This document shows, one piece after another, positions 1 to 64,000 of a DNA stretch of 64,000 nt. The DNA is from Oscillospiraceae bacterium. Lineage in GTDB: Bacteria; Bacillota; Clostridia; Oscillospirales; Oscillospiraceae. Under the pieces are notes generated by a model that did not search any database, was not told the DNA's origin, and saw only the letters and a list, made by a program, of their open reading frames with translations. A program made the position numbers and the translations under genes. Numbering within the stretch: position 1 is the stretch's first letter; each line of letters begins with the position of its first letter. Location of the stretch: positions 61,896 through 125,895 of the forward strand of contig JAFPWF010000021.1 in NCBI GenBank assembly GCA_017395085.1, given 5' to 3'.

Positions 1-1886
1 AAGTTGGCGACAACTTCTTCCTTGGCCACAAGGCCCGTAACGGTAGCGGCGGTGGGCTTCCAGTCGCCGAAGCCAAGGGGCTTGAAGACGACGGAGACAG
101 GCTGTGCAACGCGGGCGAGGATGGAGTCGTCCATCGGCTCGACCTCGTCTTCGGGGATGCCCATGCGGTCGGCCACGACGGCAACGTATTCGTCAGTCAC
201 GACGCTGTCGTCCTCATAGAGGTCGTCGACCATGCCGAAGCGTCCGTTGACGCTGCCGAAGCTGGTCAGGAACCAGATCACGATGGAGGAAACCACAATC
301 ACGGTGCCGGCGCGCTTGATGAAGCTCCAGCCGCGCTCCCAGGTGCCGCGCAGCACGTTGCCCCAGGCGGGCAGGTGGTAGGCCGGCAGCTCCATGACGA
401 AGGGGGCGGGGTCGCCTGCGAACATCTTGGTCTTCTTGAGCATGATGCCGGAGAGCACGATGGCCGCGATGCCGATGAAGTAGGCCGAGGTGGCAACCCA
501 GGTGCTGCCGCCGAAGAGCGCGCCCGCGATCAGGCCGATGATCGGCATTTTCGCGCCGCAGGGGATAAAGGTCGTGGTCATGACCGTCATGCGGCGGTCA
601 CGTTCGTTTTCAATGGTGCGCGAAGCCATAACGCCGGGGATGCCGCAGCCGGTACCGACCAGCATCGGGATAAAGCTCTTGCCGGAGAGGCCGAAGCGGC
701 GGAAAATCCGGTCCATGATGAAGGCGATACGGGCCATGTAGCCGCAGTCTTCAAGCAGGCAGAGCATCAGGAACAGAACGAGCATCTGGGGTACGAAGCC
801 GAGTACCGCGCCGACGCCGGCCAGAATACCGTCGGAAATCAGGCCGACCAGCCACGGTGCGACGTTCCAGCTTTCCAGGATCGCGCGGGAGCCGTCGGTG
901 AGCCAGGCACCGCCCAGCACGTCGTTGGCCCAGTCGGTGAGGAAGGTACCGATGGCGATGCCGCCGTCCGCGATGGAGGAACCCATCGACAGCGCGTAAA
1001 CAAGGAACATGACCACCGCAAAAATCGGCAGCGCCAGAATGCGGTTGGTGACGACCTTGTCGATCTTGTCCGAAACGGAGAGCTGGCCTTTGCCCTTCTT
1101 CTTGTAAATGCCCTTGAGCATGCTGCCGATGTATACATAGCGCTCGTTGGTGATGATGCTCTCGGCGTCGTCGTCAAGTTCCGTCTCGGCCGCGGCGATG
1201 TCCTTTTCGATGTGGGCTTTGACGTCATCGGAAAGCTTCAGGCTTTCCATGACCTTTTCGTCGCGTTCAAACAGCTTGATGGCGTACCAGCGCTGCCTCT
1301 CTTCGGGCAGATTGTGGACGGTAACTTCTTCAATGTGGGCCAGCGCATGCTCCACCGGACCGGAGAAGCTGTGCTGCGGAATGGTCTTGCCGTTCTTTGC
1401 GGCGTCGATGGCGGCCAGGGCCGCTTCCTTGACGCCGTCGCCCTTCAGGGCGGAGATTTCAACGATTTTGCAGCCAAGCTGGCGGCTCAGCTCCTTGACG
1501 TTGATGTCGTCGCCGGCCTTGCGGACCAGGTCCATCATGTTCAGCGCAATGACCACCGGGATGCCGAGCTCGGTCAGCTGCGTGGTCAGGTACAGGTTGC
1601 GCTCCAGGTTCGTGGCGTCGACGATGTTCAGGATGGCGTCCGGCTTTTCCTCAATCAGGTAATTCCGGGCCACGACTTCTTCCAGCGTATAGGGGGAGAG
1701 CGAGTAGATGCCGGGCAGGTCGGTCAGGATCACTTCCTTGTCGACGATCAGCTTGCCTTCCTTCTTCTCCACGGTGACGCCCGGCCAGTTGCCGACGAAC
1801 TGGTTGGAGCCGGTCAGCTTGTTGAACAGGGTTGTTTTGCCGCTGTTCGGGTTGCCCGCTAGGGCAATGCGAAGTTGTTTGTCCAT
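1..1886 (-). CDS. feoB: Ferrous iron transporter FeoB, partial (3' end off the window)
   Basis: Reads leftward from ATG 1886 and runs off the left edge, so about 628 codons are visible and perhaps the last tenth is missing. The N-terminal G domain has G1 GNPNSGKT at residues 11-18, a DLPG G3 motif near residue 56 and an NMMD G4 motif. Polytopic membrane segments follow, with the conserved VGTGCGIPGVMASRT stretch and a GLVAKEEVV block just before the edge. FeoB imports Fe2+ at the inner membrane using its GTPase domain. It starts 14 bases after the feoA stop, in an operon with two feoA genes under a DtxR-type operator. A second, fused FeoAB lies at 35323. Confidence 0.97.
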   Translation of the reverse strand, partial: MDKQLRIALAGNPNSGKTTLFNKLTGSNQFVGNWPGVTVEKKEGKLIVDKEVILTDLPGIYSLSPYTLEEVVARNYLIEEKPDAILNIVDATNLERNLYLTTQLTELGIPVVIALNMMDLVRKAGDDINVKELSRQLGCKIVEISALKGDGVKEAALAAIDAAKNGKTIPQHSFSGPVEHALAHIEEVTVHNLPEERQRWYAIKLFERDEKVMESLKLSDDVKAHIEKDIAAAETELDDDAESIITNERYVYIGSMLKGIYKKKGKGQLSVSDKIDKVVTNRILALPIFAVVMFLVYALSMGSSIADGGIAIGTFLTDWANDVLGGAWLTDGSRAILESWNVAPWLVGLISDGILAGVGAVLGFVPQMLVLFLMLCLLEDCGYMARIAFIMDRIFRRFGLSGKSFIPMLVGTGCGIPGVMASRTIENERDRRMTVMTTTFIPCGAKMPIIGLIAGALFGGSTWVATSAYFIGIAAIVLSGIMLKKTKMFAGDPAPFVMELPAYHLPAWGNVLRGTWERGWSFIKRAGTVIVVSSIVIWFLTSFGSVNGRFGMVDDLYEDDSVVTDEYVAVVADRMGIPEDEVEPMDDSILARVAQPVSVVFKPLGFGDWKPTAATVTGLVAKEEVVAN

Positions 1887-1900
1887 GTCTTCCTTCTCCT

Positions 1901-2122
1901 TTACTCGACTTCGATCATTTCCGCATCGGCCTTGCGGAGGCTCAGCTCATAATCGCGGACATTGACCTCAATGGGATCGCCCAGCGGAGCAAGCTTGCGG
2001 ACAAAGACCTCCACGCCCCTGGTGATTCCCATGTCCATGATGCGGCGCTTAACGGCGCCCTCGCCGTGAAGCTTCACAACTTTGGCGGTTTCGCCGACCT
2101 GTACGTCTCTGAGTGTTTTCAT
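1901..2122 (-). CDS. feoA: FeoA-family protein (SH3-like Feo accessory protein), copy next to feoB
   Basis: 73 residues, start ATG 2122 chosen over an upstream GTG at 2128 because AAAGGAG sits 8 bases before the ATG. The protein has the FeoA SH3-like core: TLRDVQVGETAKVVKL, RRIMDMGITRGVEV and LAPLGDPIEVNVRDYELSLR. FeoA proteins are cytoplasmic partners of FeoB thought to modulate its GTPase or channel. It is the middle gene of feoA-feoA-feoB. Confidence 0.95.
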   Translation of the reverse strand: MKTLRDVQVGETAKVVKLHGEGAVKRRIMDMGITRGVEVFVRKLAPLGDPIEVNVRDYELSLRKADAEMIEVE

Positions 2123-2150
2123 CTTCACTTCTCCTTTATCATCATTTTGC

Positions 2151-2363
2151 TCAAATCATGATCTTGCCGGCCATCTCTTTGCTGATGGCCACGCGGGACT
2201 CTTTGATCTTGACGATCAGGTTCCCGCCGATGGTGTTCATCACCGTAACGGCGCCTCCCACCGTAAAGCCCATGTCCTCCAGGTGCTTTTTCATTTCCGG
2301 ACTTCCACCGACCCGCTTGATAACAGCTTCTTCGCCCGGATCTGCCAGTATCAGGGGCATCAT
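2151..2363 (-). CDS. feoA: FeoA-family protein, first gene of the feo operon
   Basis: 70 residues, ATG 2363 preceded by GAGGAGG at 7 bases; ATG 2360 is an alternative. The sequence shows the FeoA pattern (LADPGEEAVIKRVGG, LEDMGFTVGGAVTVMN, NLIVKIKESRVAIS) but is clearly diverged from the neighbouring FeoA, for instance lacking the P-x-GDP-I-E motif. Two separate FeoA proteins before one FeoB is a recurring arrangement in Clostridia; they may form a heteromeric Feo complex (inference). Transcribed first from the promoter at 2455-2483. Confidence 0.93.
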   Translation of the reverse strand: MMPLILADPGEEAVIKRVGGSPEMKKHLEDMGFTVGGAVTVMNTIGGNLIVKIKESRVAISKEMAGKIMI

Positions 2364-2395
2364 CGTGCTTCCTCCTCTCTCAAACGGCCGCCGCG

Positions 2396-2413
2396 GGTTA
2401 AATTTCCTTAACC
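2396..2413. promoter_or_regulatory. Second, weaker DtxR-type operator in the feo leader
   Basis: GGTTAA-ATTTCC-TTAACC is an 18-bp perfect inverted repeat between the promoter and the first feoA. Its core GTTAA-N6-TTAAC has the same geometry as GTTAG-N6-CTAAC with one base changed per arm, so it may be a secondary site for the same regulator (inference). Confidence 0.45.
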
Positions 2414-2429
2414 AACAGGCGGTAAAAAG

Positions 2430-2447
2430 GGTTAGTTCTCACTAACC
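2430..2447. promoter_or_regulatory. DtxR-type operator of the feoAAB promoter
   Basis: GGTTAGT-TCTC-ACTAACC is a perfect inverted repeat starting 8 bases downstream of the leftward -10 box, so it covers the transcription start. The 16-bp core at 2431-2446 recurs with the same 6-4-6 spacing at 12007, 12183 and 35234. Confidence 0.8.
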
Positions 2448-2454
2448 GCTACGT

Positions 2455-2483
2455 AGTTTAACACCTTTAATCAAGGTTGTCAA
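2455..2483 (-). promoter_or_regulatory. Sigma-70 promoter of feoAAB
   Basis: On the minus strand TTGACA (2483-2478), a 17-bp spacer and TAAACT (2460-2455) form a strong promoter pointing into feoA. The -35 region lies in the near-palindrome GGTTGTCAACC, so a rightward -35 for the regulator gene may overlap it. Confidence 0.75.
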
Positions 2484-2554
2484 CCTCTAACTTGCGTTAA
2501 TTCTTATCCTTGCTTTTTTTCGGTTCCCGTGTTATTCTTTTTCTGGTGATGCAT

Positions 2555-2923
2555 ATGACTATTCATAAATCTGCAGAAGACTATCTGGAAGCCATGCTCA
2601 TGCTCCGGGAAGAGCGCGGCTATATCCGTTCGATCGATGTGGCGGAAAAGCTTGGCGTGACCAAGCCCAGCGTCAGCTATGCCACCAAGCGTCTGAGGGA
2701 GAGCGGCTATATCTCCGCGGATCCGGCAGGCATGATCGTCCTGCTGGAGCCCGGGCTGGAAATTGCCGAGCGCATGTACGAACGCCACAAGCTCCTGACG
2801 GAGCTGCTCATCGGGCTGGGCGTCAATCCGGAAACCGCGCGGGAAGACGCCTGCAAAATCGAGCATGACCTCAGCGTGGAATCTTTTGATGCCATCCGCA
2901 GGCATGCGGAGGAATACCGCTGA
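2555..2923 (+). CDS. DtxR/MntR-family metal-dependent transcriptional repressor
   Basis: 122 residues when started at ATG 2555, chosen because MTIHKSAEDYL then aligns without gaps to MELHRAGEDYL of the paralog at 12248; ATG 2549 or GTG 2546 are possible. The N-terminal winged helix contains VAEKLGVTKPSVSYATKRL, followed by a dimerisation/metal-binding half with ERHKLLTELLIGLGV and a C-K-I-E-H-D motif that supplies metal ligands in this family. It lacks the C-terminal SH3 domain, as in MntR. Divergent from feoAAB and next to a matching operator, it is the obvious candidate to repress feo when Fe2+ (or Mn2+) is high. No clear ribosome binding site is visible. Confidence 0.9.
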   Translation: MTIHKSAEDYLEAMLMLREERGYIRSIDVAEKLGVTKPSVSYATKRLRESGYISADPAGMIVLLEPGLEIAERMYERHKLLTELLIGLGVNPETAREDACKIEHDLSVESFDAIRRHAEEYR

Positions 2924-2938
2924 TTTCACCCTCTGACA

Positions 2939-2987
2939 GAAAACGGACGTCCGGTCTGCCTGAAACGCAGACCGGACGTCCGTTTTC
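2939..2987. terminator. Bidirectional terminator between convergent genes
   Basis: A 21-bp perfect stem (2939-2959 with 2967-2987) with a 7-base loop lies between the rightward regulator and the leftward gene ending at 3004. TTTTC closes the stem on either strand, fitting termination in both directions. Confidence 0.85.
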
Positions 2988-3003
2988 TCCTGCGATGATT
3001 TGT

Positions 3004-3612
3004 TTACAGCTTCCTGATGCAGAAGTCACAGCGTTCCGCGCCCTTGCCGAGCGTGCCGCTCCTCTCAAAGATCAGGCCCGGCAGATGACCGTAGATTCTT
3101 TCGTCATTTTCGCAGAAGATCCTGGTGAGCTCCGGACAGCCGAGCTCTGTGAAAGTCCTGCAGTACGGGCAGGCGGTGACGTCCATTCGGTATTCGCCTT
3201 TCTTCTTCGGGTAGAAAGTGTTCTGAAAGCCGTTTCCCGCTCCGAACACCTTCTTTGTTAACGGGTCCCAGACCTTGACGAAGAGGCTTTGCATGCCCGG
3301 CAGCTTCATCATGTTTTGGAGTATCTTTTCAATTCCCGCACAGGTGCGGACGGCGGCGTCTTCAATCACCCGATACGCTTTCTCCCGGCCGATCACGTCC
3401 TTCAGGCTCAGATAGATTGCCGCCGACGGAAGGATTCTGCTGTCCGTATGAACGTGCACTCCCTTGGGAAGCGAACTGTACCGGGCCAGAAACCCTTCGA
3501 GCTTCGCCGTCGCCTCCCACCACAGCGCATCGCTTTGGGCTTTCGGCAGGGTTTTATCCATTTCGGCCTTGATCGTGGCCTTCTTTTTCATGATTTTTTC
3601 TGCAGTGTTCAT
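3004..3612 (-). CDS. ATC-hydrolase-like cysteine-rich protein A
   Basis: 202 residues from ATG 3612 (GAGAGG about 7 bases upstream; ATG 3627 has no good site). It resembles the family annotated as L-2-amino-thiazoline-4-carboxylic acid hydrolase (PF14196), whose real substrates are largely unknown. The N-terminal half is a helical, charged segment; the C-terminal half carries TACPYC, then FCEND and a terminal CDFC. The same C ... C-x2-D ... C-D-x-C pattern occurs in the proteins at 5832 and 11324, suggesting a shared metal or thiol site. It is the last gene of the leftward block and is followed by a strong terminator. Confidence 0.75.
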   Translation of the reverse strand: MNTAEKIMKKKATIKAEMDKTLPKAQSDALWWEATAKLEGFLARYSSLPKGVHVHTDSRILPSAAIYLSLKDVIGREKAYRVIEDAAVRTCAGIEKILQNMMKLPGMQSLFVKVWDPLTKKVFGAGNGFQNTFYPKKKGEYRMDVTACPYCRTFTELGCPELTRIFCENDERIYGHLPGLIFERSGTLGKGAERCDFCIRKL

Positions 3613-3666
3613 CTTTGCGCCTCTCATTCTTTCATTAAAGGGTTTTTAACCGTATTTGCCGGCTTC

Positions 3667-4461
3667 CTACTTTTTCCCTGCCAGCAGCGCGGAACCGGAG
3701 AGGGCCATCCACCTGGCCTCACCGGGAGACATGAACATGCCCCTTGTCGTGTCAACCAGTTCAACCTGCTCATATCCCATGGCGCGGAGCTTTTGGACAA
3801 AGGCCTGCATGTCGCCATACTTCGCCTTGGAGAAAATGTCGTGCAGGGCGAATGTGCCGCCTTTTTTCAGCACCCGCAGCGTCTCCAGCAGGATCTCCTG
3901 GCGGTCGCTGCTGGGAATGTTGTGGTAGACGTAATTGCTGGTGACGGCGTCAAAGCTCTCGTCCGGGAAGTCCAGCTTCAGGGCGTTTCCCTTCCGGAAC
4001 TCCGTGTTCCCGCTGACGCCCTCGGCTTTCGCGTTCGCTTCACAGAGGGGTTTGTTGAAGGAGGCATATTCCTTTCCCCAGCGGTCGATGCCGATGAAGC
4101 GTGCCTGCGGATTGCGCCTGGCGCAGGCGATGGCCAGCGCGCCGCTTCCGCAGCCCACATCCAGCCCGGTACCGCCTTCCGGGAGCTTAACATGCTCCGC
4201 AATGCCCTCGATGATCTGGCGGGACATCTGCCGTTTGCCGTCGTAGGAAAAGGCCCGGTACATGAGCCCCATCCACAGCGCGGCTCCGCCCGCAGCCGTG
4301 CCCGCAATCAGCAGGATGCCCGTCGACGCCGCTTTCACAGTCTCGTTCTTGATCAGCCCGGTGCAGCCGGTGACGGCAGCCAGCCCGAAGCATCCGATCG
4401 CACCTGCCAGTGTCCCGAGCACCATACCCTTCGGCATCCAGTTTTTGTAATCCGGTTTCAT
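3667..4461 (-). CDS. Membrane-anchored class I SAM-dependent methyltransferase
   Basis: 264 residues from ATG 4461 (a GTG lies directly upstream at 4464). Two hydrophobic segments, about residues 12-36 and 47-67, precede a Rossmann methyltransferase domain with motif I LDVGCGSGALA at about 100-110, a GIDRWG motif II acidic residue and a conserved LKKGGTFALHD strand. The likely role is methylation of a small molecule or lipid at the membrane; the substrate is unknown. It sits 54 bases upstream of ATC-hydrolase-like gene A. Confidence 0.85.
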   Translation of the reverse strand: MKPDYKNWMPKGMVLGTLAGAIGCFGLAAVTGCTGLIKNETVKAASTGILLIAGTAAGGAALWMGLMYRAFSYDGKRQMSRQIIEGIAEHVKLPEGGTGLDVGCGSGALAIACARRNPQARFIGIDRWGKEYASFNKPLCEANAKAEGVSGNTEFRKGNALKLDFPDESFDAVTSNYVYHNIPSSDRQEILLETLRVLKKGGTFALHDIFSKAKYGDMQAFVQKLRAMGYEQVELVDTTRGMFMSPGEARWMALSGSALLAGKK

Positions 4462-4546
4462 CACAATACCCCCATGTTTTTAATAATATGAACGAAAAAT
4501 CCTGCAGCTGCAGCTGCCTCTACGGCCTGTGGATAATCCGCCGCTG

Positions 4547-5296
4547 TCACAGACTGCGCAGCTCCTGTGCCATCACGTCCGGATGAAAGAGCGCCATGTC
4601 CCCGTGGTCCATCCCCGCAAAGCACTTGAAGACGGTATCCGGGACAAACTTTTTCATATATTTCAGATCCCAGTCTCTGGCCCTGCGTTCTTTTTCCGCA
4701 TACCAGTAATGAACCTTGCCGGGAAACCGCATGATTTCCTCCGGCATTTTATAGTTGTTGCAGGAATCGAAGGTGTTCCAGAGCGTCCTGTATGTGCAGT
4801 GACGGAAAATGTTGGCCACGTACTTCAGATCCTCCTCGCTGAACTGCGAGGAACTGAAGGCTTTTACGATCACTTTTTCCCCGCCGAGTTTCCCGAGCGC
4901 CATCATTCCAAAATCGCGCAGCGCGATAAACCGGGTCAGGATCCACGGCAGCTGATAGGGTGTGATTCCCCCATCCAGAATCGTATTCTCCGTCTTCAGC
5001 TTTCCGTCCGCGGCTATCCGGAGAGCGATGCTCCCGCCCATGGAGCAGCCGTAGACCGTCTTCACCTGCCGGATTCCCTTTTGCAGAAGGGCATCCGCAA
5101 GCTCCGAAGCGGTCTCCTCGACCGAGCGGAACTCCGAATTGTCCTGCAGGTCATAGCCCGGAAGCGCCGGTATCAGCAGATGAAACTGTTTTTCCAGAAG
5201 CGGGACGACATTTTCAAAATAGTCCCATGTTACCAGCGACGGATGGATCAGCAGGATCCTGTCCGGATTCTCTTTGCCGTACTCGTAGATTCTCAT
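4547..5296 (-). CDS. Alpha/beta hydrolase
   Basis: 249 residues, ATG 5296. The nucleophile elbow is GCSMG with Ser85 at its centre; an early HPSLVTW segment supplies the oxyanion region and GMDHGD near residue 230 the likely catalytic His. No signal peptide. The decayed gene at 12735 begins with the same layout, so it may be a broken relative. It lies 18 bases downstream of a small membrane-protein gene, within the block with methyltransferases and ATC-hydrolase-like proteins; substrate unknown. Confidence 0.85.
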   Translation of the reverse strand: MRIYEYGKENPDRILLIHPSLVTWDYFENVVPLLEKQFHLLIPALPGYDLQDNSEFRSVEETASELADALLQKGIRQVKTVYGCSMGGSIALRIAADGKLKTENTILDGGITPYQLPWILTRFIALRDFGMMALGKLGGEKVIVKAFSSSQFSEEDLKYVANIFRHCTYRTLWNTFDSCNNYKMPEEIMRFPGKVHYWYAEKERRARDWDLKYMKKFVPDTVFKCFAGMDHGDMALFHPDVMAQELRSL

Positions 5297-5314
5297 ACAA
5301 CGCCCGTTCTCTTC

Positions 5315-5821
5315 TCATCCAATCAGCTTCACAAGCCATCCCACCAGAGCGGCGGGGATCAGCGCAAAGATGATGCCGGGAAACAGCATCCCTTTTGCGT
5401 GAAACCATTTCTGATGATATGCCTTGTCCATATGCTCGGTCCCTTCCAGCCGGAACATCGGCAGATTGGCAAACAGCACCCAGTCGAGAAAGCAGGTGTC
5501 ATAGACGCCGATCCATACCATGAGGCCGAAGGTCAGCCAGAAGCCCTGCCGGAAGGTTTCCGCTCCGGCAATCAGTGCACAGACCAGCAGGATGCCGGTG
5601 AAGATCAGAACGCCGAAGCCTTTTGTCAGGATCACATTTTTGGATTTGTAACTCACGTCAACTCTGTCGTGAGTCCTGAAATACTCCTCCTGTATATCGG
5701 GCGGATAATTGTGGATGCTGGCGGGGCTGTATTTTCTGCCCCCGCGATAATAGGTAAAGATGATCGCCGTAAAGATCGCTGCAAAGACGATCATTTCGAT
5801 CAGAATTACCAGGATGTTCAT
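5315..5821 (-). CDS. Small polytopic membrane protein, paralog 1
   Basis: 168 residues with about four membrane helices (near 3-23, 68-88, 92-112 and 145-166). I do not recognise a named family. The segment YDTCFLDWVLF matches YDMVFFDWFLL in the 165-residue protein at 6561, and both are followed by a charged H/Y-rich loop and a final helix, so the two are paralogs bracketing ATC-hydrolase-like gene B. Gap to that gene is 10 bases. Possibly a transporter or membrane anchor for the enzymes of the block. Confidence 0.7.
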   Translation of the reverse strand: MNILVILIEMIVFAAIFTAIIFTYYRGGRKYSPASIHNYPPDIQEEYFRTHDRVDVSYKSKNVILTKGFGVLIFTGILLVCALIAGAETFRQGFWLTFGLMVWIGVYDTCFLDWVLFANLPMFRLEGTEHMDKAYHQKWFHAKGMLFPGIIFALIPAALVGWLVKLIG

Positions 5822-5831
5822 GCTTACACCT

Positions 5832-6545
5832 CTATTTCTTCACACTGATCCAAAGACCGTTATCTGCCTTTTTCAGCTCGTACTCCGCCGCAATCGGATT
5901 CTGATCGCCTGCGATACAGTAATCACAGCATGCTGCCGAGCAGCATGTCCCTTCACGGATCAGGACTGCATGGAGCTTTTGCATGGCCAGATGGTCGCAG
6001 TTGCACATCACAGGAAGCACATCCTCCATCTGATGGCGTTTGGCAAATTCCGCATTCGGACACTGAGTAAAGCTGTACCGGACTACACAGTTCTCCTTGT
6101 CGTACTCGAAACCTCCCATGCGGAACGATCCTGGAAACCTTTTGATCTCCTCCGTCCGGATATCGCTTGTCTTTTTGAAGATTCTGCCGGCCAGCCGGTT
6201 GTCCGGTTTCCGGTTCAGGTTGAATATCCTGCCGAGCAGATCAAAACTGCTCATAAAGCAGTTGTAAACGTCCTGCTGGATATCTTCGATTGGAGGCTTG
6301 TCCGGAACAACTGCATACCAGGCAAAGATCAGGATCGGGTCGTAGATGCTGACCGTGATCTTTAACCCGGCAAGCGCAGGTTCATCCTTCAGGTATTCAC
6401 AGTATTGAAGCTGTATTTTCTCCCAGAGTTCAGCGGCCGTCTGTTCATCGTAATAACGGCGCAGGAGTTTCTGCACGCACTTTTTGGCTTTCTTCGTATA
6501 GACCGCATGCTTTGTGCGGTCGAAAGGCAGATCTTTTTCCAGCAT
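5832..6545 (-). CDS. ATC-hydrolase-like cysteine-rich protein B
   Basis: 237 residues, ATG 6545. It shares with the proteins at 3004 and 11324 the order TQCP, then MCNCD (C-x2-D) and finally CCDYC, fitting PF14196-type ATC-hydrolase-like proteins. Extra Cys residues (GTCCSAACC) precede the last motif. There is no signal peptide, so it should act in the cytoplasm. It lies between the two paralogous membrane proteins with gaps of 10 and 15 bases, so all three are surely co-transcribed. Confidence 0.75.
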   Translation of the reverse strand: MLEKDLPFDRTKHAVYTKKAKKCVQKLLRRYYDEQTAAELWEKIQLQYCEYLKDEPALAGLKITVSIYDPILIFAWYAVVPDKPPIEDIQQDVYNCFMSSFDLLGRIFNLNRKPDNRLAGRIFKKTSDIRTEEIKRFPGSFRMGGFEYDKENCVVRYSFTQCPNAEFAKRHQMEDVLPVMCNCDHLAMQKLHAVLIREGTCCSAACCDYCIAGDQNPIAAEYELKKADNGLWISVKK

Positions 6546-6560
6546 GGTTTCGGACCTCCG

Positions 6561-7058
6561 TCAAAACATCGTGCAGATCCAGGCCGCCAGCGCAGAGGCC
6601 GCCGGGAAGATGACCAGCAGTTTTAACAGCTGACTTTTGATGTTGTATCCATACTTTCTGCCGTTGTACACACTCTCCACCTCAGGGTAGTAATGCTGGA
6701 AGAAGTGAAACCTGCAGAGAAGAAACCAGTCAAAGAAAACCATGTCGTACGCTTTATAGATCGTAAAGATCAGCACAAAGCGCAGGAAAAACTGGATAAA
6801 GGTAAAGCCGCTTCGGAAACCGTCCCAGACTGAGATCACGCCCACGCCCAGTATCATCAATACGCCGAGGATCAGCAGCACCCAGCCCATGGCTCTGGCG
6901 CCGCAGAACAGTTCCCTGTCTCTCGGTACAAAGACCTCCAGGGCCTCTTTCGGGGCGGATGAGAAAAACTTCTTGTCCTGAATAAAGGCAACTGCCGCAA
7001 TCAGCAGGAGCGTGATCGCCCCGCAGAATATGATTGCCAGAAATACCGTTAACAGCAT
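6561..7058 (-). CDS. Small polytopic membrane protein, paralog 2
   Basis: 165 residues, ATG 7058, with about four hydrophobic segments (2-27, 56-78, 86-106, 143-162). It shares the YDxxFxDWxL motif and topology with the protein at 5315. Function unknown. The 140-base gap between this gene and 7199 is the largest in the block, so a second promoter may exist here, though no convincing -10/-35 pair or DtxR-type operator is seen in it. Confidence 0.7.
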   Translation of the reverse strand: MLLTVFLAIIFCGAITLLLIAAVAFIQDKKFFSSAPKEALEVFVPRDRELFCGARAMGWVLLILGVLMILGVGVISVWDGFRSGFTFIQFFLRFVLIFTIYKAYDMVFFDWFLLCRFHFFQHYYPEVESVYNGRKYGYNIKSQLLKLLVIFPAASALAAWICTMF

Positions 7059-7198
7059 GCTGTTCTCCTTCCGTTTTTAAAGGTCTTCCTGCAGGCTGGA
7101 TAGCTGATGTTCACCTGCCGACGAATCCTGTTCCCTGTGGTAATTTCATTCCGTCGAATCGCGGTTCGATTGGCAGTCCCGCTCCCGGGGCTGCTTTT

Positions 7199-8104
7199 TT
7201 ATGCCCTCATCCGGCGGACCATCAGATCCCAGCCCTCTTTTGCCTCGCGGCAAAGCGGGAAGACGGGGTAGCAGTGGAACATTCCCTCACCGACAATCAG
7301 TTCATAGTCGACGCCGTACTTCTTCATGGCCGCTTCGAATGACGGCGCGCAGGCGTACAGGGTTTCGTCGCTGCCATAGATCAGCGTGACTTTCGGGCAG
7401 TTGGTAAAGTCGCCTTTCTGCAGCCAGATCATATAGTCCGGTACGCTTCCGTCCCCGTGACGCATGATCTCCACAGCGGTCTTCATGTACTCCGCCGGGA
7501 TTGCCACGTCCTTTTTATCCAGCTCCAGCATCCGTTGCCATTCCTCTTCCGTCTCCACGCAGGTGCCGGGGGAAATCGCCATGATGCAGCCCGGCATCGG
7601 CGTGTCGCGGTGCCCGTCGTTGATATACGGCACCATGCCGAGCGCCAGATTGCCCCCGGATGAGGTTCCCAGCACGGAAATATGCTCTGCGGAATAGTCC
7701 TGCAGCATCACACGGTAGGTCTCATGGATCATTTCATAGGCCTTGGTCAGAGGGTAGTCCGTACACAGCGGATAATAGGGTACATACAGGTCAAGTCCGG
7801 TTTCTTTGGCAAAGCGAAGCGCCTTCTTAATCGAACCCGGTCTCGGCGCGCTGATCATGCCGCCGCCGATCAGGAAAAGATTGGCCCGGTCGCATCTCTC
7901 CTTATGGATCAGCTTCAGGACGGGAAACCCCATCACCTCAATGCGGCTGATCCGGAAGGCGTCGTCCTTGAGTTCCGGAATGCGGTTTTTGGCGTTTTCC
8001 CGCCTCCGGTTTTCCAGCAGTTCCTCCGTACTCATGCCGGCCCAGCGCTTTTTGATATTTGCGGCCTTTACCAGCCGCTTGAGGATCTCATATTTGAGCG
8101 ACAT
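7199..8104 (-). CDS. Alpha/beta hydrolase, HSL/acetyl-esterase type
   Basis: 301 residues from ATG 8104, with GGAGGG 6 bases upstream. The oxyanion segment LIGGGM (about 78-83) and nucleophile motif GTSSG (146-150, central Ser148) are those of hormone-sensitive-lipase-like carboxylesterases; YGSDE supplies the acid and MFHCYP the His. Cytoplasmic, probably cleaving an ester or amide in a small molecule. It is 25 bases downstream of a methyltransferase gene in the metal-regulated block. Confidence 0.87.
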   Translation of the reverse strand: MSLKYEILKRLVKAANIKKRWAGMSTEELLENRRRENAKNRIPELKDDAFRISRIEVMGFPVLKLIHKERCDRANLFLIGGGMISAPRPGSIKKALRFAKETGLDLYVPYYPLCTDYPLTKAYEMIHETYRVMLQDYSAEHISVLGTSSGGNLALGMVPYINDGHRDTPMPGCIMAISPGTCVETEEEWQRMLELDKKDVAIPAEYMKTAVEIMRHGDGSVPDYMIWLQKGDFTNCPKVTLIYGSDETLYACAPSFEAAMKKYGVDYELIVGEGMFHCYPVFPLCREAKEGWDLMVRRMRA

Positions 8105-8129
8105 GCTTATCCCTCCGTACACACTTCGA

Positions 8130-8759
8130 TCAGGAAGCTTTTCTCGCCAGCACGCAAATCCAGGGCTTTCTGCCGTGATGATCCGTGTTCACCTCGGTGA
8201 AACCGGCTTTGTGCAGCGCGGCTTCGATTTCTTCCGCTTTGTACACCTTCATGCCGTCGATGATTTTTTCAAACTTGGTTCCCGTTGCATCCAAACCGTC
8301 CGATTCGTTACAGATCAGGAAAAGCCCTCCCGGCTTGAGCACGTGCGCAACCTGCTCAAAGCACCGTTCCAGACCCGGCCAGAAATAGACGGTTTCAAAG
8401 GCCGTGGCAAGCTCGAAACCCTCTGCCTCAAGCCGCAGATCCGACACGTCCCCCTGCTGCACGGTGCAGCGTCCCGCATCAATGCTTTTTTTGTTGTAGG
8501 AGGCTGCCTTCTCCACAGAAAGAGGGGAGTAATCAATTGCCGTCACATGGGCGTAGGGATATTTTTTCAGCATTTCTCCGGCGTTGCGGCCTGCGCCGCA
8601 GCCAAGGTCAACGATCTGATCCGGCCGGAGCGGAGGCAGATGTGTAAAGCCCCAGTCCGCGAGTTCCCCGTGGCCGCTGTTCATGCCTTGCAGCATCAGC
8701 GCGCCAAGTATGCCTTCCGGTTTCCTTGTCTGATTGAAAAAGCGCTTCAGAAGTCCCAT
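8130..8759 (-). CDS. Class I SAM-dependent methyltransferase
   Basis: 209 residues, ATG 8759. Motif I VDLGCGAGRNA is at 50-60, followed by the acidic AIDYSP of motif II and LKPGGLFLIC of motif V. The N-terminus has no membrane segment. Gaps of 9 and 25 bases join it to its neighbours. The family is too broad to give a substrate, but it is one of four methyltransferases encoded in this block. Confidence 0.87.
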   Translation of the reverse strand: MGLLKRFFNQTRKPEGILGALMLQGMNSGHGELADWGFTHLPPLRPDQIVDLGCGAGRNAGEMLKKYPYAHVTAIDYSPLSVEKAASYNKKSIDAGRCTVQQGDVSDLRLEAEGFELATAFETVYFWPGLERCFEQVAHVLKPGGLFLICNESDGLDATGTKFEKIIDGMKVYKAEEIEAALHKAGFTEVNTDHHGRKPWICVLARKAS

Positions 8760-8768
8760 CTTTTCCCC

Positions 8769-9449
8769 TCACTTTCTGCACCGGAAGCAGCCGATGCCCT
8801 CAACACTTGTCACGTTGACTTCGCTGTATATGCCTTTCAGGCGCTCGCGCAGGCTGCTCTCCGTTTCAAAGGGCGGTGTGAAAAAGCCTTTTTGCACGTA
8901 CAGGTGATCAATGAACCAGTCCGTCCGGGCGCAGCCGCCCCGGATATAGAAGCAGCCGCAGAAGACGCCGCCCGGTTTCAGAACGCGGAATGTTTCGCGG
9001 TACGCCGCCTCTTTATCCGGAAAGGCATGAAAGCCGTTCAGGGAGAGGACAATGTCAAAGGACTCGGACTCGAACGGGAGCGCTCCCACATCTCCCCGGC
9101 AGAATGTGATGTTTCGGATCCCGGCCGAATCCGCGCGTTTCCACGCCGCAGCCATCATTTCCGCAGAGTAGTCCAGGCAGGTGATCTCCGCATCGGGGAG
9201 TTCTTTATAGACCGGCATGGTCAGCACGCCGGTGCCCACAGGCACTTCCAGGAGCTTCCCGGAAAAGCCTTCCGGCACGCCGGAGAGCGCCCGCTCGAGG
9301 TAACGGAGATTTTTCTCCCCGTCCATGTTCCAAACCATGCGGCAGATCGCCTTCCCGGGGAGGGTGGAATAGGTCATCATGCCGTCATAAAAACTGGCGT
9401 TGTCCCCGGTCAGTTTATAGGCGCTTTTGATCTGATCTCTCCTTGTCAT
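8769..9449 (-). CDS. Class I SAM-dependent methyltransferase (UbiE/COQ5-like)
   Basis: 226 residues, ATG 9449. Motif I is the less usual LLEVPVGTGVLT (66-77), with CLDYSAEM and RVLKPGGVFCG further on. A Cys-rich tail (GIGCFRCRK) and several internal Cys residues are notable in a block rich in Cys-containing enzymes. Only 4 bases separate it from the upstream gene. Substrate unknown. Confidence 0.87.
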   Translation of the reverse strand: MTRRDQIKSAYKLTGDNASFYDGMMTYSTLPGKAICRMVWNMDGEKNLRYLERALSGVPEGFSGKLLEVPVGTGVLTMPVYKELPDAEITCLDYSAEMMAAAWKRADSAGIRNITFCRGDVGALPFESESFDIVLSLNGFHAFPDKEAAYRETFRVLKPGGVFCGCFYIRGGCARTDWFIDHLYVQKGFFTPPFETESSLRERLKGIYSEVNVTSVEGIGCFRCRK

Positions 9450-9453
9450 CTGA

Positions 9454-10287
9454 TCACTCCCTGAACTCTATCTTTATGATCTTCATCTTCACCATGCTGT
9501 CACAGAAGCGGATCATCAGCCTGTGGAACAGGCCGACGTCCCGATAAATATCCCGGTAGCCGCGCATATAGCTTTTTGCCGTGACGGACGCAAAGCGATT
9601 GCTCCATCCGCGTATTTCCGTCTCGTCCTCCAGCGAAAAGAAAGCGTGCACATCGGTGATCCCTGCCTCCCGGAGCCAGGTTTTCCGCATCAGCTTCGCA
9701 CCGCGCTCATTGCAGGCGTCGAAGGCCAGCACTGCGCCGGGAAAGCGTTCCGCCATTGCGGCAAAGAGCTTTTTCACCTCTTCGGTCCTGAAGTAATAGA
9801 ACACGCCCGCGGCATAGAACACCGCGCCGTCGGAGGCGTCAATCGCATCCATCCAGGCAAAGTCGTTGAGATCGCAGGCAATGTTCTCTTCCCGCTCGCC
9901 TGCGGGCAGGAGTTCGTTGCGCACGGCGATCACACCCGGGAAATCGAGGTTATATCCGCTGCAGAGGCCGTTGTCCGCCTTGGAGAAGGTGTCGTCCAGC
10001 CCGCAGCCGAGGTTGACCACGGCGGCTTTCGGATGCTCCTTCAGATAGCTTTCAACCTCGCATCGAAGATCATATTGCCTTTGGGCCACCTCCAGCGCGC
10101 CGAAGAGTCCCGCCGGGGACTCCATCTTTTTCCGCTTCCCGGAAAAGTCGTAGTCCAGCGATTCGCAGATCCGTTTTGCCTCGGGGTCGGAAAAAAGCAG
10201 GGGAAAATGCTCCGAGCACACCAGCCGCCCGAAAAGCGGGATAATCAGAGTTTCCTGTACACTGTTTGCCTCAATGTGATAGTTCAT
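9454..10287 (-). CDS. Class I SAM-dependent methyltransferase, LCMT/TcmP-like
   Basis: 277 residues, ATG 10287. The motif VVNLGCGLDDTF (90-101) followed by GYNLDFPGVIAVR, and the AAGVFYYF segment, are typical of the leucine carboxyl methyltransferase / tetracenomycin O-methyltransferase superfamily, which usually methylates carboxylates or hydroxyls of small molecules in bacteria. It lies 9 bases downstream of the ZIP transporter gene. Confidence 0.88.
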   Translation of the reverse strand: MNYHIEANSVQETLIIPLFGRLVCSEHFPLLFSDPEAKRICESLDYDFSGKRKKMESPAGLFGALEVAQRQYDLRCEVESYLKEHPKAAVVNLGCGLDDTFSKADNGLCSGYNLDFPGVIAVRNELLPAGEREENIACDLNDFAWMDAIDASDGAVFYAAGVFYYFRTEEVKKLFAAMAERFPGAVLAFDACNERGAKLMRKTWLREAGITDVHAFFSLEDETEIRGWSNRFASVTAKSYMRGYRDIYRDVGLFHRLMIRFCDSMVKMKIIKIEFRE

Positions 10288-10296
10288 GACTGCCTC

Positions 10297-11076
10297 CTAT
10301 TCCAGCGCCACGTCCAGCGCCATCATCAGACTGAAGCCCACGGCAAAAAGCAGAACGCCGATGTTGGAATGTCTGCCCGCGGACATTTCCGGGATCAGTT
10401 CCTCCACGACCACATAGAGCATAGCTCCTGCCGCGAAAGACAGCAGCACCGGCATGGCAGGCACGATCTGCGCCGCAGCGAGGATCGTAAGCGCCCCGAA
10501 GATCGGCTCCACTGCCCCGGACAGTACGCCCAGCCAGAAGGATCTCTGCCTGCTTGCACCTTCTGCACAGAGCGGCATGGAGATGATCGCGCCTTCGGGG
10601 AAGTTCTGAATGGCGATGCCGAGTGCGAGGGCGAGCGCACCGCCTGCCGTGATCTCACCGCAGCCGCTGTGAAGCCCCGCATAAACGACGCCTACCGCCA
10701 TGCCCTCCGGAATGTTGTGCAGCGTCACAGCCAGAACCAGCATGGCCGTGCGGGGCAGGTGGCTCCTGGGACCTTCTTCCTGATTGATGCTGCGGTGCAG
10801 ATGCGGGATCACATGGTCGAGCAGCAGCAGAAACAGGATGCCAAGCCAAAATCCGAGAAAAGCAGGCAGGAACGCCCAGTGCCCCAAGGTCGCAGATTGC
10901 TCGATGGCAGGGACAATCAGGCTCCAGATCGAGGCTGCAACCATCACGCCGGCGGCAAAGCCGGTCAGCGCCCGCTGCAGCGATACGGAAAAATCCCGCC
11001 GCAGGAAAAACACGCATGCGGAACCGGACGCTGTTCCGAGAAAGGGAATCAGCAGACCCGGGATCAAAACGCTCAT
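10297..11076 (-). CDS. ZIP-family divalent metal transporter
   Basis: 259 residues, ATG 11076, overlapping the preceding stop as ATGA. About eight membrane helices; the metal-binding helices carry HNIPEG (120-125) and QNFPEG (157-162), the ZIP TM4/TM5 signatures (the usual TM5 HxxxE is partly changed to N/E here). A His-containing cytoplasmic loop lies between TM3 and TM4. ZIP proteins import Zn2+, Fe2+ or Mn2+ into the cytoplasm. Placement under a DtxR-type operator favours Fe2+ or Mn2+ (inference). Confidence 0.93.
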   Translation of the reverse strand: MSVLIPGLLIPFLGTASGSACVFFLRRDFSVSLQRALTGFAAGVMVAASIWSLIVPAIEQSATLGHWAFLPAFLGFWLGILFLLLLDHVIPHLHRSINQEEGPRSHLPRTAMLVLAVTLHNIPEGMAVGVVYAGLHSGCGEITAGGALALALGIAIQNFPEGAIISMPLCAEGASRQRSFWLGVLSGAVEPIFGALTILAAAQIVPAMPVLLSFAAGAMLYVVVEELIPEMSAGRHSNIGVLLFAVGFSLMMALDVALE

Positions 11077-11327
11077 TTCCGGCTAAACCAGCCCTTTTTT
11101 TGATAGGGTTCCGAAACAGAGCCCGTGCAGGTGTAGCCTGTCGCGGCTATGGCGTCTTTCAGGAGCTGTTCATCGACCGCGTCCTCTGTCAGGAAACTGG
11201 CTTCGCCTTTCGTATGAGAGGCGGAGACTTTCTTCGCGTCAGGGACTGCTTTGCGAATCACATCATTGATGTGCGCCTCGCACATGGAGCACATCATCCC
11301 GTCGATTTTTAATGTTGTTTTGATCAT
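11073..11327 (-). CDS. Heavy-metal-associated (HMA) domain protein, CopZ-like
   Basis: 84 residues, ATG 11327, overlapping the upstream stop (ATGA). A ferredoxin-like HMA domain of about 68 residues has the soft-metal site GMMCSMCEAH with Cys13 and Cys16; a short basic tail follows. Such proteins bind Cu+ or Zn2+ and shuttle it to a partner. It is coupled at both ends to ATC-hydrolase-like gene C and the ZIP transporter, so the three are likely made together. Confidence 0.9.
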   Translation of the reverse strand: MIKTTLKIDGMMCSMCEAHINDVIRKAVPDAKKVSASHTKGEASFLTEDAVDEQLLKDAIAATGYTCTGSVSEPYQKKGWFSRK

Positions 11328-11968
11328 TTTTCAGCTTTTCCTTTCTTCTTGTATCCGCAGTCGCAGTAGGGGCCGCCGGAAGCCAGCGTGTATTCCCGCA
11401 CAAAATCAGTCGTGCCGCCCGCCTCGCTCATCGTGTAGTCCAGCCGGCACATGGCAGGGACGAGGTCACCGAGTCCCAGCTCGCCCATCAGCGTGCAGAT
11501 GCCGCATTTTGAAAAGCGGGCTTCGTAGCCGCTGCCGTCGGCGTAGGGAAGATATTCCATATTCCACGAATACGGGTTGCGGTCTGCCGCACGGAAAGCG
11601 GCGGTGCGCTTCATGCCCTCCATGTCTTTCGGGCTGAACTTCGCTTTCCCGCTCTTCCGGCAGAACCATTTCATCGGCCCGGTCATCATGGCTGCGGCAT
11701 AGTATGCCGTCAGTTCATCCACGCCCGGCCGGCTCGGCATGCTCAGCACATGGGCCGCAAGCATGGTGCAGCTGACAATGTTCATCTGAAAGCGGTCGCC
11801 CTTTTCAAAGTCAGGCAGCTTTCCGATCAGCTCACGGTATTTACCGTGGGCTTTCTTTGAAATCCCTGCTGCTGCGGTGCGGCCGTAGCCCAGCACGTCC
11901 GTCAGCCTGTCCCGAAAGCTCCTTTCGAAAAGCGCCCACATCCCCGCGGGCATTCCCAGGTACCTCAT
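11324..11968 (-). CDS. ATC-hydrolase-like cysteine-rich protein C, first gene of the block
   Basis: 214 residues, ATG 11968 with AAGGAG 8 bases upstream. It belongs with the proteins at 3004 and 5832: SKCGIC, then MCRLD (C-x2-D) and a final YCDCGYKKK. PF14196-like; the literature enzyme opens a thiazoline ring, but these gut paralogs are uncharacterised. As the promoter-proximal gene it follows a leader of about 55 bases containing a GTTAG-N6-CTAAC operator, so its expression should respond to the DtxR-type regulator. Confidence 0.75.
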   Translation of the reverse strand: MRYLGMPAGMWALFERSFRDRLTDVLGYGRTAAAGISKKAHGKYRELIGKLPDFEKGDRFQMNIVSCTMLAAHVLSMPSRPGVDELTAYYAAAMMTGPMKWFCRKSGKAKFSPKDMEGMKRTAAFRAADRNPYSWNMEYLPYADGSGYEARFSKCGICTLMGELGLGDLVPAMCRLDYTMSEAGGTTDFVREYTLASGGPYCDCGYKKKGKAEK

Positions 11969-12006
11969 GTGTGAAACTCCTTGTCAGGATAAGAATATTT
12001 ACAGGA

Positions 12007-12022
12007 GTTAGAAATATCTAAC
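12007..12022. promoter_or_regulatory. DtxR-type operator of the leftward block
   Basis: GTTAGA-AATA-TCTAAC is a perfect 6-4-6 inverted repeat 7 bases downstream of the leftward -10 box, covering the expected start site. It matches the feo operators in arms and spacing. Confidence 0.8.
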
Positions 12023-12029
12023 TGAAATG

Positions 12030-12057
12030 AGTATAGCACAACTATCACCGTTTGAAA
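12030..12057 (-). promoter_or_regulatory. Promoter of the methyltransferase/ATC-hydrolase/ZIP block
   Basis: On the minus strand TTTCAA (12057-12052), a 16-bp spacer and TATACT (12035-12030) point at ATG 11968. Confidence 0.6.
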
Positions 12058-12150
12058 ATACCCTTTTCACATTTTTCGCCGGATCGGTATTTCGATTTGA
12101 AAATGCGTTTGATTCATGACGAAGAATGGCCGTCAACCTGAAGCAGGCTA

Positions 12151-12179
12151 TTGACAGCAGAGAAATCATCGTTTATAAT
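12151..12179 (+). promoter_or_regulatory. Promoter of the second DtxR-type gene
   Basis: Consensus TTGACA (12151-12156), 17-bp spacer, consensus TATAAT (12174-12179), directly followed by an operator, so strong autoregulated expression is expected. Confidence 0.85.
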
Positions 12180-12182
12180 ATG

Positions 12183-12198
12183 GTTAGAGATATTTAAC
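12183..12198. promoter_or_regulatory. DtxR-type operator (autoregulatory)
   Basis: GTTAGA-GATA-TTTAAC has the 6-4-6 layout with one mismatch between arms and begins 3 bases after TATAAT, covering +1 of the regulator gene. Confidence 0.7.
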
Positions 12199-12247
12199 TA
12201 GCGTAAGATATTTCTTCTTAAAAATGATCGGGGGAGGGACATGCTCT

Positions 12248-12622
12248 ATGGAACTGCACAGAGCCGGCGAGGACTATCTGAAGGCGATTCTGATCCTGCA
12301 GAAGCAGAATCACGCTGTGCGTTCAATGGATGTGGCAGAAATGCTGAGCGTGACCAAGCCCAGCGTCAGCAGGGCCGTGAAGCTCCTGCGTGAGGGCGGT
12401 TTCCTGACGATGGATGCGGATAAGCGGATCAGCCTGACGGAAGCGGGACGGGAGGCTGCCGAACAGGTTTTCGAAAAACACCGCGTCCTGACGGAGTGCC
12501 TGGTTACCATGGGCGTTGATCCCGGAATTGCCGAAAAGGACGCCTGCAGGATGGAACACCTGATCAGCCCGGAAACGCTGGAACAGATGAAAATCTATGT
12601 CGGAAGGGAGCTTGCGGTATGA
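12248..12622 (+). CDS. DtxR/MntR-family metal-dependent transcriptional repressor, paralog 2
   Basis: 124 residues from ATG 12248, chosen because GGGGAGGG lies about 11 bases upstream and the start aligns with the paralog at 2555; an ATG at 12224 has no site. The winged helix includes VAEMLSVTKPSVSRAVKLLRE, and the dimerisation half has EKHRVLTECLVTMGV and the C-R-M-E-H metal-ligand motif. It is close to the first regulator throughout. Its promoter carries its own operator and it is divergent from the ZIP/HMA block, so it probably controls that block and itself. Which paralog binds which site, and whether Fe2+ or Mn2+ is the co-repressor, cannot be read here. Confidence 0.9.
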   Translation: MELHRAGEDYLKAILILQKQNHAVRSMDVAEMLSVTKPSVSRAVKLLREGGFLTMDADKRISLTEAGREAAEQVFEKHRVLTECLVTMGVDPGIAEKDACRMEHLISPETLEQMKIYVGRELAV

Positions 12623-12720
12623 ACCGGAATTCAGCATGGAATATGCTCAGACGAAAGCTGCTGACCACATGGCTTCCGGTCGGAGTAATCGTACTGGTCA
12701 TGATGGTAGCAGTGCGGTAG
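12619..12720 (+). CDS. 33-residue single-pass membrane microprotein
   Basis: The ATG at 12619 overlaps the regulator stop as ATGA, so translation should be coupled. The peptide has a basic N-terminus (residues 1-15 with RRK) and one hydrophobic stretch from about 18 to 32 ending in R. It matches no family I know; its size and placement recall small regulatory membrane peptides of metal transport systems. Alternatively it is a chance frame left beside the decayed gene that follows. Confidence 0.4.
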   Translation: MNRNSAWNMLRRKLLTTWLPVGVIVLVMMVAVR

Positions 12721-12734
12721 CGGAGGTCATTACG

Positions 12735-12968
12735 ATGCAGTTTGAGGAAATGGGCAATCGGTCGGGCAAGACCCTGATGTTGCTGCCGGGGACGGCATGA
12801 GATTATCAGACAAATTTCGGTACGGTTCTGGACCGATTGGGCGTGAAATATCACCTGATCAACGTCAACTATGACGGCTTTGTTCGATATGCAGCACGAG
12901 CAATGACTTTTCGGTGGGGAGCAGTATACCGTGCCTGTGCTGATACCATCCGCCCTGTCATGATGAGC
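12735..12968 (+). pseudogene. Decayed alpha/beta hydrolase gene
   Basis: A good start (CGGAGG 8 bases before ATG 12735) begins MQFEEMGNRSGKTLMLLPGTA, the first strand and oxyanion loop of an alpha/beta hydrolase, but an in-frame TGA stops it at 12798. The same frame continues with DYQTNFGTVLDRLG and a HLINVNYDGF strand, as in intact relatives such as the one at 4547, and then loses sense after about 12885. The catalytic Ser motif and the rest are missing. It therefore looks like a hydrolase gene disabled by a nonsense mutation and a large internal deletion, once co-transcribed with the DtxR-type gene. Confidence 0.65.
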
Positions 12969-12976
12969 AACAAAAG

Positions 12977-13003
12977 AGCGCCTCTTCCCTGTGAAGAGGC
13001 GCT
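12977..13003. terminator. Bidirectional terminator
   Basis: An 11-bp perfect stem (12977-12987 with 12993-13003) and 5-base loop. On the minus strand it is followed by CTTTTG, ending the long cobalamin/ABC operon; on the plus strand by TTTCGTCTTT, ending the regulator transcript. Confidence 0.85.
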
Positions 13004-13045
13004 TTCGTCTTTGGTTAAGGAAAACGGGGAACGTGACCGTATGGC

Positions 13046-13819
13046 TCAGAACGGCGCTCCCGCTTCGCCGTACACGGCAATGTAGGTTTTTTCCTCCACG
13101 TCAAAGAGCCTGCGGATGTAGTCGTCCCGGAAGATTTCCTCCGGCTTGCCCTCCCGGTCCACATGGCCGTTCTTCAGGCACAGGATCCGGTCGGGGATTA
13201 TTTTCGCCAGGTCCAGCTCGTGCAGGGACAGGACCACGGCAATATTCTGTGTTTCCGCCAGTTTGCGCAGCAGAAGCAGGAATTCGAGCTTGTGCCGGAT
13301 GTCCAGGAAAGAGGTCGGCTCGTCCAGCAGGAGCAGCTTCGGCTGCTGGCAGATCGCCCTTGCCAACAGGACGCGCTGCCGCTGTCCGTCGCTGATCCGG
13401 GTAAAATCTTCATCCCGCAGGAAGGCGGTTTCCGTCATCTCCATGCTGCTGCGGACCACGGCGCGGTCCTCCTCCGACAGGATACCGAGACGGCCGGTAT
13501 AGGGATAGCGCCCCATGGCGACCAGTTCCCCGCAGGTCATCAGTTCCGGCGTTGGCCTTCCGGTCAGGACGGCCGCGCTGCAGCGGGCAAGCTCCTGTTC
13601 CGGGATGCGATCCAGTTTCCGATCTCCTAGGAAGATGCTGCCCTTCAGCGGGGGGATCTGGCGCATCAGCGTTCTCAGCAGTGTGGACTTTCCGGAACCG
13701 TTCGGGCCGATGAGGCACAGGATCCGGCCCTCTTCCAGCTGCAGGGAGATTCCCTCCGCCACACATCTGCTGCCGTAGCCGATGGAGAGATTTTCCGTTT
13801 TCAGAACACAGGTGCTCAT
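13046..13819 (-). CDS. ABC transporter ATP-binding protein, FecE/BtuD type
   Basis: 257 residues, ATG 13819 overlapping the permease stop (ATGA). Walker A GPNGSGKST at 38-46, signature ISDGQRQRVLLARAI, Walker B LLLLDEPTSFLD and the H-loop SLHELD are all present. This is the ATPase of a type II importer for siderophores, haem or corrinoids. Last gene of the 19-kb operon that starts with the cobalamin riboswitch, which argues for a corrinoid or tetrapyrrole substrate (inference). Confidence 0.95.
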   Translation of the reverse strand: MSTCVLKTENLSIGYGSRCVAEGISLQLEEGRILCLIGPNGSGKSTLLRTLMRQIPPLKGSIFLGDRKLDRIPEQELARCSAAVLTGRPTPELMTCGELVAMGRYPYTGRLGILSEEDRAVVRSSMEMTETAFLRDEDFTRISDGQRQRVLLARAICQQPKLLLLDEPTSFLDIRHKLEFLLLLRKLAETQNIAVVLSLHELDLAKIIPDRILCLKNGHVDREGKPEEIFRDDYIRRLFDVEEKTYIAVYGEAGAPF

Positions 13820-14838
13820 CGCTCCGCTCCTTTCCGGTGGGTCAGCAGCACCCAGATCACGACCGGGGCGCCGAAGACCGCCGTGACCGAACTGATGGAG
13901 AGCTCCGTCGGGGCGAACAGGAATCTCGCCAGCAGGTCGCAGAACAGGCAGAAGACACTCCCGCCGAGGAAGCAGGCCGGTATCATCACCAGAGGTTTAG
14001 CGGTCCGGAACAGGCGCTTCATCAGCTGCGGCACGGCGATCCCCACAAAGGAGATCGGCCCGGCAAACGCCGTCACGCAGGCGGACAGGATGCTGGAGAG
14101 CAGGATCAGCGCCGCGCGGAAGCGCCGGATGTTGACGCCCATGCTCTGCGCGTAGCTTTCGCCAAGGCGGTAGGCGTCCATGGGTTTTGCAATCAGCACG
14201 GTGAAGGCCATGGCGGCCGCAACGGTCAGCGCTGCGACACCCAGATCCTCCCAATCGATGCCGGAGAAGCTCCCCTGCGACCAGTTGTGCAGGTTTACGA
14301 TGTTGGAGTCGTCCGCAAAGGTGACGGCGATTTCCGTCACGGCGGAGCAGATATACCCGATCATAACCCCGCAGACAATGAGCATGCCCATCCCGCGCAG
14401 CCTTCTGGAAGCCAGCAGCACAAAGCTCATTGAGAGCATGGCGCCGCAGAACGCCGCACCGATCATCCCGGCTGAACTGATCGCGATCCGGTGGCTGAGG
14501 CAGAAGATCATGCTCAGGGCGACCGTCAGTTTTGCCCCGGAGGAAATGCCGAGGACAAACGGACCGGCGATCGGGTTGCCGAAGAAGGTCTGCAGCAGGA
14601 AACCCGAAACGGAGAGCGCCCCGCCCAGCAGCGCGGCTGCAAGCAGACGAGGCAGACGGATGCTGCGCACGATGCTGGCAGCCATGCTCCCGCCTTGTCC
14701 GGGCAGCAGGGCAGACAGAATCTCCTGCACGCCGAGGCGGCTGCTCCCGACCAGCAGGTTCAGCACCCCCAGCCCGAGCAGCAGCACCGCCAGCAGTGCA
14801 AAGCAGGCTCCTGTTCTCCTGTTTCGTTGGTCTGTCAT
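13816..14838 (-). CDS. ABC transporter permease, FecCD/BtuC family
   Basis: 340 residues from ATG 14838 (GAGGAG 6-7 bases upstream); a farther ATG at 14880 would overlap the preceding gene and is less likely. About nine to ten helices with the FecCD hallmarks GSSRLGVQEILSALLPG, IVRSIRLPRLLAAALLG, LQTFFGNPIAGPFVLGISSGA and FAGPISFVGIAVPQLMKR. It forms the membrane channel for the ATPase encoded next and receives substrate from the binding protein encoded upstream. Confidence 0.95.
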   Translation of the reverse strand: MTDQRNRRTGACFALLAVLLLGLGVLNLLVGSSRLGVQEILSALLPGQGGSMAASIVRSIRLPRLLAAALLGGALSVSGFLLQTFFGNPIAGPFVLGISSGAKLTVALSMIFCLSHRIAISSAGMIGAAFCGAMLSMSFVLLASRRLRGMGMLIVCGVMIGYICSAVTEIAVTFADDSNIVNLHNWSQGSFSGIDWEDLGVAALTVAAAMAFTVLIAKPMDAYRLGESYAQSMGVNIRRFRAALILLSSILSACVTAFAGPISFVGIAVPQLMKRLFRTAKPLVMIPACFLGGSVFCLFCDLLARFLFAPTELSISSVTAVFGAPVVIWVLLTHRKGAER

Positions 14839-14848
14839 TCCGTTCTCC

Positions 14849-16768
14849 TCAGGGAAGTCTGTGCAGATGCCGGAGTGCATCCTCCCGTGGATTGTCGCTC
14901 AGAATTTCGTGAAAGTCCGCAATCATTTCTGCCGCGGCGGAAGAGCGCTGGAACATGCTCTGTTCCGTGCACCAGACGTTCCCTTCTTTCACGGCCTTGA
15001 ATTCCTTCAGCAGCGGGCTGAGTTTCAGAAACTCCTCCATCGTGCCGATTTCCCCGGCAACGGTGCTGTTGTAGACCAGCACGTCGGCGTCCCGCGCCTG
15101 CGAAAAGAAGGATTCCATCTGGATGGTCACGGTGGAAAGGGCGTTTTCATCTCCGGGCAGGTTGGTGACGGCATTGACGCCGCCGGCCAGCTCGATCATG
15201 CGGGTGACGTAATCGGCCTGCTTCCGTACCACCACGCCCCCGTTGGCGCTCAGGTGGAAAAAGGCCACAGTTTTCCCGCTGCTTTCTTCCTGATACGTCG
15301 ACTCAAGCATTTCCACCTGTTTTTGGAAGAATTCCTCCGCCTCCGGGAGCCTCCCGGTCAGCAGGCCGTAGAGCTTGATCCACTCGACCCTGCCGAGCGG
15401 ATGCGGCTCATAGCTGGAATACTCCAGCATCACCGGGAAACCGAGAGATTCCAGCTTTTCTCTGGTTTCGGGTGAATGCAGGATCATTGTGTTCTCAATG
15501 ACAAGGTCGCAGTCCTCTTCCAGCAGCAGCTCGTAATCCGGCGCGCTGTATTTGCCGGCGTAAAGGATGCGCTCTTCTTCCACTGCTGCCTTCACTTCCG
15601 GGATCTCCCAGTTTTCCGCGGCCGTGGCCGTGCAGCGCACGCAGTCCAGCGCGTCAAGCTGCAGGAACAGGTCCGCCACGGAGGAGCTGGCAAGATATAC
15701 CCGGCTGACCGGGACTTGAATCACCGGCAGGCCGGCGTACTCTTCCGGAACGGCAGCGTCCTTCCGGAGCAGCAGAAATTGTTCCTGTTCTCCGAGGGTA
15801 AGGACCATGGCGCCTTCCCCGGCGTCCTCCACACGGAACTGCTCCGCATATTGCAGGGACAGGCTTCCGTCCGGGCTTCCCGGCGGCTTCAGGCCAGCGG
15901 AATCAAAGGTCAGGTGGTAGGTGATCTCGTGCGGCTCGCTCATGGCCACGGTATCGGCGATGACAGTGATCGGGCGGTCAAAGTACGCCACCGGGATCCG
16001 GAACTGGGAGTTGCCTTCGCTGTTTACGGGCAGATACTTCTCCCCATCCACCTTCATGTAGTCGTAGTTTTTGCTGCCCCAGGTGATCAGGGCTTCGCAG
16101 CTTCCGTCCTTCACGGTCAGCGCGGCAGGGGAGGAAACGGAGGCCTTTCCGCTGCCGCCGGTGAGGGCGACTGCGGCTTCATAGTCCCCGTCCTCCAGGC
16201 CGAGGCTCTCTGCCGTGGTGAAAAAGCCTTCTCTGAAGGCATCCATCGGCAGAGAGTCGGCACGGAACAGCAGCGTCCGGGCATACCAGAGCTCCTTGTT
16301 CTTGCTGAAAGCTGCGCAGGGGACCGGTGCGTCGAGCGCCTCTACCGGGATGGTGAAGCAGTGCATGCCCTCTTTGTCTTCGGTGAAGGGAATAAGGCTG
16401 CCTTCTTCCGCGGCGGCCGCTTCCTCCGCGCTGCCGGGATAGACGTAAAGATAACTCTTTCCGCTCATCGTCAGGGCCACTTCCATGCTTCCGTCCTGCA
16501 CGTGCAGCACGGCCTTTTCGATGCGGAACATCGAGGAGCTGGACTCGACATCCACAGGGTAGTCCCCCTCTGTCAGGCTCTCAGCCGGAACGGGAACCAT
16601 GCCTTCCTCGCTTACATCCTCCACGGTAGTCATCTGCGATGCGTCCGCGACGCCTGAGAGATCAGGCGTTTTTTCATCCGCATAAGCCTGCGGCCCGAGG
16701 ATTGCCGTACCCGTCAGCAGCAGGCTGAGGAGCAGGGCAATCCTGCTTTTTCGGCTGAACCTGCGCAC
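14849..16768 (-). CDS. ABC substrate-binding protein with two NEAT-like repeats and a TroA-like domain
   Basis: 639 residues from GTG 16768, one base after the cbiK stop. A signal peptide of about 30 residues ends at AYA. Two beta-rich repeats (about 50-165 and 180-285) share DGSxEA, Y-x-Y/YM, F-x-IPV and FD/LD-x-P; they look NEAT-like, a fold that binds haem, but this is tentative. Residues about 305-625 resemble FecB/BtuF binding proteins (FSQARDADVLVYNS, LLKEFKAVKEGNVWCTE). No lipobox, so it may be held by partners or be free at the surface. Coupling to cbiK, fecCD and the ATPase gene makes it the capture component of this importer. Confidence 0.85.
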   Translation of the reverse strand: MRRFSRKSRIALLLSLLLTGTAILGPQAYADEKTPDLSGVADASQMTTVEDVSEEGMVPVPAESLTEGDYPVDVESSSSMFRIEKAVLHVQDGSMEVALTMSGKSYLYVYPGSAEEAAAAEEGSLIPFTEDKEGMHCFTIPVEALDAPVPCAAFSKNKELWYARTLLFRADSLPMDAFREGFFTTAESLGLEDGDYEAAVALTGGSGKASVSSPAALTVKDGSCEALITWGSKNYDYMKVDGEKYLPVNSEGNSQFRIPVAYFDRPITVIADTVAMSEPHEITYHLTFDSAGLKPPGSPDGSLSLQYAEQFRVEDAGEGAMVLTLGEQEQFLLLRKDAAVPEEYAGLPVIQVPVSRVYLASSSVADLFLQLDALDCVRCTATAAENWEIPEVKAAVEEERILYAGKYSAPDYELLLEEDCDLVIENTMILHSPETREKLESLGFPVMLEYSSYEPHPLGRVEWIKLYGLLTGRLPEAEEFFQKQVEMLESTYQEESSGKTVAFFHLSANGGVVVRKQADYVTRMIELAGGVNAVTNLPGDENALSTVTIQMESFFSQARDADVLVYNSTVAGEIGTMEEFLKLSPLLKEFKAVKEGNVWCTEQSMFQRSSAAAEMIADFHEILSDNPREDALRHLHRLP

Positions 16769-17794
16769 TTACTTTACCTGGCTGATCGCATCCGCGGCAT
16801 GGGCCAGGATCAGCTTCTGAATGGCTTCCAGCTGGCCAAGACCCTCGACCACGCACTCGACCTCGTAGCCGGCGCCTTCAAAGATGCTCTTCCAGCTGTC
16901 CTCCTCACCGGCCATGTCGTTGTTGGCATGGTCGCCCGCAACGATCATCAGCGGACGCAGCACAACCCTGCTGTAATCGCCGGACTGGACCTGCGCCAGC
17001 ACATCGTCAACGGAAGGCTCTGCCTCGACCGTGCCGATGAAATAGTTGTCCATGCCCATTTCGGTGAGCACCGTCTGCATCTTCGCATAGACGCCGTTGG
17101 AGTCTGCCTCTGTGCCGTGGCCCATGAAGCAGATCGCCGTCTTGCCGTCGTCATATTCTGCGGTTGCGCTGACAATTGCTTCGGCAACGTCACGGAAGTC
17201 TTCGTCGGTAATCAGCAGGGGATTGCTCAGGACGATCTGGTCGAAGGCGTCGGCGTACTCGGCAAGTTCGTTCTTCAGGTCGGTGTACTCGAACCCGGCC
17301 ATCAGGTGGGTCGGCTGAACGACCAGGATCTTTACCCCGTTCGCGATGGCGCGGTCCAGAGCCTCGCCGACATTGTCAATGACTTCGCCGTCGCGGCCTT
17401 TCACATGGTCAATGATGATCTGGCTGGTGAACGCGCGGCGGACGCTCCACTCGGGGAAGCCCGTCTGCAGACTCTTTTCAATCGCACCGATCGTCAGGCG
17501 GCGGTTATCGTTGAAGCTGGTTCCGAAGGAGACCACCAGCAGTTCCTTCTCGCCGATGCCGTCCTGGTTGAGCGGGTCGTCCAGAGAGGCGTCGCCGGTC
17601 TCATAGTTTTCCTCGTCCTCTCCCTCTGGTTCGGCTTCCACGGGAGCGGCGGCTTCTTCGGCCTTGGGTTCTTCCGCAGGGGCGGGCTCTTCGGCTTTCG
17701 GCTCTTCTGCAGGGGCAGTGGGCGCGCTTCCGCATCCGGCAAGCAGGGCCACCATCATGCACAGGATCAACAGACATGCAATGCTCTTTTTCAT
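16769..17794 (-). CDS. cbiK: Exported lipoprotein CbiK-type sirohydrochlorin cobaltochelatase
   Basis: 341 residues from ATG 17794 (AAGGAGA 8 bases upstream; ATG 17815 is unlikely). A lipoprotein signal with lipobox LLAGC (Cys21) is followed by an Ala/Glu/Pro-rich linker to about residue 62 and then the CbiK domain: VVSFGTSFNDNRR, VQPTHLMAGFEY and FMGHGTEADSN, which hold the two metal-site His residues. CbiK inserts Co2+ into sirohydrochlorin; exported forms such as CbiKP of Desulfovibrio vulgaris bind haem. Here it is the only chelatase in the operon yet is predicted outside the membrane, next to an importer, so it may serve tetrapyrrole or metal uptake rather than synthesis. Confidence 0.92.
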   Translation of the reverse strand: MKKSIACLLILCMMVALLAGCGSAPTAPAEEPKAEEPAPAEEPKAEEAAAPVEAEPEGEDEENYETGDASLDDPLNQDGIGEKELLVVSFGTSFNDNRRLTIGAIEKSLQTGFPEWSVRRAFTSQIIIDHVKGRDGEVIDNVGEALDRAIANGVKILVVQPTHLMAGFEYTDLKNELAEYADAFDQIVLSNPLLITDEDFRDVAEAIVSATAEYDDGKTAICFMGHGTEADSNGVYAKMQTVLTEMGMDNYFIGTVEAEPSVDDVLAQVQSGDYSRVVLRPLMIVAGDHANNDMAGEEDSWKSIFEGAGYEVECVVEGLGQLEAIQKLILAHAADAISQVK

Positions 17795-17811
17795 GGTTTT
17801 TCTTCTCCTTT

Positions 17812-18555
17812 TCATATCTCAACACGCAGGCGTGTCATGCACCGGTTCAGGACCTCGTCAAAGCTGAGGCCGTTTTCTTCCGGCCGCCGGAGCACGATCA
17901 GCTCCGTACCGGTCTCCTTGGCGGCTGCCGCCTTTTCGGCAAAGCCGCCGGCTTCTCCGCCGTCCTTACTGACCAGGAAGCGGATTGCGTACTGCCGAAT
18001 CGTGGCTGTGTTCATTTCTTTGGAAAACGGCCCCTGCATGGCGATGATGTTCCGGTGGGGGATCCTCATCTCCTCGCAGGCGGCGATGCTCTCCATGCTT
18101 GGCAGGATCCGCGGGAACAGGCGCTCCGGCGGGAGGGCCGCAAAGCTCCGCAGCTCCTTTGCCCCGGTGGTCAGCAGGATGTTTCCCTCGCGCTGCGCCA
18201 GGTAAGCCGCAGCTTCCGCGGCGCTTTCAACCGAATGTGCATCTCCAAGCTCGCTGTCCGGGCGTTTCAGCCGCAGCAGGGGAGTGTTCTCCGCTTCGCA
18301 GGCTGCTTTCACGCTCTCGCTGATGTGCCGCGCATACGGGTGCGTGGCGTCCACGCAGAGGGCCGCGCCCCGCAGCAGCTCCCGCTTCTCTTCCGGAGAA
18401 AGCGGCCCGACCCGGACCTGAATGCCGGGGAGTTCTCCCTGTTCTTCTCTGCCGTAATCGCTGGCCACGCAGACGGTGACCTCCGCCCCCGCCTCCGCCA
18501 GCTCCCCGGACAGGCGCCTTCCCTCGGTGGTCCCGCTGAAGATCACGATTTTCAT
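17812..18555 (-). CDS. cbiJ: Cobalt-precorrin-6A reductase
   Basis: 247 residues, ATG 18555 overlapping the cbiH stop (ATGA). The N-terminal IVIFSGTTEGRRL nucleotide-binding loop, VDATHPYARHISESV and LLTTGAKELRSF are characteristic of CbiJ/CobK. It reduces the corrin ring of cobalt-precorrin-6A using NAD(P)H in the cytoplasm. Confidence 0.95.
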   Translation of the reverse strand: MKIVIFSGTTEGRRLSGELAEAGAEVTVCVASDYGREEQGELPGIQVRVGPLSPEEKRELLRGAALCVDATHPYARHISESVKAACEAENTPLLRLKRPDSELGDAHSVESAAEAAAYLAQREGNILLTTGAKELRSFAALPPERLFPRILPSMESIAACEEMRIPHRNIIAMQGPFSKEMNTATIRQYAIRFLVSKDGGEAGGFAEKAAAAKETGTELIVLRRPEENGLSFDEVLNRCMTRLRVEI

Positions 18556-19280
18556 TTCCGGTATCCTCTCGGGGTCACCATCCGGCCGCCGATCCTTTTC
18601 GTGGAGGAGGAGCCGATGAAAACGGTGGAAAACATGTCCGCCTCCGCGTCTCTCAGTTCCTTCAGCGTCAGAATGCGGATCTGCTCCCCCTGCCTGCCGA
18701 TGTTGCGGGCGATCCCGCAGACGGTTTCCGGCGATTTCCGTTCAAGCAGCACGTCGCACGCGCGCTGCAGGGTGTCCTTCCGGTGCCGGGAAGCGGGGTT
18801 ATACAGGCAAACCGAAAAATCGCCTTCCGCAGCGCAGCGCAGCCGCGTTTCGATCACGTTCCAGTCGGTCAGCCGGTCGGACAGCGAGATCACGCAGAAG
18901 TCGTGCCCGAGCGGAGCGCCGAGCAGCGCTGCGCCGGATACCGCCGCCGTCACACCCGGGATTACGACGATCTCAACGCCCGGATATTCTTCACTCAGTT
19001 CCAGCACCGGGCTCGCCATGCCGTAGACGCCGGCGTCCCCGCTGCATACCAGCGCTGCGCAGAGCCCTTCCGCCGCCCGGGCCAGACAGTATTGACAGCG
19101 CTCCACTTCAGCGGTCATCCCGGTGGCGTAAAAGGTCTTCCCGGGGAAAAGAGGCTTCAGCAGTTCCACATACTTCGTGTAGCCGCAGAGAATCTCCGCT
19201 TCCTCCAGCGCCGCACGCGCGGCCCCGGTCATGTTCGCTTCGTTTCCCGGACCCATGCCTACAAGATACAGTTTCCCCAT
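18552..19280 (-). CDS. cbiH: Cobalt-precorrin-3B / factor III C17-methyltransferase
   Basis: 242 residues from ATG 19280; a longer upstream frame only reads through cbiG antisense-like sequence. Tetrapyrrole methyltransferase motifs LYLVGMGPGNEANMT, GDAGVYGMASPVLEL and VIPGVTAAVSGAALLG are clear. CbiH contracts the ring while methylating C17. The start lies one base from the cbiG stop. Confidence 0.95.
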   Translation of the reverse strand: MGKLYLVGMGPGNEANMTGAARAALEEAEILCGYTKYVELLKPLFPGKTFYATGMTAEVERCQYCLARAAEGLCAALVCSGDAGVYGMASPVLELSEEYPGVEIVVIPGVTAAVSGAALLGAPLGHDFCVISLSDRLTDWNVIETRLRCAAEGDFSVCLYNPASRHRKDTLQRACDVLLERKSPETVCGIARNIGRQGEQIRILTLKELRDAEADMFSTVFIGSSSTKRIGGRMVTPRGYRK

Positions 19281-19281
19281 C

Positions 19282-20280
19282 TTACCAGCTCCAGTCATAT
19301 TCCGGCTGCTCTTCCGCAAGGGCAAACGTAACACCCTCGGCGGCGTATTTGCTTTCTGTAAGCGTGCCTCCGCCGCTGCAGAGTACTGCCGCCCGCTCGC
19401 AGACATTGTCCACGCCGGTTTTGGCTTCCACAAAGGCTGACGCCGTAAAACTCCCCTCTGCCTTGCGCAGTTCTTCCGCACGGTAGAACACAGGGCCCCA
19501 TCCGTGGCCCCGGCAAAAATGCAGCAGCCCGTCTTCATCCTGCTTGAGGTCAATGGTCGCAGCCCGGCAGATCGCCTGCGGGTGGACTCCCCGCTCTTCA
19601 CAGAACAGGTGCAGCTGCCGCTCCAGCGTATCCGCCCCGGTTCCCCGCCGGCAGCCGACGCCGAGCGTCAGAACCCGCGGGATGAGCTGCAGAGCGCCAG
19701 TTTCCTCTTTCCGGAAAGAAACCAGCACGTCCGCTTCGGCATTGCAGTCAACACACCGCACCTGCGCGGGGCGCTCTCCCGCAACCGGATAAGGACAGTA
19801 GACCCGGACGGTTTCTCCCCCCAGCACCGCTGCAGAAACCTGCCGGATGCGCTCCGGCTGCAGCACGGTCATGCCCTGCTTTTTCGCCCAGAGGTCGACC
19901 GCGAAAGCCCCGTTGAGGTCCGTTGCCGTGGTAATGACCGCCGTGCCGCCCGTCAGTGCCGCGACGAGGCGGGCCAGTTCGTTTGCCCCGCCGAGATGGC
20001 CGGACAGAAGCGGGATCACAAAGCGGCCGGTCTCATCCACACACAGCACAGCGGGATCCTCCGCTTTGCTCCGGATATGCGGCGCCACGGCCCGCAAGGC
20101 GATCCCCGCTGCACCGATGAAGATCAGCGCTTCCCGCTCCGGGAAGTTTTCCGCCGTCCAGGCGCTGAGGGAAAAGCCCTCTCCGGGGACCCGCACCGTG
20201 CCGCCGAGTTCGGCGCGTAGCCTTTCGGCAAGGGCGGCGCCCTTCCCGGTAAAGGCCACGAATGCAAAGCCTTCTCTCAT
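19282..20280 (-). CDS. cbiG: Cobalt-precorrin-5A hydrolase
   Basis: 332 residues, ATG 20280, overlapping cbiD (ATGA). The central LIFIGAAGIALRAVAPHIRSK and IPLLSGHLGGANELAR, and C-terminal TLGVGCRRGT and LCSGGGTLTESKYA, define CbiG with both N- and C-terminal domains. It opens the delta-lactone with loss of acetaldehyde in the anaerobic pathway. Confidence 0.95.
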   Translation of the reverse strand: MREGFAFVAFTGKGAALAERLRAELGGTVRVPGEGFSLSAWTAENFPEREALIFIGAAGIALRAVAPHIRSKAEDPAVLCVDETGRFVIPLLSGHLGGANELARLVAALTGGTAVITTATDLNGAFAVDLWAKKQGMTVLQPERIRQVSAAVLGGETVRVYCPYPVAGERPAQVRCVDCNAEADVLVSFRKEETGALQLIPRVLTLGVGCRRGTGADTLERQLHLFCEERGVHPQAICRAATIDLKQDEDGLLHFCRGHGWGPVFYRAEELRKAEGSFTASAFVEAKTGVDNVCERAAVLCSGGGTLTESKYAAEGVTFALAEEQPEYDWSW

Positions 20281-21416
20281 GCGTTTTTCCTCCGCAGAAA
20301 CTGCAGGGCTTTCACACCTTCGGTTTCTCCCAGAAGCCCGTATTCGTTGGAAAACAGGATCGCCCCGATGCGCAGGGCGCCGCCGGCTTTCCGGTCAAGC
20401 CGGGCCTGTATTTTCTTCAGCAGGCTCTGCATCACCGTTTCCCGGAGGCCTGCAGCTTCCAGTACCGCAAGGCAGCCGTCCGTGCTGACCTGTTCCATCA
20501 GTGCGCGGCAGGTTTCTGTCCCGGCGCCGCAGACGGCCGCATGGGCACAGAACAGTTCCCGGCGGCAGTCCGCCGTTTTCGAATGCGTATTCATGATTCC
20601 GCCCGCGAGCTTCACGAGCTTCCCGACATGCCCGACCAGCAGCACTTCGGAAAAGCCTTCCGTCACCGCGATGTCGATGGCGTCGCCAATGAAGTTGGAA
20701 CACTTGGCCGAAGGGATCTCCTGAAGCTGCGGGAGCTTTTCCTGCAGGAAAGCCGTGCCGTAGTTTCCGGGGGTGAGGATCAGGGCTTTGGATCCGGAAG
20801 CCGCAGCCTGGCGGATCTCCAGGGCGATCGTATCCACGATGGCCTGCTCGCTCATCGGTTCCACGATTCCGGAAGTCCCGAGGATGGAGATGCCGCCCTC
20901 AATCCCGAGCTGGGGATTAAAAGTCTTCTTCGCGACCTCTGCTCCCCCGGGGACGGAGAGGGTGATCTTCAGTCCTCCGTCATAGCCGGTCTCGGCGCAG
21001 ACGGCTTCCGCCGCAGCCAGGATCATCTTTCTTGGCACGCTGTTGATCGCAGCTTCGCCGACGGCCTGATCCAGACCCGGTTTTGTCACCCGCCCAATGC
21101 CTTCGCCTGCTTCCAGACGGATCCCCTGCGCCAGTTTTTCCGCGTGCGCAAACACCAGCATCCCGTTGGTGACGTCGGGGTCGTCTCCGGCGTCTTTTCG
21201 TACGGCACAGACGGCCGCGCGGCCCTCGGGCCGGCAGCATTCCGGCGTGACCTCAACCCGCAGGCCGCCCGGAGTGAGCAGGGCGAGCGTCTCCGGCGCC
21301 TTCCCGGTCAGCAGCAGTTCCGCGGCTCCAGCCGCGGCGAGCGCCGCGCAGGTTCCGGTGGTATAGCCTCTGCGCAGCTGCCTGGTGCCGCTGCGGACAT
21401 AATGCTCAAAGCTCAT
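20277..21416 (-). CDS. cbiD: Cobalt-precorrin-5B C1-methyltransferase
   Basis: 379 residues, ATG 21416. LRRGYTTGTCAALAAAGAA near the start, the GxxGVVT-like IGRVTKPGLD, LGTSGIVEPMSEQA and LVGHVGKLVKLAGGIMNTH identify CbiD, a methyltransferase without the usual CbiE/F/H fold. It overlaps the small Cys-rich gene upstream by 11 bases. Confidence 0.96.
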   Translation of the reverse strand: MSFEHYVRSGTRQLRRGYTTGTCAALAAAGAAELLLTGKAPETLALLTPGGLRVEVTPECCRPEGRAAVCAVRKDAGDDPDVTNGMLVFAHAEKLAQGIRLEAGEGIGRVTKPGLDQAVGEAAINSVPRKMILAAAEAVCAETGYDGGLKITLSVPGGAEVAKKTFNPQLGIEGGISILGTSGIVEPMSEQAIVDTIALEIRQAAASGSKALILTPGNYGTAFLQEKLPQLQEIPSAKCSNFIGDAIDIAVTEGFSEVLLVGHVGKLVKLAGGIMNTHSKTADCRRELFCAHAAVCGAGTETCRALMEQVSTDGCLAVLEAAGLRETVMQSLLKKIQARLDRKAGGALRIGAILFSNEYGLLGETEGVKALQFLRRKNA

Positions 21417-21687
21417 TGTCTTTCTCTTTCTTCGCCGCCAGCGCTGCGAGTTCCGGAAAGCGTTCCGTCACAGCCCGGTAATTATCCCTGTAGTGCGGGA
21501 ACGCGCACTGTTCGCAGCTCTTGACCCCGGCTTCGGTATACCGGCAGTTCCCGCCGCACTGTTCCCCGAGCGTGTAGAGCGGGCACCAGCAGAACAGGCA
21601 GTTGAACTCCTCTTCCGGAACGCCTCCGTGACAGGGAAAGTACTCGCACGCGCGGTTCTGCATGAAAGCATATTGTTTTTCTTTCAT
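21406..21687 (-). CDS. Cysteine-rich small-domain protein of cobalamin operons
   Basis: 93 residues, ATG 21687. Eleven Cys residues lie in about 65 positions, including CEYFPCH, CLFCWCPLY, CGGNC and CEQCAFPH, matching the Cys-rich small domain (PF04071) often found in cobalamin clusters of Clostridia. It probably binds zinc or an Fe-S cluster; no role is established. Placement between cbiC (gap 1 base) and cbiD (overlap) suggests a partner of corrin-ring enzymes or a cobalt handler (inference). Confidence 0.85.
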   Translation of the reverse strand: MKEKQYAFMQNRACEYFPCHGGVPEEEFNCLFCWCPLYTLGEQCGGNCRYTEAGVKSCEQCAFPHYRDNYRAVTERFPELAALAAKKEKDNEL

Positions 21688-21688
21688 C

Positions 21689-22351
21689 TCAGTTCCAGCC
21701 CCTTTCGGCGGGATCCAGCATGTCCGCCGCCGTATAGATCAGCGCGTTGCAGATTGCCGCAGCAATGCTGCTTCCGCCTTTCCTGCCCATGGCGACAATG
21801 GCAGGGATGTCATACTGCAGGCACGCCCGGAGGATCCGCTCCTTGCTCTCAACCACATTTACAAAGCCCACGGGCGCGCCGATGATCAGCGAAGGCCGCA
21901 GGCCCTTACGGAGCTGCTCTTCCAGGGCATAGAGCGCAGTCGGGGCGTTTCCGATGGCGAAGATTGCCTGCGGAACCACTCCGGCGGCATGGTTCATGGC
22001 TGCCGTCGCCCGGGTGCTCGCTTCCGCCCTGGCCTGTTCGGCAATGAAAGGCTCCGCCATGAAGCAGAAGACCTCGCCGCCGAACTTCCGGAGTCCGGCC
22101 CGGCTGACGCCGGCTTTGGCCATGTTGGTGTCCGTCACGATCGGTGTGCCGCTTCGGATAGCCGCGATGCCCCGCGTGACGGCATCCGGTGTAAAGCGCA
22201 GGGCCTCCGCATAGTCAAAGTCCGCGCTGGCGTGGATGCAGCGCAGAATCACCGCTTCGTTTTCCGCGGCGGGGACGACGCCCCTTGCCCGGAGTTCTTC
22301 CCGGATGATCGAGAAGCTCTCGCGTTCAATTTCACCGGGCAGTGTTATCAT
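21689..22351 (-). CDS. cbiC: Cobalt-precorrin-8 methylmutase
   Basis: 220 residues, ATG 22351, overlapping cbiP by 20 bases. RCIHASADFDYAEALRFT contains the catalytic His; GTPIVTDTNMAKAGVSR and IGAPVGFVNVVESKE follow as expected. CbiC moves the C11 methyl to C12, forming cobyrinate. Confidence 0.96.
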   Translation of the reverse strand: MITLPGEIERESFSIIREELRARGVVPAAENEAVILRCIHASADFDYAEALRFTPDAVTRGIAAIRSGTPIVTDTNMAKAGVSRAGLRKFGGEVFCFMAEPFIAEQARAEASTRATAAMNHAAGVVPQAIFAIGNAPTALYALEEQLRKGLRPSLIIGAPVGFVNVVESKERILRACLQYDIPAIVAMGRKGGSSIAAAICNALIYTAADMLDPAERGWN

Positions 22352-23822
22352 GTGAAAATGCCTCCATTGCCTTCCGGATCGTTTTCATATCCAGGCTGCT
22401 CTCCACGGCGTCAGCCAGCCGGTCGTACTGCCGGTTCCGGTATGCGGCGCGTGGTTCAAGATTGGCTTCCGGCACGCTGATGCCCCTCCTCCCGGCGAGC
22501 CAGGCAGCGAGCCTCCCGGTCAGTTCTCCGCTGTCGAACAGCCCGTGCAGATAAGTGCCGAACACGTTTTCTCCGACTGCACCGTCTTCCGTCCCGTCGG
22601 CAAATCGGCAGAAGGCTGCAATCGCCCCGCGCGTGTCGCCCATGTGGATTTCATAGCCCTCCAGGGCTGCTCCGGCAAAGGGAGCCGCCGTGCATACCGC
22701 AGTTCTGCGGGTCCGGGTCTTTTCCCGGGCAAAAACCGTCTCACAGGGAAGAAGGCCGAGACCTTCAAACTCGCCCTGCTGCTCGACGCCTTCCGGGTCG
22801 GACAGGCGCCTGCCGAGCATCTGGTATCCTCCGCAGATGCCCAGAACCGGCACACCCGCCTGATGCAGCCGGAGGATTTCATCGGCAAGGCCGCTTTCCC
22901 ACAGCCACTGCAGGTCTCCGGTCGTGTTCTTGGTTCCCGGGAGAATCACGAGGTCCGGCGTTCCGAGCGCGTCTTTCCGTTCCACATACCGCACGCCGAT
23001 GGCAGGGTGTTCCTCCAGAGGCGGGAAATCCGTAAAGTTTGAGATGTGGGGCAGCCGGATGACCGCGATGTCCAGCGTGCGTTTTTCCGGCCTGCGTGTG
23101 AGGCGGGGGGCCAGGCTGTCCTCATCGTCGATGTCCGTGTCCAGCCACGGCACGACCCCAAGCACAGGCACGCACGTCAGCTCCTCCAACTGCCGCAGCC
23201 CCGGCCGCAGCAGTTCCACGTCTCCGCGGAATTTGTTGATCACCGTCCCGATGACCCGCTGCCGCTCTTCCTGCCGCAGCAGGGCGAGCGTCCCGTAAAG
23301 CTGAGCGAACACGCCGCCGCGGTCAATGTCCCCTGCCAGCAGCACGGGCGCGTTCACCAGTTCGGCAAGCCCCATGTTGACGATGTCGTCTTCGCGCAGG
23401 TTGATCTCCGCAGGGGAGCCTGCACCTTCTATGACGATGACGTCGTTTTCCTGCGCCAGGCTGTTGTATGCCCGCAGGATTTCCGGAATGAGGCCGCGCT
23501 TCATTTTGAAGTAGTCCGCGGCATCATACTGCCCGCGCACTTCGCCCATTACAATCAGCTGGCTTCCGGTCTCGCTTGAGGGCTTCAGCAGGATGGGATT
23601 CATCCGCACGTCGCAGGCGACGCCGGCTGCCTCCGCCTGGACTGCCTGCGCCCGTCCCAGTTCCAGGCCGTCCGGCGTGACAAAGCTGTTGAGCGCCATG
23701 TTCTGGCTTTTAAACGGCACGACCCGCAGCCCCTCATGGGCGAAAATCCTGCAGAGCGCCGTCACCAGCAGGCTTTTCCCCGCACCGGACATGGTGCCCT
23801 GCACCATGATGCATTCAGCCAT
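22332..23822 (-). CDS. cbiP: Cobyric acid synthase
   Basis: 496 residues, ATG 23822, overlapping cobD by 8 bases. The P-loop MVQGTMSGAGKS and FKSQNMALNS begin the synthetase domain, IEGAGSPAEINL follows, and the C-terminal glutaminase domain has GICGGYQMLG (Cys) and YLHGLFD (His). It amidates four side chains of the corrin ring using glutamine and ATP. Confidence 0.97.
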   Translation of the reverse strand: MAECIMVQGTMSGAGKSLLVTALCRIFAHEGLRVVPFKSQNMALNSFVTPDGLELGRAQAVQAEAAGVACDVRMNPILLKPSSETGSQLIVMGEVRGQYDAADYFKMKRGLIPEILRAYNSLAQENDVIVIEGAGSPAEINLREDDIVNMGLAELVNAPVLLAGDIDRGGVFAQLYGTLALLRQEERQRVIGTVINKFRGDVELLRPGLRQLEELTCVPVLGVVPWLDTDIDDEDSLAPRLTRRPEKRTLDIAVIRLPHISNFTDFPPLEEHPAIGVRYVERKDALGTPDLVILPGTKNTTGDLQWLWESGLADEILRLHQAGVPVLGICGGYQMLGRRLSDPEGVEQQGEFEGLGLLPCETVFAREKTRTRRTAVCTAAPFAGAALEGYEIHMGDTRGAIAAFCRFADGTEDGAVGENVFGTYLHGLFDSGELTGRLAAWLAGRRGISVPEANLEPRAAYRNRQYDRLADAVESSLDMKTIRKAMEAFSHDNTAR

Positions 23823-24879
23823 GTGTCAGCACCTCCTCCAGTGCGTTGAGCAGGATTGTATTCTCCTTTTCCGTCCGGACTGCCGTCCGGTACCAGCCCG
23901 GTCCCAGCCCGGGGAATTCTCCGCAGCCGCGCAGCAGGATGCCCCGTGCGCGGAGCTTCCCGCAGAGCGCTCCGTCACTGCTGTGAAACAGCAGGTAGTT
24001 GGCCTCGCCCGGGATCACCCGCAGGCCCATATCCCGCAGGACCTTCTGCATCCGGCGGCGCTCCCCGGCTATGAGCGCCCGGAGCTCCGTGACGTAGTCC
24101 GTTTCCTGCAGGGCGGCGACCCCCGCCTCCTGCGCGATCTGGGAGACCGGCCAGGGCTGGTCAGTCTGACGGAGCCGTTCCGCAAAAGCGGCGCCCCCGC
24201 AGAGGGCGTAGCCCAGACGCAGCCCGGCCATGGCATAAGTTTTGGTAAAGGCCTTGAGAACGACCAGTTTGGGCCGCTCCGCGAGTTCTCCGGTCATGGC
24301 GGCCTTCTCCGGTTCCGCCGTGAAGTCCAGGAAGCACTCGTCGAGGACGAGAACCGCGCCCGCCGCCCGGCAGGCGTCGAGGATGATCCTCAGTTCCTCC
24401 CTGGAGGAGAGCCTTCCCGTCGGGTTGTTGGGGTTGCAGAGGAAGACCAGATCGGTATGGTCCCTGACGGAGCGGGCAAAGCTTTCCGCATCCAGGGAGA
24501 AGTCCTGCTCCTCCGGGAGAAGGAAACGTTCCGCTGTGCATCCGACGCTCCGGAGCGCTTTTTCATATTCGCCGAATGTCGGCGCCGTAACCAGCGCCCG
24601 GCTCGGCCGCAGGACACGGCAGATCCGCCAGATCAGGTCTGCCGCACCGTTTCCGCAGACGATATTTTCTGCCGGGACGCCGTGATGCACGGAAAGGCCC
24701 TGCCTCAGCAGCCGGCATCCCGGATCCGGATAGCGGGCGGCATTTTCCAGCGCGCGGACGGCGGCGTCGCGCGCGCTTCGCGGCAGCCCGAGCGGGCTGA
24801 TATTCGCCGAAAAATCCAGCGGCATTGTTCCGTATTGTTCCCGGTATCCGGCCCAGTCGCCGCCGTGCTCCTGTTTCAT
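23815..24879 (-). CDS. cobD: L-threonine-O-3-phosphate decarboxylase
   Basis: 354 residues from ATG 24879, overlapping the cbiB stop as ATGA. A class I aminotransferase-fold protein with LDFSANISPLGLPR, NPNNPTGRLSSREEL, LDECFLDF and the PLP Lys in FTKTYAMAGLRLGY. It makes (R)-1-amino-2-propanol phosphate for the nucleotide loop. Confidence 0.93.
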   Translation of the reverse strand: MKQEHGGDWAGYREQYGTMPLDFSANISPLGLPRSARDAAVRALENAARYPDPGCRLLRQGLSVHHGVPAENIVCGNGAADLIWRICRVLRPSRALVTAPTFGEYEKALRSVGCTAERFLLPEEQDFSLDAESFARSVRDHTDLVFLCNPNNPTGRLSSREELRIILDACRAAGAVLVLDECFLDFTAEPEKAAMTGELAERPKLVVLKAFTKTYAMAGLRLGYALCGGAAFAERLRQTDQPWPVSQIAQEAGVAALQETDYVTELRALIAGERRRMQKVLRDMGLRVIPGEANYLLFHSSDGALCGKLRARGILLRGCGEFPGLGPGWYRTAVRTEKENTILLNALEEVLTHG

Positions 24880-25847
24880 CCCAACCTCATCAGTCCCATT
24901 CGTATCAAAGCCAGCAGGCCAAGGCACAGCCAGCTGCCGGCCAGTTCCATCCGGCAGGCTCTCCGGATGTCTTCCGGTTCGACCGGCCGTTCCTCATTTC
25001 CGACATACGGTTTGTCATGCGGAACGCCGAAATAGCTTGCCGGCCCGCAGAGCCGCACGCCCAGGGCGCCGGCCATCACCGCTTCACATTGCGCGGCGTT
25101 CGGGCTTGTGTGTTTCCGCCGGTCGCGCCGCCAGATTCGCACCGCTTTTCCCGCGTCACTTCCGCAGAGGGTGGCCGATACAATCAGCAGCAGCGCCGCC
25201 AGCCGGGAGGGAAGATAGTTTGCCGCATCGTCAATCCTCGCCGGCGCTTTCCCAAAGTCGCGGTAGCGTTCGTTTTTGTATCCGACCATGCTGTCCATGG
25301 TGTTAATCGCCTTATAACCCAGAGCAAGCGGAGCTCCGCCGAGGATCATATACAGCATGGGGGCGACCACCCCGTCCGAGAAGTTCTCCGCCACGGTCTC
25401 CACCGCAGCCCTGGTGACTCCGGCGGCATCCAGGCTTCCCGTGTCCCGGCCGACGATGCGGGCAACCGCTGCCCGGGCCTGTTCGACGGTTCCTTTTGTC
25501 AGCGCATCGTACACCCGCAGGGCTTCAACCCGCAGGTCCTTTGCTGCAAGCGCCTGCCAGCACCACAGAGTTTCCGCCGCCAGAGCAAGCGCAGGGTGGA
25601 TTTGCCGCAGAACCCGCAGAATCCCGGAGCTGAGCAGAACTGTTCCCGCAATGAGGATCAGAGCCATTGCCAGTCCGGCCGTGAAGCTGCCCCGTTCCGT
25701 TTTGGGAAGCCTGGCCCTCAGCACTGTTTCCAGGCGGCTGATGCAGCGGCCCATCAGGACCACCGGATGAATCGGGGCGAGTAATTCCGGGTCTCCGAAC
25801 AGCAGGTCCAGCATAAAGCCCCCGATCGTCATTGTCAGGATTCTCAT
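24876..25847 (-). CDS. cbiB: Adenosylcobinamide-phosphate synthase
   Basis: 323 residues from ATG 25847, overlapping the cobC-like stop (ATGA). Polytopic membrane protein with DLLFGDPELLAPIHPV at the start, ENFSDGVVAPMLY and the KAINTMDSMVGYKNERY motif. It joins adenosylcobyric acid to aminopropanol phosphate. Confidence 0.95.
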   Translation of the reverse strand: MRILTMTIGGFMLDLLFGDPELLAPIHPVVLMGRCISRLETVLRARLPKTERGSFTAGLAMALILIAGTVLLSSGILRVLRQIHPALALAAETLWCWQALAAKDLRVEALRVYDALTKGTVEQARAAVARIVGRDTGSLDAAGVTRAAVETVAENFSDGVVAPMLYMILGGAPLALGYKAINTMDSMVGYKNERYRDFGKAPARIDDAANYLPSRLAALLLIVSATLCGSDAGKAVRIWRRDRRKHTSPNAAQCEAVMAGALGVRLCGPASYFGVPHDKPYVGNEERPVEPEDIRRACRMELAGSWLCLGLLALIRMGLMRLG

Positions 25848-26425
25848 GCCGGAAACCCGATCTGTTCCAGAACCTGCAGGGTGTGTTCTGCTTGGTTCCA
25901 TTCCAGAAGCCAGCCGCAGCCGCAGGGGGTCTGCCAGCGGTAATACTCCCGCCGCGGCGTTCCCCAGCGCTCAAGAGCGGCCATCTGGGTTCCGCCATGG
26001 GCAACGATCACCGTGTCCTCACATCCGGTCTCTGCTTCTGCCTGAAGGATTCCTTCTACTGCGGCGCAGACGCGCGCCGTAAAGTCCGTGCGGTTCTCGC
26101 CGCTGGGGCACTGCCCCTCGCAGCCGCCGTCAACCCAGGCGCGGTACTGCCCGTCGTGTTCCATCTCCTGCCAGCTGCGGCCTTCGAACAAGCCGAAGTC
26201 CATCTCCCGGAGACCCGGGACCTCGATCTGCCTCGCTTCCGGAAAGAGAATTGCCGCGGTTTCCTTCGCTCTTAAGGCGGGGGAGACGTAAACGTGCTCC
26301 GGCTTCCAGCCGGCGCAGAGTAGCCGGGCTCTCCCGGCGGCACAGAGACCTTCATCCAGCCGCCCCTGATACTTCCCGGCTTCCCCCAGAGCGGTCAGCC
26401 CATGGCGGATCAGCCAGAGCTTCAT
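25844..26425 (-). CDS. cobC: Alpha-ribazole phosphatase (histidine phosphatase family)
   Basis: 193 residues from ATG 26425, which has AAGGGAG about 8 bases upstream; ATG 26431 is too close to it. LIRHGLT with the phospho-His, VSPALRAKETA, MDFGLFEGR and VAHGGT are the phosphoglycerate-mutase-fold signatures. Context in the cobalamin operon indicates CobC, which dephosphorylates alpha-ribazole phosphate or cobalamin phosphate. Confidence 0.88.
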   Translation of the reverse strand: MKLWLIRHGLTALGEAGKYQGRLDEGLCAAGRARLLCAGWKPEHVYVSPALRAKETAAILFPEARQIEVPGLREMDFGLFEGRSWQEMEHDGQYRAWVDGGCEGQCPSGENRTDFTARVCAAVEGILQAEAETGCEDTVIVAHGGTQMAALERWGTPRREYYRWQTPCGCGWLLEWNQAEHTLQVLEQIGFPA

Positions 26426-26754
26426 GGCCATTCTCCCTTCAGCAGCTGCGGGATTCCGCAGCAGACCCGGATCACGGTTTCCGCACGGGCCGCAAGCAGA
26501 CACGAGAGCCTCCCGGCATCCTCCCGCCTTCTCCGTTCAGCAGGGTCAACCGGAACGACCCCACAGCCGACCTCCGTTGCAATCACAACTTTTTTTCCAG
26601 CAAGCTCGTCGGCAAGCTTCTCCAAATGATCACAGGGGACCAGAGTATGGACGTCCCGAACAGCATTAGCGGAGAAGTCTTCTGCTCCCCAGCCGAGCGC
26701 CTGCCGGATATATTCTTCTTTCCCCGCATAGAGCGGTCCCGTGATAAAAATCAT
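26422..26754 (-). CDS. Short, degenerate CobU-like protein
   Basis: 110 residues from ATG 26754, linked by ATGA overlaps to cobS and cobC. The C-terminal half (ATEVGCGVVPVDPAERRRRE ... GIPQLLKG) is unmistakably CobU-like, but the P-loop reads GPLYAGKE, with Glu where Ser/Thr should be, and the segment with the HRxxR motif that carries the guanylylated His in CobU is absent. A canonical CobU is encoded at 27509. Probably a non-catalytic or repurposed paralog. Confidence 0.8.
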   Translation of the reverse strand: MIFITGPLYAGKEEYIRQALGWGAEDFSANAVRDVHTLVPCDHLEKLADELAGKKVVIATEVGCGVVPVDPAERRRREDAGRLSCLLAARAETVIRVCCGIPQLLKGEWP

Positions 26755-27512
26755 AACAATCCCTTCAAAATCTGCCAAAGCACCAGCGCGCCCAGCATCC
26801 AGAGCTCCGCGGTCTGCAAAAACCAGCCTGCCAGATCCCCGGAGAGACCTCCGAAGGTCTTCACGCACAGCCTGCGATAGTACAGGAAGACGAATGCCGC
26901 TACAATGATGCAGGGCCAGCCTCCGGAAACAAAGAGCAGCGTGGCGAACCCGATGCAGAGCCCGATCAGAATCCGGCGCACCCGTGCCCGGTCGGCGGCT
27001 TCGGCAAAGCTGCGGGCAAGGCCGCTGCCCTCACGCAGAGGGAAGCTTGTCAGCGACAGCCCCGAGAGGCTGCGCGACAGCCCGAAGATCCCGATCATAG
27101 TCCATACCCGGAATTCCGGCAGAGTGCACCAGAGCGCATAATCCGCAAGAAACCAGCAGCATAGACGGATGACCGCAAAAGTTCCGAGGTGTGGGTCCTT
27201 AAGGATCTCCTGACGCTTCTCAACGCCGGCATGGCTTGCGAGCGCATCACAGGTGTCGGCGTAGCCGTCCAGATGGATCCCGCCCGAAATCCAGACGGGG
27301 ATCAGGCAGAGCCCTGCGCCGCACAGAAGAGGAGGCAGCGGCACCAGCGTGCAGACCCGGCTCCAGCCCCAGCAGCACAGCCCGATCAGCGCCCCGACCA
27401 GAGGAAAAGCGCAGAGGCTGTAGCGCATGTTGCGCTCGTTCCAGTCCACTTGCGGCATCGGCAGCGCGGAGAACATGGAAAGCGCTACGGAAACGGTTTC
27501 AAAAAAGCTCAC
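26751..27512 (-). CDS. cobS: Adenosylcobinamide-GDP ribazoletransferase (cobalamin synthase)
   Basis: 253 residues from GTG 27512, which overlaps the cobU stop as GTGA and has AAAGGGG 8 bases upstream; the longer open frame upstream is only cobU in another frame. Polytopic, with GGIHLDGYADTCDAL holding the metal-binding acidic residues and LKDPHLGTFAVI. It makes cobalamin 5'-phosphate at the membrane. Confidence 0.93.
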   Translation of the reverse strand: MSFFETVSVALSMFSALPMPQVDWNERNMRYSLCAFPLVGALIGLCCWGWSRVCTLVPLPPLLCGAGLCLIPVWISGGIHLDGYADTCDALASHAGVEKRQEILKDPHLGTFAVIRLCCWFLADYALWCTLPEFRVWTMIGIFGLSRSLSGLSLTSFPLREGSGLARSFAEAADRARVRRILIGLCIGFATLLFVSGGWPCIIVAAFVFLYYRRLCVKTFGGLSGDLAGWFLQTAELWMLGALVLWQILKGLL

Positions 27513-28021
27513 GGCAATGCCCCTTTCAGCACATTCGGAAGTCCGCAGACCGCTTCCGCCACCAGATCCGCCTCTGCGGCCAGCTCCCGGTTGAGCGCGG
27601 CCAGCTCCTGCAGGAACTGCATGGTCCCCTCCCCGTAATCCGCTCCGCCCGAAAACACCTCGTTCGTCACAACGGTCAGGTTTGCGCAGCGTTCGCAGGC
27701 TTTCTGCAGCCCGCGTCGAACCGCGTCGGCACCGCTCCCCTTCGGGGAGAAGAGTTCGTTCGCCAGCAGGTTGGATAGATCCTCCAGCAGCGCGTTGGCG
27801 CCTTGCGGGATCTCCGCCCGATCCAGACTGTGCGGGCATTCCAGCGTGTCAAAGCGGAGGCCTTCGCGCTGCCTTCGGTGCTTTTCAATTCGCTTCATGC
27901 TCTCGCCGTCGGCAGCCTGCATGGTGGCGATGTACAGGCGCGGCCCTTCCAGCTTGCAGCACAGCGCTTCGGCGAGGGCGCTCTTCCCGCTGCCCGCTCC
28001 TCCGATGATCAGACTCAGCAT
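27509..28021 (-). CDS. cobU: Adenosylcobinamide kinase / guanylyltransferase
   Basis: 170 residues from ATG 28021. P-loop GGAGSGKSA at about 6-14, the RIEKHRRQR segment with the guanylylated His, and VVTNEVFSGGADYGEGT are canonical. It phosphorylates adenosylcobinamide and transfers GMP. A shortened relative lies two genes downstream. Confidence 0.95.
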   Translation of the reverse strand: MLSLIIGGAGSGKSALAEALCCKLEGPRLYIATMQAADGESMKRIEKHRRQREGLRFDTLECPHSLDRAEIPQGANALLEDLSNLLANELFSPKGSGADAVRRGLQKACERCANLTVVTNEVFSGGADYGEGTMQFLQELAALNRELAAEADLVAEAVCGLPNVLKGALP

Positions 28022-28043
28022 GTCTCCGTCCTTTTGGTGTGTT

Positions 28044-29105
28044 TTATTTCTGCTGCCGGTATGCCTCAATCCCGAGGCGGGCAAAGTCCTGCCCGCTCCG
28101 GTAGAGGCTCAGCGCCAGGTCCAGCAGCGGCAGCAGCATCACTGCGCCCGCACCTTCGCCCAGGAACATCCCGGCGTCCAGAGGCGCGTGCAGTCCCAGC
28201 GCTTTCAGGATCTCCCTTCCGGCAGGTTCCGCCGAGACATGGCTCGGCAGCAGAGCCTCCGCCGCATCCGGGCAGAGGCGTACGGCGCACAGCGCCGCGA
28301 CGGCACTGATCACCCCGTCGATGATGACAGGTTTCCGGCAGGCTGCCGCGGCCAGAAAGGCTCCGCACATGGCGGAGATTTCCAGCCCGCCCACTTTAGC
28401 CAGCAGGCCGGGGATGTCGTTCGGATCCGGGAAGTTGACCTCCAGCGCGCTCCGCACGGCGTTCAGCTTTCTTTTCAGCCCTGCGCTGCCCAGTCCGGCG
28501 CCGCGGCCGACTACCGCGTCCGGGGGCATGTTCAGCAGGGCTGCCGCCAGCGCGGCTGCTGCGGTCGTGTTGCCGATTCCCATTTCACCCACGGCAAACA
28601 GCTCTGTGCCGTCTTCCGCAAATTCCCGGACCAGTTCCGCCCCGCGTTCCATGGCACGCAGGCATTCCCCGCGGCTCATGGCCGGGCCGCGGCTGAAGTC
28701 ATCCGTTCCGTTCCGGACGCGCAGGTTCCGCACGCCCGGATGACCCGAAAAGTCACGGATCCCGATGTCCGCCGGAACGACCAGGCAGTCGGCGCGTTCC
28801 GCCATCGGGCTGACCGAACTGCGTCCCTCCGCCAGGGCGACTGCGACACGGGCGGTCACCTCGCTCCCGCACTGGCTTACGCCCTGTGCCGTTACGCCAT
28901 GGTCCGCGCAGAAAACCAGCAGAACGCGGCGTTCCAGGTGCACTTCCGCGCTCTCCTGCAGGGCGGCGATTCGGACGATCATCTCTTCCAGGGTGCCGAG
29001 GCTCCCCAGGGGTTTGGCAATGCTGTCCCAGCGGCTTTTCGCTGCTTCCGCTGCTGCCCGGTCTCCCGGCCGGATGGATCGAATCTGTTGATCAATACGG
29101 TTCAT
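28044..29105 (-). CDS. cobT: Nicotinate-nucleotide-dimethylbenzimidazole phosphoribosyltransferase
   Basis: 353 residues from ATG 29105, overlapping the cbiA stop by 14 bases. KPLGSLGTLEEM, FCADHGVTAQGVS, GEMGIGNTTAAAAL and MFLGEGAGA, the last with the catalytic Glu, are all CobT signatures. It activates the lower-ligand base as an alpha-ribotide. Confidence 0.96.
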   Translation of the reverse strand: MNRIDQQIRSIRPGDRAAAEAAKSRWDSIAKPLGSLGTLEEMIVRIAALQESAEVHLERRVLLVFCADHGVTAQGVSQCGSEVTARVAVALAEGRSSVSPMAERADCLVVPADIGIRDFSGHPGVRNLRVRNGTDDFSRGPAMSRGECLRAMERGAELVREFAEDGTELFAVGEMGIGNTTAAAALAAALLNMPPDAVVGRGAGLGSAGLKRKLNAVRSALEVNFPDPNDIPGLLAKVGGLEISAMCGAFLAAAACRKPVIIDGVISAVAALCAVRLCPDAAEALLPSHVSAEPAGREILKALGLHAPLDAGMFLGEGAGAVMLLPLLDLALSLYRSGQDFARLGIEAYRQQK

Positions 29106-30426
29106 GCTCTGCACAGGCTTTCACAAATCGTTCTGCCAGCGGCAGTTCTCCCGCAAGATGCAGGTGGGGGAACGCCGCATACAGGTTTGCTGCGGCGTAT
29201 CCGCAGCGCCAGTTTTTTCCGTTTTTCTTTTCCGCCCGGAGGTCCTCGCCGCAGGCGGTGCTGTCCCAATAATGAAACTCATGCGCCGGGATTTCTTCCC
29301 CCACACGGAACAGGAGCGAATCCTTCTCCGCCTGCAGGGTCAGATAGCCGAAGCGGACCAGCTGTTCGGTTCGGAAGCCGTGTCCGGGCAGGGCGCCGCA
29401 CATCGGGTGTGTTTCTCCGTTGATGTCTTCCAGCTCATCCTGCAGATAGAGAAAGCCTCCGCACTCCGCAAGCGTCGGCATCCCGGCATTCACTGCGGCC
29501 CGGACTGCGCCGCGCATGGCGGTGTTCTCCGACAGCGCTTTCGCGTACAGCTCGGGATAGCCTCCGCAGAGGTACAGCCCGCGGCAGCACTCCGGCAGGC
29601 GGCTGTCCCGGAGCGGACTGAAAAAGCAGAGTTCTGCTCCCGCCGCGCGGAGCGCTTCCAGACTGTCCTCGTAGCGAAAGCAGAAAGCCTCGTCCCGTGC
29701 AACAGCGATCCGGCACCGGGATTCCGCCGCTGCGGTGCGCCGCCCGGAGGCTGCCTTTTCTGCCGCAAGCTTCAGCAGCAGGTCCAGGTCAATATGCGCT
29801 TCCGCTTCTTCGGCAATCCGGGAAAACCGGCCTGTCAGGTCTTCGATTTCCACGGCGGTCAAAAGTCCGAGGTGGCGGCTGCCAATCCTGGCCTCTTCCA
29901 TCGGCGGCAGAAACCCGAGCACCGGGATGCCGCATTCCTGCTCCAAGAGCGGGCAGAGCATTTCCGCCAGATACTGGCTGCAGTCTGTCAGGAGCAGGCC
30001 GGTAATCCGGCTGCTTTCCCGAAAACGCAGAAAACCCTGCACCTGCGCGGCAAGCGACAGCCCGGCTCCTTTCGGCCGCAGCACCAGAAAGGCCGGCAGT
30101 TCCAATCGGTTGGCAAGATCCCAGGCACTGTACTGTTCGGTTCCGCCGAGCCCGTCATAATAGCCCATCGCCCCTTCCAGAACGGCAATGTCCGCATTTC
30201 CTGCGGCAAAGCTCCTCCGGACGCCCTGCTCGCCCTGCAGAAACAGGTCGAGATTCCGGCTCGGGACACCGAGCACGCCGCTGTGAAACATGGGGTCGAT
30301 GTAGTCAGGACCGCTTTTGAAGGCCTCAACACGCAGACCCCTGCGCTTCAGCGCGGCCATCAACGCGCAGCTCATCACGGTTTTTCCCGCGCTGCTCTGC
30401 ATCGCCGAAATCAGAAATGCCTTCAT
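29092..30426 (-). CDS. cbiA: Cobyrinate a,c-diamide synthase
   Basis: 444 residues, ATG 30426 overlapping the cbiET stop (ATGA). MQSSAGKTVMSCAL P-loop, KSGPDYIDPMFH, and a C-terminal glutaminase domain with GLYLCGGYPEL, AECGGFLYL (Cys) and EFHYWDS (His). It amidates the a and c acetate groups, the first committed amidations. Confidence 0.96.
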   Translation of the reverse strand: MKAFLISAMQSSAGKTVMSCALMAALKRRGLRVEAFKSGPDYIDPMFHSGVLGVPSRNLDLFLQGEQGVRRSFAAGNADIAVLEGAMGYYDGLGGTEQYSAWDLANRLELPAFLVLRPKGAGLSLAAQVQGFLRFRESSRITGLLLTDCSQYLAEMLCPLLEQECGIPVLGFLPPMEEARIGSRHLGLLTAVEIEDLTGRFSRIAEEAEAHIDLDLLLKLAAEKAASGRRTAAAESRCRIAVARDEAFCFRYEDSLEALRAAGAELCFFSPLRDSRLPECCRGLYLCGGYPELYAKALSENTAMRGAVRAAVNAGMPTLAECGGFLYLQDELEDINGETHPMCGALPGHGFRTEQLVRFGYLTLQAEKDSLLFRVGEEIPAHEFHYWDSTACGEDLRAEKKNGKNWRCGYAAANLYAAFPHLHLAGELPLAERFVKACAEHEPY

Positions 30427-31604
30427 CCTCTTTTCCCCGTGATCAGGAAAACCGGATTCTGTGCCGTCATCATGGTCAGGTCACCCGCCCTGCGGCTCCT
30501 GCTCACGGAAAGCTGGAGCACTTCCGTCTCAAAGCCCAGGTCTTTCAGAGCCGGCGTCGCTTCCTGCAGGGTTTCCAGCGTAACAGCGGAGACGCAGATC
30601 CGCGCATTCGGGTTTGCCGCGCAGATAGCCTGAACGATCCCGCGCAGGTTCCCGCTGCTCCCGCCGATGAACACCGCATCCGGCGCAGGCAGCCCGTTCA
30701 GCGCATCCGGCGCTGTCCCGTGAATCAGGCGCAGGTTCCACGCCCCGAACTGCCGCCGGTTCCGCTCAGCAAGGGCGAGTGCCTTATCGTCTCTCTCCAC
30801 GGAGAAGACCCGCTTTGCCTGCATCGCAAGTTCCACTGCGACGCTCCCGGTCCCCGTGCCGATGTCCCAGCAGGTTTCTTCCGGACCGGGATTGAGTTTT
30901 GCGAGAATCACGGAGCGGACTTCCTGTTTCGTCATCGGGATTCCGTCTTCCCGCAGGAAAGCCCCGTCCGGAAATCCCGGGCACCTGCGCGGGCAGCGCG
31001 GTGCTGACCGGACCAGAAGAACACTGAGCGGGGCAAAACTCTGGTCAGCAAATTCCTCCACACTGCCCAGGCGGATCTGTTCCGCCGGAGTTCCCATGTT
31101 TTCCCCGGTCACAGCCCGGAGAAAGCCGAGTCCGTCTTCTTTTAAATGCGCGCACAGCTCCGCCGGGCCGAGTTTTCCGCCTGTGAGGAAGAAAACCGGT
31201 TTCCCTTCGCAGACGGCGGCCGTCGGGTCGCAGTCCTTTCCGTGCGCGGAACATAATTTCCAATCCTGCCAGGGCTCCTTCAGGCGCGCGGATAGTACCT
31301 GCAGGCTTGAAATCCCCGGCAGCAGCACCGGCGCCTCTCCCTCCAATTGGGAGAAAAGCGTCCCGGCGCCGGAATAAAAACCGCTGTCCCCGCTGAAAAG
31401 GATCGCGGTATCCCGGCCGTCTGCCTGCTGAAGCGCTTCCAGGATCTCTTTGGCACTGCGGGCAGGCTTACGCTCTGCGGCTTCGGGGAATTCCTCCAGC
31501 AGGCGCGGCGCGCCGACCAGCAGCTGCGCCTTTTCAATGGCAGCACGCGCCTCGAGGGTCAGGGTCCCACGGCCGCAGCCGCAGCCGATCAGCGTCAGTA
31601 TCAT
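30423..31604 (-). CDS. cbiET: Fused cobalt-precorrin-7 C5-methyltransferase / precorrin-6B C15-methyltransferase (CbiET, CobL-like)
   Basis: 393 residues, ATG 31604 overlapping the cbiF stop (ATGA). Residues 1-200 are the CbiE tetrapyrrole methylase (LTLIGCGCGRGTLT, LFSGDSGFYSGAG); residues about 220-393 are the CbiT Rossmann domain (WDIGTGTGSVAVELA, VFIGGSSGNLRGI). Fusion into a CobL-type enzyme gives methylation at C5 and C15 plus decarboxylation in one polypeptide. Confidence 0.95.
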   Translation of the reverse strand: MILTLIGCGCGRGTLTLEARAAIEKAQLLVGAPRLLEEFPEAAERKPARSAKEILEALQQADGRDTAILFSGDSGFYSGAGTLFSQLEGEAPVLLPGISSLQVLSARLKEPWQDWKLCSAHGKDCDPTAAVCEGKPVFFLTGGKLGPAELCAHLKEDGLGFLRAVTGENMGTPAEQIRLGSVEEFADQSFAPLSVLLVRSAPRCPRRCPGFPDGAFLREDGIPMTKQEVRSVILAKLNPGPEETCWDIGTGTGSVAVELAMQAKRVFSVERDDKALALAERNRRQFGAWNLRLIHGTAPDALNGLPAPDAVFIGGSSGNLRGIVQAICAANPNARICVSAVTLETLQEATPALKDLGFETEVLQLSVSRSRRAGDLTMMTAQNPVFLITGKRG

Positions 31605-32362
31605 GATGTTTCCTTTCCCTTGCGGAATTCCGTGGTAAACGCCGGGTCATACAGGCGGCTTCGTTCATAATCGCTTTGCAGAAAATCGCCGATCAGCACC
31701 AGCGCGGTCTTTCGGATCCCGTTCTCCTCAGCATATCGCACCATGGTCCCGACCGTGCAGCGGATGCATTTTTCCTCCGGCCAGCTCGCCTTGTATACCA
31801 GGGCGGCCGGGGTCTCGTCGGTATAAGCGCCTTTCAGCAGTTCTTCCCGCAGTTCCGCCAGCATTCCGGCGGAGAGGAAAACCGCCATCGAGCTTCCGTG
31901 CATGGAAAGAGATGCGATGCTTTCCTGCTCCGGAACAGGGGTTCTGCCCGCCATCCGGGTCAGGATCACGCTTTGGCTGACCCCCGGCAGGGTATATTCC
32001 GTCCGCAGCGCCGCGGCGGCGGCGCAGAAGCTCGATACGCCGGGCACGACGTCGTAGTCAATTCCCAGTTTGTCTAGCCGGTCCATTTGTTCCCGGATCG
32101 CCCCGTAAACGCTGGAGTCCCCGGTGTGCAGCCGGACGGTCGTCTGTCCCGCTTCTTCCGCGCGCTCCATCGCTTCCAAAACTTCTTCCAGGGTCATTTC
32201 CGCGCTGTTGAGGATTCGGCAGTCTTCCCTGCAGCGTTTCAGCAGAGCCGAATTCACGAGGCTCCCCGCATAAATCACCTGGTCGGCTGCCTGCAGCAGT
32301 TCCGCCCCTCTCAGCGTAATCAGATCCAGCGCACCGGGACCGGCCCCGACGAAATGAACCAT
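31601..32362 (-). CDS. cbiF: Cobalt-precorrin-4 C11-methyltransferase, first gene of the cobalamin operon
   Basis: 253 residues from ATG 32362, with GGGAGGA 7 bases upstream. VHFVGAGPGALDLITLRG, HTGDSSVYGAIREQ and VVPGVSSFCAAAAAL are the CbiF/CobM motifs. Its leader carries the cobalamin riboswitch and an intrinsic terminator, so this gene and everything to 13046 should fall when adenosylcobalamin is plentiful. cbiL, the preceding C20-methyltransferase of the pathway, is not in the window. Confidence 0.96.
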   Translation of the reverse strand: MVHFVGAGPGALDLITLRGAELLQAADQVIYAGSLVNSALLKRCREDCRILNSAEMTLEEVLEAMERAEEAGQTTVRLHTGDSSVYGAIREQMDRLDKLGIDYDVVPGVSSFCAAAAALRTEYTLPGVSQSVILTRMAGRTPVPEQESIASLSMHGSSMAVFLSAGMLAELREELLKGAYTDETPAALVYKASWPEEKCIRCTVGTMVRYAEENGIRKTALVLIGDFLQSDYERSRLYDPAFTTEFRKGKETS

Positions 32363-32375
32363 GTGTTTCCTCCCA

Positions 32376-32406
32376 AAAAGAAAAGCGCACCCGAAGCCGG
32401 GTACGC
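32376..32406 (-). terminator. Riboswitch-controlled intrinsic terminator
   Basis: On the minus strand GCGTACCCG pairs with CGGGTGCGC (one G-T pair, 4-base loop), followed by TTTTCTTTTT. It lies just before the cbiF ribosome binding site and is the expected off state of the riboswitch. Confidence 0.85.
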
Positions 32407-32580
32407 CAACAGCAGACGCCTTTTCAGCGCCTGTTTGCCTGTGCTTCCGGTTCCGGCAGAAGCATCGTCTTTCTCCCATGTATCTGACTGATCCCCTTAC
32501 AGAGGCTTCACAGTGACCGACTCGCCGGGACTTTCACCCGATTCCATGTGCCGCATTCCGCGGGCGGAGAAAGCATGATG
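32407..32580 (-). promoter_or_regulatory. Cobalamin riboswitch
   Basis: The leader between promoter and cbiF contains on the minus strand GGGTGAAAGTCCCGG (near 32540-32526) and the B12-box-like GTCACTGTGA (32517-32508), followed by a GGGGATCAGTCAGATACAT segment, all in the order of the adenosylcobalamin aptamer. It sits directly upstream of a terminator and of the complete cobalamin operon. The start is about 7 bases after the -10 box, so the leader is about 225 bases. Confidence 0.88.
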
Positions 32581-32592
32581 ATATTGCTATGC

Positions 32593-32621
32593 AGTATAGC
32601 ATATCAGAGGATCTTTGTCAT
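32593..32621 (-). promoter_or_regulatory. Promoter of the cobalamin operon
   Basis: On the minus strand ATGACA (32621-32616), 17-bp spacer, TATACT (32598-32593), pointing into the riboswitch leader. Confidence 0.75.
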
Positions 32622-32667
32622 CTGTTTTTCGTGTTCTCAGAGCCTTGCTTCTGCCACAGGCTGCTGC

Positions 32668-32700
32668 AAAAAAGTGACCGGTCCGCATGAAACCGGTCAC
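32668..32700 (-). terminator. Terminator of the ohrR-gpx-mbl-flavodoxin operon
   Basis: A 9-bp stem GTGACCGGT/ACCGGTCAC is followed on the minus strand by TTTTTT, 12 bases after the flavodoxin stop. Confidence 0.85.
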
Positions 32701-32711
32701 AGTATCCTGAT

Positions 32712-33122
32712 TCATTTTACAATTGCTTTGGCAAACTCCGCTGCCGCACTCAGGTCGTCCTCATTCGGCCGGCCTTTGTGGAGACCCTTGAATTCCCCTT
32801 TGCAGTGGAATTCCCGCTCATCCATCGGGATCCCGACCTTGTCCGCCTCGGCTTTGACCTTCTTAAAGGTGGAATTCAGCATGGCGGCGGAACCGAAATT
32901 GACGATTTTGCCGACCTTTTCCTTTTCCAGGGAAGCAACAAATTCCCGGACTTCCGGATCGATGCTGAAAGCATAGTAGGAATTCCCCAGGAAGAGAATG
33001 TCCACTGGTTCCGCAACCAGCTCGCTGATGGGCAGCGCCTCAACCCCGACCGCGTTTGCCACTGCTTCCGCAAGGCGTTTGGTGTTTCCTGTTTTTGTGT
33101 AATACCTGACGGCGATGTTCAT
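32712..33122 (-). CDS. Short-chain flavodoxin
   Basis: 136 residues, ATG 33122. The FMN phosphate loop TKTGNTKRLAEA occupies about 9-20; LFLGNSYYAF and NFGSAAML correspond to the loops flanking the flavin. Single-electron carrier of the cytoplasm. It lies 15 bases downstream of the MBL-rubredoxin gene, so it could exchange electrons with that protein's rubredoxin domain (inference). Confidence 0.9.
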   Translation of the reverse strand: MNIAVRYYTKTGNTKRLAEAVANAVGVEALPISELVAEPVDILFLGNSYYAFSIDPEVREFVASLEKEKVGKIVNFGSAAMLNSTFKKVKAEADKVGIPMDEREFHCKGEFKGLHKGRPNEDDLSAAAEFAKAIVK

Positions 33123-33137
33123 TGTCCTGTTGCTCCT

Positions 33138-34073
33138 TCACGCTTTGTTGAACTTGTCTTTCGGCTGTTTGCAGCGCGGGCACTTCCAGTCATCCGGCAG
33201 GTCCTCAAAGGCAACGCCTTCGTGCTCTGCAGGATCATACACATAACCGCAGACCGAGCAGACATACTTCCCGGTGGCCTGTGCTGCCATGATTTCTCCG
33301 ACCGGAATGGTCTCAGGCGGATTGTCGAGATCGACCACCTGCTTGGCCTCAAGATTCTCAATTCCAAGCGGCGTATGGGTGGAGAGATAAACGGTGGGAT
33401 GGTTGTCAATGAATTCGCGCACGCGATCCAGCGTTTCACGGGCCGCGGCGATGTCCTCATAGACGATGGAGAGCTTGTTTGCATACAGCGCCTCATCGGT
33501 ATAGGTAACGTCGCCGTGGATCATGTAATACAGGCCGTCGTCTTCCACGATCACAATGCTGTTTCCCAGCGTATGCCCTTTGGCCTGCACAAACCAGACG
33601 CCCTCCGCAATCTTCTCTGCAGCAGGAAAGTTGGCGTAGCCCTTCCGGCAGAAGGAAACGGGAACCAGATTCGGATACTGCAGCAGTTCCTCGGCTTCAC
33701 ATTCCTCTACCGAGGCGTAGATCTTCGCATTCGGGAAGTTCCGCAGCTCGCCGGTATGATCCGCGTGCTTGTGGGTGATCAGGATCTTGCTGACCTGCTC
33801 GGGTTTGTATCCCGCGTCTGCCAGCGCGTCCACATAGTTTTTGACCTTTCTTCCCATGTAGATCAGGGTCTTCTCATCCGGCACCTGCTCCGGCACCTCT
33901 GCGGGCATGCCCGTGTCCACGAGGATCACTTCATCGCCGGTGTCGACCACATAATTCTGCAGGCTGGAGCGGTACTTCACCGCCGGGTCAACGCCTTCCA
34001 TTCCTTCTCCGCCGAAGGCAAGCGCCTGGGTCATAAACCCGTTCTCATAAAGCTTTACGGCACTGATTTTCAT
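33138..34073 (-). CDS. Metallo-beta-lactamase-fold protein fused to C-terminal rubredoxin
   Basis: 311 residues, ATG 34073. An MBL-fold domain (1-255) has the HKHADH metal motif at 101-106, a GHTLGNS His and MIHGDVTY; it resembles lactonase/glyoxalase-type hydrolases more than flavodiiron proteins, which have H-x-E-x-D. Residues 268-308 form a rubredoxin with Cys272, Cys275, Cys298 and Cys301 (CSVC, CPRC). No signal peptide. Encoded with a thiol peroxidase-type GPx, an OhrR-like sensor and flavodoxin, it probably acts in oxygen or peroxide defence, but the reaction is unknown. Confidence 0.92.
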
Positions 34074-34095
34074 GACAGGCTTCCTTCCGGTTCTG

Positions 34096-34647
34096 TTATG
34101 CTTTCAGGGCTGCTTCGACTGCGGCTCTGACTTCCTGCATATCCACAGTTGGCTCAAAGCGCGCGAGCACCTTGCCTTCGCGGTCGATCAGGAACTTCGT
34201 GAAGTTCCATTTGATATAAGCCTTATCGCCGAACTTCTTGTTGTTCATGTCCGCGAACTTGGCCAGTGCGGCAAGCTTCAGCCCCTTGCCGAAGCCTTCA
34301 AATGGCTTCTCGGTCGCAAGGAAGGCAAACAGGGGATCCGCGTCCTCGCCGTTAACGTCGATCTTCTTGAACTGCGGGAACTCCGTACCGAACTTCAGCG
34401 TGCAGAACTCATGGATCTCATCGTCGCTGCCGGGTGCCTGGTTGGCAAACTGGTTGCTGGGGAAGTCCAGGATCTCAAAACCCTGGTCTTTCAGGTCTCT
34501 GTACATAGCTTCCAGAGGCTCGTAATGCGGGGTGAATCCGCAGCCGGTAGCCGTGTTGACGACCAGCAGCACCTTGCCCTGATATTCCGACAGGCTCACG
34601 TCCTTGCCCTGTCTGTCTTTCACAGTAAAATCATAAACTTTTTTCAT
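34096..34647 (-). CDS. Glutathione peroxidase family (thioredoxin-dependent type likely)
   Basis: 183 residues, ATG 34647. [15 protein letters not shown] carries the peroxidatic residue as Cys36, not selenocysteine; [12 protein letters not shown] supplies the Gln and [10 protein letters not shown] the Trp/Asn of the catalytic tetrad. Reduces hydroperoxides, in Clostridia usually with thioredoxin. 20 bases downstream of an OhrR-like regulator gene. Confidence 0.95.
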
Positions 34648-34667
34648 TGTTTTGCTCCTTTCATATG

Positions 34668-35114
34668 TTAATTTTTATAACCCTGGTTTTCCAGCAGCTC
34701 ATACAGCAGTGCGTATAGCTGCTGCGCTTTTTCCGGCGGCAGATCAATACAGCCCGCAGCCTTCAGCGGGATATCTTTTGCCTCTTCCTGCAGTGCCCGG
34801 CCTTTTTCCGTAAGCGTGATCTCGACCACGCGGTCGTCCTCCCGGCAGCGGCGGCGTTCCACATATCCGGCCTGCTCCATCTTCTTCAGCAGGGGAGAGA
34901 GAGTCCCGTTATCCAGCATAAGCTTTTCGCCGATCTCCGTGACGGATACTCCGTCTTTTTCCCACAGAACCAGAAAAACGATATACTGCGTGTAAGTCAG
35001 GCCCAGCGGCTTCAGCAGAGGAGTGTAAAGACCGGTCACGTTCCTTGCTGCGGCGTAAAGCGGAAAGCAAAGCTGATGACCGAGCTTCATTGCCTCATGA
35101 TAATCGTATTCCAT
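34668..35114 (-). CDS. MarR-family regulator, OhrR-like peroxide sensor
   Basis: 148 residues from ATG 35114 (GAGAGGA about 7 bases upstream; a TTG 15 bases farther is unlikely). LGHQLCFPLYAAARNVT places a reactive Cys16 exactly where OhrR senses organic peroxides; the winged helix (VSVTEIGEKLMLDNGTLSPLLKKME) and wing RRRCREDDRVVEITLT follow. It should repress its own operon (gpx, MBL-rubredoxin, flavodoxin) until Cys16 is oxidised. Confidence 0.9.
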   Translation of the reverse strand: MEYDYHEAMKLGHQLCFPLYAAARNVTGLYTPLLKPLGLTYTQYIVFLVLWEKDGVSVTEIGEKLMLDNGTLSPLLKKMEQAGYVERRRCREDDRVVEITLTEKGRALQEEAKDIPLKAAGCIDLPPEKAQQLYALLYELLENQGYKN

Positions 35115-35147
35115 CGTTCGTCCTCTCAATCCATTTAATACAAATAT

Positions 35148-35176
35148 ATTTTATCAAATATAAATTCGCTTGTCAA
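35148..35176 (-). promoter_or_regulatory. Promoter of the ohrR-like operon
   Basis: On the minus strand TTGACA (35176-35171), 17-bp spacer, TAAAAT (35153-35148). The surrounding AT-rich partial inverted repeat ATATTTGATAAAATATAT may be the MarR operator. Back to back with the feoAB promoter, 20 bases apart. Confidence 0.7.
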
Positions 35177-35196
35177 GCCCCAACAAGAAAAAACTG

Positions 35197-35225
35197 TGGA
35201 CAAATTAGCCAAAGCTAACTATAAT
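35197..35225 (+). promoter_or_regulatory. Promoter of the feoAB operon
   Basis: TGGACA (35197-35202), 17-bp spacer, consensus TATAAT (35220-35225). One operator fills the spacer and a second covers the start region. Confidence 0.85.
35204..35219. promoter_or_regulatory. DtxR-type operator within the feoAB promoter spacer
   Basis: ATTAGC-CAAA-GCTAAC differs from the perfect repeat only in the first base and lies exactly between -35 and -10, where a bound repressor would exclude RNA polymerase. Confidence 0.7.
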
Positions 35226-35233
35226 GACAGATG

Positions 35234-35249
35234 GTTAGCGTCCGCTAAC
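35234..35249. promoter_or_regulatory. DtxR-type operator downstream of the feoAB -10 box
   Basis: GTTAGC-GTCC-GCTAAC is a perfect 6-4-6 repeat, centred exactly 30 bp from the site in the spacer, so two repressor dimers would lie about three helical turns apart on one DNA face. Confidence 0.8.
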
Positions 35250-35322
35250 TGATGCCGGGTATTCGTTTGGCGAGTGCAGCCGCAGTTATCCGGTTTCGAT
35301 TCTGCAGAAAGAGGCAGGAAAT

Positions 35323-37671
35323 ATGACACTGAGAGAAATCAAACAAGGACAGTCCGCCCGTGTGCTGAATGTCGGCGGCAGCGGAGCACTGAGGCAGCAT
35401 TTCCTGGATATGGGGATTATCCCCGGTACCGACGTCAAAGTCGTAAAATACGCACCGATGGGCGATCCGGTTGAGATCTGTCTTCACGGATATGAACTGA
35501 CGCTCCGCCTGGACGATGCCGCAAAAATAGAAGTGGAACCCGTTCCCGAAACCGTCCGGGAGAAGGCGGCATCGCAGGCGCCTGTGAGCGAGCATCTCGG
35601 GCTGGGGGAAGGAGGACGTTTCCACCCGAAGGGCAGCGGCGATCCTCTCCCCGACGGCACCGTACTGACTTTCGCTCTGGTTGGCAACCAGAACAGCGGC
35701 AAGACGACGCTTTTCAATCAGCTTACGGGCGCAAAACAGCATGTGGGCAATTTCCCGGGCGTGACGGTTGACCGCAAGGACGGCGCAATCCTGGGAAGGG
35801 CAGATACGACCATCACGGATCTGCCCGGAATCTATTCCATGTCCCCCTATTCGAGCGAGGAACTGGTCTCCCGCGACTTCGTGCTGCAGGAGAAGCCGAA
35901 GGGGATCATCAACATTGTCGACGTCACCAATATTGAGAGAAACATGTACCTGACCATGCAGCTGCTGGAAATGGACATTCCCGTCGTGGTGGCGCTGAAC
36001 ATGATGGATGAAATGACCAAAAACGGCGGTACTGTGGACGTGAACGCGATGGAAGCCATGCTGGGCGTGCCGGTCGTGCCGATTTCCGCTGCCAAGAACC
36101 AGGGCGTCCAGGAACTGGTGGATCATGCCATCCATGTCGCGCAGTATCAGGAAAAGCCCCAGAGGCAGGATTTCTGTGATGAGAACGAGCACGGCGGCGC
36201 CGTACACCGCTGCCTCCACGCGGTGATCCACCTGATTGAGGACCACGCGAAAGCGGCTGGGATTCCGGTGCGTTTTGCCGCCTGCAAGGCGATTGAGGGC
36301 GACAGGCTGATCATCGACCGGCTCTGCCTGGACGACAACGAGAGGGAAACGCTGGAACACATCACGCTCCAGATGGAAAAAGAGCGCGGGCTGGACCGCA
36401 GTGCAGCCATCGCCGATATGCGGTTTTCCTTTATTACAAAGGTCTGCGATTCCTGTGTCAAAAAACCTGGTGAAAACCGCGAGCATACGAGAAGCCGGAA
36501 GATCGACCAGGTCCTGACGGGCAAATATTCCGCGATTCCAGTTTTTATCGGCGTGATGGGACTGGTCTTTTACCTGACCTTCAATGTGATCGGCGCCTGG
36601 CTTCAGGATCTTCTCGCAATGGGGATTGAAGCCCTGACCGGCATCGTGGACAGCGCACTGACTTCCGCCGTCGTGAACAAGGTGCTTCACGGCCTGATCA
36701 TCGACGGGATCTTTGAGGGCGTCGGAAGCGTGCTGAGCTTTCTGCCGATCATCGTGACGATGTTCTTCTTCCTTTCCATGCTGGAAGACAGCGGCTACAT
36801 TGCCCGGGTGGCCTTCTTTATGGACAAACTTCTGCGAAAACTCGGCCTGTCCGGCCGCAGCATCGTCCCTCTGCTGATCGGCTTCGGATGCACGGTTCCC
36901 GCCGTCATGGCGACGCGTACCCTGCCGAGCGAACGTGACCGCAAGATGACCATTCTGCTGACGCCTTTCATGAGCTGCACCGCAAAGCTGCCGATCTACG
37001 CGTTTTTTGTCGACGCGTTCTTTCCCAGCCACAAGGCGCTGATTATGATCAGCCTGTACGTGCTGGCCATCATCGTCGGGATTCTGGTCGCATTCCTTTA
37101 CAAGAAGACCATGTTTAAGGGCGAAGCGGTTCCTTTTGTGATGGAACTCCCGAACTACCGTCTGCCGAGCACGCGCAACACCCTGCAGCTTCTGTGGGAA
37201 AAATCGAAGGACTTCCTGCAAAGGGCGTTCTCCGTCATCCTGATCGCAACGATCGTCGTGTGGTTCCTCCAGAGTTTCGATTTCCGTTTCAATCTTGTCG
37301 CGGACTCTCAGAACAGCATCCTCGCGACAATTGCCGGGTTCATTGCTCCGGTGCTCGCGCCGCTGGGGCTCGGTGACTGGCGGATCGCGACATCCCTGAT
37401 CAGTGGGTTTATGGCAAAGGAGAGCGTCGTTTCCGTGCTGGAGGTTCTTTTCGGTGCCCAGGGCGGGGTTGCTGCGGCAATCAGTTCTCTGGCTGCATTC
37501 TCCCTGCTCGTTTTCAGCCTGCTGTATACACCCTGTGTGGCGGCTGTCGCATCGGTACGCCGGGAACTGGGGCGAAAATGGGCGCTGTATGTGGTTCTCT
37601 GGCAATGCGCGGTCGCCTGGGTGGCCGCCCTGCTGGTGCGCCTGATCGGGATGCTGTTCGGGATCGGCTGA
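35323..37671 (+). CDS. feoB: FeoA-FeoB fusion ferrous iron transporter
   Basis: 782 residues, ATG 35323. Residues 1-75 are a FeoA SH3-like domain (TLREIKQGQSARVLNV, FLDMGIIPGTDVKV, YAPMGDPVEI); a linker leads to the G domain with G1 GNQNSGKT at 121-128, DLPGIYSMSP and NMMD. The membrane part has IGFGCTVPAVMATRTL and a GFMAKESVVSVL block near the end. It imports Fe2+. Unlike the system at the left edge, feoA is fused here, and a Cys-rich peptide gene follows 13 bases later. Two operators overlap the promoter. Confidence 0.96.
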   Translation: MTLREIKQGQSARVLNVGGSGALRQHFLDMGIIPGTDVKVVKYAPMGDPVEICLHGYELTLRLDDAAKIEVEPVPETVREKAASQAPVSEHLGLGEGGRFHPKGSGDPLPDGTVLTFALVGNQNSGKTTLFNQLTGAKQHVGNFPGVTVDRKDGAILGRADTTITDLPGIYSMSPYSSEELVSRDFVLQEKPKGIINIVDVTNIERNMYLTMQLLEMDIPVVVALNMMDEMTKNGGTVDVNAMEAMLGVPVVPISAAKNQGVQELVDHAIHVAQYQEKPQRQDFCDENEHGGAVHRCLHAVIHLIEDHAKAAGIPVRFAACKAIEGDRLIIDRLCLDDNERETLEHITLQMEKERGLDRSAAIADMRFSFITKVCDSCVKKPGENREHTRSRKIDQVLTGKYSAIPVFIGVMGLVFYLTFNVIGAWLQDLLAMGIEALTGIVDSALTSAVVNKVLHGLIIDGIFEGVGSVLSFLPIIVTMFFFLSMLEDSGYIARVAFFMDKLLRKLGLSGRSIVPLLIGFGCTVPAVMATRTLPSERDRKMTILLTPFMSCTAKLPIYAFFVDAFFPSHKALIMISLYVLAIIVGILVAFLYKKTMFKGEAVPFVMELPNYRLPSTRNTLQLLWEKSKDFLQRAFSVILIATIVVWFLQSFDFRFNLVADSQNSILATIAGFIAPVLAPLGLGDWRIATSLISGFMAKESVVSVLEVLFGAQGGVAAAISSLAAFSLLVFSLLYTPCVAAVASVRRELGRKWALYVVLWQCAVAWVAALLVRLIGMLFGIG

Positions 37672-37684
37672 GGAGGGAAAGTTC

Positions 37685-37834
37685 ATGAACCTGGTGGAAA
37701 TATTGATTATTGCAGTCCTGGCGGTTGCGGTGTTTTTTGCGCTGCGCCGCATGATCAGAATGCGGAGAAGCGGCGGCTGCGGCTGCGGCTGTGCCGACTG
37801 CGAAAAAGCCTGTACCGCAGCGCGCAGAAAGTAA
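37685..37834 (+). CDS. FeoB-associated Cys-rich membrane protein
   Basis: 49 residues, ATG 37685 preceded by GAGGAGGG. One membrane helix (about 4-20) is followed by basic RRMIRMRR and a Cys-rich tail GCGCGCADCEKAC (31-43). This is the pattern of PF12669, small proteins regularly encoded after feoB in Firmicutes and thought to assist Fe2+ handling. Too short for ordinary gene callers. Confidence 0.88.
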   Translation: MNLVEILIIAVLAVAVFFALRRMIRMRRSGGCGCGCADCEKACTAARRK

Positions 37835-37859
37835 AAACAGGATACCTGAGATTCTTACA

Positions 37860-37903
37860 CTCCCGCTCATCGTTTGTTCCGGTGGGCGGGAGCGCTGTTT
37901 TAT
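37860..37903 (+). terminator. Terminator of the feoAB operon
   Basis: CTCCCGC (37860-37866) pairs with GCGGGAG (37886-37892) over a 19-base loop, followed by CGCTGTTTTAT; 26 bases after the Cys-rich peptide gene. Confidence 0.65.
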
Positions 37904-38060
37904 CCCGTGAGAGCATCAAACGAGTCAAAGTTTTTCGTTTTTTAAGTATACTTTAACTGCGGCTGATATCCTGTACTGCCGGAAGGATTAAAATACGGGA
38001 AGTGTTGCTTTCCGTTTCGGTTTGTGATAACTTCTCTCAGGAAGACAAGAGGTGAAACCA

Positions 38061-38735
38061 ATGCGACTTCTTTATGCCGAAGATGAAAAATCCCTTGCCA
38101 GGGCCGTTTCGGCGATCCTGGTCAAAAACAATTATTCCGTTGACGTCGTCCACGACGGGGAGAGCGCGCTGGATTATCTCGCAACGGGAAACTACGACGG
38201 CGTGATCCTGGATGTGATGATGCCGAAGCGGGACGGCTTTGAGGTGCTCCGGGAAATGCGCGCCCGCGGCGACAGCACGCCGGTGCTGCTGCTTACTGCC
38301 AGATCCGAGATTGACGACCGGGTGGAAGGCCTGGACAGCGGCGCAAACGACTATCTGACCAAGCCCTTTGATATGAAGGAGCTGCTGGCCAGAATCCGTG
38401 CGATGACCCGTGTGCTGTCCGTCCAGCAGGACAAGACGCTCACGACCGGCAGCGTCACGCTCGACTGCGCGACCTATGATCTCACCGGGCCGGGCGGCAG
38501 CTGCAAGCTTGCCGGAAAGGAATTCCAGATGATGGAGATGCTGATGCGCAATCCGCGAAAGCTGATCTCTACGGAAACTTTCATGGATCGCATCTGGGGC
38601 TTTGACAGCGAGGCAGAGCTGAACACCGTGTGGGTCTATGTTTCCATGCTGCGAAAAAAACTGAAGGAGATCAATGCAGATGTCGGGATCAAAGCCCAGC
38701 GCGGCGTCGGCTATTATCTGGAGATTCAGTCATGA
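38061..38735 (+). CDS. OmpR-family response regulator
   Basis: 224 residues from ATG 38061 (AGAGGTG upstream; a GTG 9 bases earlier is unlikely). Receiver domain with DE acidic pair, phospho-Asp in ILDVMMPKRDG, LLLTARSE and the KP Lys in YLTKPFD, then a winged-helix DNA-binding domain ending QRGVGYYLE. It overlaps the kinase gene as ATGA and is divergent only by position, not strand, from the polyphosphate trio that follows on the other strand. Confidence 0.95.
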   Translation: MRLLYAEDEKSLARAVSAILVKNNYSVDVVHDGESALDYLATGNYDGVILDVMMPKRDGFEVLREMRARGDSTPVLLLTARSEIDDRVEGLDSGANDYLTKPFDMKELLARIRAMTRVLSVQQDKTLTTGSVTLDCATYDLTGPGGSCKLAGKEFQMMEMLMRNPRKLISTETFMDRIWGFDSEAELNTVWVYVSMLRKKLKEINADVGIKAQRGVGYYLEIQS

Positions 38736-40033
38736 TCGGCAGACTTCGGAAAAAGTTTATCGTCGCGGCGATTCTGGCGGTTTTTTTGGTCCTTTTGCTG
38801 CTGATCGGCTCCATCAACCTTCTGAATTACCGCAGTATGGTTGCCGAAGCCGATGAAACGCTGCAGATCCTTTCCGCCAACAACGGGTTGTTCCCGAGGC
38901 AGATGTTCCGGGAAGAGGATTTCCCGAAAGACTGGTATTCCACGCCGAACCTTCAGTTCCCTCCGCCTGCGGAAGGCAGGAACAGGCCATTTGACGCCCG
39001 GCACGGCGAAAACAGGGAACTCGCCTATCAGAGCCGCTACTTTGCAGCCTGGTTTGACGCGGACGGAAGCTGTGTGCGCGTAAATACGGACAATCTTGCC
39101 TCCCTGACGGAGGAAGAGGCTGCGGCTTTTGCGGAAACCGTGTACAGTTCAGGGCGGGAAAAAGGGTTTTCCGGGGAATACCGCTTCTGCAGGACTGTTT
39201 GTGATGGAGAAATCATGCTGCTGTTCCTCAACTGCCAGCGGGAACTCGGCACCTTCCGAACCTTCCTGTATGCCAGCATCGGAATTTCCCTGGCAGGAAT
39301 CCTCGCTGTTTTTCTTCTCCTGCTTCTGTTTTCCGCGCGGATTGTACGCCCAATCGCGGAAAGCTATGAGAAGCAGAAGCGCTTCATCACAGACGCCGGT
39401 CACGAACTGAAGACCCCGATCACCATTATTCAGGCTGATGCAGATGTCCTGGAATCAGAGCTGGAAGAAGAAAGCGAATGGATCACGGATATCCGCAAAC
39501 AGACGCACCGGCTTGCCGAACTCACGTCGGACCTGATCTATCTTTCCAAAATGGAGGAAGAAAACAGCAGAATCCGGACGCAGGAGTTTTCCGTTTCGGA
39601 ACTCGCGGAAGAGACGGCCCGCTCGTTCCAATCGCTCGCCCTCTCACAGGGGAAACAGTTTCACTGTTCTATTGAGTCCGGACTGAGTATCAACGGCGAT
39701 GAAAAAGCCGTTGCCAAGCTGGTATCCGTCCTGCTGGACAACGCCATGAAGTATTCCCCGGAAGGCGGAACGGTGGAGATTTCGCTTGACAAATTCAGCA
39801 GAAATGCCAGGCTTACCGTCAAAAACAGTACGCTGCCCATGGAAAAGGGAAATGCAGATCGGTTGTTTGAACGATTTGCCCGGGCGGACAGTTCCCGCAA
39901 TTCGGAATCCGGCGGCTTCGGCCTGGGGCTTGCGATTGCAAAAGCCGTTACGGAAGTGCACAAAGGAAAGATCCATGCGGAGTCGGAGGACGGCGCCTCC
40001 CTGACCGTCACTGCGGAGCTGCCCCTCGCGTGA
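38732..40033 (+). CDS. Membrane sensor histidine kinase
   Basis: 433 residues from ATG 38732 (ATGA overlap). TM1 about 10-31, an extracytoplasmic loop of about 130 residues rich in aromatic and charged residues, TM2 about 170-195, HisKA with ITDAGHELKTPI (phospho-His), N box LLDNAMKYSPEGG and G box GGFGLGLAIAKAV. No clear HAMP domain. The ligand is unknown; the adjacent polyphosphate/carbohydrate-binding genes may be its targets (inference). Confidence 0.95.
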   Translation: MIGRLRKKFIVAAILAVFLVLLLLIGSINLLNYRSMVAEADETLQILSANNGLFPRQMFREEDFPKDWYSTPNLQFPPPAEGRNRPFDARHGENRELAYQSRYFAAWFDADGSCVRVNTDNLASLTEEEAAAFAETVYSSGREKGFSGEYRFCRTVCDGEIMLLFLNCQRELGTFRTFLYASIGISLAGILAVFLLLLLFSARIVRPIAESYEKQKRFITDAGHELKTPITIIQADADVLESELEEESEWITDIRKQTHRLAELTSDLIYLSKMEEENSRIRTQEFSVSELAEETARSFQSLALSQGKQFHCSIESGLSINGDEKAVAKLVSVLLDNAMKYSPEGGTVEISLDKFSRNARLTVKNSTLPMEKGNADRLFERFARADSSRNSESGGFGLGLAIAKAVTEVHKGKIHAESEDGASLTVTAELPLA

Positions 40034-40049
40034 GCATCCCATACAAGAA

Positions 40050-40092
40050 AAGAGGAACCCGGAAATCATTCCGGGTCCCTCTTCTGTTTTTC
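40050..40092. terminator. Bidirectional terminator
   Basis: A 14-bp stem (40050-40063 with 40070-40083, one mismatch) with CTGTTTTTCT on the plus side and TTTTCTTG on the minus side, between the convergent kinase and carbohydrate-binding-domain genes. Confidence 0.85.
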
Positions 40093-40097
40093 TGTAT

Positions 40098-41357
40098 TCA
40101 GGTCTGCTGTGAGGTGTCTGCCTGGGGACTGAAAGCGCTCTGATCTCCGCGGTTCTCACCAAAACCGCCCTGGCCGCGAGGGCCGTGACCGAACACGCCT
40201 TCCCCATCGGGATTGCCGGTGAAACCGTCCTGTCCTTCCTGCCTGCCGGCGAAACCGTTCTGGCCTTCCATCCTGCCGGCAAAACTGCCCCGGCCGCCCA
40301 TGCCGCCGCCCATCATCTGGCTGGGGAGCGTGGTGACCTGCTGGCCGTTTATATACACAGTGCCGCCGGTAAAGCTTGCGCTGCCGTCGTAATCGAACGC
40401 GGAAGCGGCGTTAACAGAGATGGTGCCGCCGGAGATGATGATGTTACCGTTGGAGTCAATTCCGTCGGTGTCGCCGGCGCCCATGGTAACGGTAAGGCTT
40501 CCTCCGGTGATTTCCACAGTCGGCGTAAAAGTGGAGGTGTCGGACTTGCGGGCGGCATTGATGCCGTCGTCCGTGGCGTTCACCGTGATATCTCCTCCGC
40601 TGATGAGGATATAAGTTGCCTCAACGCCTTCGGAAGCCGTGATTTCCACGCTGTCCCCGGAAATGGTGAGGACCTCGTCCGAGCGGATCCCGTTGCTCCC
40701 GGCCGTAATCGTGACAGAGGCCTCCGAGATTGCGACCGATTCTTTCCCGTTCAGGCCGGTGTTTACGGCACTCACGGTGAGGTTCTTTGCGGTAATGGTC
40801 AGATCGTCCTTGGATACGACAGCGTGCTTGTAATTACCGCTGATCGTGAGCTTGCCGGCACCGTTGATGGTGAGATCGTCCCTGCTGAACACAGCTGCGT
40901 CCGGGGTGGTTTCCTCATCGGTGAAGGAATAGGCTGAACCATCGGAGATCGTGTTCACCGTGCCCTCCGCCGCGGTGAGAAAGACCTTATCCGCACTGCG
41001 GACATAGATTGCCGGGCCGCTTGCATTGCTCAGCGAGGCGTCCTTCAGCACAAGCTGAACCTTGGCCTCTTCGCCGGCATCGACCACGATCATGTCCGTG
41101 TAAGTGCCGGAAAGGAGATAGACACCGGCTTCCGTGATGGTGAGATCCTCCTCCGGAGAGAGCGTCACCGCTTCCGAGGCCTCATAGTCGCCCGATGCGT
41201 CACGCTCGGACACCGTGGGGAGCTGCTCCGCAGGCAGTGATGTACTCGTTGCTGCTGACACGGAGCCTTCCGCCGAGCTGACGGCGGAGAAGCCGTAGCC
41301 GGCCAGGACAAAGAACGCCAGGGCTGTTGCCAGTGTCATTTTCAAAATGTTTTTCAT
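40098..41357 (-). CDS. Exported beta-helix carbohydrate-binding-domain protein (Cthe_2159-like)
   Basis: 419 residues, ATG 41357. Signal peptide to about residue 29. Repeated short strands such as LTISGNYKHAVVSKDDLTI and SVTITAGSNGIRSDEVLTI give a right-handed beta-helix, as in the Cthe_2159 family (PF14262) of pectate-lyase-like calcium/carbohydrate-binding proteins. The last 80 residues are Gly/Met/Gln-rich low complexity (GGGMGGRG, repeated RQEGQDGF-type units). Third gene of the VTC-DUF4956 operon, with a 4-base overlap. Confidence 0.88.
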   Translation of the reverse strand: MKNILKMTLATALAFFVLAGYGFSAVSSAEGSVSAATSTSLPAEQLPTVSERDASGDYEASEAVTLSPEEDLTITEAGVYLLSGTYTDMIVVDAGEEAKVQLVLKDASLSNASGPAIYVRSADKVFLTAAEGTVNTISDGSAYSFTDEETTPDAAVFSRDDLTINGAGKLTISGNYKHAVVSKDDLTITAKNLTVSAVNTGLNGKESVAISEASVTITAGSNGIRSDEVLTISGDSVEITASEGVEATYILISGGDITVNATDDGINAARKSDTSTFTPTVEITGGSLTVTMGAGDTDGIDSNGNIIISGGTISVNAASAFDYDGSASFTGGTVYINGQQVTTLPSQMMGGGMGGRGSFAGRMEGQNGFAGRQEGQDGFTGNPDGEGVFGHGPRGQGGFGENRGDQSAFSPQADTSQQT

Positions 41358-42022
41358 AATTCGTCTCCTTCTGCACTGCCGGTCAGCAGTGCGATTTCAA
41401 GGTTCCCGTTCCGGCAGCGCAGGGCGTCTAGAAACTCCTGCATGGCGGAGGGGTTCTTCATTTCAATTTTGTAATCCAGCTTGTACAGGCTTCCCATGTT
41501 GGAAGTCTTTGCCCTGTTCAGGCTCCAGGTTTTTGTGTACTCCTCAAAGAGGTCATCAAAGGCATCTGCAAAGTGTAAGGATTCGGGAACCGTGATATGC
41601 AGCGCCATCGTACGGTCATGGCTCATGGGAACCCGGGAAAGGAACAGCATCACGCCGGAAGCGATGACGGTGAACAGCAGTGCGATGGCAAGGTATCCGG
41701 CCGCACAGGCAAGCCCCGCCGCCATGACCAGAAAGATGGCCGAGATGTCCCGTGCCTTGCCGGCTGCGCTGCGGAAGCGGACCAGAGAGAAAGACCCTGC
41801 AACGGCGATGCCGGTTCCGATATTGCCGTTTACCATGAGGATGACCGTGGTGACGATGATCGGCAGCACGACCAGCGAAATCAGAAAACTGCGGCTCACG
41901 CTGCTGTCGCGAGACAGGGACAGCGCTGCGATTGCCCCGCACAGCCCGGCAAAGAGCAGGCAGAGCAGATAAAGGCCGACGGAAAGGCTTCCGGTCAGGA
42001 CAGAACTAAAGATTGACGACAT
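41354..42022 (-). CDS. DUF4956-family membrane protein
   Basis: 222 residues from ATG 42022 with AAGGAGG 8 bases upstream; the longer frame is VTC antisense of frame. About four helices in residues 10-130, with the conserved MVNGNIGTGIAVAGSFSLVRFRS segment, then a soluble ferredoxin-like tail. DUF4956 genes accompany VTC-type polyphosphate polymerases in Firmicutes; function unknown, possibly membrane partner of the polymerase. Overlaps the VTC gene by 17 bases. Confidence 0.88.
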   Translation of the reverse strand: MSSIFSSVLTGSLSVGLYLLCLLFAGLCGAIAALSLSRDSSVSRSFLISLVVLPIIVTTVILMVNGNIGTGIAVAGSFSLVRFRSAAGKARDISAIFLVMAAGLACAAGYLAIALLFTVIASGVMLFLSRVPMSHDRTMALHITVPESLHFADAFDDLFEEYTKTWSLNRAKTSNMGSLYKLDYKIEMKNPSAMQEFLDALRCRNGNLEIALLTGSAEGDEL

Positions 42023-42749
42023 GCTGGATTCCTCCTTCTGCTTCAAAAACAGTTTGTTTCTTTTCTTCCAGAGTGCGGGTGTAGGCGGTTCCGTACTTCG
42101 AAAAGCTGCCCGGAAGGATTCCTTCCGCATCCAGCGCATCCGCCAGCCACAGGGGCATAGCGCCGGCTGTTTTGATCTCAAGGAGTACGGTTTCCTTCGG
42201 CAGCAGGGCAATTCCCGCAGAACTCCGGCTGAGCTGCAGCCCGCTCTCGCGGTAGCGGATGTTCCGGTCAAAGGTCAGGCGCAGATCGGGATGCTCTTCG
42301 TCGAACCAGGCCTCGCGCTCACAGGCGATCATCATGGCAGGCTTCGGCCTTCCGTACAGCTTCATGGCCCAGTCGATCTCCCGCATGATCTGGCTGTCAA
42401 AGGGCCTGATCCCCAGCCGCAGGTACCGTTCCGCCTCTACAAGGGTCATGGCTGCGCGGCGTTTATACACCACGCCTCCGAACTTCTTTTTCAGTTCCAG
42501 AAACACCGTGGAGTCCGCTGCTGCAGTGCCGTAGCTGCGAAGCCGGAGCTTCTCTTTATAATCCACCGCTTCGATGGAATTGCGGATGATCCGGTGATCC
42601 GGAGTGTCCAGATAAAGGCTCATCACCGTGCTGCGGCCAAATTCATCGGGTTTCAGATGCCGGCCGATTCTTTGAAACAGCCTTTCATACTGGGCCTCGG
42701 ACAAAAGGTATTTTTTCTCGATTCGCTTGAAGATGCAGGTTGTGTCCAT
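42006..42749 (-). CDS. VTC-domain polyphosphate polymerase family protein
   Basis: 247 residues, ATG 42749. The tunnel-fold signatures are RIEKKYLL, STVMSLYLDTPD, YKEKLRLRSYG, LELKKKFGGVVYKRR and VLLEIKTAGAMP, giving the basic tunnel and metal-binding Glu of VTC/CYTH enzymes (PF09359). Such proteins make inorganic polyphosphate from ATP, or in some bacteria polyamines/amides; no membrane segment of its own, so DUF4956 may anchor it. Confidence 0.9.
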   Translation of the reverse strand: MDTTCIFKRIEKKYLLSEAQYERLFQRIGRHLKPDEFGRSTVMSLYLDTPDHRIIRNSIEAVDYKEKLRLRSYGTAAADSTVFLELKKKFGGVVYKRRAAMTLVEAERYLRLGIRPFDSQIMREIDWAMKLYGRPKPAMMIACEREAWFDEEHPDLRLTFDRNIRYRESGLQLSRSSAGIALLPKETVLLEIKTAGAMPLWLADALDAEGILPGSFSKYGTAYTRTLEEKKQTVFEAEGGIQHVVNL

Positions 42750-42841
42750 TCGGGCACCTCCTCTTTTGTTTCTGTGCGCATCTTAGCCCGGAAAACTAAA
42801 ACCAACTTTAAAGAGAAAATTATTTTAGCTTCCGGAACGCG

Positions 42842-42881
42842 AAACAGCCTCCTTTGTCTGCAATGACAAAGGAGGCTGTTT
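42842..42881 (-). terminator. Terminator after the hydrolase gene
   Basis: A 17-bp perfect stem (42842-42858 with 42865-42881) with a 6-base loop, 38 bases beyond the stop of the leftward hydrolase at 42919. The T-tract is only TTT, so efficiency may be modest. Confidence 0.7.
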
Positions 42882-42918
42882 GATGGTTATTACCTTTACG
42901 TAATTAAGAAAGGAATCG

Positions 42919-43542
42919 TTATTCTGCCCTGCCCGGCTTGAACTCCTTCCGGATCCACTGATCGAGAAAGCGCATCTGTTCTTCCGTATGGAACCAGTGC
43001 TCGCCGTTTTCCATCACGGTCAATTCGGCGCAGTGCGCATTCGCAAAAGCTGCAATGGTTTCGTATGCGGTCATGCTGTCGCGGCTGCCGTACAGAATCC
43101 TGGTCGGGACGTTCCATTGAACAGGGTGCTCCCGGACATAGCTCAGGTACTCCCAGGAGAGATCTTCGCCGAACGGGGTGGAGATCACGCCCTTCTCTTC
43201 CAGTTGCGCTTCTGTTACATTGGCCCAGGTCATCATGTCCAGAATCAGGTGTTCCATATCGACGATGGGGGAGATAAAGTACGCCTTTTGGACCATGGCG
43301 CCGATGCCGGCGTGCATGCTGAAAAACGCGCCGATGCTGTTGGCAATCAGGGTGATGTTTCCTCGTTCGGCACCCAGTTTTTCGACTGCAGCATGGATTT
43401 CCTTTCCTGTTTCCCAGGGGGTAAAAGACTGATAATCCAGCCCTAAAACTTCGCAGCCCGGGAACAGCGGCTTATAGTGCCCGCTTTCCTCAGCGCTGCC
43501 GCCCTTCCCGTGGATATACAATACGGCGTTTTTCTTTCTCAT
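42919..43542 (-). CDS. Alpha/beta hydrolase
   Basis: 207 residues, ATG 43542. YIHGKGG forms the oxyanion loop, IANSIGAFF the nucleophile elbow (with Ala instead of the first Gly), YGSRDSMT the acid and GEHWFH the His. 6 bases after the DUF5714-like gene, so the two are co-transcribed. Probably a small esterase; substrate unknown. Confidence 0.87.
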   Translation of the reverse strand: MRKKNAVLYIHGKGGSAEESGHYKPLFPGCEVLGLDYQSFTPWETGKEIHAAVEKLGAERGNITLIANSIGAFFSMHAGIGAMVQKAYFISPIVDMEHLILDMMTWANVTEAQLEEKGVISTPFGEDLSWEYLSYVREHPVQWNVPTRILYGSRDSMTAYETIAAFANAHCAELTVMENGEHWFHTEEQMRFLDQWIRKEFKPGRAE

Positions 43543-43548
43543 ATATCG

Positions 43549-44241
43549 TCAGTGGTTTGCTCTGGAGAACGGACAGCGTTTCCCGATGCACTGGTTATTC
43601 CGCGAAGAATAGCGGCAGATCACTTCGGGCTTTTCCATTTCAATGCCGAAGTGGTCTTTCACAAACTCAATGGCGGACAGAATAGCCAGGAACGAATCCC
43701 GCTTGCAGCAGCGGGGACCACCGATCTCGCCGATCACATCCAGTGATTTTGCCGTCATCTTGTGCGACAGAGCAAACGGCTCGTTTGTGAGCGGAGTGGA
43801 CTTGGAAATGATGGAGATAAACATTCCGGAGCTGATCCCCGCACCGCAGGCACCCCAGAATCCGCAGGCGCCTCCGGGCACACTTTTCCCGCGGTTCAGC
43901 ATTTCAACCAGCGCGCTGTGAAGGTCGATGTTCCCTCCTGCGTTTTTGTATGCCGTCAGCAGAGCGGCCCCGACCATGACGTGGTGTTCCGGCCCGTGCA
44001 TGTGGCAAAACGGCATTGCCATCATTTTTTCGATGATTTCAATGGGGTTCTTCGAGGACTCCTCCAGGCATAATCCCACGATGGAATCAAGCCCCTGTGT
44101 ATGGCAGTCATTGCACACATAGTGACCGTTCACGCAACGGGTTTTGCTGTTTTCTTTTTTGTGGCAGATCTCGCACTCCATCAGAGTGTCCGCTTCCAGA
44201 TACTCCAGCGGAGCCTTGCAGATCAAGCATTCTTCTTTCAA
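43549..44241 (-). CDS. DUF5714-like Cys-rich protein
   Basis: 230 residues from TTG 44241, chosen because GGGAGGA lies 9-10 bases upstream and the first Cys motif starts directly after it. N-terminal zinc-ribbon-like CLIC ... CEIC ... CVNGHYVCNDCH; then FCHMHGPEHHVMVGAAL, a CGFWGACGAGISSG motif, GPRCCKRD and a final CIGKRCPFSR. These match DUF5714 proteins, related to the C_GCAxxG_C_C family; probably redox or metal-binding, often found near methyltransferases. No membrane segment. Confidence 0.75.
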   Translation of the reverse strand: MKEECLICKAPLEYLEADTLMECEICHKKENSKTRCVNGHYVCNDCHTQGLDSIVGLCLEESSKNPIEIIEKMMAMPFCHMHGPEHHVMVGAALLTAYKNAGGNIDLHSALVEMLNRGKSVPGGACGFWGACGAGISSGMFISIISKSTPLTNEPFALSHKMTAKSLDVIGEIGGPRCCKRDSFLAILSAIEFVKDHFGIEMEKPEVICRYSSRNNQCIGKRCPFSRANH

Positions 44242-44400
44242 TGGATGTTTCCTCCCGTCTAAGCCCGGAATGTCAAAGCAGATTATAGCACAGAGCAAGC
44301 AGATTCTGAAGAAGTTTGTTTCCCGTTGGGATAATCCTTCAGCAGATAAGCTGCCAAGGCGGAATCTCTTTTCAAACGGGCATTCATCTGATATAATGAA

Positions 44401-44427
44401 AACCGCCCCGGGCAACCCGAGGCGGTT
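44401..44427. terminator. Hairpin at the left boundary of the putative island
   Basis: AACCGCC-CGGG pairs with CCCG-GGCGGTT around a 3-base CAA loop (one bulged C and A). No T-tract on the plus strand. It could end transcripts arriving from 44595. Confidence 0.4.
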
Positions 44428-44441
44428 CTGGCAGCGGGAGA
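44427..44441. repeat. Putative attachment site: 15-bp copy of the tRNA-Gln 3' end
   Basis: TCTGGCAGCGGGAGA is identical, in the same orientation, to 55562-55576, where it forms the 3' acceptor strand and CCA of tRNA-Gln. No tRNA is present here, only this fragment, as expected of the distal att site of an element integrated at a tRNA 3' end. Confidence 0.5.
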
Positions 44442-44594
44442 TAGGGCGATTGTTTTCAGGTTTCCGAGGGTCTAGCCCACAGCTCTGACAAGGGTTTCCG
44501 CAATCAGCACCTTCTTGATCAAACCCAGATTGAACAGTTACCATTTTACGGCGCCGCCCGGCGAAACAGGTGTCGGCGAATCGTCGGCCATTCC

Positions 44595-46157
44595 TTATTC
44601 TTCAGGAGAGAAGGCCTCCAGCGAATTGTGCATCTCAACAGAGTCTGGAATATTATAAAACTTCCTGTAAGGAATAACATGCTCACTGCCATCCAGTGGC
44701 TCGTTGATTTCGATATACTCGCTGTGAGGAAGGTCTTTGAAGTACAGCCTGTTCGTCTCCCCATTCTGTGCAGCCCTGATTAAAGCTTCCCGTTCCTTTT
44801 TGCCCTGACCAATATCGTAATAGATGGAAAAACGATGAATGCCTACAAGCAGATAGGCAGCAAGAATGAAACACTCTGCGACTCTGCGCCCATTTCCCCA
44901 ATTATTGTATCCTTCCGCAAGCAGAAACATGCAGAATTCAACCAAAAATAAGGTTGAGAAGAGGAAATACCTTGCCCCGACAATTTTAACAGCAATCAGC
45001 GGCAAAACAACTCCCGGAACAGACAGCCAGATAAATATCAGAATTCTCCTCATCCATTTGCCAGTCCAGGGGAGAAGCAGGATCGACAGAAAAACCCCCC
45101 AGAAGAACAGAAGATTCAGCCACTGTGAGCGCACCTCATTCCAGCAAGAAAGATAATCTTCTAACGGTCCACGGAAATGGACAAATAAAAAGTACAGAAA
45201 AAAGAATATAGTAAAAAAGCGGATGCCAAATCGCATCAGGCTTTTTCCTCTGCCGCTGAGAAGAAAAAGTAGGACGGAAATCAAACTGCAGATTACCCAG
45301 TTGTTCCCAAAAATTCTGTTCGGGTAGAAGTATACAAAGCGTTGATTGAGCTGAAGGAAAATATGATAAAAGCTGTCGTTCGTGTCAAAGCTCAGTGTCC
45401 GGTAACCGTTGACTGCAACTCCGGAATGAAAAAGAGATTGATAAATGCCGCTGGAAAACATGATGACAAGACCAATGGCATTCCCGGCAAGCATCAAAAG
45501 CATCAATCGTTTTGACGCTTTGCCCTTCTTCTCAATCATCATAATGACCAGAAGAAGAGCATCAACAAGGAAAACATAGATTGTCATGTTTTCCAGCACA
45601 AGCTGAATGCATAAGCCGAAGATGAAATACCCGATTCCGGCAGCCACAGACAGATTGGGTGCATCATGCAGGAAAAGCCGGGAAATCAGCAGCTGAAAAG
45701 CTGCAAGGAAGAATACGGCAAAACCATAGTTTGAAAAGCCCGCGATCCACCCGTATGTATCCTTCCAGACATCTATCGGTAAAGTCAGAAACAGAATATT
45801 CGAAAGCAGCAGGACCGCCTCCGGCAATCGGTCAGCTTTTCCGTTCAGAACCGGGCCGACCTGAGTGTTGGACCGGACCAGGACAACAACAAAAAAGGGA
45901 ATGAAAGCTGCGATCAGCCCATGAAGAACTGCCTTTAAAAACTCGGACCTTGTAACGATAACCTCCAGCAGATTCCCGAGATATCTGCTGTTGATGCTTC
46001 CCGTAAGGAGCGCATGCATTCCGGAGTCAACGCCCCACCACCAGTCGTCCTGTCCATAGGGCGTATTGGAAAAAATCCAGATATACAGCAAGAAGGAAGA
46101 GAAAAGCAAAAAATAGAATAACGGAGAGAAAACTCTTCCTGCTTTCTGTTCTTTCAT
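44595..46157 (-). CDS. DUF6056-like polytopic membrane protein, copy 1
   Basis: 520 residues from ATG 46157 (AAAGGAG 6 bases upstream). About 11-13 helices. The first extracytoplasmic loop carries NTPYGQDDWWWG (residues 31-42), with the acidic pair where GT-C glycosyltransferases keep their catalytic Asp, and NSRYLGNLLEVIVTRSEFLK follows. The C-terminal soluble tail has RLYFKDLPHSEY. It belongs with the three paralogs at 50077, 51636 and 53237. I infer a surface-glycan transferase or polymerase role; no enzyme of this family is known to me. Confidence 0.75.
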   Translation of the reverse strand: MKEQKAGRVFSPLFYFLLFSSFLLYIWIFSNTPYGQDDWWWGVDSGMHALLTGSINSRYLGNLLEVIVTRSEFLKAVLHGLIAAFIPFFVVVLVRSNTQVGPVLNGKADRLPEAVLLLSNILFLTLPIDVWKDTYGWIAGFSNYGFAVFFLAAFQLLISRLFLHDAPNLSVAAGIGYFIFGLCIQLVLENMTIYVFLVDALLLVIMMIEKKGKASKRLMLLMLAGNAIGLVIMFSSGIYQSLFHSGVAVNGYRTLSFDTNDSFYHIFLQLNQRFVYFYPNRIFGNNWVICSLISVLLFLLSGRGKSLMRFGIRFFTIFFFLYFLFVHFRGPLEDYLSCWNEVRSQWLNLLFFWGVFLSILLLPWTGKWMRRILIFIWLSVPGVVLPLIAVKIVGARYFLFSTLFLVEFCMFLLAEGYNNWGNGRRVAECFILAAYLLVGIHRFSIYYDIGQGKKEREALIRAAQNGETNRLYFKDLPHSEYIEINEPLDGSEHVIPYRKFYNIPDSVEMHNSLEAFSPEE

Positions 46158-46239
46158 AGCAAACTCCTTTGATGAGGCGGGTATCAGCCGGCAGCACTGA
46201 TGAAGGATCATCTTGCAAAGTGTTCTGGACGGCTGGCTT

Positions 46240-46268
46240 AATATAGCATATTCTGATATCATATTCAA
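46240..46268 (-). promoter_or_regulatory. Promoter of DUF6056-like copy 1
   Basis: On the minus strand TTGAAT (46268-46263), 17-bp spacer, TATATT (46245-46240). Confidence 0.6.
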
Positions 46269-46329
46269 GAAAAAGCAAGATTGCTCTTTCGCCGCAGCAA
46301 CATGATTGTGAAAAAGATGTGGAAATCTG

Positions 46330-46358
46330 TTGTCGACGCATATGCGGCATGCTATAAT
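46330..46358 (+). promoter_or_regulatory. Promoter of the serine-hydrolase-fold gene
   Basis: TTGTCG (46330-46335), 17-bp spacer, TATAAT (46353-46358), 44 bases before ATG 46402. Confidence 0.65.
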
Positions 46359-46401
46359 AGTTTCCGTAACTATTTAAACAGAATGGGGTTCCGTATAAAA
46401 C

Positions 46402-47775
46402 ATGAGAGTTGTAAAGAAAATGCTCTCGCTGCTCCTGGCGCTGACGATACTGACTCCGGCCGGAGCGCCCGCGGCGTACGCCGAGACGGGAACGGAAGGT
46501 GCTTCTGCCCAGGCAGGTTCGGAGGCGATCGCTGCCGCTGAAACTGCGGAAGGTATCGAACCCGGAGGAACCGCAGAAGATGCATCGTCCGCCGCAGAAG
46601 GAGCAGAAGCCGGCACCGCGGATGAAGCCGGGGAGGACGCTTCTTCCGAGAAGAAAGAGCAGCCAGAGATGACGGAGGACGGGCACATTAACGGCGAGAA
46701 GCTGAAGCTGTGGCTGGAGAATTATCTGGCAGCAGACCACTGGGATGAGCCCCAGTGCTCCATCTCCATTGCCTTCTGGTATTCCGGTTCAGAAGAAACC
46801 TGGCTGTATAATCCCGATGAATGGATGTACGGCGTGAACTGGTCCAAACTGCCGGTCAGCATGTCCTTTGCCGAGAAGCTGGCGAACGGAGAACTGAGCA
46901 ACGATACCAGTATCAACGGCATCACACTGGAATATGCCCTGCAGACCGTTCTGGAGAACTCCAGCGGGCCAAGCTACTCTTCGATGCTCGTCTACCTGGG
47001 GGGCAACACCGTGTCGAACTGCGCTGAACTGGTACCGCAGTACGCCGGGCTGCCGGAGGACTATTACACTGACGACTTCTATCAGAGAAGTTATTACACG
47101 GCGCGCATCATGCACGAAGTAACCAAAACACTCTACCAGAGCGAGGAAGGGCGTTTCCCGAAGGTGTTGGAATATATGAAGCAGTCCCAGCCCTGGGACA
47201 TGTTCAACCGTGATCAGTGGATCCGCGAAGAACTGCATACATCGCAGGCCCATGTTGCCTACTGGGGAAACGGTTCGGGGGATTACATCCACTGTACCGG
47301 CGTGGTTTATACGAACAGCCCCATTGTTCTGACCATCATGATGAAGAACATTTCGGACATCGACATTATGGGCGGCATCGCCCACCACTTCTGCTATCTG
47401 GCGCAGAACATGTACTGGCGCCAGTACGAGATCGAAAAGGCGAAGGAAGCCGCTGAGGCAGAAGCGCTCGCAGTGCAGGAGGCTGTTGCGGACCAGGCCG
47501 CGGCGGAGGCGGAAATCACCGGTGTGCCGGACACTGCTTCGGAACGACCCACCGGCTCCGCCGATGCTGCGGCAGAGTCTCTGGAATCCGCGGAAACCGA
47601 ATCCCCCGCTTCGGAACCTGTGACGGATGACACCTATTCTTCGACCCCAAGGATCCTGCTGCTGGCCGCTTCGGCGCTGATCCTCCTACTGCTGATTGTG
47701 GTTGCCGCTTTCCGACGGAATAGAATGAAGTCTGCACCACCACGTAAAGCGACACGTTCCGGACGAGAAAAATAA
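46402..47775 (+). CDS. Surface-anchored serine-hydrolase-fold protein lacking the catalytic Ser
   Basis: 457 residues, ATG 46402. Signal peptide to about 27 (AYA), an Ala/Glu/Gly-rich linker to about 95, then a class A beta-lactamase-like fold. Where relatives have S-x-x-K before LPV, this protein reads NWSK (146-149), so Asn replaces the nucleophile; the KTG-equivalent is HCTG. A second acidic Ala-rich linker (about 345-415) leads to a membrane helix (about 420-440) and a basic tail. It is thus predicted to face outward, perhaps as a non-catalytic peptidoglycan-binding protein. It is the only rightward gene in the island. Confidence 0.75.
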   Translation: MRVVKKMLSLLLALTILTPAGAPAAYAETGTEGASAQAGSEAIAAAETAEGIEPGGTAEDASSAAEGAEAGTADEAGEDASSEKKEQPEMTEDGHINGEKLKLWLENYLAADHWDEPQCSISIAFWYSGSEETWLYNPDEWMYGVNWSKLPVSMSFAEKLANGELSNDTSINGITLEYALQTVLENSSGPSYSSMLVYLGGNTVSNCAELVPQYAGLPEDYYTDDFYQRSYYTARIMHEVTKTLYQSEEGRFPKVLEYMKQSQPWDMFNRDQWIREELHTSQAHVAYWGNGSGDYIHCTGVVYTNSPIVLTIMMKNISDIDIMGGIAHHFCYLAQNMYWRQYEIEKAKEAAEAEALAVQEAVADQAAAEAEITGVPDTASERPTGSADAAAESLESAETESPASEPVTDDTYSSTPRILLLAASALILLLLIVVAAFRRNRMKSAPPRKATRSGREK

Positions 47776-48076
47776 ATCGCAGATGAGAATGTTTTACCCG
47801 GACCACTGTCAGCATCGCCGGGCAAAATTCATACGATACCCGTGGACGGTCCGATCGGACCGTCCAAGTTTTTTCGGATACGTTGTCGACCAGTTACTTC
47901 ACTACCTTAATTAACCACTGCGTGGCCAAGCAACTTCTCACCCTCTCCGCTTTTTTGTGCGATGGTACAGTTCTCCTACGTAGAGGCCTTGTCTGCAAAA
48001 CCCGAGATTCAGGTATCTTGAAGACACCGGAACCTCGGGTAACCTATTCTGGCTGATTGTCAGCCTCAGTTTTCCG
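47776..48076. other. Gene-free stretch between convergent genes
   Basis: Holds the terminator at 47844-47874. From about 47880 to 48060 no frame is convincing; a short leftward frame ending near 47938 with RYLNLGFCRQGLYVGELY is reminiscent of decayed coding sequence but I cannot name it. Confidence 0.5.
47844..47874 (+). terminator. Terminator of the serine-hydrolase-fold gene
   Basis: GGACGGTCCGA/TCGGACCGTCC is a 22-bp perfect palindrome followed by AAGTTTTTT, 69 bases after the stop. Confidence 0.85.
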
Positions 48077-50059
48077 TCAGATGCTATTCGTCCACGGGAG
48101 GAGAAACGCCCACTGCGGTAAATGCAAGAGTTCATAATCCTCAAGCTGGATCAGCTCCAACTTCTGGGCAAGTACAACATCCAGTCGATTCCGGAAGGTC
48201 GGATTCTGAACGAAGATACTGTCAGCCAACTTACTGCCCTTCAGGCGGACTGTGACGGTAGCGCTTTGCCCTTTTCTGCAGGAAATGCGGAGGGCACCAT
48301 TACGGATCTCCGCAATGCAGCCGGACGCATTGTCGCACGAAATCTCGTAATGATCAACGCTTAACTCCGGGATGTTGCCATCGGAATACAGCCGGAACGC
48401 CTGTGTTCCGCCAAAGCCCAGGATGTAATCGTAGGCGAAGTTCCCGTCCGGATCCATAAGCTTCAGAAAGGTGGCTTTCGGAACCTGCCATTCGGGGAAA
48501 GCCTCGATTTCCGTCAGGCCAGGTCGGTCCCCTTCTGTGGAGAGCAGTCGGATGCGGAAGGAGGAGACCGCCCCGCCGCTATCCACTTCGAACCGGGTAG
48601 GTGCGCCGTGCACATCCAACGGGCCGGTTTCGATGACGGCGCCGTTATCAAACCGGATCTCTGCGTTCAGGATGTTGCTGTCTCCGTCCGGATTGTCGAA
48701 AAGAACAATCTCACTGATGGCAGACGGCACCTCCAGCGTGGCGGTAACAGTCTTCTCCTCATCCCCCTCTTCGGGAGACCAGACACCGTCAAAGGGGTCG
48801 TAGTTCAGGTCCAAGACCTTTCTAGTATCCAGAAGCATAAAGTTGTTCAGAAGCCACGGATCTTGGCTGCTGGCGTTAAGGGAAGCAGCCCTCAGGAGAG
48901 AATCCGTGGAACGCTTCCAGAACACCTTGTCCCCATTGGTGACAGACGGTGCATGCTTCTCTTGTTCCTGGGAGTGGTAGAAGAGGTTTTCGCGGTACTG
49001 CTCGGAAGCCTGAAGGGATCTGGACAGCGTACCCGCACTCACGGGGAAGCGGATTCTGTCCTCCCAGCGGTAAAGCGGGGGCGACTGAATAGCCATGCTG
49101 TTATGATAAATATCCTTGGTGGCCGTGATGTTCAGGGAAAAAAAATCATGCTCCGCGGCCCAGGCAGTGCTGTAGGCGAAGCCTTTGTAAACAGCGGGGG
49201 TATAGTCCAGTTCCGTACGGAGTATTTCGCCCATGGCCTGCTCAAACAGCATGGAACAGGCCCTGTGATCCTCATGCGTGTCAAAGTCCACACAGAAGAT
49301 GACATCCGGCCGAACAGAAAGAATCAGATCACGGATATCCGTGTACAGGTTCTCCCGCGTATAGGCGCGGCCACTGCGGAAAGGCGGATGGCTGTCGATG
49401 CCGTACGTTTCCGTTTTCCCCACCTGGGAGGGAATCACCTCGTCCGCCGGCGCGTTGTAGATGTGATACTCTTCCGTATGTAGGGTGTCGCCATAGCCGA
49501 GAAAGACAACATGGTCTTCCGGAACGCCCAGATACTCATAAAGATCCAGCGCTTCCCGAATCCGGACTTCTCCCAGCCCAAAGCGATCCCCGTTGGTCAT
49601 GAAGGCAACCGTCAGCTCGCTGCCGTAGCGGAGATATTCATCGAGCGTCCCGCAGAGGACGTTCAGGTCATCATCCTGGTGCGGAACCAGGAGAAGCACA
49701 TTCTTCCCGGCGAAGAGCGCCTCCTTGCCGGAATCTACCTCGCGATATGCGAGTTTCTCTGGGAAATCCCCGCTCTGAGATCTGTGGTAGAACCACTGCA
49801 GGAAGACGCAGGATGAACCGATCAGAACCGTCAGCACAATCAGCAGCCATTTTACAGCTCTGCGGCTCCACAGAACCAACAGGCCGGCTGCCAGCAGCAT
49901 CACGGCGCAGACCAGATAAAATTTCCGCATCGATAAATACACCGCAGAGAACATCAGAATATAATCCGCGAGCAGGCACAGTTCCGCTGCAAGGGCAAGG
50001 AAGACCAGTATAGAAAAAACAACCGTTTTGACGTTTCCGGATTCATCAGTACGCTGCAT
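48077..50059 (-). CDS. Membrane-bound PIG-L family deacetylase with C-terminal beta domain
   Basis: 660 residues from ATG 50059 (GGGGGAG 6 bases upstream; ATG 50074 lacks a site). Three to four helices in residues 13-90 anchor it. The LmbE/PIG-L domain starts with VPHQDDD (125-131), a variant of PHPDDE, and has DFDTHEDH with the zinc His. Residues about 425-540 look like a discoidin-type jelly roll (EIVLFDNPDGDSN, FRIRLLSTEG). PIG-L enzymes remove N-acetyl groups from GlcNAc-containing molecules; here it probably edits a surface glycan made with the DUF6056-like proteins. 17 bases downstream of copy 2. Confidence 0.87.
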   Translation of the reverse strand: MQRTDESGNVKTVVFSILVFLALAAELCLLADYILMFSAVYLSMRKFYLVCAVMLLAAGLLVLWSRRAVKWLLIVLTVLIGSSCVFLQWFYHRSQSGDFPEKLAYREVDSGKEALFAGKNVLLLVPHQDDDLNVLCGTLDEYLRYGSELTVAFMTNGDRFGLGEVRIREALDLYEYLGVPEDHVVFLGYGDTLHTEEYHIYNAPADEVIPSQVGKTETYGIDSHPPFRSGRAYTRENLYTDIRDLILSVRPDVIFCVDFDTHEDHRACSMLFEQAMGEILRTELDYTPAVYKGFAYSTAWAAEHDFFSLNITATKDIYHNSMAIQSPPLYRWEDRIRFPVSAGTLSRSLQASEQYRENLFYHSQEQEKHAPSVTNGDKVFWKRSTDSLLRAASLNASSQDPWLLNNFMLLDTRKVLDLNYDPFDGVWSPEEGDEEKTVTATLEVPSAISEIVLFDNPDGDSNILNAEIRFDNGAVIETGPLDVHGAPTRFEVDSGGAVSSFRIRLLSTEGDRPGLTEIEAFPEWQVPKATFLKLMDPDGNFAYDYILGFGGTQAFRLYSDGNIPELSVDHYEISCDNASGCIAEIRNGALRISCRKGQSATVTVRLKGSKLADSIFVQNPTFRNRLDVVLAQKLELIQLEDYELLHLPQWAFLLPWTNSI

Positions 50060-50076
50060 ATGAAACTCCCCCATTT

Positions 50077-51630
50077 TCAAGTTTCCAGGTCCATTCCATC
50101 AAAGGGGAGATTGCTCATCTCCACCCCTGCGGGAATCCCGTAATACTGCCGGAAGAACTTGACCTGCTCGCTGCCGTCCGGCGGCTCATTGGTCCAGAGA
50201 TATTCTGAATGCGGAAGCTCCGGAAAATACAGCCGGGTGATTTCGCCGTCTCTCGCCTGCTGAATCAGAAGATCCCGCTCCCTCTTCCCTTCACCGATCT
50301 GCGCGTAGATCACAAAGCGCTGGACACAGACCGCCACCAGCGCCACACCCAAGATGACCGTCAGTGCCCGGGAGAGGCGCGCCCGTAGCGAGGCAGCTTC
50401 ATAAGCCAGCAGCGCCAGGGCAAACTCAATCAGAAACAAGTCAGAACAGAAGAAGTAGCGATAGGTCACCATCTTCACTGCAATGAGCGGTAGAATGACC
50501 CCAGGCACCGAAATCCAGAGAAAGATCAGCGTTTTCCGGGCTTCTCCGTCCTTCCAACGGAAGAGGAAGAGCATCAGCAGAACGCCGCAAAAGAAGAGCA
50601 GATGCAGACGCTGTGTCAGCACCTCGTTCCAGCGGGAAAGATACGTTTCAATGGGGCCGAAGAAGCGGGCAAAGACGAAATACGCTGCAAAGCATAGACA
50701 GAACATGCAGGACAGCACCCGGAGAAAAGGCTTCTGACGGGAAGCGGAAACCAGCAGCAGAAGGCAGATTGTGCAGCAGACCACCCAGTTGTTGCCCCAG
50801 ATATTGCCGGGATAGAAATAAACGAAGCGCTGATAAAAGGTCTTTAGAATCTGAACAATGCTGTCATCCCACGAAAAACTGAGCGACCGGAACTGCCCGA
50901 CCGCATAGCCGGTGTTCCGGAGGCTGGTGTAGATGTTGCTGGAGAACATCAGCGCCGTACCAACTGCACAGCCGATAAACAGGGTCAGCAGACGAGTTGG
51001 GCACTTCTTTTGCCGGATCCACTCGGTCAGCAGCACAAGAAAGGTTGCCGCCAGCGCATAGATCGTAACGTTTTCGAGCACCAGTTGAAGGCAGACTCCG
51101 AACAAACCAAACAGCAGAAGCTGCCCGGCTCCAGCCTTCAGCTCTTTATTCCGGACTGTGCTGAACATGAGGTACTGCCAGCAGACCAACAGGAAAGACG
51201 CAAGGCCGTAATTGGAAAAACCGCCGACCCAGCCACAGGTTTCCCGCCATACGACAACTGGAATGGAGCCAAACAGAAATGCCGCCAGAGACAGGAGTTT
51301 CAGACGCAGACTGTAGCTGCTGTTTTCTTCCGTTCCGGCTGCAATCCGTTCGATCACGCGGGCAGACGCCACCGGAAGCAGCATGCCCAGAGTGCCGTGG
51401 AGAACGACCTTCAGAAAAAATGACCGTGTCACGATAATTTCCAGCAAATTGCCGACATAGCGGCTGTTCAGGCCGCCAGTGAGAAACATTCTCCACCCAT
51501 ACGGGAGGCCCCACGCCCAGTCGTCCAAGCCGTAGGGCGTGGAATATGCGATCCAGAGGCAGAGGCACTCGATCAGCAGGCAGACAAGAAGATAGGCTGT
51601 TCTTTCAGTTTTCCTGTTCTGACTCAACAT
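50077..51630 (-). CDS. DUF6056-like polytopic membrane protein, copy 2
   Basis: 517 residues, ATG 51630. Same plan as the other copies: STPYGLDDWAWG near residues 30-41, NSRYVGNLLEIIVTRSFFLK, about 12 helices and a tail with RLYFPELPHSEYLW. It is the most divergent of the four and has higher G+C than copies 3 and 4. The stop is 17 bases before the PIG-L start, and it begins 5 bases after copy 3, so copies 4, 3, 2 and the deacetylase form one operon. Confidence 0.75.
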   Translation of the reverse strand: MLSQNRKTERTAYLLVCLLIECLCLWIAYSTPYGLDDWAWGLPYGWRMFLTGGLNSRYVGNLLEIIVTRSFFLKVVLHGTLGMLLPVASARVIERIAAGTEENSSYSLRLKLLSLAAFLFGSIPVVVWRETCGWVGGFSNYGLASFLLVCWQYLMFSTVRNKELKAGAGQLLLFGLFGVCLQLVLENVTIYALAATFLVLLTEWIRQKKCPTRLLTLFIGCAVGTALMFSSNIYTSLRNTGYAVGQFRSLSFSWDDSIVQILKTFYQRFVYFYPGNIWGNNWVVCCTICLLLLVSASRQKPFLRVLSCMFCLCFAAYFVFARFFGPIETYLSRWNEVLTQRLHLLFFCGVLLMLFLFRWKDGEARKTLIFLWISVPGVILPLIAVKMVTYRYFFCSDLFLIEFALALLAYEAASLRARLSRALTVILGVALVAVCVQRFVIYAQIGEGKRERDLLIQQARDGEITRLYFPELPHSEYLWTNEPPDGSEQVKFFRQYYGIPAGVEMSNLPFDGMDLET

Positions 51631-51635
51631 AAAAA

Positions 51636-53210
51636 TTATTCCTTAGGAGAGAAATCCTCAGGTAAATTATGAAACTCAACAGAATCGGGAATTTTATAGA
51701 ATTCCTTGAAAGCCGCAACGGACCCCTCATCGATATCCAACGGCTCGCTGATCATATAATACTCACCGTGAGGAAGATCTTCGAAGTACAGTCTGTCCGT
51801 CTCTCCGTTCTGTGCAGCCCGGATTAAAGCTTTCCGTTCTTTTAACCCCTGACCGATATCATAATAAATCGAAAACCGAAAGGCGACGACAAGCAGCCAG
51901 GCAAAAAGAATGAAACACTCTGCGATTCTGCGCCCTTTTCCCCAGTCTTTGTAGCTTTCTGCAAACAGAAACATACAAAACTCAACCAGGAAGTAGGATG
52001 AGAGAAGAAAATATCTGGATTCGACATTTTTAACGGCAACCAGCGGTGCTATAATTCCCAGAACAGAAAGCCAGACGAAGACCAGAATTTCCCGCATCTG
52101 TGTATCCGTCCAGGGAAGAAGCAGAATCGACAGAAAAACTCCCCAGAAGAACAGAAGGCTCAGCCACTGTGTGTATATTTCATTCCAGTGGGGGAACATG
52201 AGTTCTTCCCGCAACCCGAGAAAGTGGATGAACATAAAAAACATCATAAAGAATGACGCAAAAATGCGAATCCCGATCCTGATCAGTTTTTTTCCTCTGC
52301 CGGAAAGAAGAAACAGCAGAATGGAAATCAGACTGCAGATCAGCCAGTTGCTTCCGAGAGCTCTGTGGGGATAGTAGTATACAAAGCGCTTGCTGAGTAA
52401 AATGAAACTGTTGAAAAGACTGTCGTGCAGGTCAAAGACCAACGTTCGGTAACCGTTGACTGCAGTTCCGGAATGGAAAAGAGAGTGATAACTGCTGCTG
52501 GAAAACATGATGAAAAAGCCAATGGCATTCCCGGCAAGCATCAAAAGCATCAGACGTTTTGCCGCTTTGCTCTGCTTCTCCGCTATCACGATGATCAGAA
52601 GGAGAAAATCGACAAGGAAGACATAGATCGTCATGTTTTCCAGCACAAGCTGAACGCAAACGCCAAAGAGGAAGTATCCGAGCCCGACAAGCCAGGAAAA
52701 ACCGGGGACTTCATCCAGTACAATCCGGGAAACCAGCAACTGAAAAGCCCCAAGGAAGCATACGGCAAAACCAAAGTTTGAGAACGCTGAAATCCATCCG
52801 AATGTATCCTTCCAGACATCCATCGGGATCGTGAGAAGCAGAATATTGGAAAGCAGAAGGACTGCCTCCGGCAATCTGTCAGCTTTCCCGTTCAGATCCG
52901 GACCTGACAGGGTTCTGGTGCTGACCAGGACAGCAACAAAAAAGGGAGCGGCAGTCGCAATCAGCCCGTGAAGAACTGCCTTTAACAGCACGGACCTTGT
53001 AACGATAATTTCCAGAAGATTTGAGACGTATCTGCTGTTGACCGACCCCGTAAGGAATTCTCTCATTCCATGGTCGAGACCCCACCACCAGTCATCTGAT
53101 GCTGCATAGGGCGTATTTGAGAAAATCCAAATATACAGGATCGCCGAAGAGAGTAGCAAAAGATAGAATAAAGGAAAAAACCCTTTCCCTGTTTTTTGTT
53201 TTTCTTCCAT
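51636..53210 (-). CDS. DUF6056-like polytopic membrane protein, copy 3
   Basis: 524 residues from ATG 53210. Very close to copies 1 and 4: NTPYAASDDWWWGLDHG near 31-47, NSRYVSNLLEIIVTRS, LNGKADRLPEAVLLLSN, FLVEFCMFLFAE and a tail RLYFEDLPHGEYYM. It begins 26 bases after the copy 4 stop. DNA is noticeably AT-richer than the flanking chromosome, fitting a transferred or recently duplicated segment. Confidence 0.75.
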   Translation of the reverse strand: MEEKQKTGKGFFPLFYLLLLSSAILYIWIFSNTPYAASDDWWWGLDHGMREFLTGSVNSRYVSNLLEIIVTRSVLLKAVLHGLIATAAPFFVAVLVSTRTLSGPDLNGKADRLPEAVLLLSNILLLTIPMDVWKDTFGWISAFSNFGFAVCFLGAFQLLVSRIVLDEVPGFSWLVGLGYFLFGVCVQLVLENMTIYVFLVDFLLLIIVIAEKQSKAAKRLMLLMLAGNAIGFFIMFSSSSYHSLFHSGTAVNGYRTLVFDLHDSLFNSFILLSKRFVYYYPHRALGSNWLICSLISILLFLLSGRGKKLIRIGIRIFASFFMMFFMFIHFLGLREELMFPHWNEIYTQWLSLLFFWGVFLSILLLPWTDTQMREILVFVWLSVLGIIAPLVAVKNVESRYFLLSSYFLVEFCMFLFAESYKDWGKGRRIAECFILFAWLLVVAFRFSIYYDIGQGLKERKALIRAAQNGETDRLYFEDLPHGEYYMISEPLDIDEGSVAAFKEFYKIPDSVEFHNLPEDFSPKE

Positions 53211-53236
53211 AGCGAACTCCTTTGAAGCGGCGGTGA

Positions 53237-54838
53237 TCACCCGGCCGCATTATTAGCTGTATCAACCGTTTCTTCCTCAGGAGAGATGCCATCGGGCGTA
53301 TTGCTGAACTCTACAGAATCAGGAATATTATAGAATTCATAGAAATTCGCAATGCCCGCCGGATCGTCATCCCGCACTTCGTTGACAAACAAATATTCAC
53401 TGTGAGGGAGTTCTTCAAAGCATAGTCTGTCGATTTCCCCGTTCCGTGCAGCCCTGATTAAAGCGTCCCGTTCCCTTTTGCCCTGACCGATATCATAATA
53501 TATAGAAAACCAATAGCCGGAGACAAGCAGATACGCTGCAAGGATGAGACATTCCGCGGCTCTGCGCCCTTTTCTCCAGTCTCTGTAGCCTTCCGCAAAC
53601 AGAAACATACCAAACTCAATCAGGAATAAAGATGAGAGATAAAAATATCTGGAACCGACAAGTTTAACAGCAATCAGCGGCAGAACAATTCCCGGAACCG
53701 AAAGCCAGACAAAGATCAGAATTCTTCGCATCTGTATACCCTTCCAGGGGAGAAGCAGGACCGACAGGAAAACCCCCCAGAAGAACAGAAGATTCAGCCA
53801 CTGTGAGCGCACCTCATTCCATTGAGAAAGATATTTCTCCAGCGGCCCACAAAAACGGACAAACACAAAATACAACAAAAAGAATACCGTAAAAATCCGA
53901 ATCCCAAACCGGATCAATTTTTTCCCTCTGCCGCTCAGAAAAAACAGGAAGACGGAAATCAGACTGCACATCAGCCAGTTATTCCCGAACATACGGTTCG
54001 GATAGAAGTAGACAAAGCGTTGGCTGAGCAGAAGGAAAATGTGAAAAGGATTGTCGTGCAGGTCAAAACTCAGTTCCCGGTAACCGCCGACTGCAGTTCC
54101 GGAATGCAAAAGAGACTGGTAAATGCTGCTGGAAAACATGATGGAAAGACCAATGGCGTTCCCGGCAAGCATAAAAAGCATCAGGTGCTTTGCTGCTTTG
54201 CTCCGCTTCTCAATCATCATGATGATCAGGAGAAAAATATCAACAAGAAAAACATAGATCGTCACGTTTTCCAACACAAGCTGAATGCAGACACCGAAGA
54301 GGAAATATCCAAGCCCGGTAACCCAGGAAAAACAGGGCACTTCATCCAGTACAATCCGGGAAACCAGCAGCTGAAAAGCTCCGAGGAAGAATACGGCAAA
54401 ACCAAAGTTTGAAAATCCCGCAATCCGACCGTATATATCCTGCCAGACATCCACCGGGACCGTGAGAAACAGAATATTGGAAAGCAGCAGGACTGCCTCT
54501 GGCAATCTGTCAGCTTTTTCACTCAGAACCGGGCCGGGCCTGGCCCTGGTGCTGACTAAGACAGCAACAAAAAAAGGAGTGGCGATTGCAATCAGCCCGT
54601 GCAGTACAGCCTTTAGAAATTCGGACCTTGTAACAATAATCTCCAGAAGGTTGCCGACGTATCTGCTGTTTTCCGACCCCGAAAGGAATGCTTTCATTCC
54701 AATATCGCGGCCCCACCAGATGTCATCGATTATTGAATAGGGCGTATTTGAAAAAATCCAGATATACAGGATCGCTGAAGAGAGAAGCAAAAGATACAAT
54801 AAAGGAGAAAACCTTCTCCCTGTTCTCTGTTCTTTCAT
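53237..54838 (-). CDS. DUF6056-like polytopic membrane protein, copy 4
   Basis: 533 residues from ATG 54838 (AAAGGAG 6 bases upstream, as in copy 1). NTPYSIIDDIWWGRDIG, NSRYVGNLLEIIVTRSEFLK and a tail RLCFEELPHSEYLFVNE match the family; the C-terminus is extended by about 10 residues relative to copies 1 and 3. First gene of the leftward run ending with the deacetylase. The conserved outer acidic pair and the exposed tail are the best candidates for function. Confidence 0.75.
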   Translation of the reverse strand: MKEQRTGRRFSPLLYLLLLSSAILYIWIFSNTPYSIIDDIWWGRDIGMKAFLSGSENSRYVGNLLEIIVTRSEFLKAVLHGLIAIATPFFVAVLVSTRARPGPVLSEKADRLPEAVLLLSNILFLTVPVDVWQDIYGRIAGFSNFGFAVFFLGAFQLLVSRIVLDEVPCFSWVTGLGYFLFGVCIQLVLENVTIYVFLVDIFLLIIMMIEKRSKAAKHLMLFMLAGNAIGLSIMFSSSIYQSLLHSGTAVGGYRELSFDLHDNPFHIFLLLSQRFVYFYPNRMFGNNWLMCSLISVFLFFLSGRGKKLIRFGIRIFTVFFLLYFVFVRFCGPLEKYLSQWNEVRSQWLNLLFFWGVFLSVLLLPWKGIQMRRILIFVWLSVPGIVLPLIAVKLVGSRYFYLSSLFLIEFGMFLFAEGYRDWRKGRRAAECLILAAYLLVSGYWFSIYYDIGQGKRERDALIRAARNGEIDRLCFEELPHSEYLFVNEVRDDDPAGIANFYEFYNIPDSVEFSNTPDGISPEEETVDTANNAAG

Positions 54839-55514
54839 AGCAGACTCCTTTGATGTTGCGGTTAGCATTTTGCCTTATCATAAGCGGTATAAGCAGTTTC
54901 AATCCCAGTGAAACAGATCCAGAGCGCTGTCTTTTCCATTAGAGCAGGGAATCACAACGGAAAGTGTAAACTCATCCAGTTTCATATGGTTCCTTGATAA
55001 GCACATTCAGAAAACGTGACTATTGTGCCATATCACTACTCAAAAATCAAGGATTGCTTTTTTACATTTTCTTCCGATTGCTGTGCTGGTAAGGCAGGAA
55101 ACATATTAACTAGGGAATCAACATTAAGTCCGGATGGCAAAGCGAACATGGATAAGGGAACATCCGATAGGTAAAATGATTATTCAGCTAGGAATAGCCG
55201 TAAAACGGCCTGAGCATAACCATTTATACCACAATTCTGACAGAAGTACTGCAGAAATCGGACCACAGGGCTTAGTATTATTCTTCCCTGAAATCCTTCA
55301 CTCCCTGAAACTTTTCGTAATTTACGCATATAACAAAACATAATAAAGAGACGCTGCTTATGCATATAACATGGCAGCGTCTCTACTAATGAAAACTCTT
55401 TTAAATTGGGAAAAAACCTGATATAATGACTTTGCTCAACAACTCTTTAGTGAAAAAATAGTGAAACCATTTTTTGCAATTGTGAACATAGAACATTTTA
55501 GTGCAAAAAACATC
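54839..55514. other. Gene-free, AT-rich stretch at the right end of the island
   Basis: About 675 bases with no convincing gene. A 69-codon rightward frame (55134-55343) has no ribosome binding site and no recognisable motif. The only structure is the hairpin at 55347-55384. Confidence 0.6.
55347..55384 (-). terminator. Hairpin in the island's right flank
   Basis: An 11-bp perfect stem AGAGACGCTGC/GCAGCGTCTCT with a 16-base loop, followed on the minus strand by TTATTATG. Possibly a leftward terminator or a remnant. Confidence 0.4.
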
Positions 55515-55559
55515 GCTTAAAACAGAAAGCACTTGAAACCATAACGATTTCAAGTGCTT
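55515..55559 (-). terminator. Terminator of tRNA-Gln
   Basis: A 12-bp perfect stem (55527-55538 with 55548-55559) just 3' of the tRNA; on the minus strand CTGTTTTAAG follows. Confidence 0.75.
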
Positions 55560-55561
55560 CA

Positions 55562-55576
55562 TCTGGCAGCGGGAGA
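55562..55576. repeat. Putative attachment site within tRNA-Gln 3' end
   Basis: The 15 bases cover the CCA, discriminator and most of the 3' acceptor strand and recur exactly at 44427-44441. Confidence 0.5.
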
Positions 55577-55637
55577 AGGATTCGAACCCTCACATACGGA
55601 GTCAGAGTCCGCTGTGCTACCTTTACACAATCCCGCT
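55564..55637 (-). tRNA. tRNA-Gln (anticodon CUG)
   Basis: 74 bases with encoded CCA. The acceptor AGCGGGA pairs with TCCCGCT, the anticodon loop CTCTGAC gives CUG, and GAGGGTTCGAATCCTTC forms the T arm. A good promoter lies upstream and a terminator downstream; a probable genomic island adjoins its 3' end. Confidence 0.93.
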
Positions 55638-55650
55638 AAGCGCAAAGTGT

Positions 55651-55678
55651 ATTATACAGATATTTTTTCGTTTGTCAA
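55651..55678 (-). promoter_or_regulatory. Promoter of tRNA-Gln
   Basis: On the minus strand TTGACA (55678-55673), 16-bp spacer, TATAAT (55656-55651), 14 bases before the tRNA 5' end. Confidence 0.85.
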
Positions 55679-55716
55679 GGGCGCGGAACACTTTTTTGCG
55701 CCGGTAAGGAGAGATT

Positions 55717-56076
55717 ATGACCAACGTGGAAGAGTTCTTTCAGCGGTATGATGCGGAGCCCTCTCTGCAGCAGAAGGTGGCCGATGCGCTGGCCTGGTAC
55801 CCCGGCAGCTTGGAGCTGCGCGAGCAGGTCGTGGAGCATGTGCTGCTCCCCATTGCCGAAGAGGAAGGCCTGCCCTTTACCCTGCAGGAGCTGCGCGCCT
55901 ATGAAACCCGGAAGAAGCTGCAGAATATGAAGCCGGACGTCGCCATTGAAGAGGGAGAACCGGTCGAGGAGCCCATCACCTATTGGCTGCTGGACAGCGG
56001 CTGGGAATGGGACGTTACCGAGGTCCGAAAGAGAGAAAACCTGCTGCGGGACATTGCCGGCTGGCAGAACGACTGA
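55717..56076 (+). CDS. Conserved hypothetical protein, possibly Nif11-like
   Basis: 119 residues, ATG 55717 preceded by AAGGAGA. Acidic, soluble, helical. Residues 1-65 (FFQRYDAEPSLQQKVADAL ... LPIAEEEGLPFTLQELRAYE) have the spacing of a Nif11-like domain, but no double-Gly leader site or core peptide follows, so a RiPP precursor role is not supported. Trp-rich C-terminal third. 13 bases upstream of the DUF1810 gene. Confidence 0.6.
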   Translation: MTNVEEFFQRYDAEPSLQQKVADALAWYPGSLELREQVVEHVLLPIAEEEGLPFTLQELRAYETRKKLQNMKPDVAIEEGEPVEEPITYWLLDSGWEWDVTEVRKRENLLRDIAGWQND

Positions 56077-56089
56077 GAAAGGAGAACAC

Positions 56090-56512
56090 ATGGCGGATTT
56101 ATCCCGTTTTCTGAAGGCCCAGGAATACGACTATGATCAGGCGCTGAGAGAGATCCGCGCCGGGCGAAAGCGCAGTCACTGGATGTGGTACATTTTTCCG
56201 CAAATTCAGGGTCTGGGCGTTACCAGAACATCGGAGTTTTATGCAATCCGTGATCTGGACGAGGCAAAGGCGTATTTGGCCGACCCGGTGCTGGGCGCGA
56301 GGCTGAAGGAGATTTCCTCCGCGCTGCTGGATCTGGACGGACTGAGCGCCTCCGAGATCTTCGGCTATCCGGATGACCTGAAACTGCGCAGCTGCATGAC
56401 TCTGTTCTGTCTGGCTGATCTGAACTGCGACATCTTTGAAAAAGTGCTGAACAAGTACTATGACGGCAAAGCGGACGACAGGACAATCCGTATCCTGAAG
56501 AGTCTGGAATAA
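56090..56512 (+). CDS. DUF1810 family protein
   Basis: 140 residues from ATG 56090 (AAAGGAG 8 bases upstream). LSRFLKAQEYDYDQALREI, GRKRSHWMWYIFPQIQGLG, FYAIRDLDEAKAYL and LGARL are characteristic of DUF1810, small cytoplasmic proteins of unknown function. Ends just before a strong terminator. Confidence 0.92.
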   Translation: MADLSRFLKAQEYDYDQALREIRAGRKRSHWMWYIFPQIQGLGVTRTSEFYAIRDLDEAKAYLADPVLGARLKEISSALLDLDGLSASEIFGYPDDLKLRSCMTLFCLADLNCDIFEKVLNKYYDGKADDRTIRILKSLE

Positions 56513-56517
56513 AAGCA

Positions 56518-56560
56518 GCATCGGGAGAGACCGGTTCCGGTCTCTCCCGATGCGTTTATA
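56518..56560. terminator. Bidirectional terminator
   Basis: A 17-bp perfect stem (56518-56534 with 56537-56553), followed by GTTTATA on the plus strand and TTTTATT on the minus strand, between the convergent DUF1810 and greA genes. Confidence 0.85.
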
Positions 56561-56570
56561 CGGACGATGT

Positions 56571-57074
56571 TCAGTATCCCAACAGGGGAACGGAGCCGTC
56601 GTCTTCTGCTTTCCTGATGGAACGGATTTCCGCTTCATAGCTGTAATGCTCATCCACCTGGACAGTAAAGCGGTCGCCGACCTTTTTGCCCAGGATCTGC
56701 CTGCCGAAGGGTGACTCGCGGCTGATAAGACCCTTGCGCGGGTCACAGCGCACTGTGCTGACCACGCGGATGGTTTCGGTCTCGTCGTCTTCCGGCAGAT
56801 AGATTTCCACCTCGTCGAACAGCCCGACGCTGTCGTCATCGGAGCGGCCGTCGATGATGACGGCGGTCTTGATCATCCCTTCCAGATAGCGGATACGGCT
56901 GCGGTTCTTGTTCTGGGCCTGCTTGGCGGCTTTATACTCAAAGTTCTCGCTCAGATCACCGAATGCGCGGGTGCGCTTGACCTCTTCGATGAGGCCGGGC
57001 ATCAGCTCCAGTCGGCGGTAGTCGAGTTCTTCCTGCATTTTGCGGATGTCTTCTTTTGTCAGTTCGTTGTGCAT
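56571..57074 (-). CDS. greA: Transcription elongation factor GreA
   Basis: 167 residues, ATG 57074. N-terminal coiled coil with GDLSENFEYKAAKQAQ at its tip (Asp/Glu pair that rescues backtracked polymerase), then the FKBP-like domain with LISRESPFGRQILGKKVGDRFTV. Slightly long N- and C-termini for GreA. A TATAAT for it lies at 57136-57131. Confidence 0.96.
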   Translation of the reverse strand: MHNELTKEDIRKMQEELDYRRLELMPGLIEEVKRTRAFGDLSENFEYKAAKQAQNKNRSRIRYLEGMIKTAVIIDGRSDDDSVGLFDEVEIYLPEDDETETIRVVSTVRCDPRKGLISRESPFGRQILGKKVGDRFTVQVDEHYSYEAEIRSIRKAEDDGSVPLLGY

Positions 57075-57172
57075 TTCGTTTCCTCTCAGCGGTTTCTTTT
57101 GCCCGGGTTCCAGGCACTGCCGCGAAGGGCATTATACCCCTCCGAACAGAAAAAATCCACTCAAAAATGCGC

Positions 57173-57201
57173 TTGTAATATGCGGCGCTTTCCATTATAA
57201 T
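57173..57201 (+). promoter_or_regulatory. Promoter of the murI-DUF1934-argS operon
   Basis: TTGTAA (57173-57178), 17-bp spacer, TATAAT (57196-57201), 34 bases before ATG 57235. Confidence 0.75.
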
Positions 57202-57234
57202 AGCGCAATGCCAATCTGAAATGCGGAGAACAGC

Positions 57235-58050
57235 ATGGACAACAGACCGATCGGAATCTTTGACTCCGGGCTGGGCGGCCTGACGGGGCTGAAAGCCCTG
57301 CGGCGCTTCCTGCCGGAGGAAAATATCGTCTACTTTGCCGACAGCGGGCGCGTTCCCTACGGGGAGAAGACCCGGGTGCAGCTGCGCGGAATGGCAAGGC
57401 AGAATCTGTCGTTCCTTTCGGGCTTCGGCGTCAAGGCGATCCTGATTGCCTGCGGTACGCTGTCCTCCAACGCCGGAGACATTCTGGCCGAATGGCCGGT
57501 GCCGGCTGTAGGCGTACTCAGTTCCTCGGCTGACTGGATGAGCCGCCTGGAAGGGGACAGCCCTGTGGCGGTTATCGCAACCGCGGCCAGTATTTCGAGC
57601 GGAGCCTACCAGCGTGCACTGGAAGCAGCCTGCCCCGGGCGCAGGGTTCTCGGTATTCCCTGCCCGGATTTCGTCCCGCTGATCGAGAGCGGACACACGG
57701 ATGCATCCGACCCTCTGGTGCAGGACGCCGTACGGCGCTATCTGCAGCCTGCGCGCGAAGCGGACGCCGGGGTGCTGCTGCTCGGCTGCACGCATTACGG
57801 GATTATTGAAGAAGCGATTACGGATTTCCTCGGATCGGAGGTCACTCTGGTCAGCGCCGCCGAAAGCGGCGCCGCCGCACTCTGTTCGCAGCTGTTAAAG
57901 CGGAAAATGACGGGCGGCAGCGGAAACATCCGTTATTACACCAGCGGCGATCCGGCGGTTTTTGCTGAGGCGGCGTCTCTGTTCCTGGGCTGCCGGGAAG
58001 AGGAGATCCATGCCGAGGCGGTTCCCCCGCAGCCCATTCCGGAAGGGTGA
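57235..58050 (+). CDS. murI: Glutamate racemase
   Basis: 271 residues, ATG 57235. IGIFDSGLGGLTGLKAL and YFADSGRVPYGEKT open the protein; the two catalytic Cys are in IACGTLSSNAG and LLGCTHYGI. The first motif reads C-G-T where MurI normally has C-N-T, and GCTHYG replaces GCTHYP, so substrate range could differ. Supplies D-glutamate for peptidoglycan. 7 bases before the DUF1934 gene. Confidence 0.9.
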   Translation: MDNRPIGIFDSGLGGLTGLKALRRFLPEENIVYFADSGRVPYGEKTRVQLRGMARQNLSFLSGFGVKAILIACGTLSSNAGDILAEWPVPAVGVLSSSADWMSRLEGDSPVAVIATAASISSGAYQRALEAACPGRRVLGIPCPDFVPLIESGHTDASDPLVQDAVRRYLQPAREADAGVLLLGCTHYGIIEEAITDFLGSEVTLVSAAESGAAALCSQLLKRKMTGGSGNIRYYTSGDPAVFAEAASLFLGCREEEIHAEAVPPQPIPEG

Positions 58051-58057
58051 TACAGCA

Positions 58058-58501
58058 ATGATGAAAGATGTATGGATTTCCATTTCCAACCTGCAGAATG
58101 AAGGCCGGGAAAAGGACGGCAGCACCATGGTATTCGACACCGCGGGTTACTATTTCTTTGACGACGGCGTCGGCGTTCTGAGTTATCAGGAATCGGAACT
58201 GACCGGTCTGGAAGGGACGCGTACCAGCGTGATGGTCATGCCGAACCAGGTGGTGGTCGACCGCGACGGTATGCTGACCGGACGGATGGTCTTCCGCGAG
58301 GGGCAGCGGGATTCGTACCCCTATTCCACCCCCTACGGGCAGATGCTGCTGGGTATCGACACCCGCAGGATCCGCCACAATTTCAACGAAAACGGCGGAG
58401 AAATGGAAATCGACTACGTGACCGATCTCGGGCATGCGTTTGTCATGAAGAACAAGTTCCGGATTTCAGTGAAAGAGATGGAGAAGAAGACGAATGGCTA
58501 A
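58058..58501 (+). CDS. DUF1934 family protein (calycin-like barrel)
   Basis: 147 residues from ATG 58058 (GGAAGGG about 10 bases upstream). VWISISNLQNEGREKDG, YFFDDGVGVLSYQESELTGLEGTRT, GQMLLGIDTRRI and EIDYVTDLGHAFVMKNKFRISV follow the DUF1934 barrel pattern. It commonly sits just upstream of argS in Clostridia, here overlapping it by 8 bases. Function unknown. Confidence 0.92.
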   Translation: MMKDVWISISNLQNEGREKDGSTMVFDTAGYYFFDDGVGVLSYQESELTGLEGTRTSVMVMPNQVVVDRDGMLTGRMVFREGQRDSYPYSTPYGQMLLGIDTRRIRHNFNENGGEMEIDYVTDLGHAFVMKNKFRISVKEMEKKTNG

Positions 58502-60239
58502 TCTGATTGAACTGGCGAAGGAAAACGCAGCCGAACTGCTGCGCGAAGCCTATGCCGTCTGCGCGGAAGAGGGCGTTCTGCCCGAAGGCGCCGAACTCAG
58601 CGGCACGGTGGAGATCCCGAAAGATGTTCAGAACGGCGACTTTGCCGCCAACCACGCCATGACCGGTGCGCGAGCCCTGCGGATGCCGCCCCGGAAGATC
58701 GCAGAGGCGCTTGCCGCGCACTGCGCGCTGGACGGCAGTTTCTTTTCATCGATCGAAGTGGCGGGACCGGGCTTTATCAACTTCCGCCTGTCCGAGCGCT
58801 GGTACTGTGCCGTGCTGGACGCGATCCGGGATGAAGGCGCGGAGTACGGGCATATCGCAGACGGTGCCGGCAAAAAGGTCATGGTGGAGTTTGTTTCCGC
58901 CAATCCGACGGGGCCCATGCACCTCGGCAACGCCCGCGGCGGCGTGCTGGGCGACGCGCTTGCCTCGGTGCTGAGTTTTGCGGGCTGGGATGTCAGCCGG
59001 GAGTTCTATGTGAACGATGCAGGCAACCAGATCGAGAAGTTCGCTTCCTCCATTGACGCGCGGTATCAGGAACTGCTGCTGGGCGACAAAGCCCCGGCCT
59101 TCCCGGAAGACGGCTACCACGGCGACGACATCATCGCCCTGGCGAAGGACTTCCTCTCGGAACAGGGAGACGGCTGGCTTTCCAGACCAGAGAGCGAGCG
59201 TCACGCCGCCATGGCGACATTCGGCCTGCAGAGGAACATCCCCAGGATGAAGGCCGACCTGCGCCGCTACGGCATTGAATACGACCGCTGGTTCCTGGAA
59301 TCCGAGCTGCACGAGAGCGGCTTTGTGAAGGACACGGTCGACCGGCTGACAGAACTGGGGTATACCTATGAGAAGGACGGCGCCCTGTGGCTGAAAACGG
59401 CCGAGATCATCGGAAGCCGCCTGAAGGCTGAAGGGAAGAGCGACGAGGCCATCGCGAAGCTTGACCTCAAGGACGATGTGCTGCGCCGAAGCAACGGATT
59501 TTACACCTACTTTGCCGCCGACATCGCCTACCACCGCAACAAGCTGGAAACCCGCGGATTTGACCTGGCTATCAACATCTGGGGCGCTGATCACCACGGG
59601 CATGTCGCCCGGCTGAAGGGCGCCATGGACGCGCTTGGCCTGGACGGCGAGCACCGGCTGGACGTGGTACTCATGCAGTTGGTGAAGCTCGTGCGCGACG
59701 GCGTGCCGGTCAGGATGTCCAAGCGGACAGGAAAGGCGATTTCCCTCGACGACCTGCTGGACGAGGTTCCGGTGGACGCGGCGCGGTACTTCTTCAACTC
59801 CCGCCCCGAGTCACCGGTGGAGTTTGACCTGGATCTTGCCGTGCGGCAGGACAGCGAGAACCCGGTCTACTATGTGCAGTATGCCCATGCGCGCATCTGC
59901 ACCCTGATCGCCGCGCTCGCCGAACTGGGTCACGGAATGGAAGAGGCTGCGGACGCTGACCCGGCGCTGCTCTCGACCCCGGAAGAGAGGGAAGTCATCA
60001 AGCAGCTTGCGGCCCTGCCGGAAGAAATCCGCCAGGCAGCCAAAGACTATGACCCCAGCCGAGTGAACAAATATGTAACCGAGCTTGCCACGCGCTTCCA
60101 CAAATTTTATACGGTCTGCCGCATCAAGGATGCGGAACCGGGCGTGCTGGGAGCGAGGCTGCGGCTGTGCGCCGCGGTGCGCCAGGTGATCGAGATCGCC
60201 CTTGGTATTATCGGTGTTTCGGCACCCGAAAGAATGTAA
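58494..60239 (+). CDS. argS: Arginyl-tRNA synthetase
   Basis: 581 residues, ATG 58494. N-terminal additional domain, then the HIGH-like ANPTGPMHLGNARGG, the NDAGNQIEKF motif, ADHHGHVARLKGA and KMSKS-like VRMSKRTGKAI, ending in the DALR anticodon domain with the terminal PERM. Class I enzyme charging tRNA-Arg. Confidence 0.97.
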   Translation: MANLIELAKENAAELLREAYAVCAEEGVLPEGAELSGTVEIPKDVQNGDFAANHAMTGARALRMPPRKIAEALAAHCALDGSFFSSIEVAGPGFINFRLSERWYCAVLDAIRDEGAEYGHIADGAGKKVMVEFVSANPTGPMHLGNARGGVLGDALASVLSFAGWDVSREFYVNDAGNQIEKFASSIDARYQELLLGDKAPAFPEDGYHGDDIIALAKDFLSEQGDGWLSRPESERHAAMATFGLQRNIPRMKADLRRYGIEYDRWFLESELHESGFVKDTVDRLTELGYTYEKDGALWLKTAEIIGSRLKAEGKSDEAIAKLDLKDDVLRRSNGFYTYFAADIAYHRNKLETRGFDLAINIWGADHHGHVARLKGAMDALGLDGEHRLDVVLMQLVKLVRDGVPVRMSKRTGKAISLDDLLDEVPVDAARYFFNSRPESPVEFDLDLAVRQDSENPVYYVQYAHARICTLIAALAELGHGMEEAADADPALLSTPEEREVIKQLAALPEEIRQAAKDYDPSRVNKYVTELATRFHKFYTVCRIKDAEPGVLGARLRLCAAVRQVIEIALGIIGVSAPERM

Positions 60240-60251
60240 GAATAATCTGCG

Positions 60252-60281
60252 AAAACGCCGCGCGAAAACGCGCGGCGTTTT
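60252..60281 (+). terminator. Terminator of the argS operon
   Basis: AAAACGCCGCGCG pairs with CGCGCGGCGTTTT around AAAA, followed by CGTTTAG. Confidence 0.88.
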
Positions 60282-60371
60282 CGTTTAGACAAATTGGTGA
60301 AAAGTGTAAAAAAGCGAACAAAACCGGGCCGTTTTCTACATGAAATTTGGTTATTTTATATAATTTGATAA

Positions 60372-60400
60372 TTGACAAGGCTTTGACACGCGGCTATAAT
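60372..60400 (+). promoter_or_regulatory. Strong promoter of the dehydratase-type operon
   Basis: Consensus TTGACA (60372-60377), 17-bp spacer, consensus TATAAT (60395-60400). The leader to GTG 60513 is about 105 bases and has no obvious riboswitch. Confidence 0.88.
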
Positions 60401-60512
60401 ATTTTGCGTGAAAGTGGGGGGATTCTGCGCCTTTTTGCAGCCCCGAACGGTAGACGGGCGGAAGCCGTAACCAGCGGCAGAAGTCCGAAATCAAACATTT
60501 GGAGGGTTATCT

Positions 60513-61724
60513 GTGAGAGATCTCAAGCATCTGATCTACTTTGAGAATCTGCTTCAGGAAGCCAACAACGAGCTCGTCCAGAAGGCCAAGGCCGACGGCA
60601 AGCGCGCAATCGGCTATACCTGCTATTTCATGCCTGAAGTACTTCTCGACCTGCCCGGCTGCTTCTCGGTCCGTCTGAGAGCGCCGCGCTGCACTTCCCC
60701 GGATATCGCGACCTATTACCTGTCCGGCCGCGTCTGCCACTATGCACGTTCCCTGCTGGAGCGCGCACTGGAGGGCGGCTACAATTTCCTGGATGCACAG
60801 ATGGGCACCGAGACCTGCACTGCCACCTGCCGTTTCCAGGAGCACCTCCAGCAGAAGCACCTTGATTCCGTTGATGATATGCGCATCATCGACAACGACG
60901 ACTTCTTCTGCGAGTTTACCGACATCCCCTTCAAAAACACCGAGAACAGTTATCAGCACTACGAGACCCAGCTCCGTGCCCACGTGCTGGAGCCTCTGCA
61001 CGAGCACTTCGGCATCGACATCTCGGACAAAGCCATTCTCAAGGCTGTCAAGCAGCACAATGAAGTCTGCAAGCTCATCAATGAGATCGGCGACTACCGC
61101 AAACTGGACAATCCGACCATCACCGGCTACGAGTTTCATGTGATCCAGCTTGTTTCCCTCGCATGCCCGAAGGAACTGATTCTCCCGTACCTGCGTGAGA
61201 CTGCGAAGGAAATGAAAACCCGCAAGCCCGACGACAAGAAGAACTTCCGCTGCAAGGTGGTCCTGGCCGGCTCCGAGAACGACGACCCCGACTTCACCAA
61301 GCTGATTGAAAGCTGCGGCGCTCTGGTCGTCTGCGACCGCTTCTGCTACGGCGCGGTTGAGTCCCGTGTTCCGATCACGCTGGAAGAGGGCAAGAGTCCG
61401 CTGCGCTGCATCGCAGAGCATTATCTGAAGACCTCGAACTGCCCGCGCTTCATGCCGCAGGACGAGATGCGCGCCCGCAAGCAGAGGCTGGCAAACCTCG
61501 CCAAGGAGTATCATGCCGACGGCGTCATCATCGCTTCCAACAAGTTCTGCGAGTACTGGAGCTATGAGCGTGTCATCGACACCTTTATCCTGAAGCGCGA
61601 CTTCGGTCTCCCTGTCTGCTCCATCGAGAAGGAATACATCAACTCCGCGTCAGGCCAGCTGCGCACCCGTTTCCAGGCCTTCGTGGAAAGCGTCGAGATC
61701 AAGCATATCCAGGAGGGCAACTGA
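60513..61724 (+). CDS. 2-hydroxyacyl-CoA dehydratase / benzoyl-CoA reductase-type subunit, 403 residues
   Basis: Starts at GTG 60513 with GGAGGG 8 bases upstream. Family features: IGYTCYFMPEVLLDLPGC with Cys37, PRCTSPDIATYYLSGRVCHYARS, DAQMGTETCTATCR, and a second Rossmann-like half with VVLAGSENDDPDF and VIIASNKFCEYWSYE. These Cys residues supply ligands of the [4Fe-4S] cluster in HgdB/FldC-like subunits. Oxygen-sensitive, cytoplasmic. Its partner is encoded 1 base later. The substrate is not deducible; no CoA-transferase is adjacent in the window. Confidence 0.88.
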   Translation: MRDLKHLIYFENLLQEANNELVQKAKADGKRAIGYTCYFMPEVLLDLPGCFSVRLRAPRCTSPDIATYYLSGRVCHYARSLLERALEGGYNFLDAQMGTETCTATCRFQEHLQQKHLDSVDDMRIIDNDDFFCEFTDIPFKNTENSYQHYETQLRAHVLEPLHEHFGIDISDKAILKAVKQHNEVCKLINEIGDYRKLDNPTITGYEFHVIQLVSLACPKELILPYLRETAKEMKTRKPDDKKNFRCKVVLAGSENDDPDFTKLIESCGALVVCDRFCYGAVESRVPITLEEGKSPLRCIAEHYLKTSNCPRFMPQDEMRARKQRLANLAKEYHADGVIIASNKFCEYWSYERVIDTFILKRDFGLPVCSIEKEYINSASGQLRTRFQAFVESVEIKHIQEGN

Positions 61725-61725
61725 T

Positions 61726-63345
61726 ATGGCCAACATTAAAAAAGCACTCAGAGATTTCTGGTACGGCAAGCCCCACACCGCCGAAGAAGGCGGCCGCCGT
61801 CTCGGTGAACTGTACGAAGACAAGACCGGTCTTCTGAAGCACAGAGAGTGGCGCGGCGTCAAAGACACCATGTACTATATGTACATGATCTGGGGTTACA
61901 ACTACCTGCACATGGTCACGGACATCATCAAGTACTCCAATAACCCCCTTGATTTCATCAAGGGAACTTGGCGTTACCGCTGGATGGGCCAGACCTATCT
62001 GCCCGTAATCCACTGGTTCGAGCGCGGCCTGCAGGGTATGCGAGGGGAAGCGCTTGCCGCTTCTGCCTGGCATTACCGTGCCATGGTCAGCGCCTCCCTC
62101 CATCAGATGTGCAACTTCTTCAATGCTGACACCCGTTTGCACGGCGGCAAGGAGAACAACGCTTACAAGCATACCATCTATGCAAATGAGACGACTTGCG
62201 GCACGCTGTTCTATCCCTGGATGGACGCCGGTTATCAGTATATTCCCATTGAGATGATCCCGTACTTCGTCACCTGCCACGTCAACAGCCACACGGTTCT
62301 GAACTACATCGACGCAGTGCAGTCGCTCGGCCTTCCCGGCGACCCCTGCCCGATGTGCCAGGCTGAGTCCGGTTTGTTTGTTCTGGACGATGTTCCCGAT
62401 TCCGCTCCGATCATCGTAACCTGCAACGAAGCCTGCGATGCGTCGGTTTCCACGCATACCCTGCAGGACTGGTTTGCCAACAAGCCGCTCTTTGCCCTGC
62501 CCCTGCCGATGCAGTTTGACGACCCGCTGGTCAAAAAGTACTGCATGAATGAGATCGAAGAGCTTTGGAAGTTCATCGAAGAGCAGACCGGCGTTCCCTT
62601 CAACTGGGAAAGCATGAAGAAGCGCCTCGAGCTCCAGAACCAGCTGCAGCGCGATGAGTGGGAGAAATGGGAAGTCGATGCGAAGACCCCGTATTATCCC
62701 ATCAACGGCGTTGCCCAGGCTCTGTTCCGTATCTACTCCACCCAGTATGGTATTCAGGGCGACTTCTGGCACGAAGCCAGCGAGAAGGTCAAGAAGATCA
62801 TGTACAAGTGCGTCGAGAAGAAGATCAATACCTTCCCGAAGACCCGCCACCGCGTGATCGCCTGGTCCTGCGCGCCGCTGTACTTCTCCAACTGGTGCAC
62901 CTGGGCTTACAACTGCTGGGGCCTGAACGTCGTCATCAACATGGACTCCCTGATGTTCGATATGGAAATCCGCACCGATTCGTACGAGAACATGCTCGAG
63001 GATATGGCCACCTACCATATGTGGGCTCCGATGCGCCGCATGGCAGTCGGCGGCATGCACCACATCTTCGAACTGTGGGAGTACATGGAGCGCTTCAACT
63101 GCGATATGGTCGCCATGTACGACCAGCTGCAGTGCAAGGGTATGCAGGGCGTGCACGGTCTGTTCGAGGACGAGTTCCGCAAGAGAAACATCAAGGCGTT
63201 CTGGATGCCGCATGCGCTGCCTGACTGCCGTACCGTTTCCCGTGCCGAAATCCGCCGTCAGATCAACGACTACATGACCACCGTCATGCATGAAGAACCT
63301 CTGGACCCGTCGCTGCTTGACTTCGACGATTCCATGACCTGGTAA
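61726..63345 (+). CDS. 2-hydroxyacyl-CoA dehydratase-type partner subunit, 539 residues
   Basis: ATG 61726 preceded by AGGAGG. At 539 residues it is longer than usual HgdA/HgdB-type subunits (roughly 380-480). It has the same general plan (VTCHVNSHTVLNYIDAVQ, PGDPCPMCQAESG, IIVTCNEACDASV, RHRVIAWSCAPLYFSNWC, LQCKGMQGVHGL) but an extra Trp/Tyr/Met-rich N-terminal region (residues 1-170). PCPMC and TCNEAC are candidate cluster ligands. With the 403-residue subunit it probably forms the catalytic dimer. Confidence 0.8.
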   Translation: MANIKKALRDFWYGKPHTAEEGGRRLGELYEDKTGLLKHREWRGVKDTMYYMYMIWGYNYLHMVTDIIKYSNNPLDFIKGTWRYRWMGQTYLPVIHWFERGLQGMRGEALAASAWHYRAMVSASLHQMCNFFNADTRLHGGKENNAYKHTIYANETTCGTLFYPWMDAGYQYIPIEMIPYFVTCHVNSHTVLNYIDAVQSLGLPGDPCPMCQAESGLFVLDDVPDSAPIIVTCNEACDASVSTHTLQDWFANKPLFALPLPMQFDDPLVKKYCMNEIEELWKFIEEQTGVPFNWESMKKRLELQNQLQRDEWEKWEVDAKTPYYPINGVAQALFRIYSTQYGIQGDFWHEASEKVKKIMYKCVEKKINTFPKTRHRVIAWSCAPLYFSNWCTWAYNCWGLNVVINMDSLMFDMEIRTDSYENMLEDMATYHMWAPMRRMAVGGMHHIFELWEYMERFNCDMVAMYDQLQCKGMQGVHGLFEDEFRKRNIKAFWMPHALPDCRTVSRAEIRRQINDYMTTVMHEEPLDPSLLDFDDSMTW

Positions 63346-63361
63346 GAGGAGGACAATAACC

Positions 63362-63583
63362 ATGAAGTGCAAGTTTTGTAAGTTCCTGCTGAAGTTCTGC
63401 GGCATTTTTGTGGCGCTGAATGTCGGCCTGTTCCTGATTTTCTTCTATGACCTGGACGGCAAACTCCTGTTCAACGTGGTGGAACCCTTCCTGAAGAACC
63501 ACTATGACAATATGGAGCGCAAGGATGTGCTGAAAAGTCCATATGAGATGGACAAATTCCCCAAATACAAGTACGACATGTAA
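63362..63583 (+). CDS. Small single-pass membrane protein with N-terminal CxxC
   Basis: 73 residues, ATG 63362 with AGGAGG upstream. MKCKFCKFLLKFC gives Cys3, Cys6 and Cys13 immediately before or within the start of a helix (about 9-29); a Lys/Tyr/Asp-rich tail of about 44 residues follows, with no further Cys. I know no named family. Lying 16 bases after the large subunit and before the activator gene, it could tether the dehydratase complex to the membrane or connect it to an electron donor (inference). Confidence 0.75.
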   Translation: MKCKFCKFLLKFCGIFVALNVGLFLIFFYDLDGKLLFNVVEPFLKNHYDNMERKDVLKSPYEMDKFPKYKYDM

Positions 63584-63590
63584 TATCGGG

Positions 63591-63620
63591 CCGGTCTCCC
63601 CGCCGCGGCGGGGAGACCGG
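63591..63620 (+). terminator. Intra-operon hairpin between microprotein and activator genes
   Basis: A 14-bp perfect stem (63591-63604 with 63607-63620) with a 2-base loop but no T-tract (ATCAAAACG). It may be an RNA-processing or stability element that sets lower expression of the activator. Confidence 0.55.
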
Positions 63621-63681
63621 ATCAAAACGTTCACAAAAGCTGCAGGCTTTTTATTAAAATCAATCTTAGGAGAGTAATTTC

Positions 63682-64000
63682 ATGAAGTATTTCGGCGGTT
63701 GCGACGTTGGTTCCACCTACACCAAGGCAGTTATTCTGGACGAGAACGGCAAGATGGTTGCCGACACCACGATTAAGAGCAAGATCAATTCCGAGCAGAG
63801 CGCCATTGCGGCGATGGACGAAGTCCTGAAGCAGGTCGGCCTGAAGAGCAGCAAGGAGTTGGAGTACCTCATCGGTACCGGCTACGGCCGCAACAAGGTT
63901 CCGTTTGCGGATGAGAACATTTCCGAGATCTCCTGCCACGCCATGGGCGTGCACGTGACCGACCCGAGTGTGAAGGCGATCATCGACATCGGCGGCCAGG
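63682..64000 (+). CDS. 2-hydroxyacyl-CoA dehydratase activator (ATPase), partial
   Basis: ATG 63682 with TAGGAG upstream; 106 codons visible before the right edge. ASKHA-fold ATPase: GGCDVGSTYTKAVILDENG is the phosphate-1 loop, IGTGYGRNKVPFAD and EISCHAMGV follow, and IDIGGQ at the edge is the phosphate-2 start. In HgdC/FldI homodimers a Cys in the EISCHA region is near the bridging [4Fe-4S] cluster. It injects the low-potential electron that starts the radical dehydration. Confidence 0.92.
   Translation, partial: MKYFGGCDVGSTYTKAVILDENGKMVADTTIKSKINSEQSAIAAMDEVLKQVGLKSSKELEYLIGTGYGRNKVPFADENISEISCHAMGVHVTDPSVKAIIDIGGQ

Follow-up and report, generated by a model that had tools for sequence, protein, structure and literature searches.

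A block of thirteen leftward genes occupies positions 3004-11968 on the minus strand of the window, the 64,000-nucleotide stretch of Oscillospiraceae DNA analysed here. An ORF check of the window finds every one of the thirteen reading frames named in the original prediction, and Pfam backs the classes that it had given to their products (ATC-hydrolase-like proteins, methyltransferases, hydrolases, ZIP and HMA). From the first gene to the last, they are:

11324-11968, minus: A1, ATC_hydrolase-family protein (Pfam PF14196, 78.1 bits, cut-off 28.1)
11073-11327, minus: HMA-domain protein (Pfam 27.2 bits, cut-off 24.8), overlapping A1 by 4 bases
10297-11076, minus: ZIP-family metal transporter (Pfam 76.9 bits)
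9454-10287, minus: M1, LCM-type SAM methyltransferase (Pfam PF04072, 34.3 bits)
8769-9449, minus: M2, class I SAM methyltransferase (Pfam)
8130-8759, minus: M3, class I SAM methyltransferase (Pfam)
7199-8122, minus: H1, alpha/beta-hydrolase, hormone-sensitive-lipase-like (Pfam Abhydrolase_3, 66.4 bits)
6561-7058, minus: T1, small membrane protein as read from its sequence, without a Pfam match
5832-6545, minus: A2, divergent ATC_hydrolase-family protein (Pfam PF14196, 32.7 bits, cut-off 28.1)
5315-5821, minus: T2, small membrane protein, likewise called from its sequence and without a Pfam match
4547-5296, minus: H2, alpha/beta-hydrolase (Pfam Abhydrolase_6, 48.3 bits)
3667-4464, minus: M4, SAM methyltransferase (Pfam 71.5 bits) with an N-terminal hydrophobic stretch noted by eye
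3004-3627, minus: A3, ATC_hydrolase-family protein (Pfam PF14196, 93.8 bits, cut-off 28.1), the final gene of the block

The junctions from A1 to A3 measure -4, -4, 9, 4, 9, 7, 140, 15, 10, 18, 82 and 39 bases, and by these ORF coordinates the predicted spacing of mostly 25 bases or less is true for nine of the twelve. The longer junctions leave room for internal promoters; a consensus promoter scan found no promoter-like site on the minus strand inside them. At gathering scores, Rfam has no match in positions 1-30000 of the window. On either side of the block lie the following features:

12007-12022: block operator GTTAGAAATATCTAAC, palindromic, 0 mismatches, 7 bases below the -10-like hexamer
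12030-12058, minus: block promoter-like site TTTTCA-17-TATACT, 9 of 12 matches, with TG before the second hexamer
12151-12179, plus: R1 promoter-like site, a perfect TTGACA-17-TATAAT (12 of 12 matches)
12183-12198: regulator-gene operator GTTAGAGATATTTAAC, 0 mismatches on the plus strand, 3 bases below the -10 hexamer
12224-12622, plus: R1, divergent DtxR-family metal-dependent regulator with both DtxR domains (Pfam PF02742, 57.0 bits; PF01325, 41.8 bits)
12723-12881, plus: relic of the family abh7, matching about the first 50 residues only
2510-2923, plus: R2, second DtxR-family regulator (Pfam), past the end of the block
2431-2446: feo operator-like site, loose pattern only, with a second at 2397-2412
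2151-2363, minus: feoA, first gene of ferrous-iron uptake, adjoining the block (Pfam 61.9 bits)

The shared promoter with a DtxR-type operator is borne out by the block site and the palindrome at 12007-12022, which stand opposite a DtxR-family gene. Allowing up to two mismatches, GTTAGANATNTNTAAC has five matches in the window against 0.28 expected, a number reached in none of 100 shuffles; four of these matches represent 12007-12022 and 12183-12198, each counted on both strands. The scanned stretch has eight promoter-like sites and its shuffled versions 4.9, and the promoter argument therefore rests on position, not on number. The feo site at 2431-2446 lies 8 bases below a promoter-like TTGACA-17-TAAACT (2483-2455, minus). 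Since the loose pattern GTTARNNNNNNYTAAC shows no excess in the genome to which the window belongs (nine sites versus eight for the reversed control), the case for the feo sites in the window depends on this promoter position and on stricter operator sites found ahead of feoA in relatives. Related operator-like sites also precede a DUF6796 operon in the window genome.

A search of the genome collection with A1 gives 471 related stretches, and the main co-occurrence and operator counts use the 80 best of them, the named loci obtained with A1 as query; several are near-copies of each other, so that the 80 loci are not 80 independent cases. A broader set comprises the window and 94 loci, and it contains duplicates, as L089 and L094 appear to be the contigs of L013 and L011. 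Seven of the 80 loci, lacking a separately called A1 ORF, were omitted from the analysis of transcription units (n=73), and two of the 80 A1 rows are left out of the A1 tree. Neighbour counts are lower bounds, because the home-made ORF caller misses or merges genes. The labels FeoB, abh7, MT30, MT37 and TetR come from our own reading or BLAST similarity, not from the family search; indeed, abh7 has no Pfam family match, and its relic in the window has a top row of 85.7% identity across residues 1-49 of 255.

That the genes would prove not to be conserved together was the original prediction's own test for refuting itself, and the reading survived it: at least one of the other twelve window families is present in 67 of the 80 loci and at least three in 46, while 13 loci carry none at threshold. 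M1 is the commonest companion of A1 (43 of 80), followed by M2 (37), the HMA protein (32, adjoining A1 in 15 cases), M3 (31), M4 (26), ZIP (24), H1 (18), T1 (16), A3 (13), and A2 and T2 (8 each). H2 appears in four loci at 45% identity and in 15 at 25%, R2 in 12 of 80 and feoA in 11. The A1 transcription unit is enriched for M1, M2, M3, MBL, HMA and A3 (Fisher p 8e-8 to 2e-5), with no significant enrichment for ZIP, A2, T2, ApbA or the P-type ATPase (p 0.07 to 0.6); ten of the 73 called A1 genes are alone in their unit. Co-conservation is thus far beyond chance. The families are found together in many gut and rumen bacteria, next to genes for metal uptake. Their combination and order change from locus to locus, and fused reading frames occur (A1-MT17; M4 with MBL, an MBL-fold hydrolase, in both orders; H1-M4), two of them checked with Pfam and a few possibly reflecting sequencing error. 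The distribution of A1 is patchy, and its tree places Lachnospiraceae GAM79 among Faecalibacterium. No match to A1 was found among 72,556 plasmid records at E 0.001.

Operator sites number 91 across the 80 loci, whereas two shuffles average 7.5. A1 units in 26 of the 80 loci have a site at their start, versus 13 of 688 control genes, a lenient comparison since the controls are any unlabelled genes and many sit inside operons. Under the same rule, 54 of the 80 units have no operator site, and 17 of the 26 operator-bearing units lack a called DtxR gene. In the L104 genome, the strict operator is found at seven places versus none for the reversed control, its targets including DUF3793-flavodoxin, DUF6110-P-type ATPase, the A1 block and a second M1/MBL-like operon. 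Faecalibacterium I4-1-79 and Lachnospiraceae GAM79 show no excess of the strict operator over its reversed control. The sites in the window and their enrichment in relatives lend sequence support to the predicted metal control through a DtxR-type operator. Iron is a likelier signal than manganese or zinc, because related sites precede feoA, in the window and in relatives alike, as well as DUF3793-flavodoxin in the L104 genome; the operon is probably switched on by iron shortage. Against the iron reading counts the best NCBIfam model of both R1 and R2, which is MntR (89.9 and 93.7 bits, below the cut-off of 153), with the DtxR model trailing at 52.1 and 29.4 bits, respectively.

As for the enzymes, residues C155, C174, D177, R191, T194 and C202 of A1 are invariant among 74 aligned proteins. 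Neither A1 (up to E 10) nor M1 (up to E 1) has a sequence relative in the PDB; H1 matches solved esterases. In an alignment of T1, T2 and the T5 family, D113 is invariant and D108 and F90 are near-invariant (T2 numbering). None of the 13 block proteins is an NRPS or NIS scaffold synthetase by Pfam. An NRPS condensation query matches none of the 80 loci and an adenylation query one, at the locus edge and on the other strand. The window genome, which is 84.5% complete, has an NRPS piece on another contig and no IucA/IucC match.

Some relatives add a recurrent ABC pair, one half of which (ABCa) is found in 17 of the 73 loci with a called A1; most relatives have no pair in the fetched stretch, and the window genome, at 84.5% completeness, has no close copy (best 32%). 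For one representative of each half, the top PDB matches are full-length P-glycoproteins, and the closest bacterial half-transporters among the matches listed are the two chains of the yersiniabactin importer, with 331 bits versus 233 for MsbA for the first half and 289 versus 257 for Sav1866 for the second. A ZinT-like identity considered for a lipoprotein beside the pair (LP34) finds no support in Pfam and is set aside.

The block is best explained, tentatively, as one instance of a modular metal-starvation island whose products modify or break down a small metal ligand; the metal in short supply would most likely be iron, to judge from the operator's other targets. With enough Fe(II), a DtxR-family repressor would shut the operon; under iron shortage it would open, and three ATC-hydrolase-like proteins, four methyltransferases, two esterase-like hydrolases and small membrane proteins would be made. 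This enzyme set may act on a small metal ligand, tailoring or dismantling it. The ligand would probably carry a thiazoline, thiol or ester group, and in relatives the YbtPQ-like ABC pair would move it; metal handling would fall to ZIP and the HMA protein. We lean towards uptake and dismantling of other organisms' ligands over production of an own ligand, because the block has no scaffold synthetase and the NRPS queries match almost no relative loci. The original interpretation is supported in part. That a methylated metal-binding small molecule would be made or dismantled is an inference, favoured by the ABC pair near some relatives, and the 13 genes include no scaffold enzyme. Methyltransferases and alpha/beta-hydrolases, as assigned from sequence, are generic classes, which counts against this reading. 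A bolder version, possible but doubtful, is an undescribed class of metallophore without NRPS or NIS, in which some twenty enzyme families around an ATC-hydrolase-like core are shuffled among gut and rumen bacteria, Faecalibacterium included, to give a host-specific iron or zinc ligand or a ligand-dismantling kit.

Several features of the island also suit other explanations. Flavodoxin (11 of 73 A1 loci) and DUF3793 (12 of 73) lie near A1, the A1 block and DUF3793-flavodoxin have an operator in common in the L104 genome, and relatives repeatedly carry small membrane proteins and DUF6796 proteins (window and 94 loci). All this would be consistent with iron-sparing metabolism, the operon replacing or remodelling a step in cofactor, lipid or quinone metabolism that depends on iron, with no metal ligand involved, much as flavodoxin replaces ferredoxin under iron shortage. 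Such a role is unlikely: in 43 of 73 loci A1 has ZIP, HMA, P-type ATPase or ABCa nearby, which points to metal movement, and patchiness and reshuffling hardly fit a conserved essential step. A1-A3 could instead bind or cleave a ligand of haem or corrin type, which the other enzymes would methylate and de-esterify, recovering iron or making a pigment. In a published comparison the ATC hydrolase domain is related to the V4R and HNOB domains (PMC5847659), and an ATC-hydrolase-family gene, tolI, sits in the tolyporphin cluster (PMC8401325). In the window, cbi genes and a FecCD-type transporter lie upstream of the block (13046-27839). We consider this quite unlikely. By hhalign, the comparison of 74 and 18 ATC proteins with five V4R sequences (five of eight fetched loci, a motif search having found no domain in the other three) is not significant, at E 0.024 and 0.044, with 0.59 for an unrelated control. 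A link to the corrin pathway through the upstream genes was rejected: CbiK and SBP queries each match none of the 80 loci, FecCD none at 45% identity and one at 25%, and the ATPase none at 45% and 24 at 25% (generic ABC ATPases). Without 45% relatives of these four genes in the 80 loci, the cobalamin-side genes are local neighbours only.

The many swappable tailoring enzymes, their patchy distribution and the nesting of Lachnospiraceae GAM79 among Faecalibacterium in the A1 tree would fit a small thiol or thiazoline metabolite made de novo for competition and not for metal uptake, with DtxR-type control as a stress cue. Elsewhere in the window genome, the operator is followed by a PLP enzyme (Pfam Aminotran_1_2), presumably C-S-lyase-like, which would favour the same idea. 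It is nonetheless improbable given thirteen genes without a scaffold-forming enzyme and the near-absence of NRPS query matches in the 80 loci. Finally, methylation and hydrolysis might render toxic metal(loid)s or organic xenobiotics harmless; the best NCBIfam matches of the HMA protein are mercury-system proteins, far under cut-offs, and the methyltransferases resemble ArsM models, likewise under cut-offs. An operator common to feo and flavodoxin and the importer-like neighbours in relatives make detoxification very improbable.

Should this reading be right, Faecalibacterium prausnitzii and other common bacteria of gut and rumen would compete for iron by a chemistry that escapes cluster finders designed around NRPS or NIS enzymes. 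It would also offer a possible physiological role for ATC-hydrolase-family proteins, for which one cited activity was found, that of a Pseudomonas enzyme in a reference quoted in PMC5847659. The A1-M1 pair is small enough for expression and assay, and the operator marks out a testable regulon. No description of the island was found in the literature searched, in agreement with the earlier statement that no described pathway matches it.

Known systems resemble the island in parts. Like DtxR/IdeR-type iron regulons, it has a palindromic TTAG...CTAA operator on block, feo and DUF3793-flavodoxin promoters, whereas here the target is an enzyme island for which no description was found, and MntR is the curated model closest to the regulator. 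A1, A2 and A3 all score above the curated cut-off of the ATC_hydrolase family (PF14196) and have an invariant Cys/Asp/Arg/Thr set; hydrolysis of 2-aminothiazoline-4-carboxylate would be a candidate activity for the three, and here several paralogues share one operon with methyltransferases. The tolyporphin cluster, also a tailoring cluster, likewise includes an ATC-hydrolase-family gene (tolI), but it groups hem genes, whereas the queried cobalamin-side neighbours of the block are not conserved with A1. Yersiniabactin-type siderophore islands (YbtPQ) have an AraC-type regulator, and such a gene adjoins the ABC pair in Faecalibacterium, a further likeness beside metal-type control and the YbtPQ-like pair of some relatives. 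Unlike them, the block has no NRPS, its window copy comes without the ABC pair, and its enzymes are hydrolases and methyltransferases.

The 13 leftward genes of the original prediction are all present and its family labels also hold: three ATC_hydrolase-family proteins (PF14196; A1 to A3), four SAM methyltransferases (M1 to M4), two alpha/beta-hydrolases (H1, H2), two small membrane proteins (T1, T2), ZIP and HMA. The predicted close spacing is found at 9 of the 12 junctions, with gaps of 25 bases or less, the other three measuring 140, 82 and 39 bases. Upstream of the block and divergent from it lies the DtxR-family gene R1, and downstream are a second DtxR-family gene (R2), two feoA genes and a gene which, from its sequence, we take to be feoB. 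A FecCD-type transporter and cobalamin genes lie farther upstream.

3004-11968, leftward: the 13-gene block
12224-12622, + strand: R1, DtxR-family regulator
2510-2923, + strand: R2, DtxR-family regulator
12007-12022: mismatch-free operator copy, block side
12183-12198: mismatch-free operator copy, R1 side
2431-2446: looser operator-like copy at feo, 8 bases below the -10 of a promoter-like site at 2483-2455

The operator, GTTAGANATNTNTAAC, starts 7 bases below the -10-like hexamer of the block's promoter-like site, and its other perfect copy starts 3 bases below that of R1, whose promoter is a perfect consensus. Such a position just below the -10 would be the geometry needed by a repressor that blocks initiation. 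With copies at both promoter-like sites, the DtxR-type metal control predicted for the block is well supported by sequence, and feoA promoters of four relatives (L036, L039, L040 and L071) also carry operator copies with 0 or 1 mismatch. Across the window's own genome, a 2.52-Mb draft that is 84.5% complete, the strict pattern at no more than 1 mismatch finds 5 places, whereas the reversed control gives 0 forward and 1 reverse. The five are the block, R1, a divergent Aminotran_1_2/PNPOx-like pair, a DUF6796 operon and one place without a clear target. At the divergent pair (L110, contig C85, 3617-5659), a mismatch-free copy separates the gene of a PLP enzyme (Aminotran_1_2) from a PNPOx-like one. 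At L111 (contig C46, 3358-4888), two DUF6796 genes follow paired operator-like sites, of which the second is loose and lies 56 bases on. The first part of the second gene matches DUF6796 and its remainder MatE; in other genomes, DUF6796 genes adjoin A1.

Iron is a likelier signal metal than manganese. DtxR carries the motif ACRWEH, in which MntR has Glu replacing Cys; R1 contains ACRMEH, which would fit iron. Counting against iron, the best NCBIfam model of both R1 and R2 is MntR, with a score below its cut-off.

The gene-neighbourhood search proposed for the ATC-like proteins was run with an A1 profile. It matched 471 stretches of the named genome collection, and the 80 best loci were used. 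Queried with the window's proteins at 45% identity and 60% coverage, 67 of these 80 loci have at least one of the other 12 block families and 46 have at least three, while 13 have none. Hits are most frequent for M1 (43), M2 (37), HMA (32), M3 (31), M4 (26), ZIP (24) and H1 (18), followed by T1 (16), A3 (13), R1 and R2 (12 each), FeoA (11 and 9), A2 and T2 (8 each) and H2 (4). The four cobalamin-side genes queried at the same thresholds occur at none of the 80. Gene order varies, and further families recur. The hydrolases among them are an MBL-fold enzyme (MBL), abh23 and BAAT (alpha/beta-hydrolases by Pfam) and abh7 (an alpha/beta-hydrolase on similarity alone); additional methyltransferases and paralogues of the ATC proteins also recur, as do an ApbA-like reductase, an ABC pair and a P-type ATPase accompanied by DUF6110. 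A relic of abh7 is also seen in the window at 12723-12881; its roughly 50 N-terminal residues are 73-86% identical among the 14 best matches listed, and the remainder of the protein was not found there.

Compared with the rest of the same loci, the A1 transcription unit is strongly enriched in M1, M2, M3, MBL, HMA and A3 (Fisher p 8e-8 to 2e-5) and more weakly in M4, T1, T5, H1, H2, abh23 and BAAT (p 6e-4 to 0.03), with no significant enrichment of ZIP, A2, T2, ApbA or the P-type ATPase. Most or all of the ABC, DtxR, Feo, flavodoxin and DUF3793 genes lie beyond the unit; of 73 loci, 24 have one or more of Feo, DtxR, flavodoxin and DUF3793, and 43 have ZIP, HMA, a P-type ATPase or ABCa (one half of the ABC pair). 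Several families are moreover fused in single ORFs, which ties them together: A1 with a methyltransferase in L100 (Pfam-checked), H1 with M4 in L035, and M4 with MBL, in one order in L094 and in the other in L033 (Pfam-checked) and L104. By alignment, T1 (6561-7058), T2 (5315-5821) and T5 (L011, 11590-12084) form a single family of small membrane proteins in which one Asp is invariant and another nearly so; Pfam gave no match for the three members scanned.

The operator recurs in relatives: at no more than 2 mismatches the 80 best loci have 91 places, while two dinucleotide shuffles average 7.5. Because the pattern was written after viewing the window and intergenic stretches of DtxR-carrying loci, loci without a called DtxR gene provide the cleanest test; in these, 17 of 66 have the operator where the A1 unit begins, against 13 of 688 control genes, a comparison in which the controls are lenient and some of the 80 loci are near-copies (26/80 over all loci). 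The genome of L104 has 7 places at no more than 1 mismatch and 0 in the control. One lies between a DUF6110-P-type ATPase and a divergent abh7. The others precede the A1 block, a remote relative of H1 (30%), another operon with genes like M1 and MBL (39 and 40%; L151, contig C240), a 94-aa ORF with DUF3793 and flavodoxin after it, an ABC-type ATPase and an unknown 236-aa ORF. The single place in the Erysipelotrichaceae genome of L059 stands at the head of the A1 block (control 1 and 0). No excess is seen in Faecalibacterium I4-1-79 (2 and 2, control 2 and 1), where one place precedes a DUF3793 gene, or in Lachnospiraceae GAM79 (0 and 2, control 1 and 3).

A1 is patchy, being present at E 0.001 in 13 of 150 family genomes, the window's own included, and at 45% identity or more in 11 of those 13; within the genus it occurs in 2 of 3 listed genomes, and plasmid records gave no match. 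Its closest named relatives are mostly rumen and gut drafts labelled Oscillospiraceae, Ruminococcaceae or Eubacteriales. In the A1 tree, GAM79 pairs with I4-1-79 (96/85) inside a Faecalibacterium group, which suggests transfer. The Succinivibrionaceae label of one carrier probably reflects a mislabelled bin, given that L077 has an identical A1; Chloroflexi labels are doubtful.

In an alignment of 74 ATC proteins, of which 30 belong to paralogous groups just 15-26% identical to A1, the residues C155, C174, D177, R191, T194 and C202 never vary (A1 numbering). The three Cys and the Asp suggest a putative metal site. A published comparison relates the ATC hydrolase domain to V4R and HNOB (PMC5847659); our own ATC-V4R profile comparison was not significant. 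In the module listing of an F. prausnitzii co-expression study, an ATC-hydrolase gene group appears in one module with the numbers 7 and 14, presumably the genes found and the size of the group; this listing names no function and is compatible with co-expression (PMC9674144).

Operon layout, operator, co-conservation and fusions are shown by sequence. Our best guess, still a tentative one, is that the block tailors or dismantles a small metal ligand: iron would be the co-repressor, the enzymes would act on a common substrate, this substrate would be a metal ligand, and the ligand would have a presumed direction of travel. No such island is described in the literature searched, which covered few subscription-journal papers, under ATC hydrolase and methyltransferase clusters, under DUF3793, DUF6110 or DUF6796 with DtxR, flavodoxin or Faecalibacterium, or under Oscillospiraceae metallophore clusters, Faecalibacterium iron genes and YbtPQ in Clostridia.

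A 3.8-kb contig of the window's genome (L124, contig C6) consists of one open NRPS fragment that includes an adenylation domain and two condensation stretches. The same draft, at 84.5% completeness, has no close copy of the ABC pair (best match 32%), which in Faecalibacterium follows an AraC-type gene. The LP34 family adjoins this YbtPQ-like pair in L014 (12691-13407), L063 (11384-13474) and L078 (3531-5180); in two loci it sits inside a larger protein with GLUG motifs, and the shared part has no Pfam family. One representative of each ABC half was compared with solved structures, 60 best matches being listed, and the top matches overall are long P-glycoproteins. Among the bacterial half-transporters listed, both halves come closest to the yersiniabactin importer (6p6i/8vsi): ABCa to chain A, taken as YbtP because it partners YbtQ (331 bits; IrtA 313, MsbA 233), and ABCb to chain B, YbtQ (289 bits; Sav1866 257).
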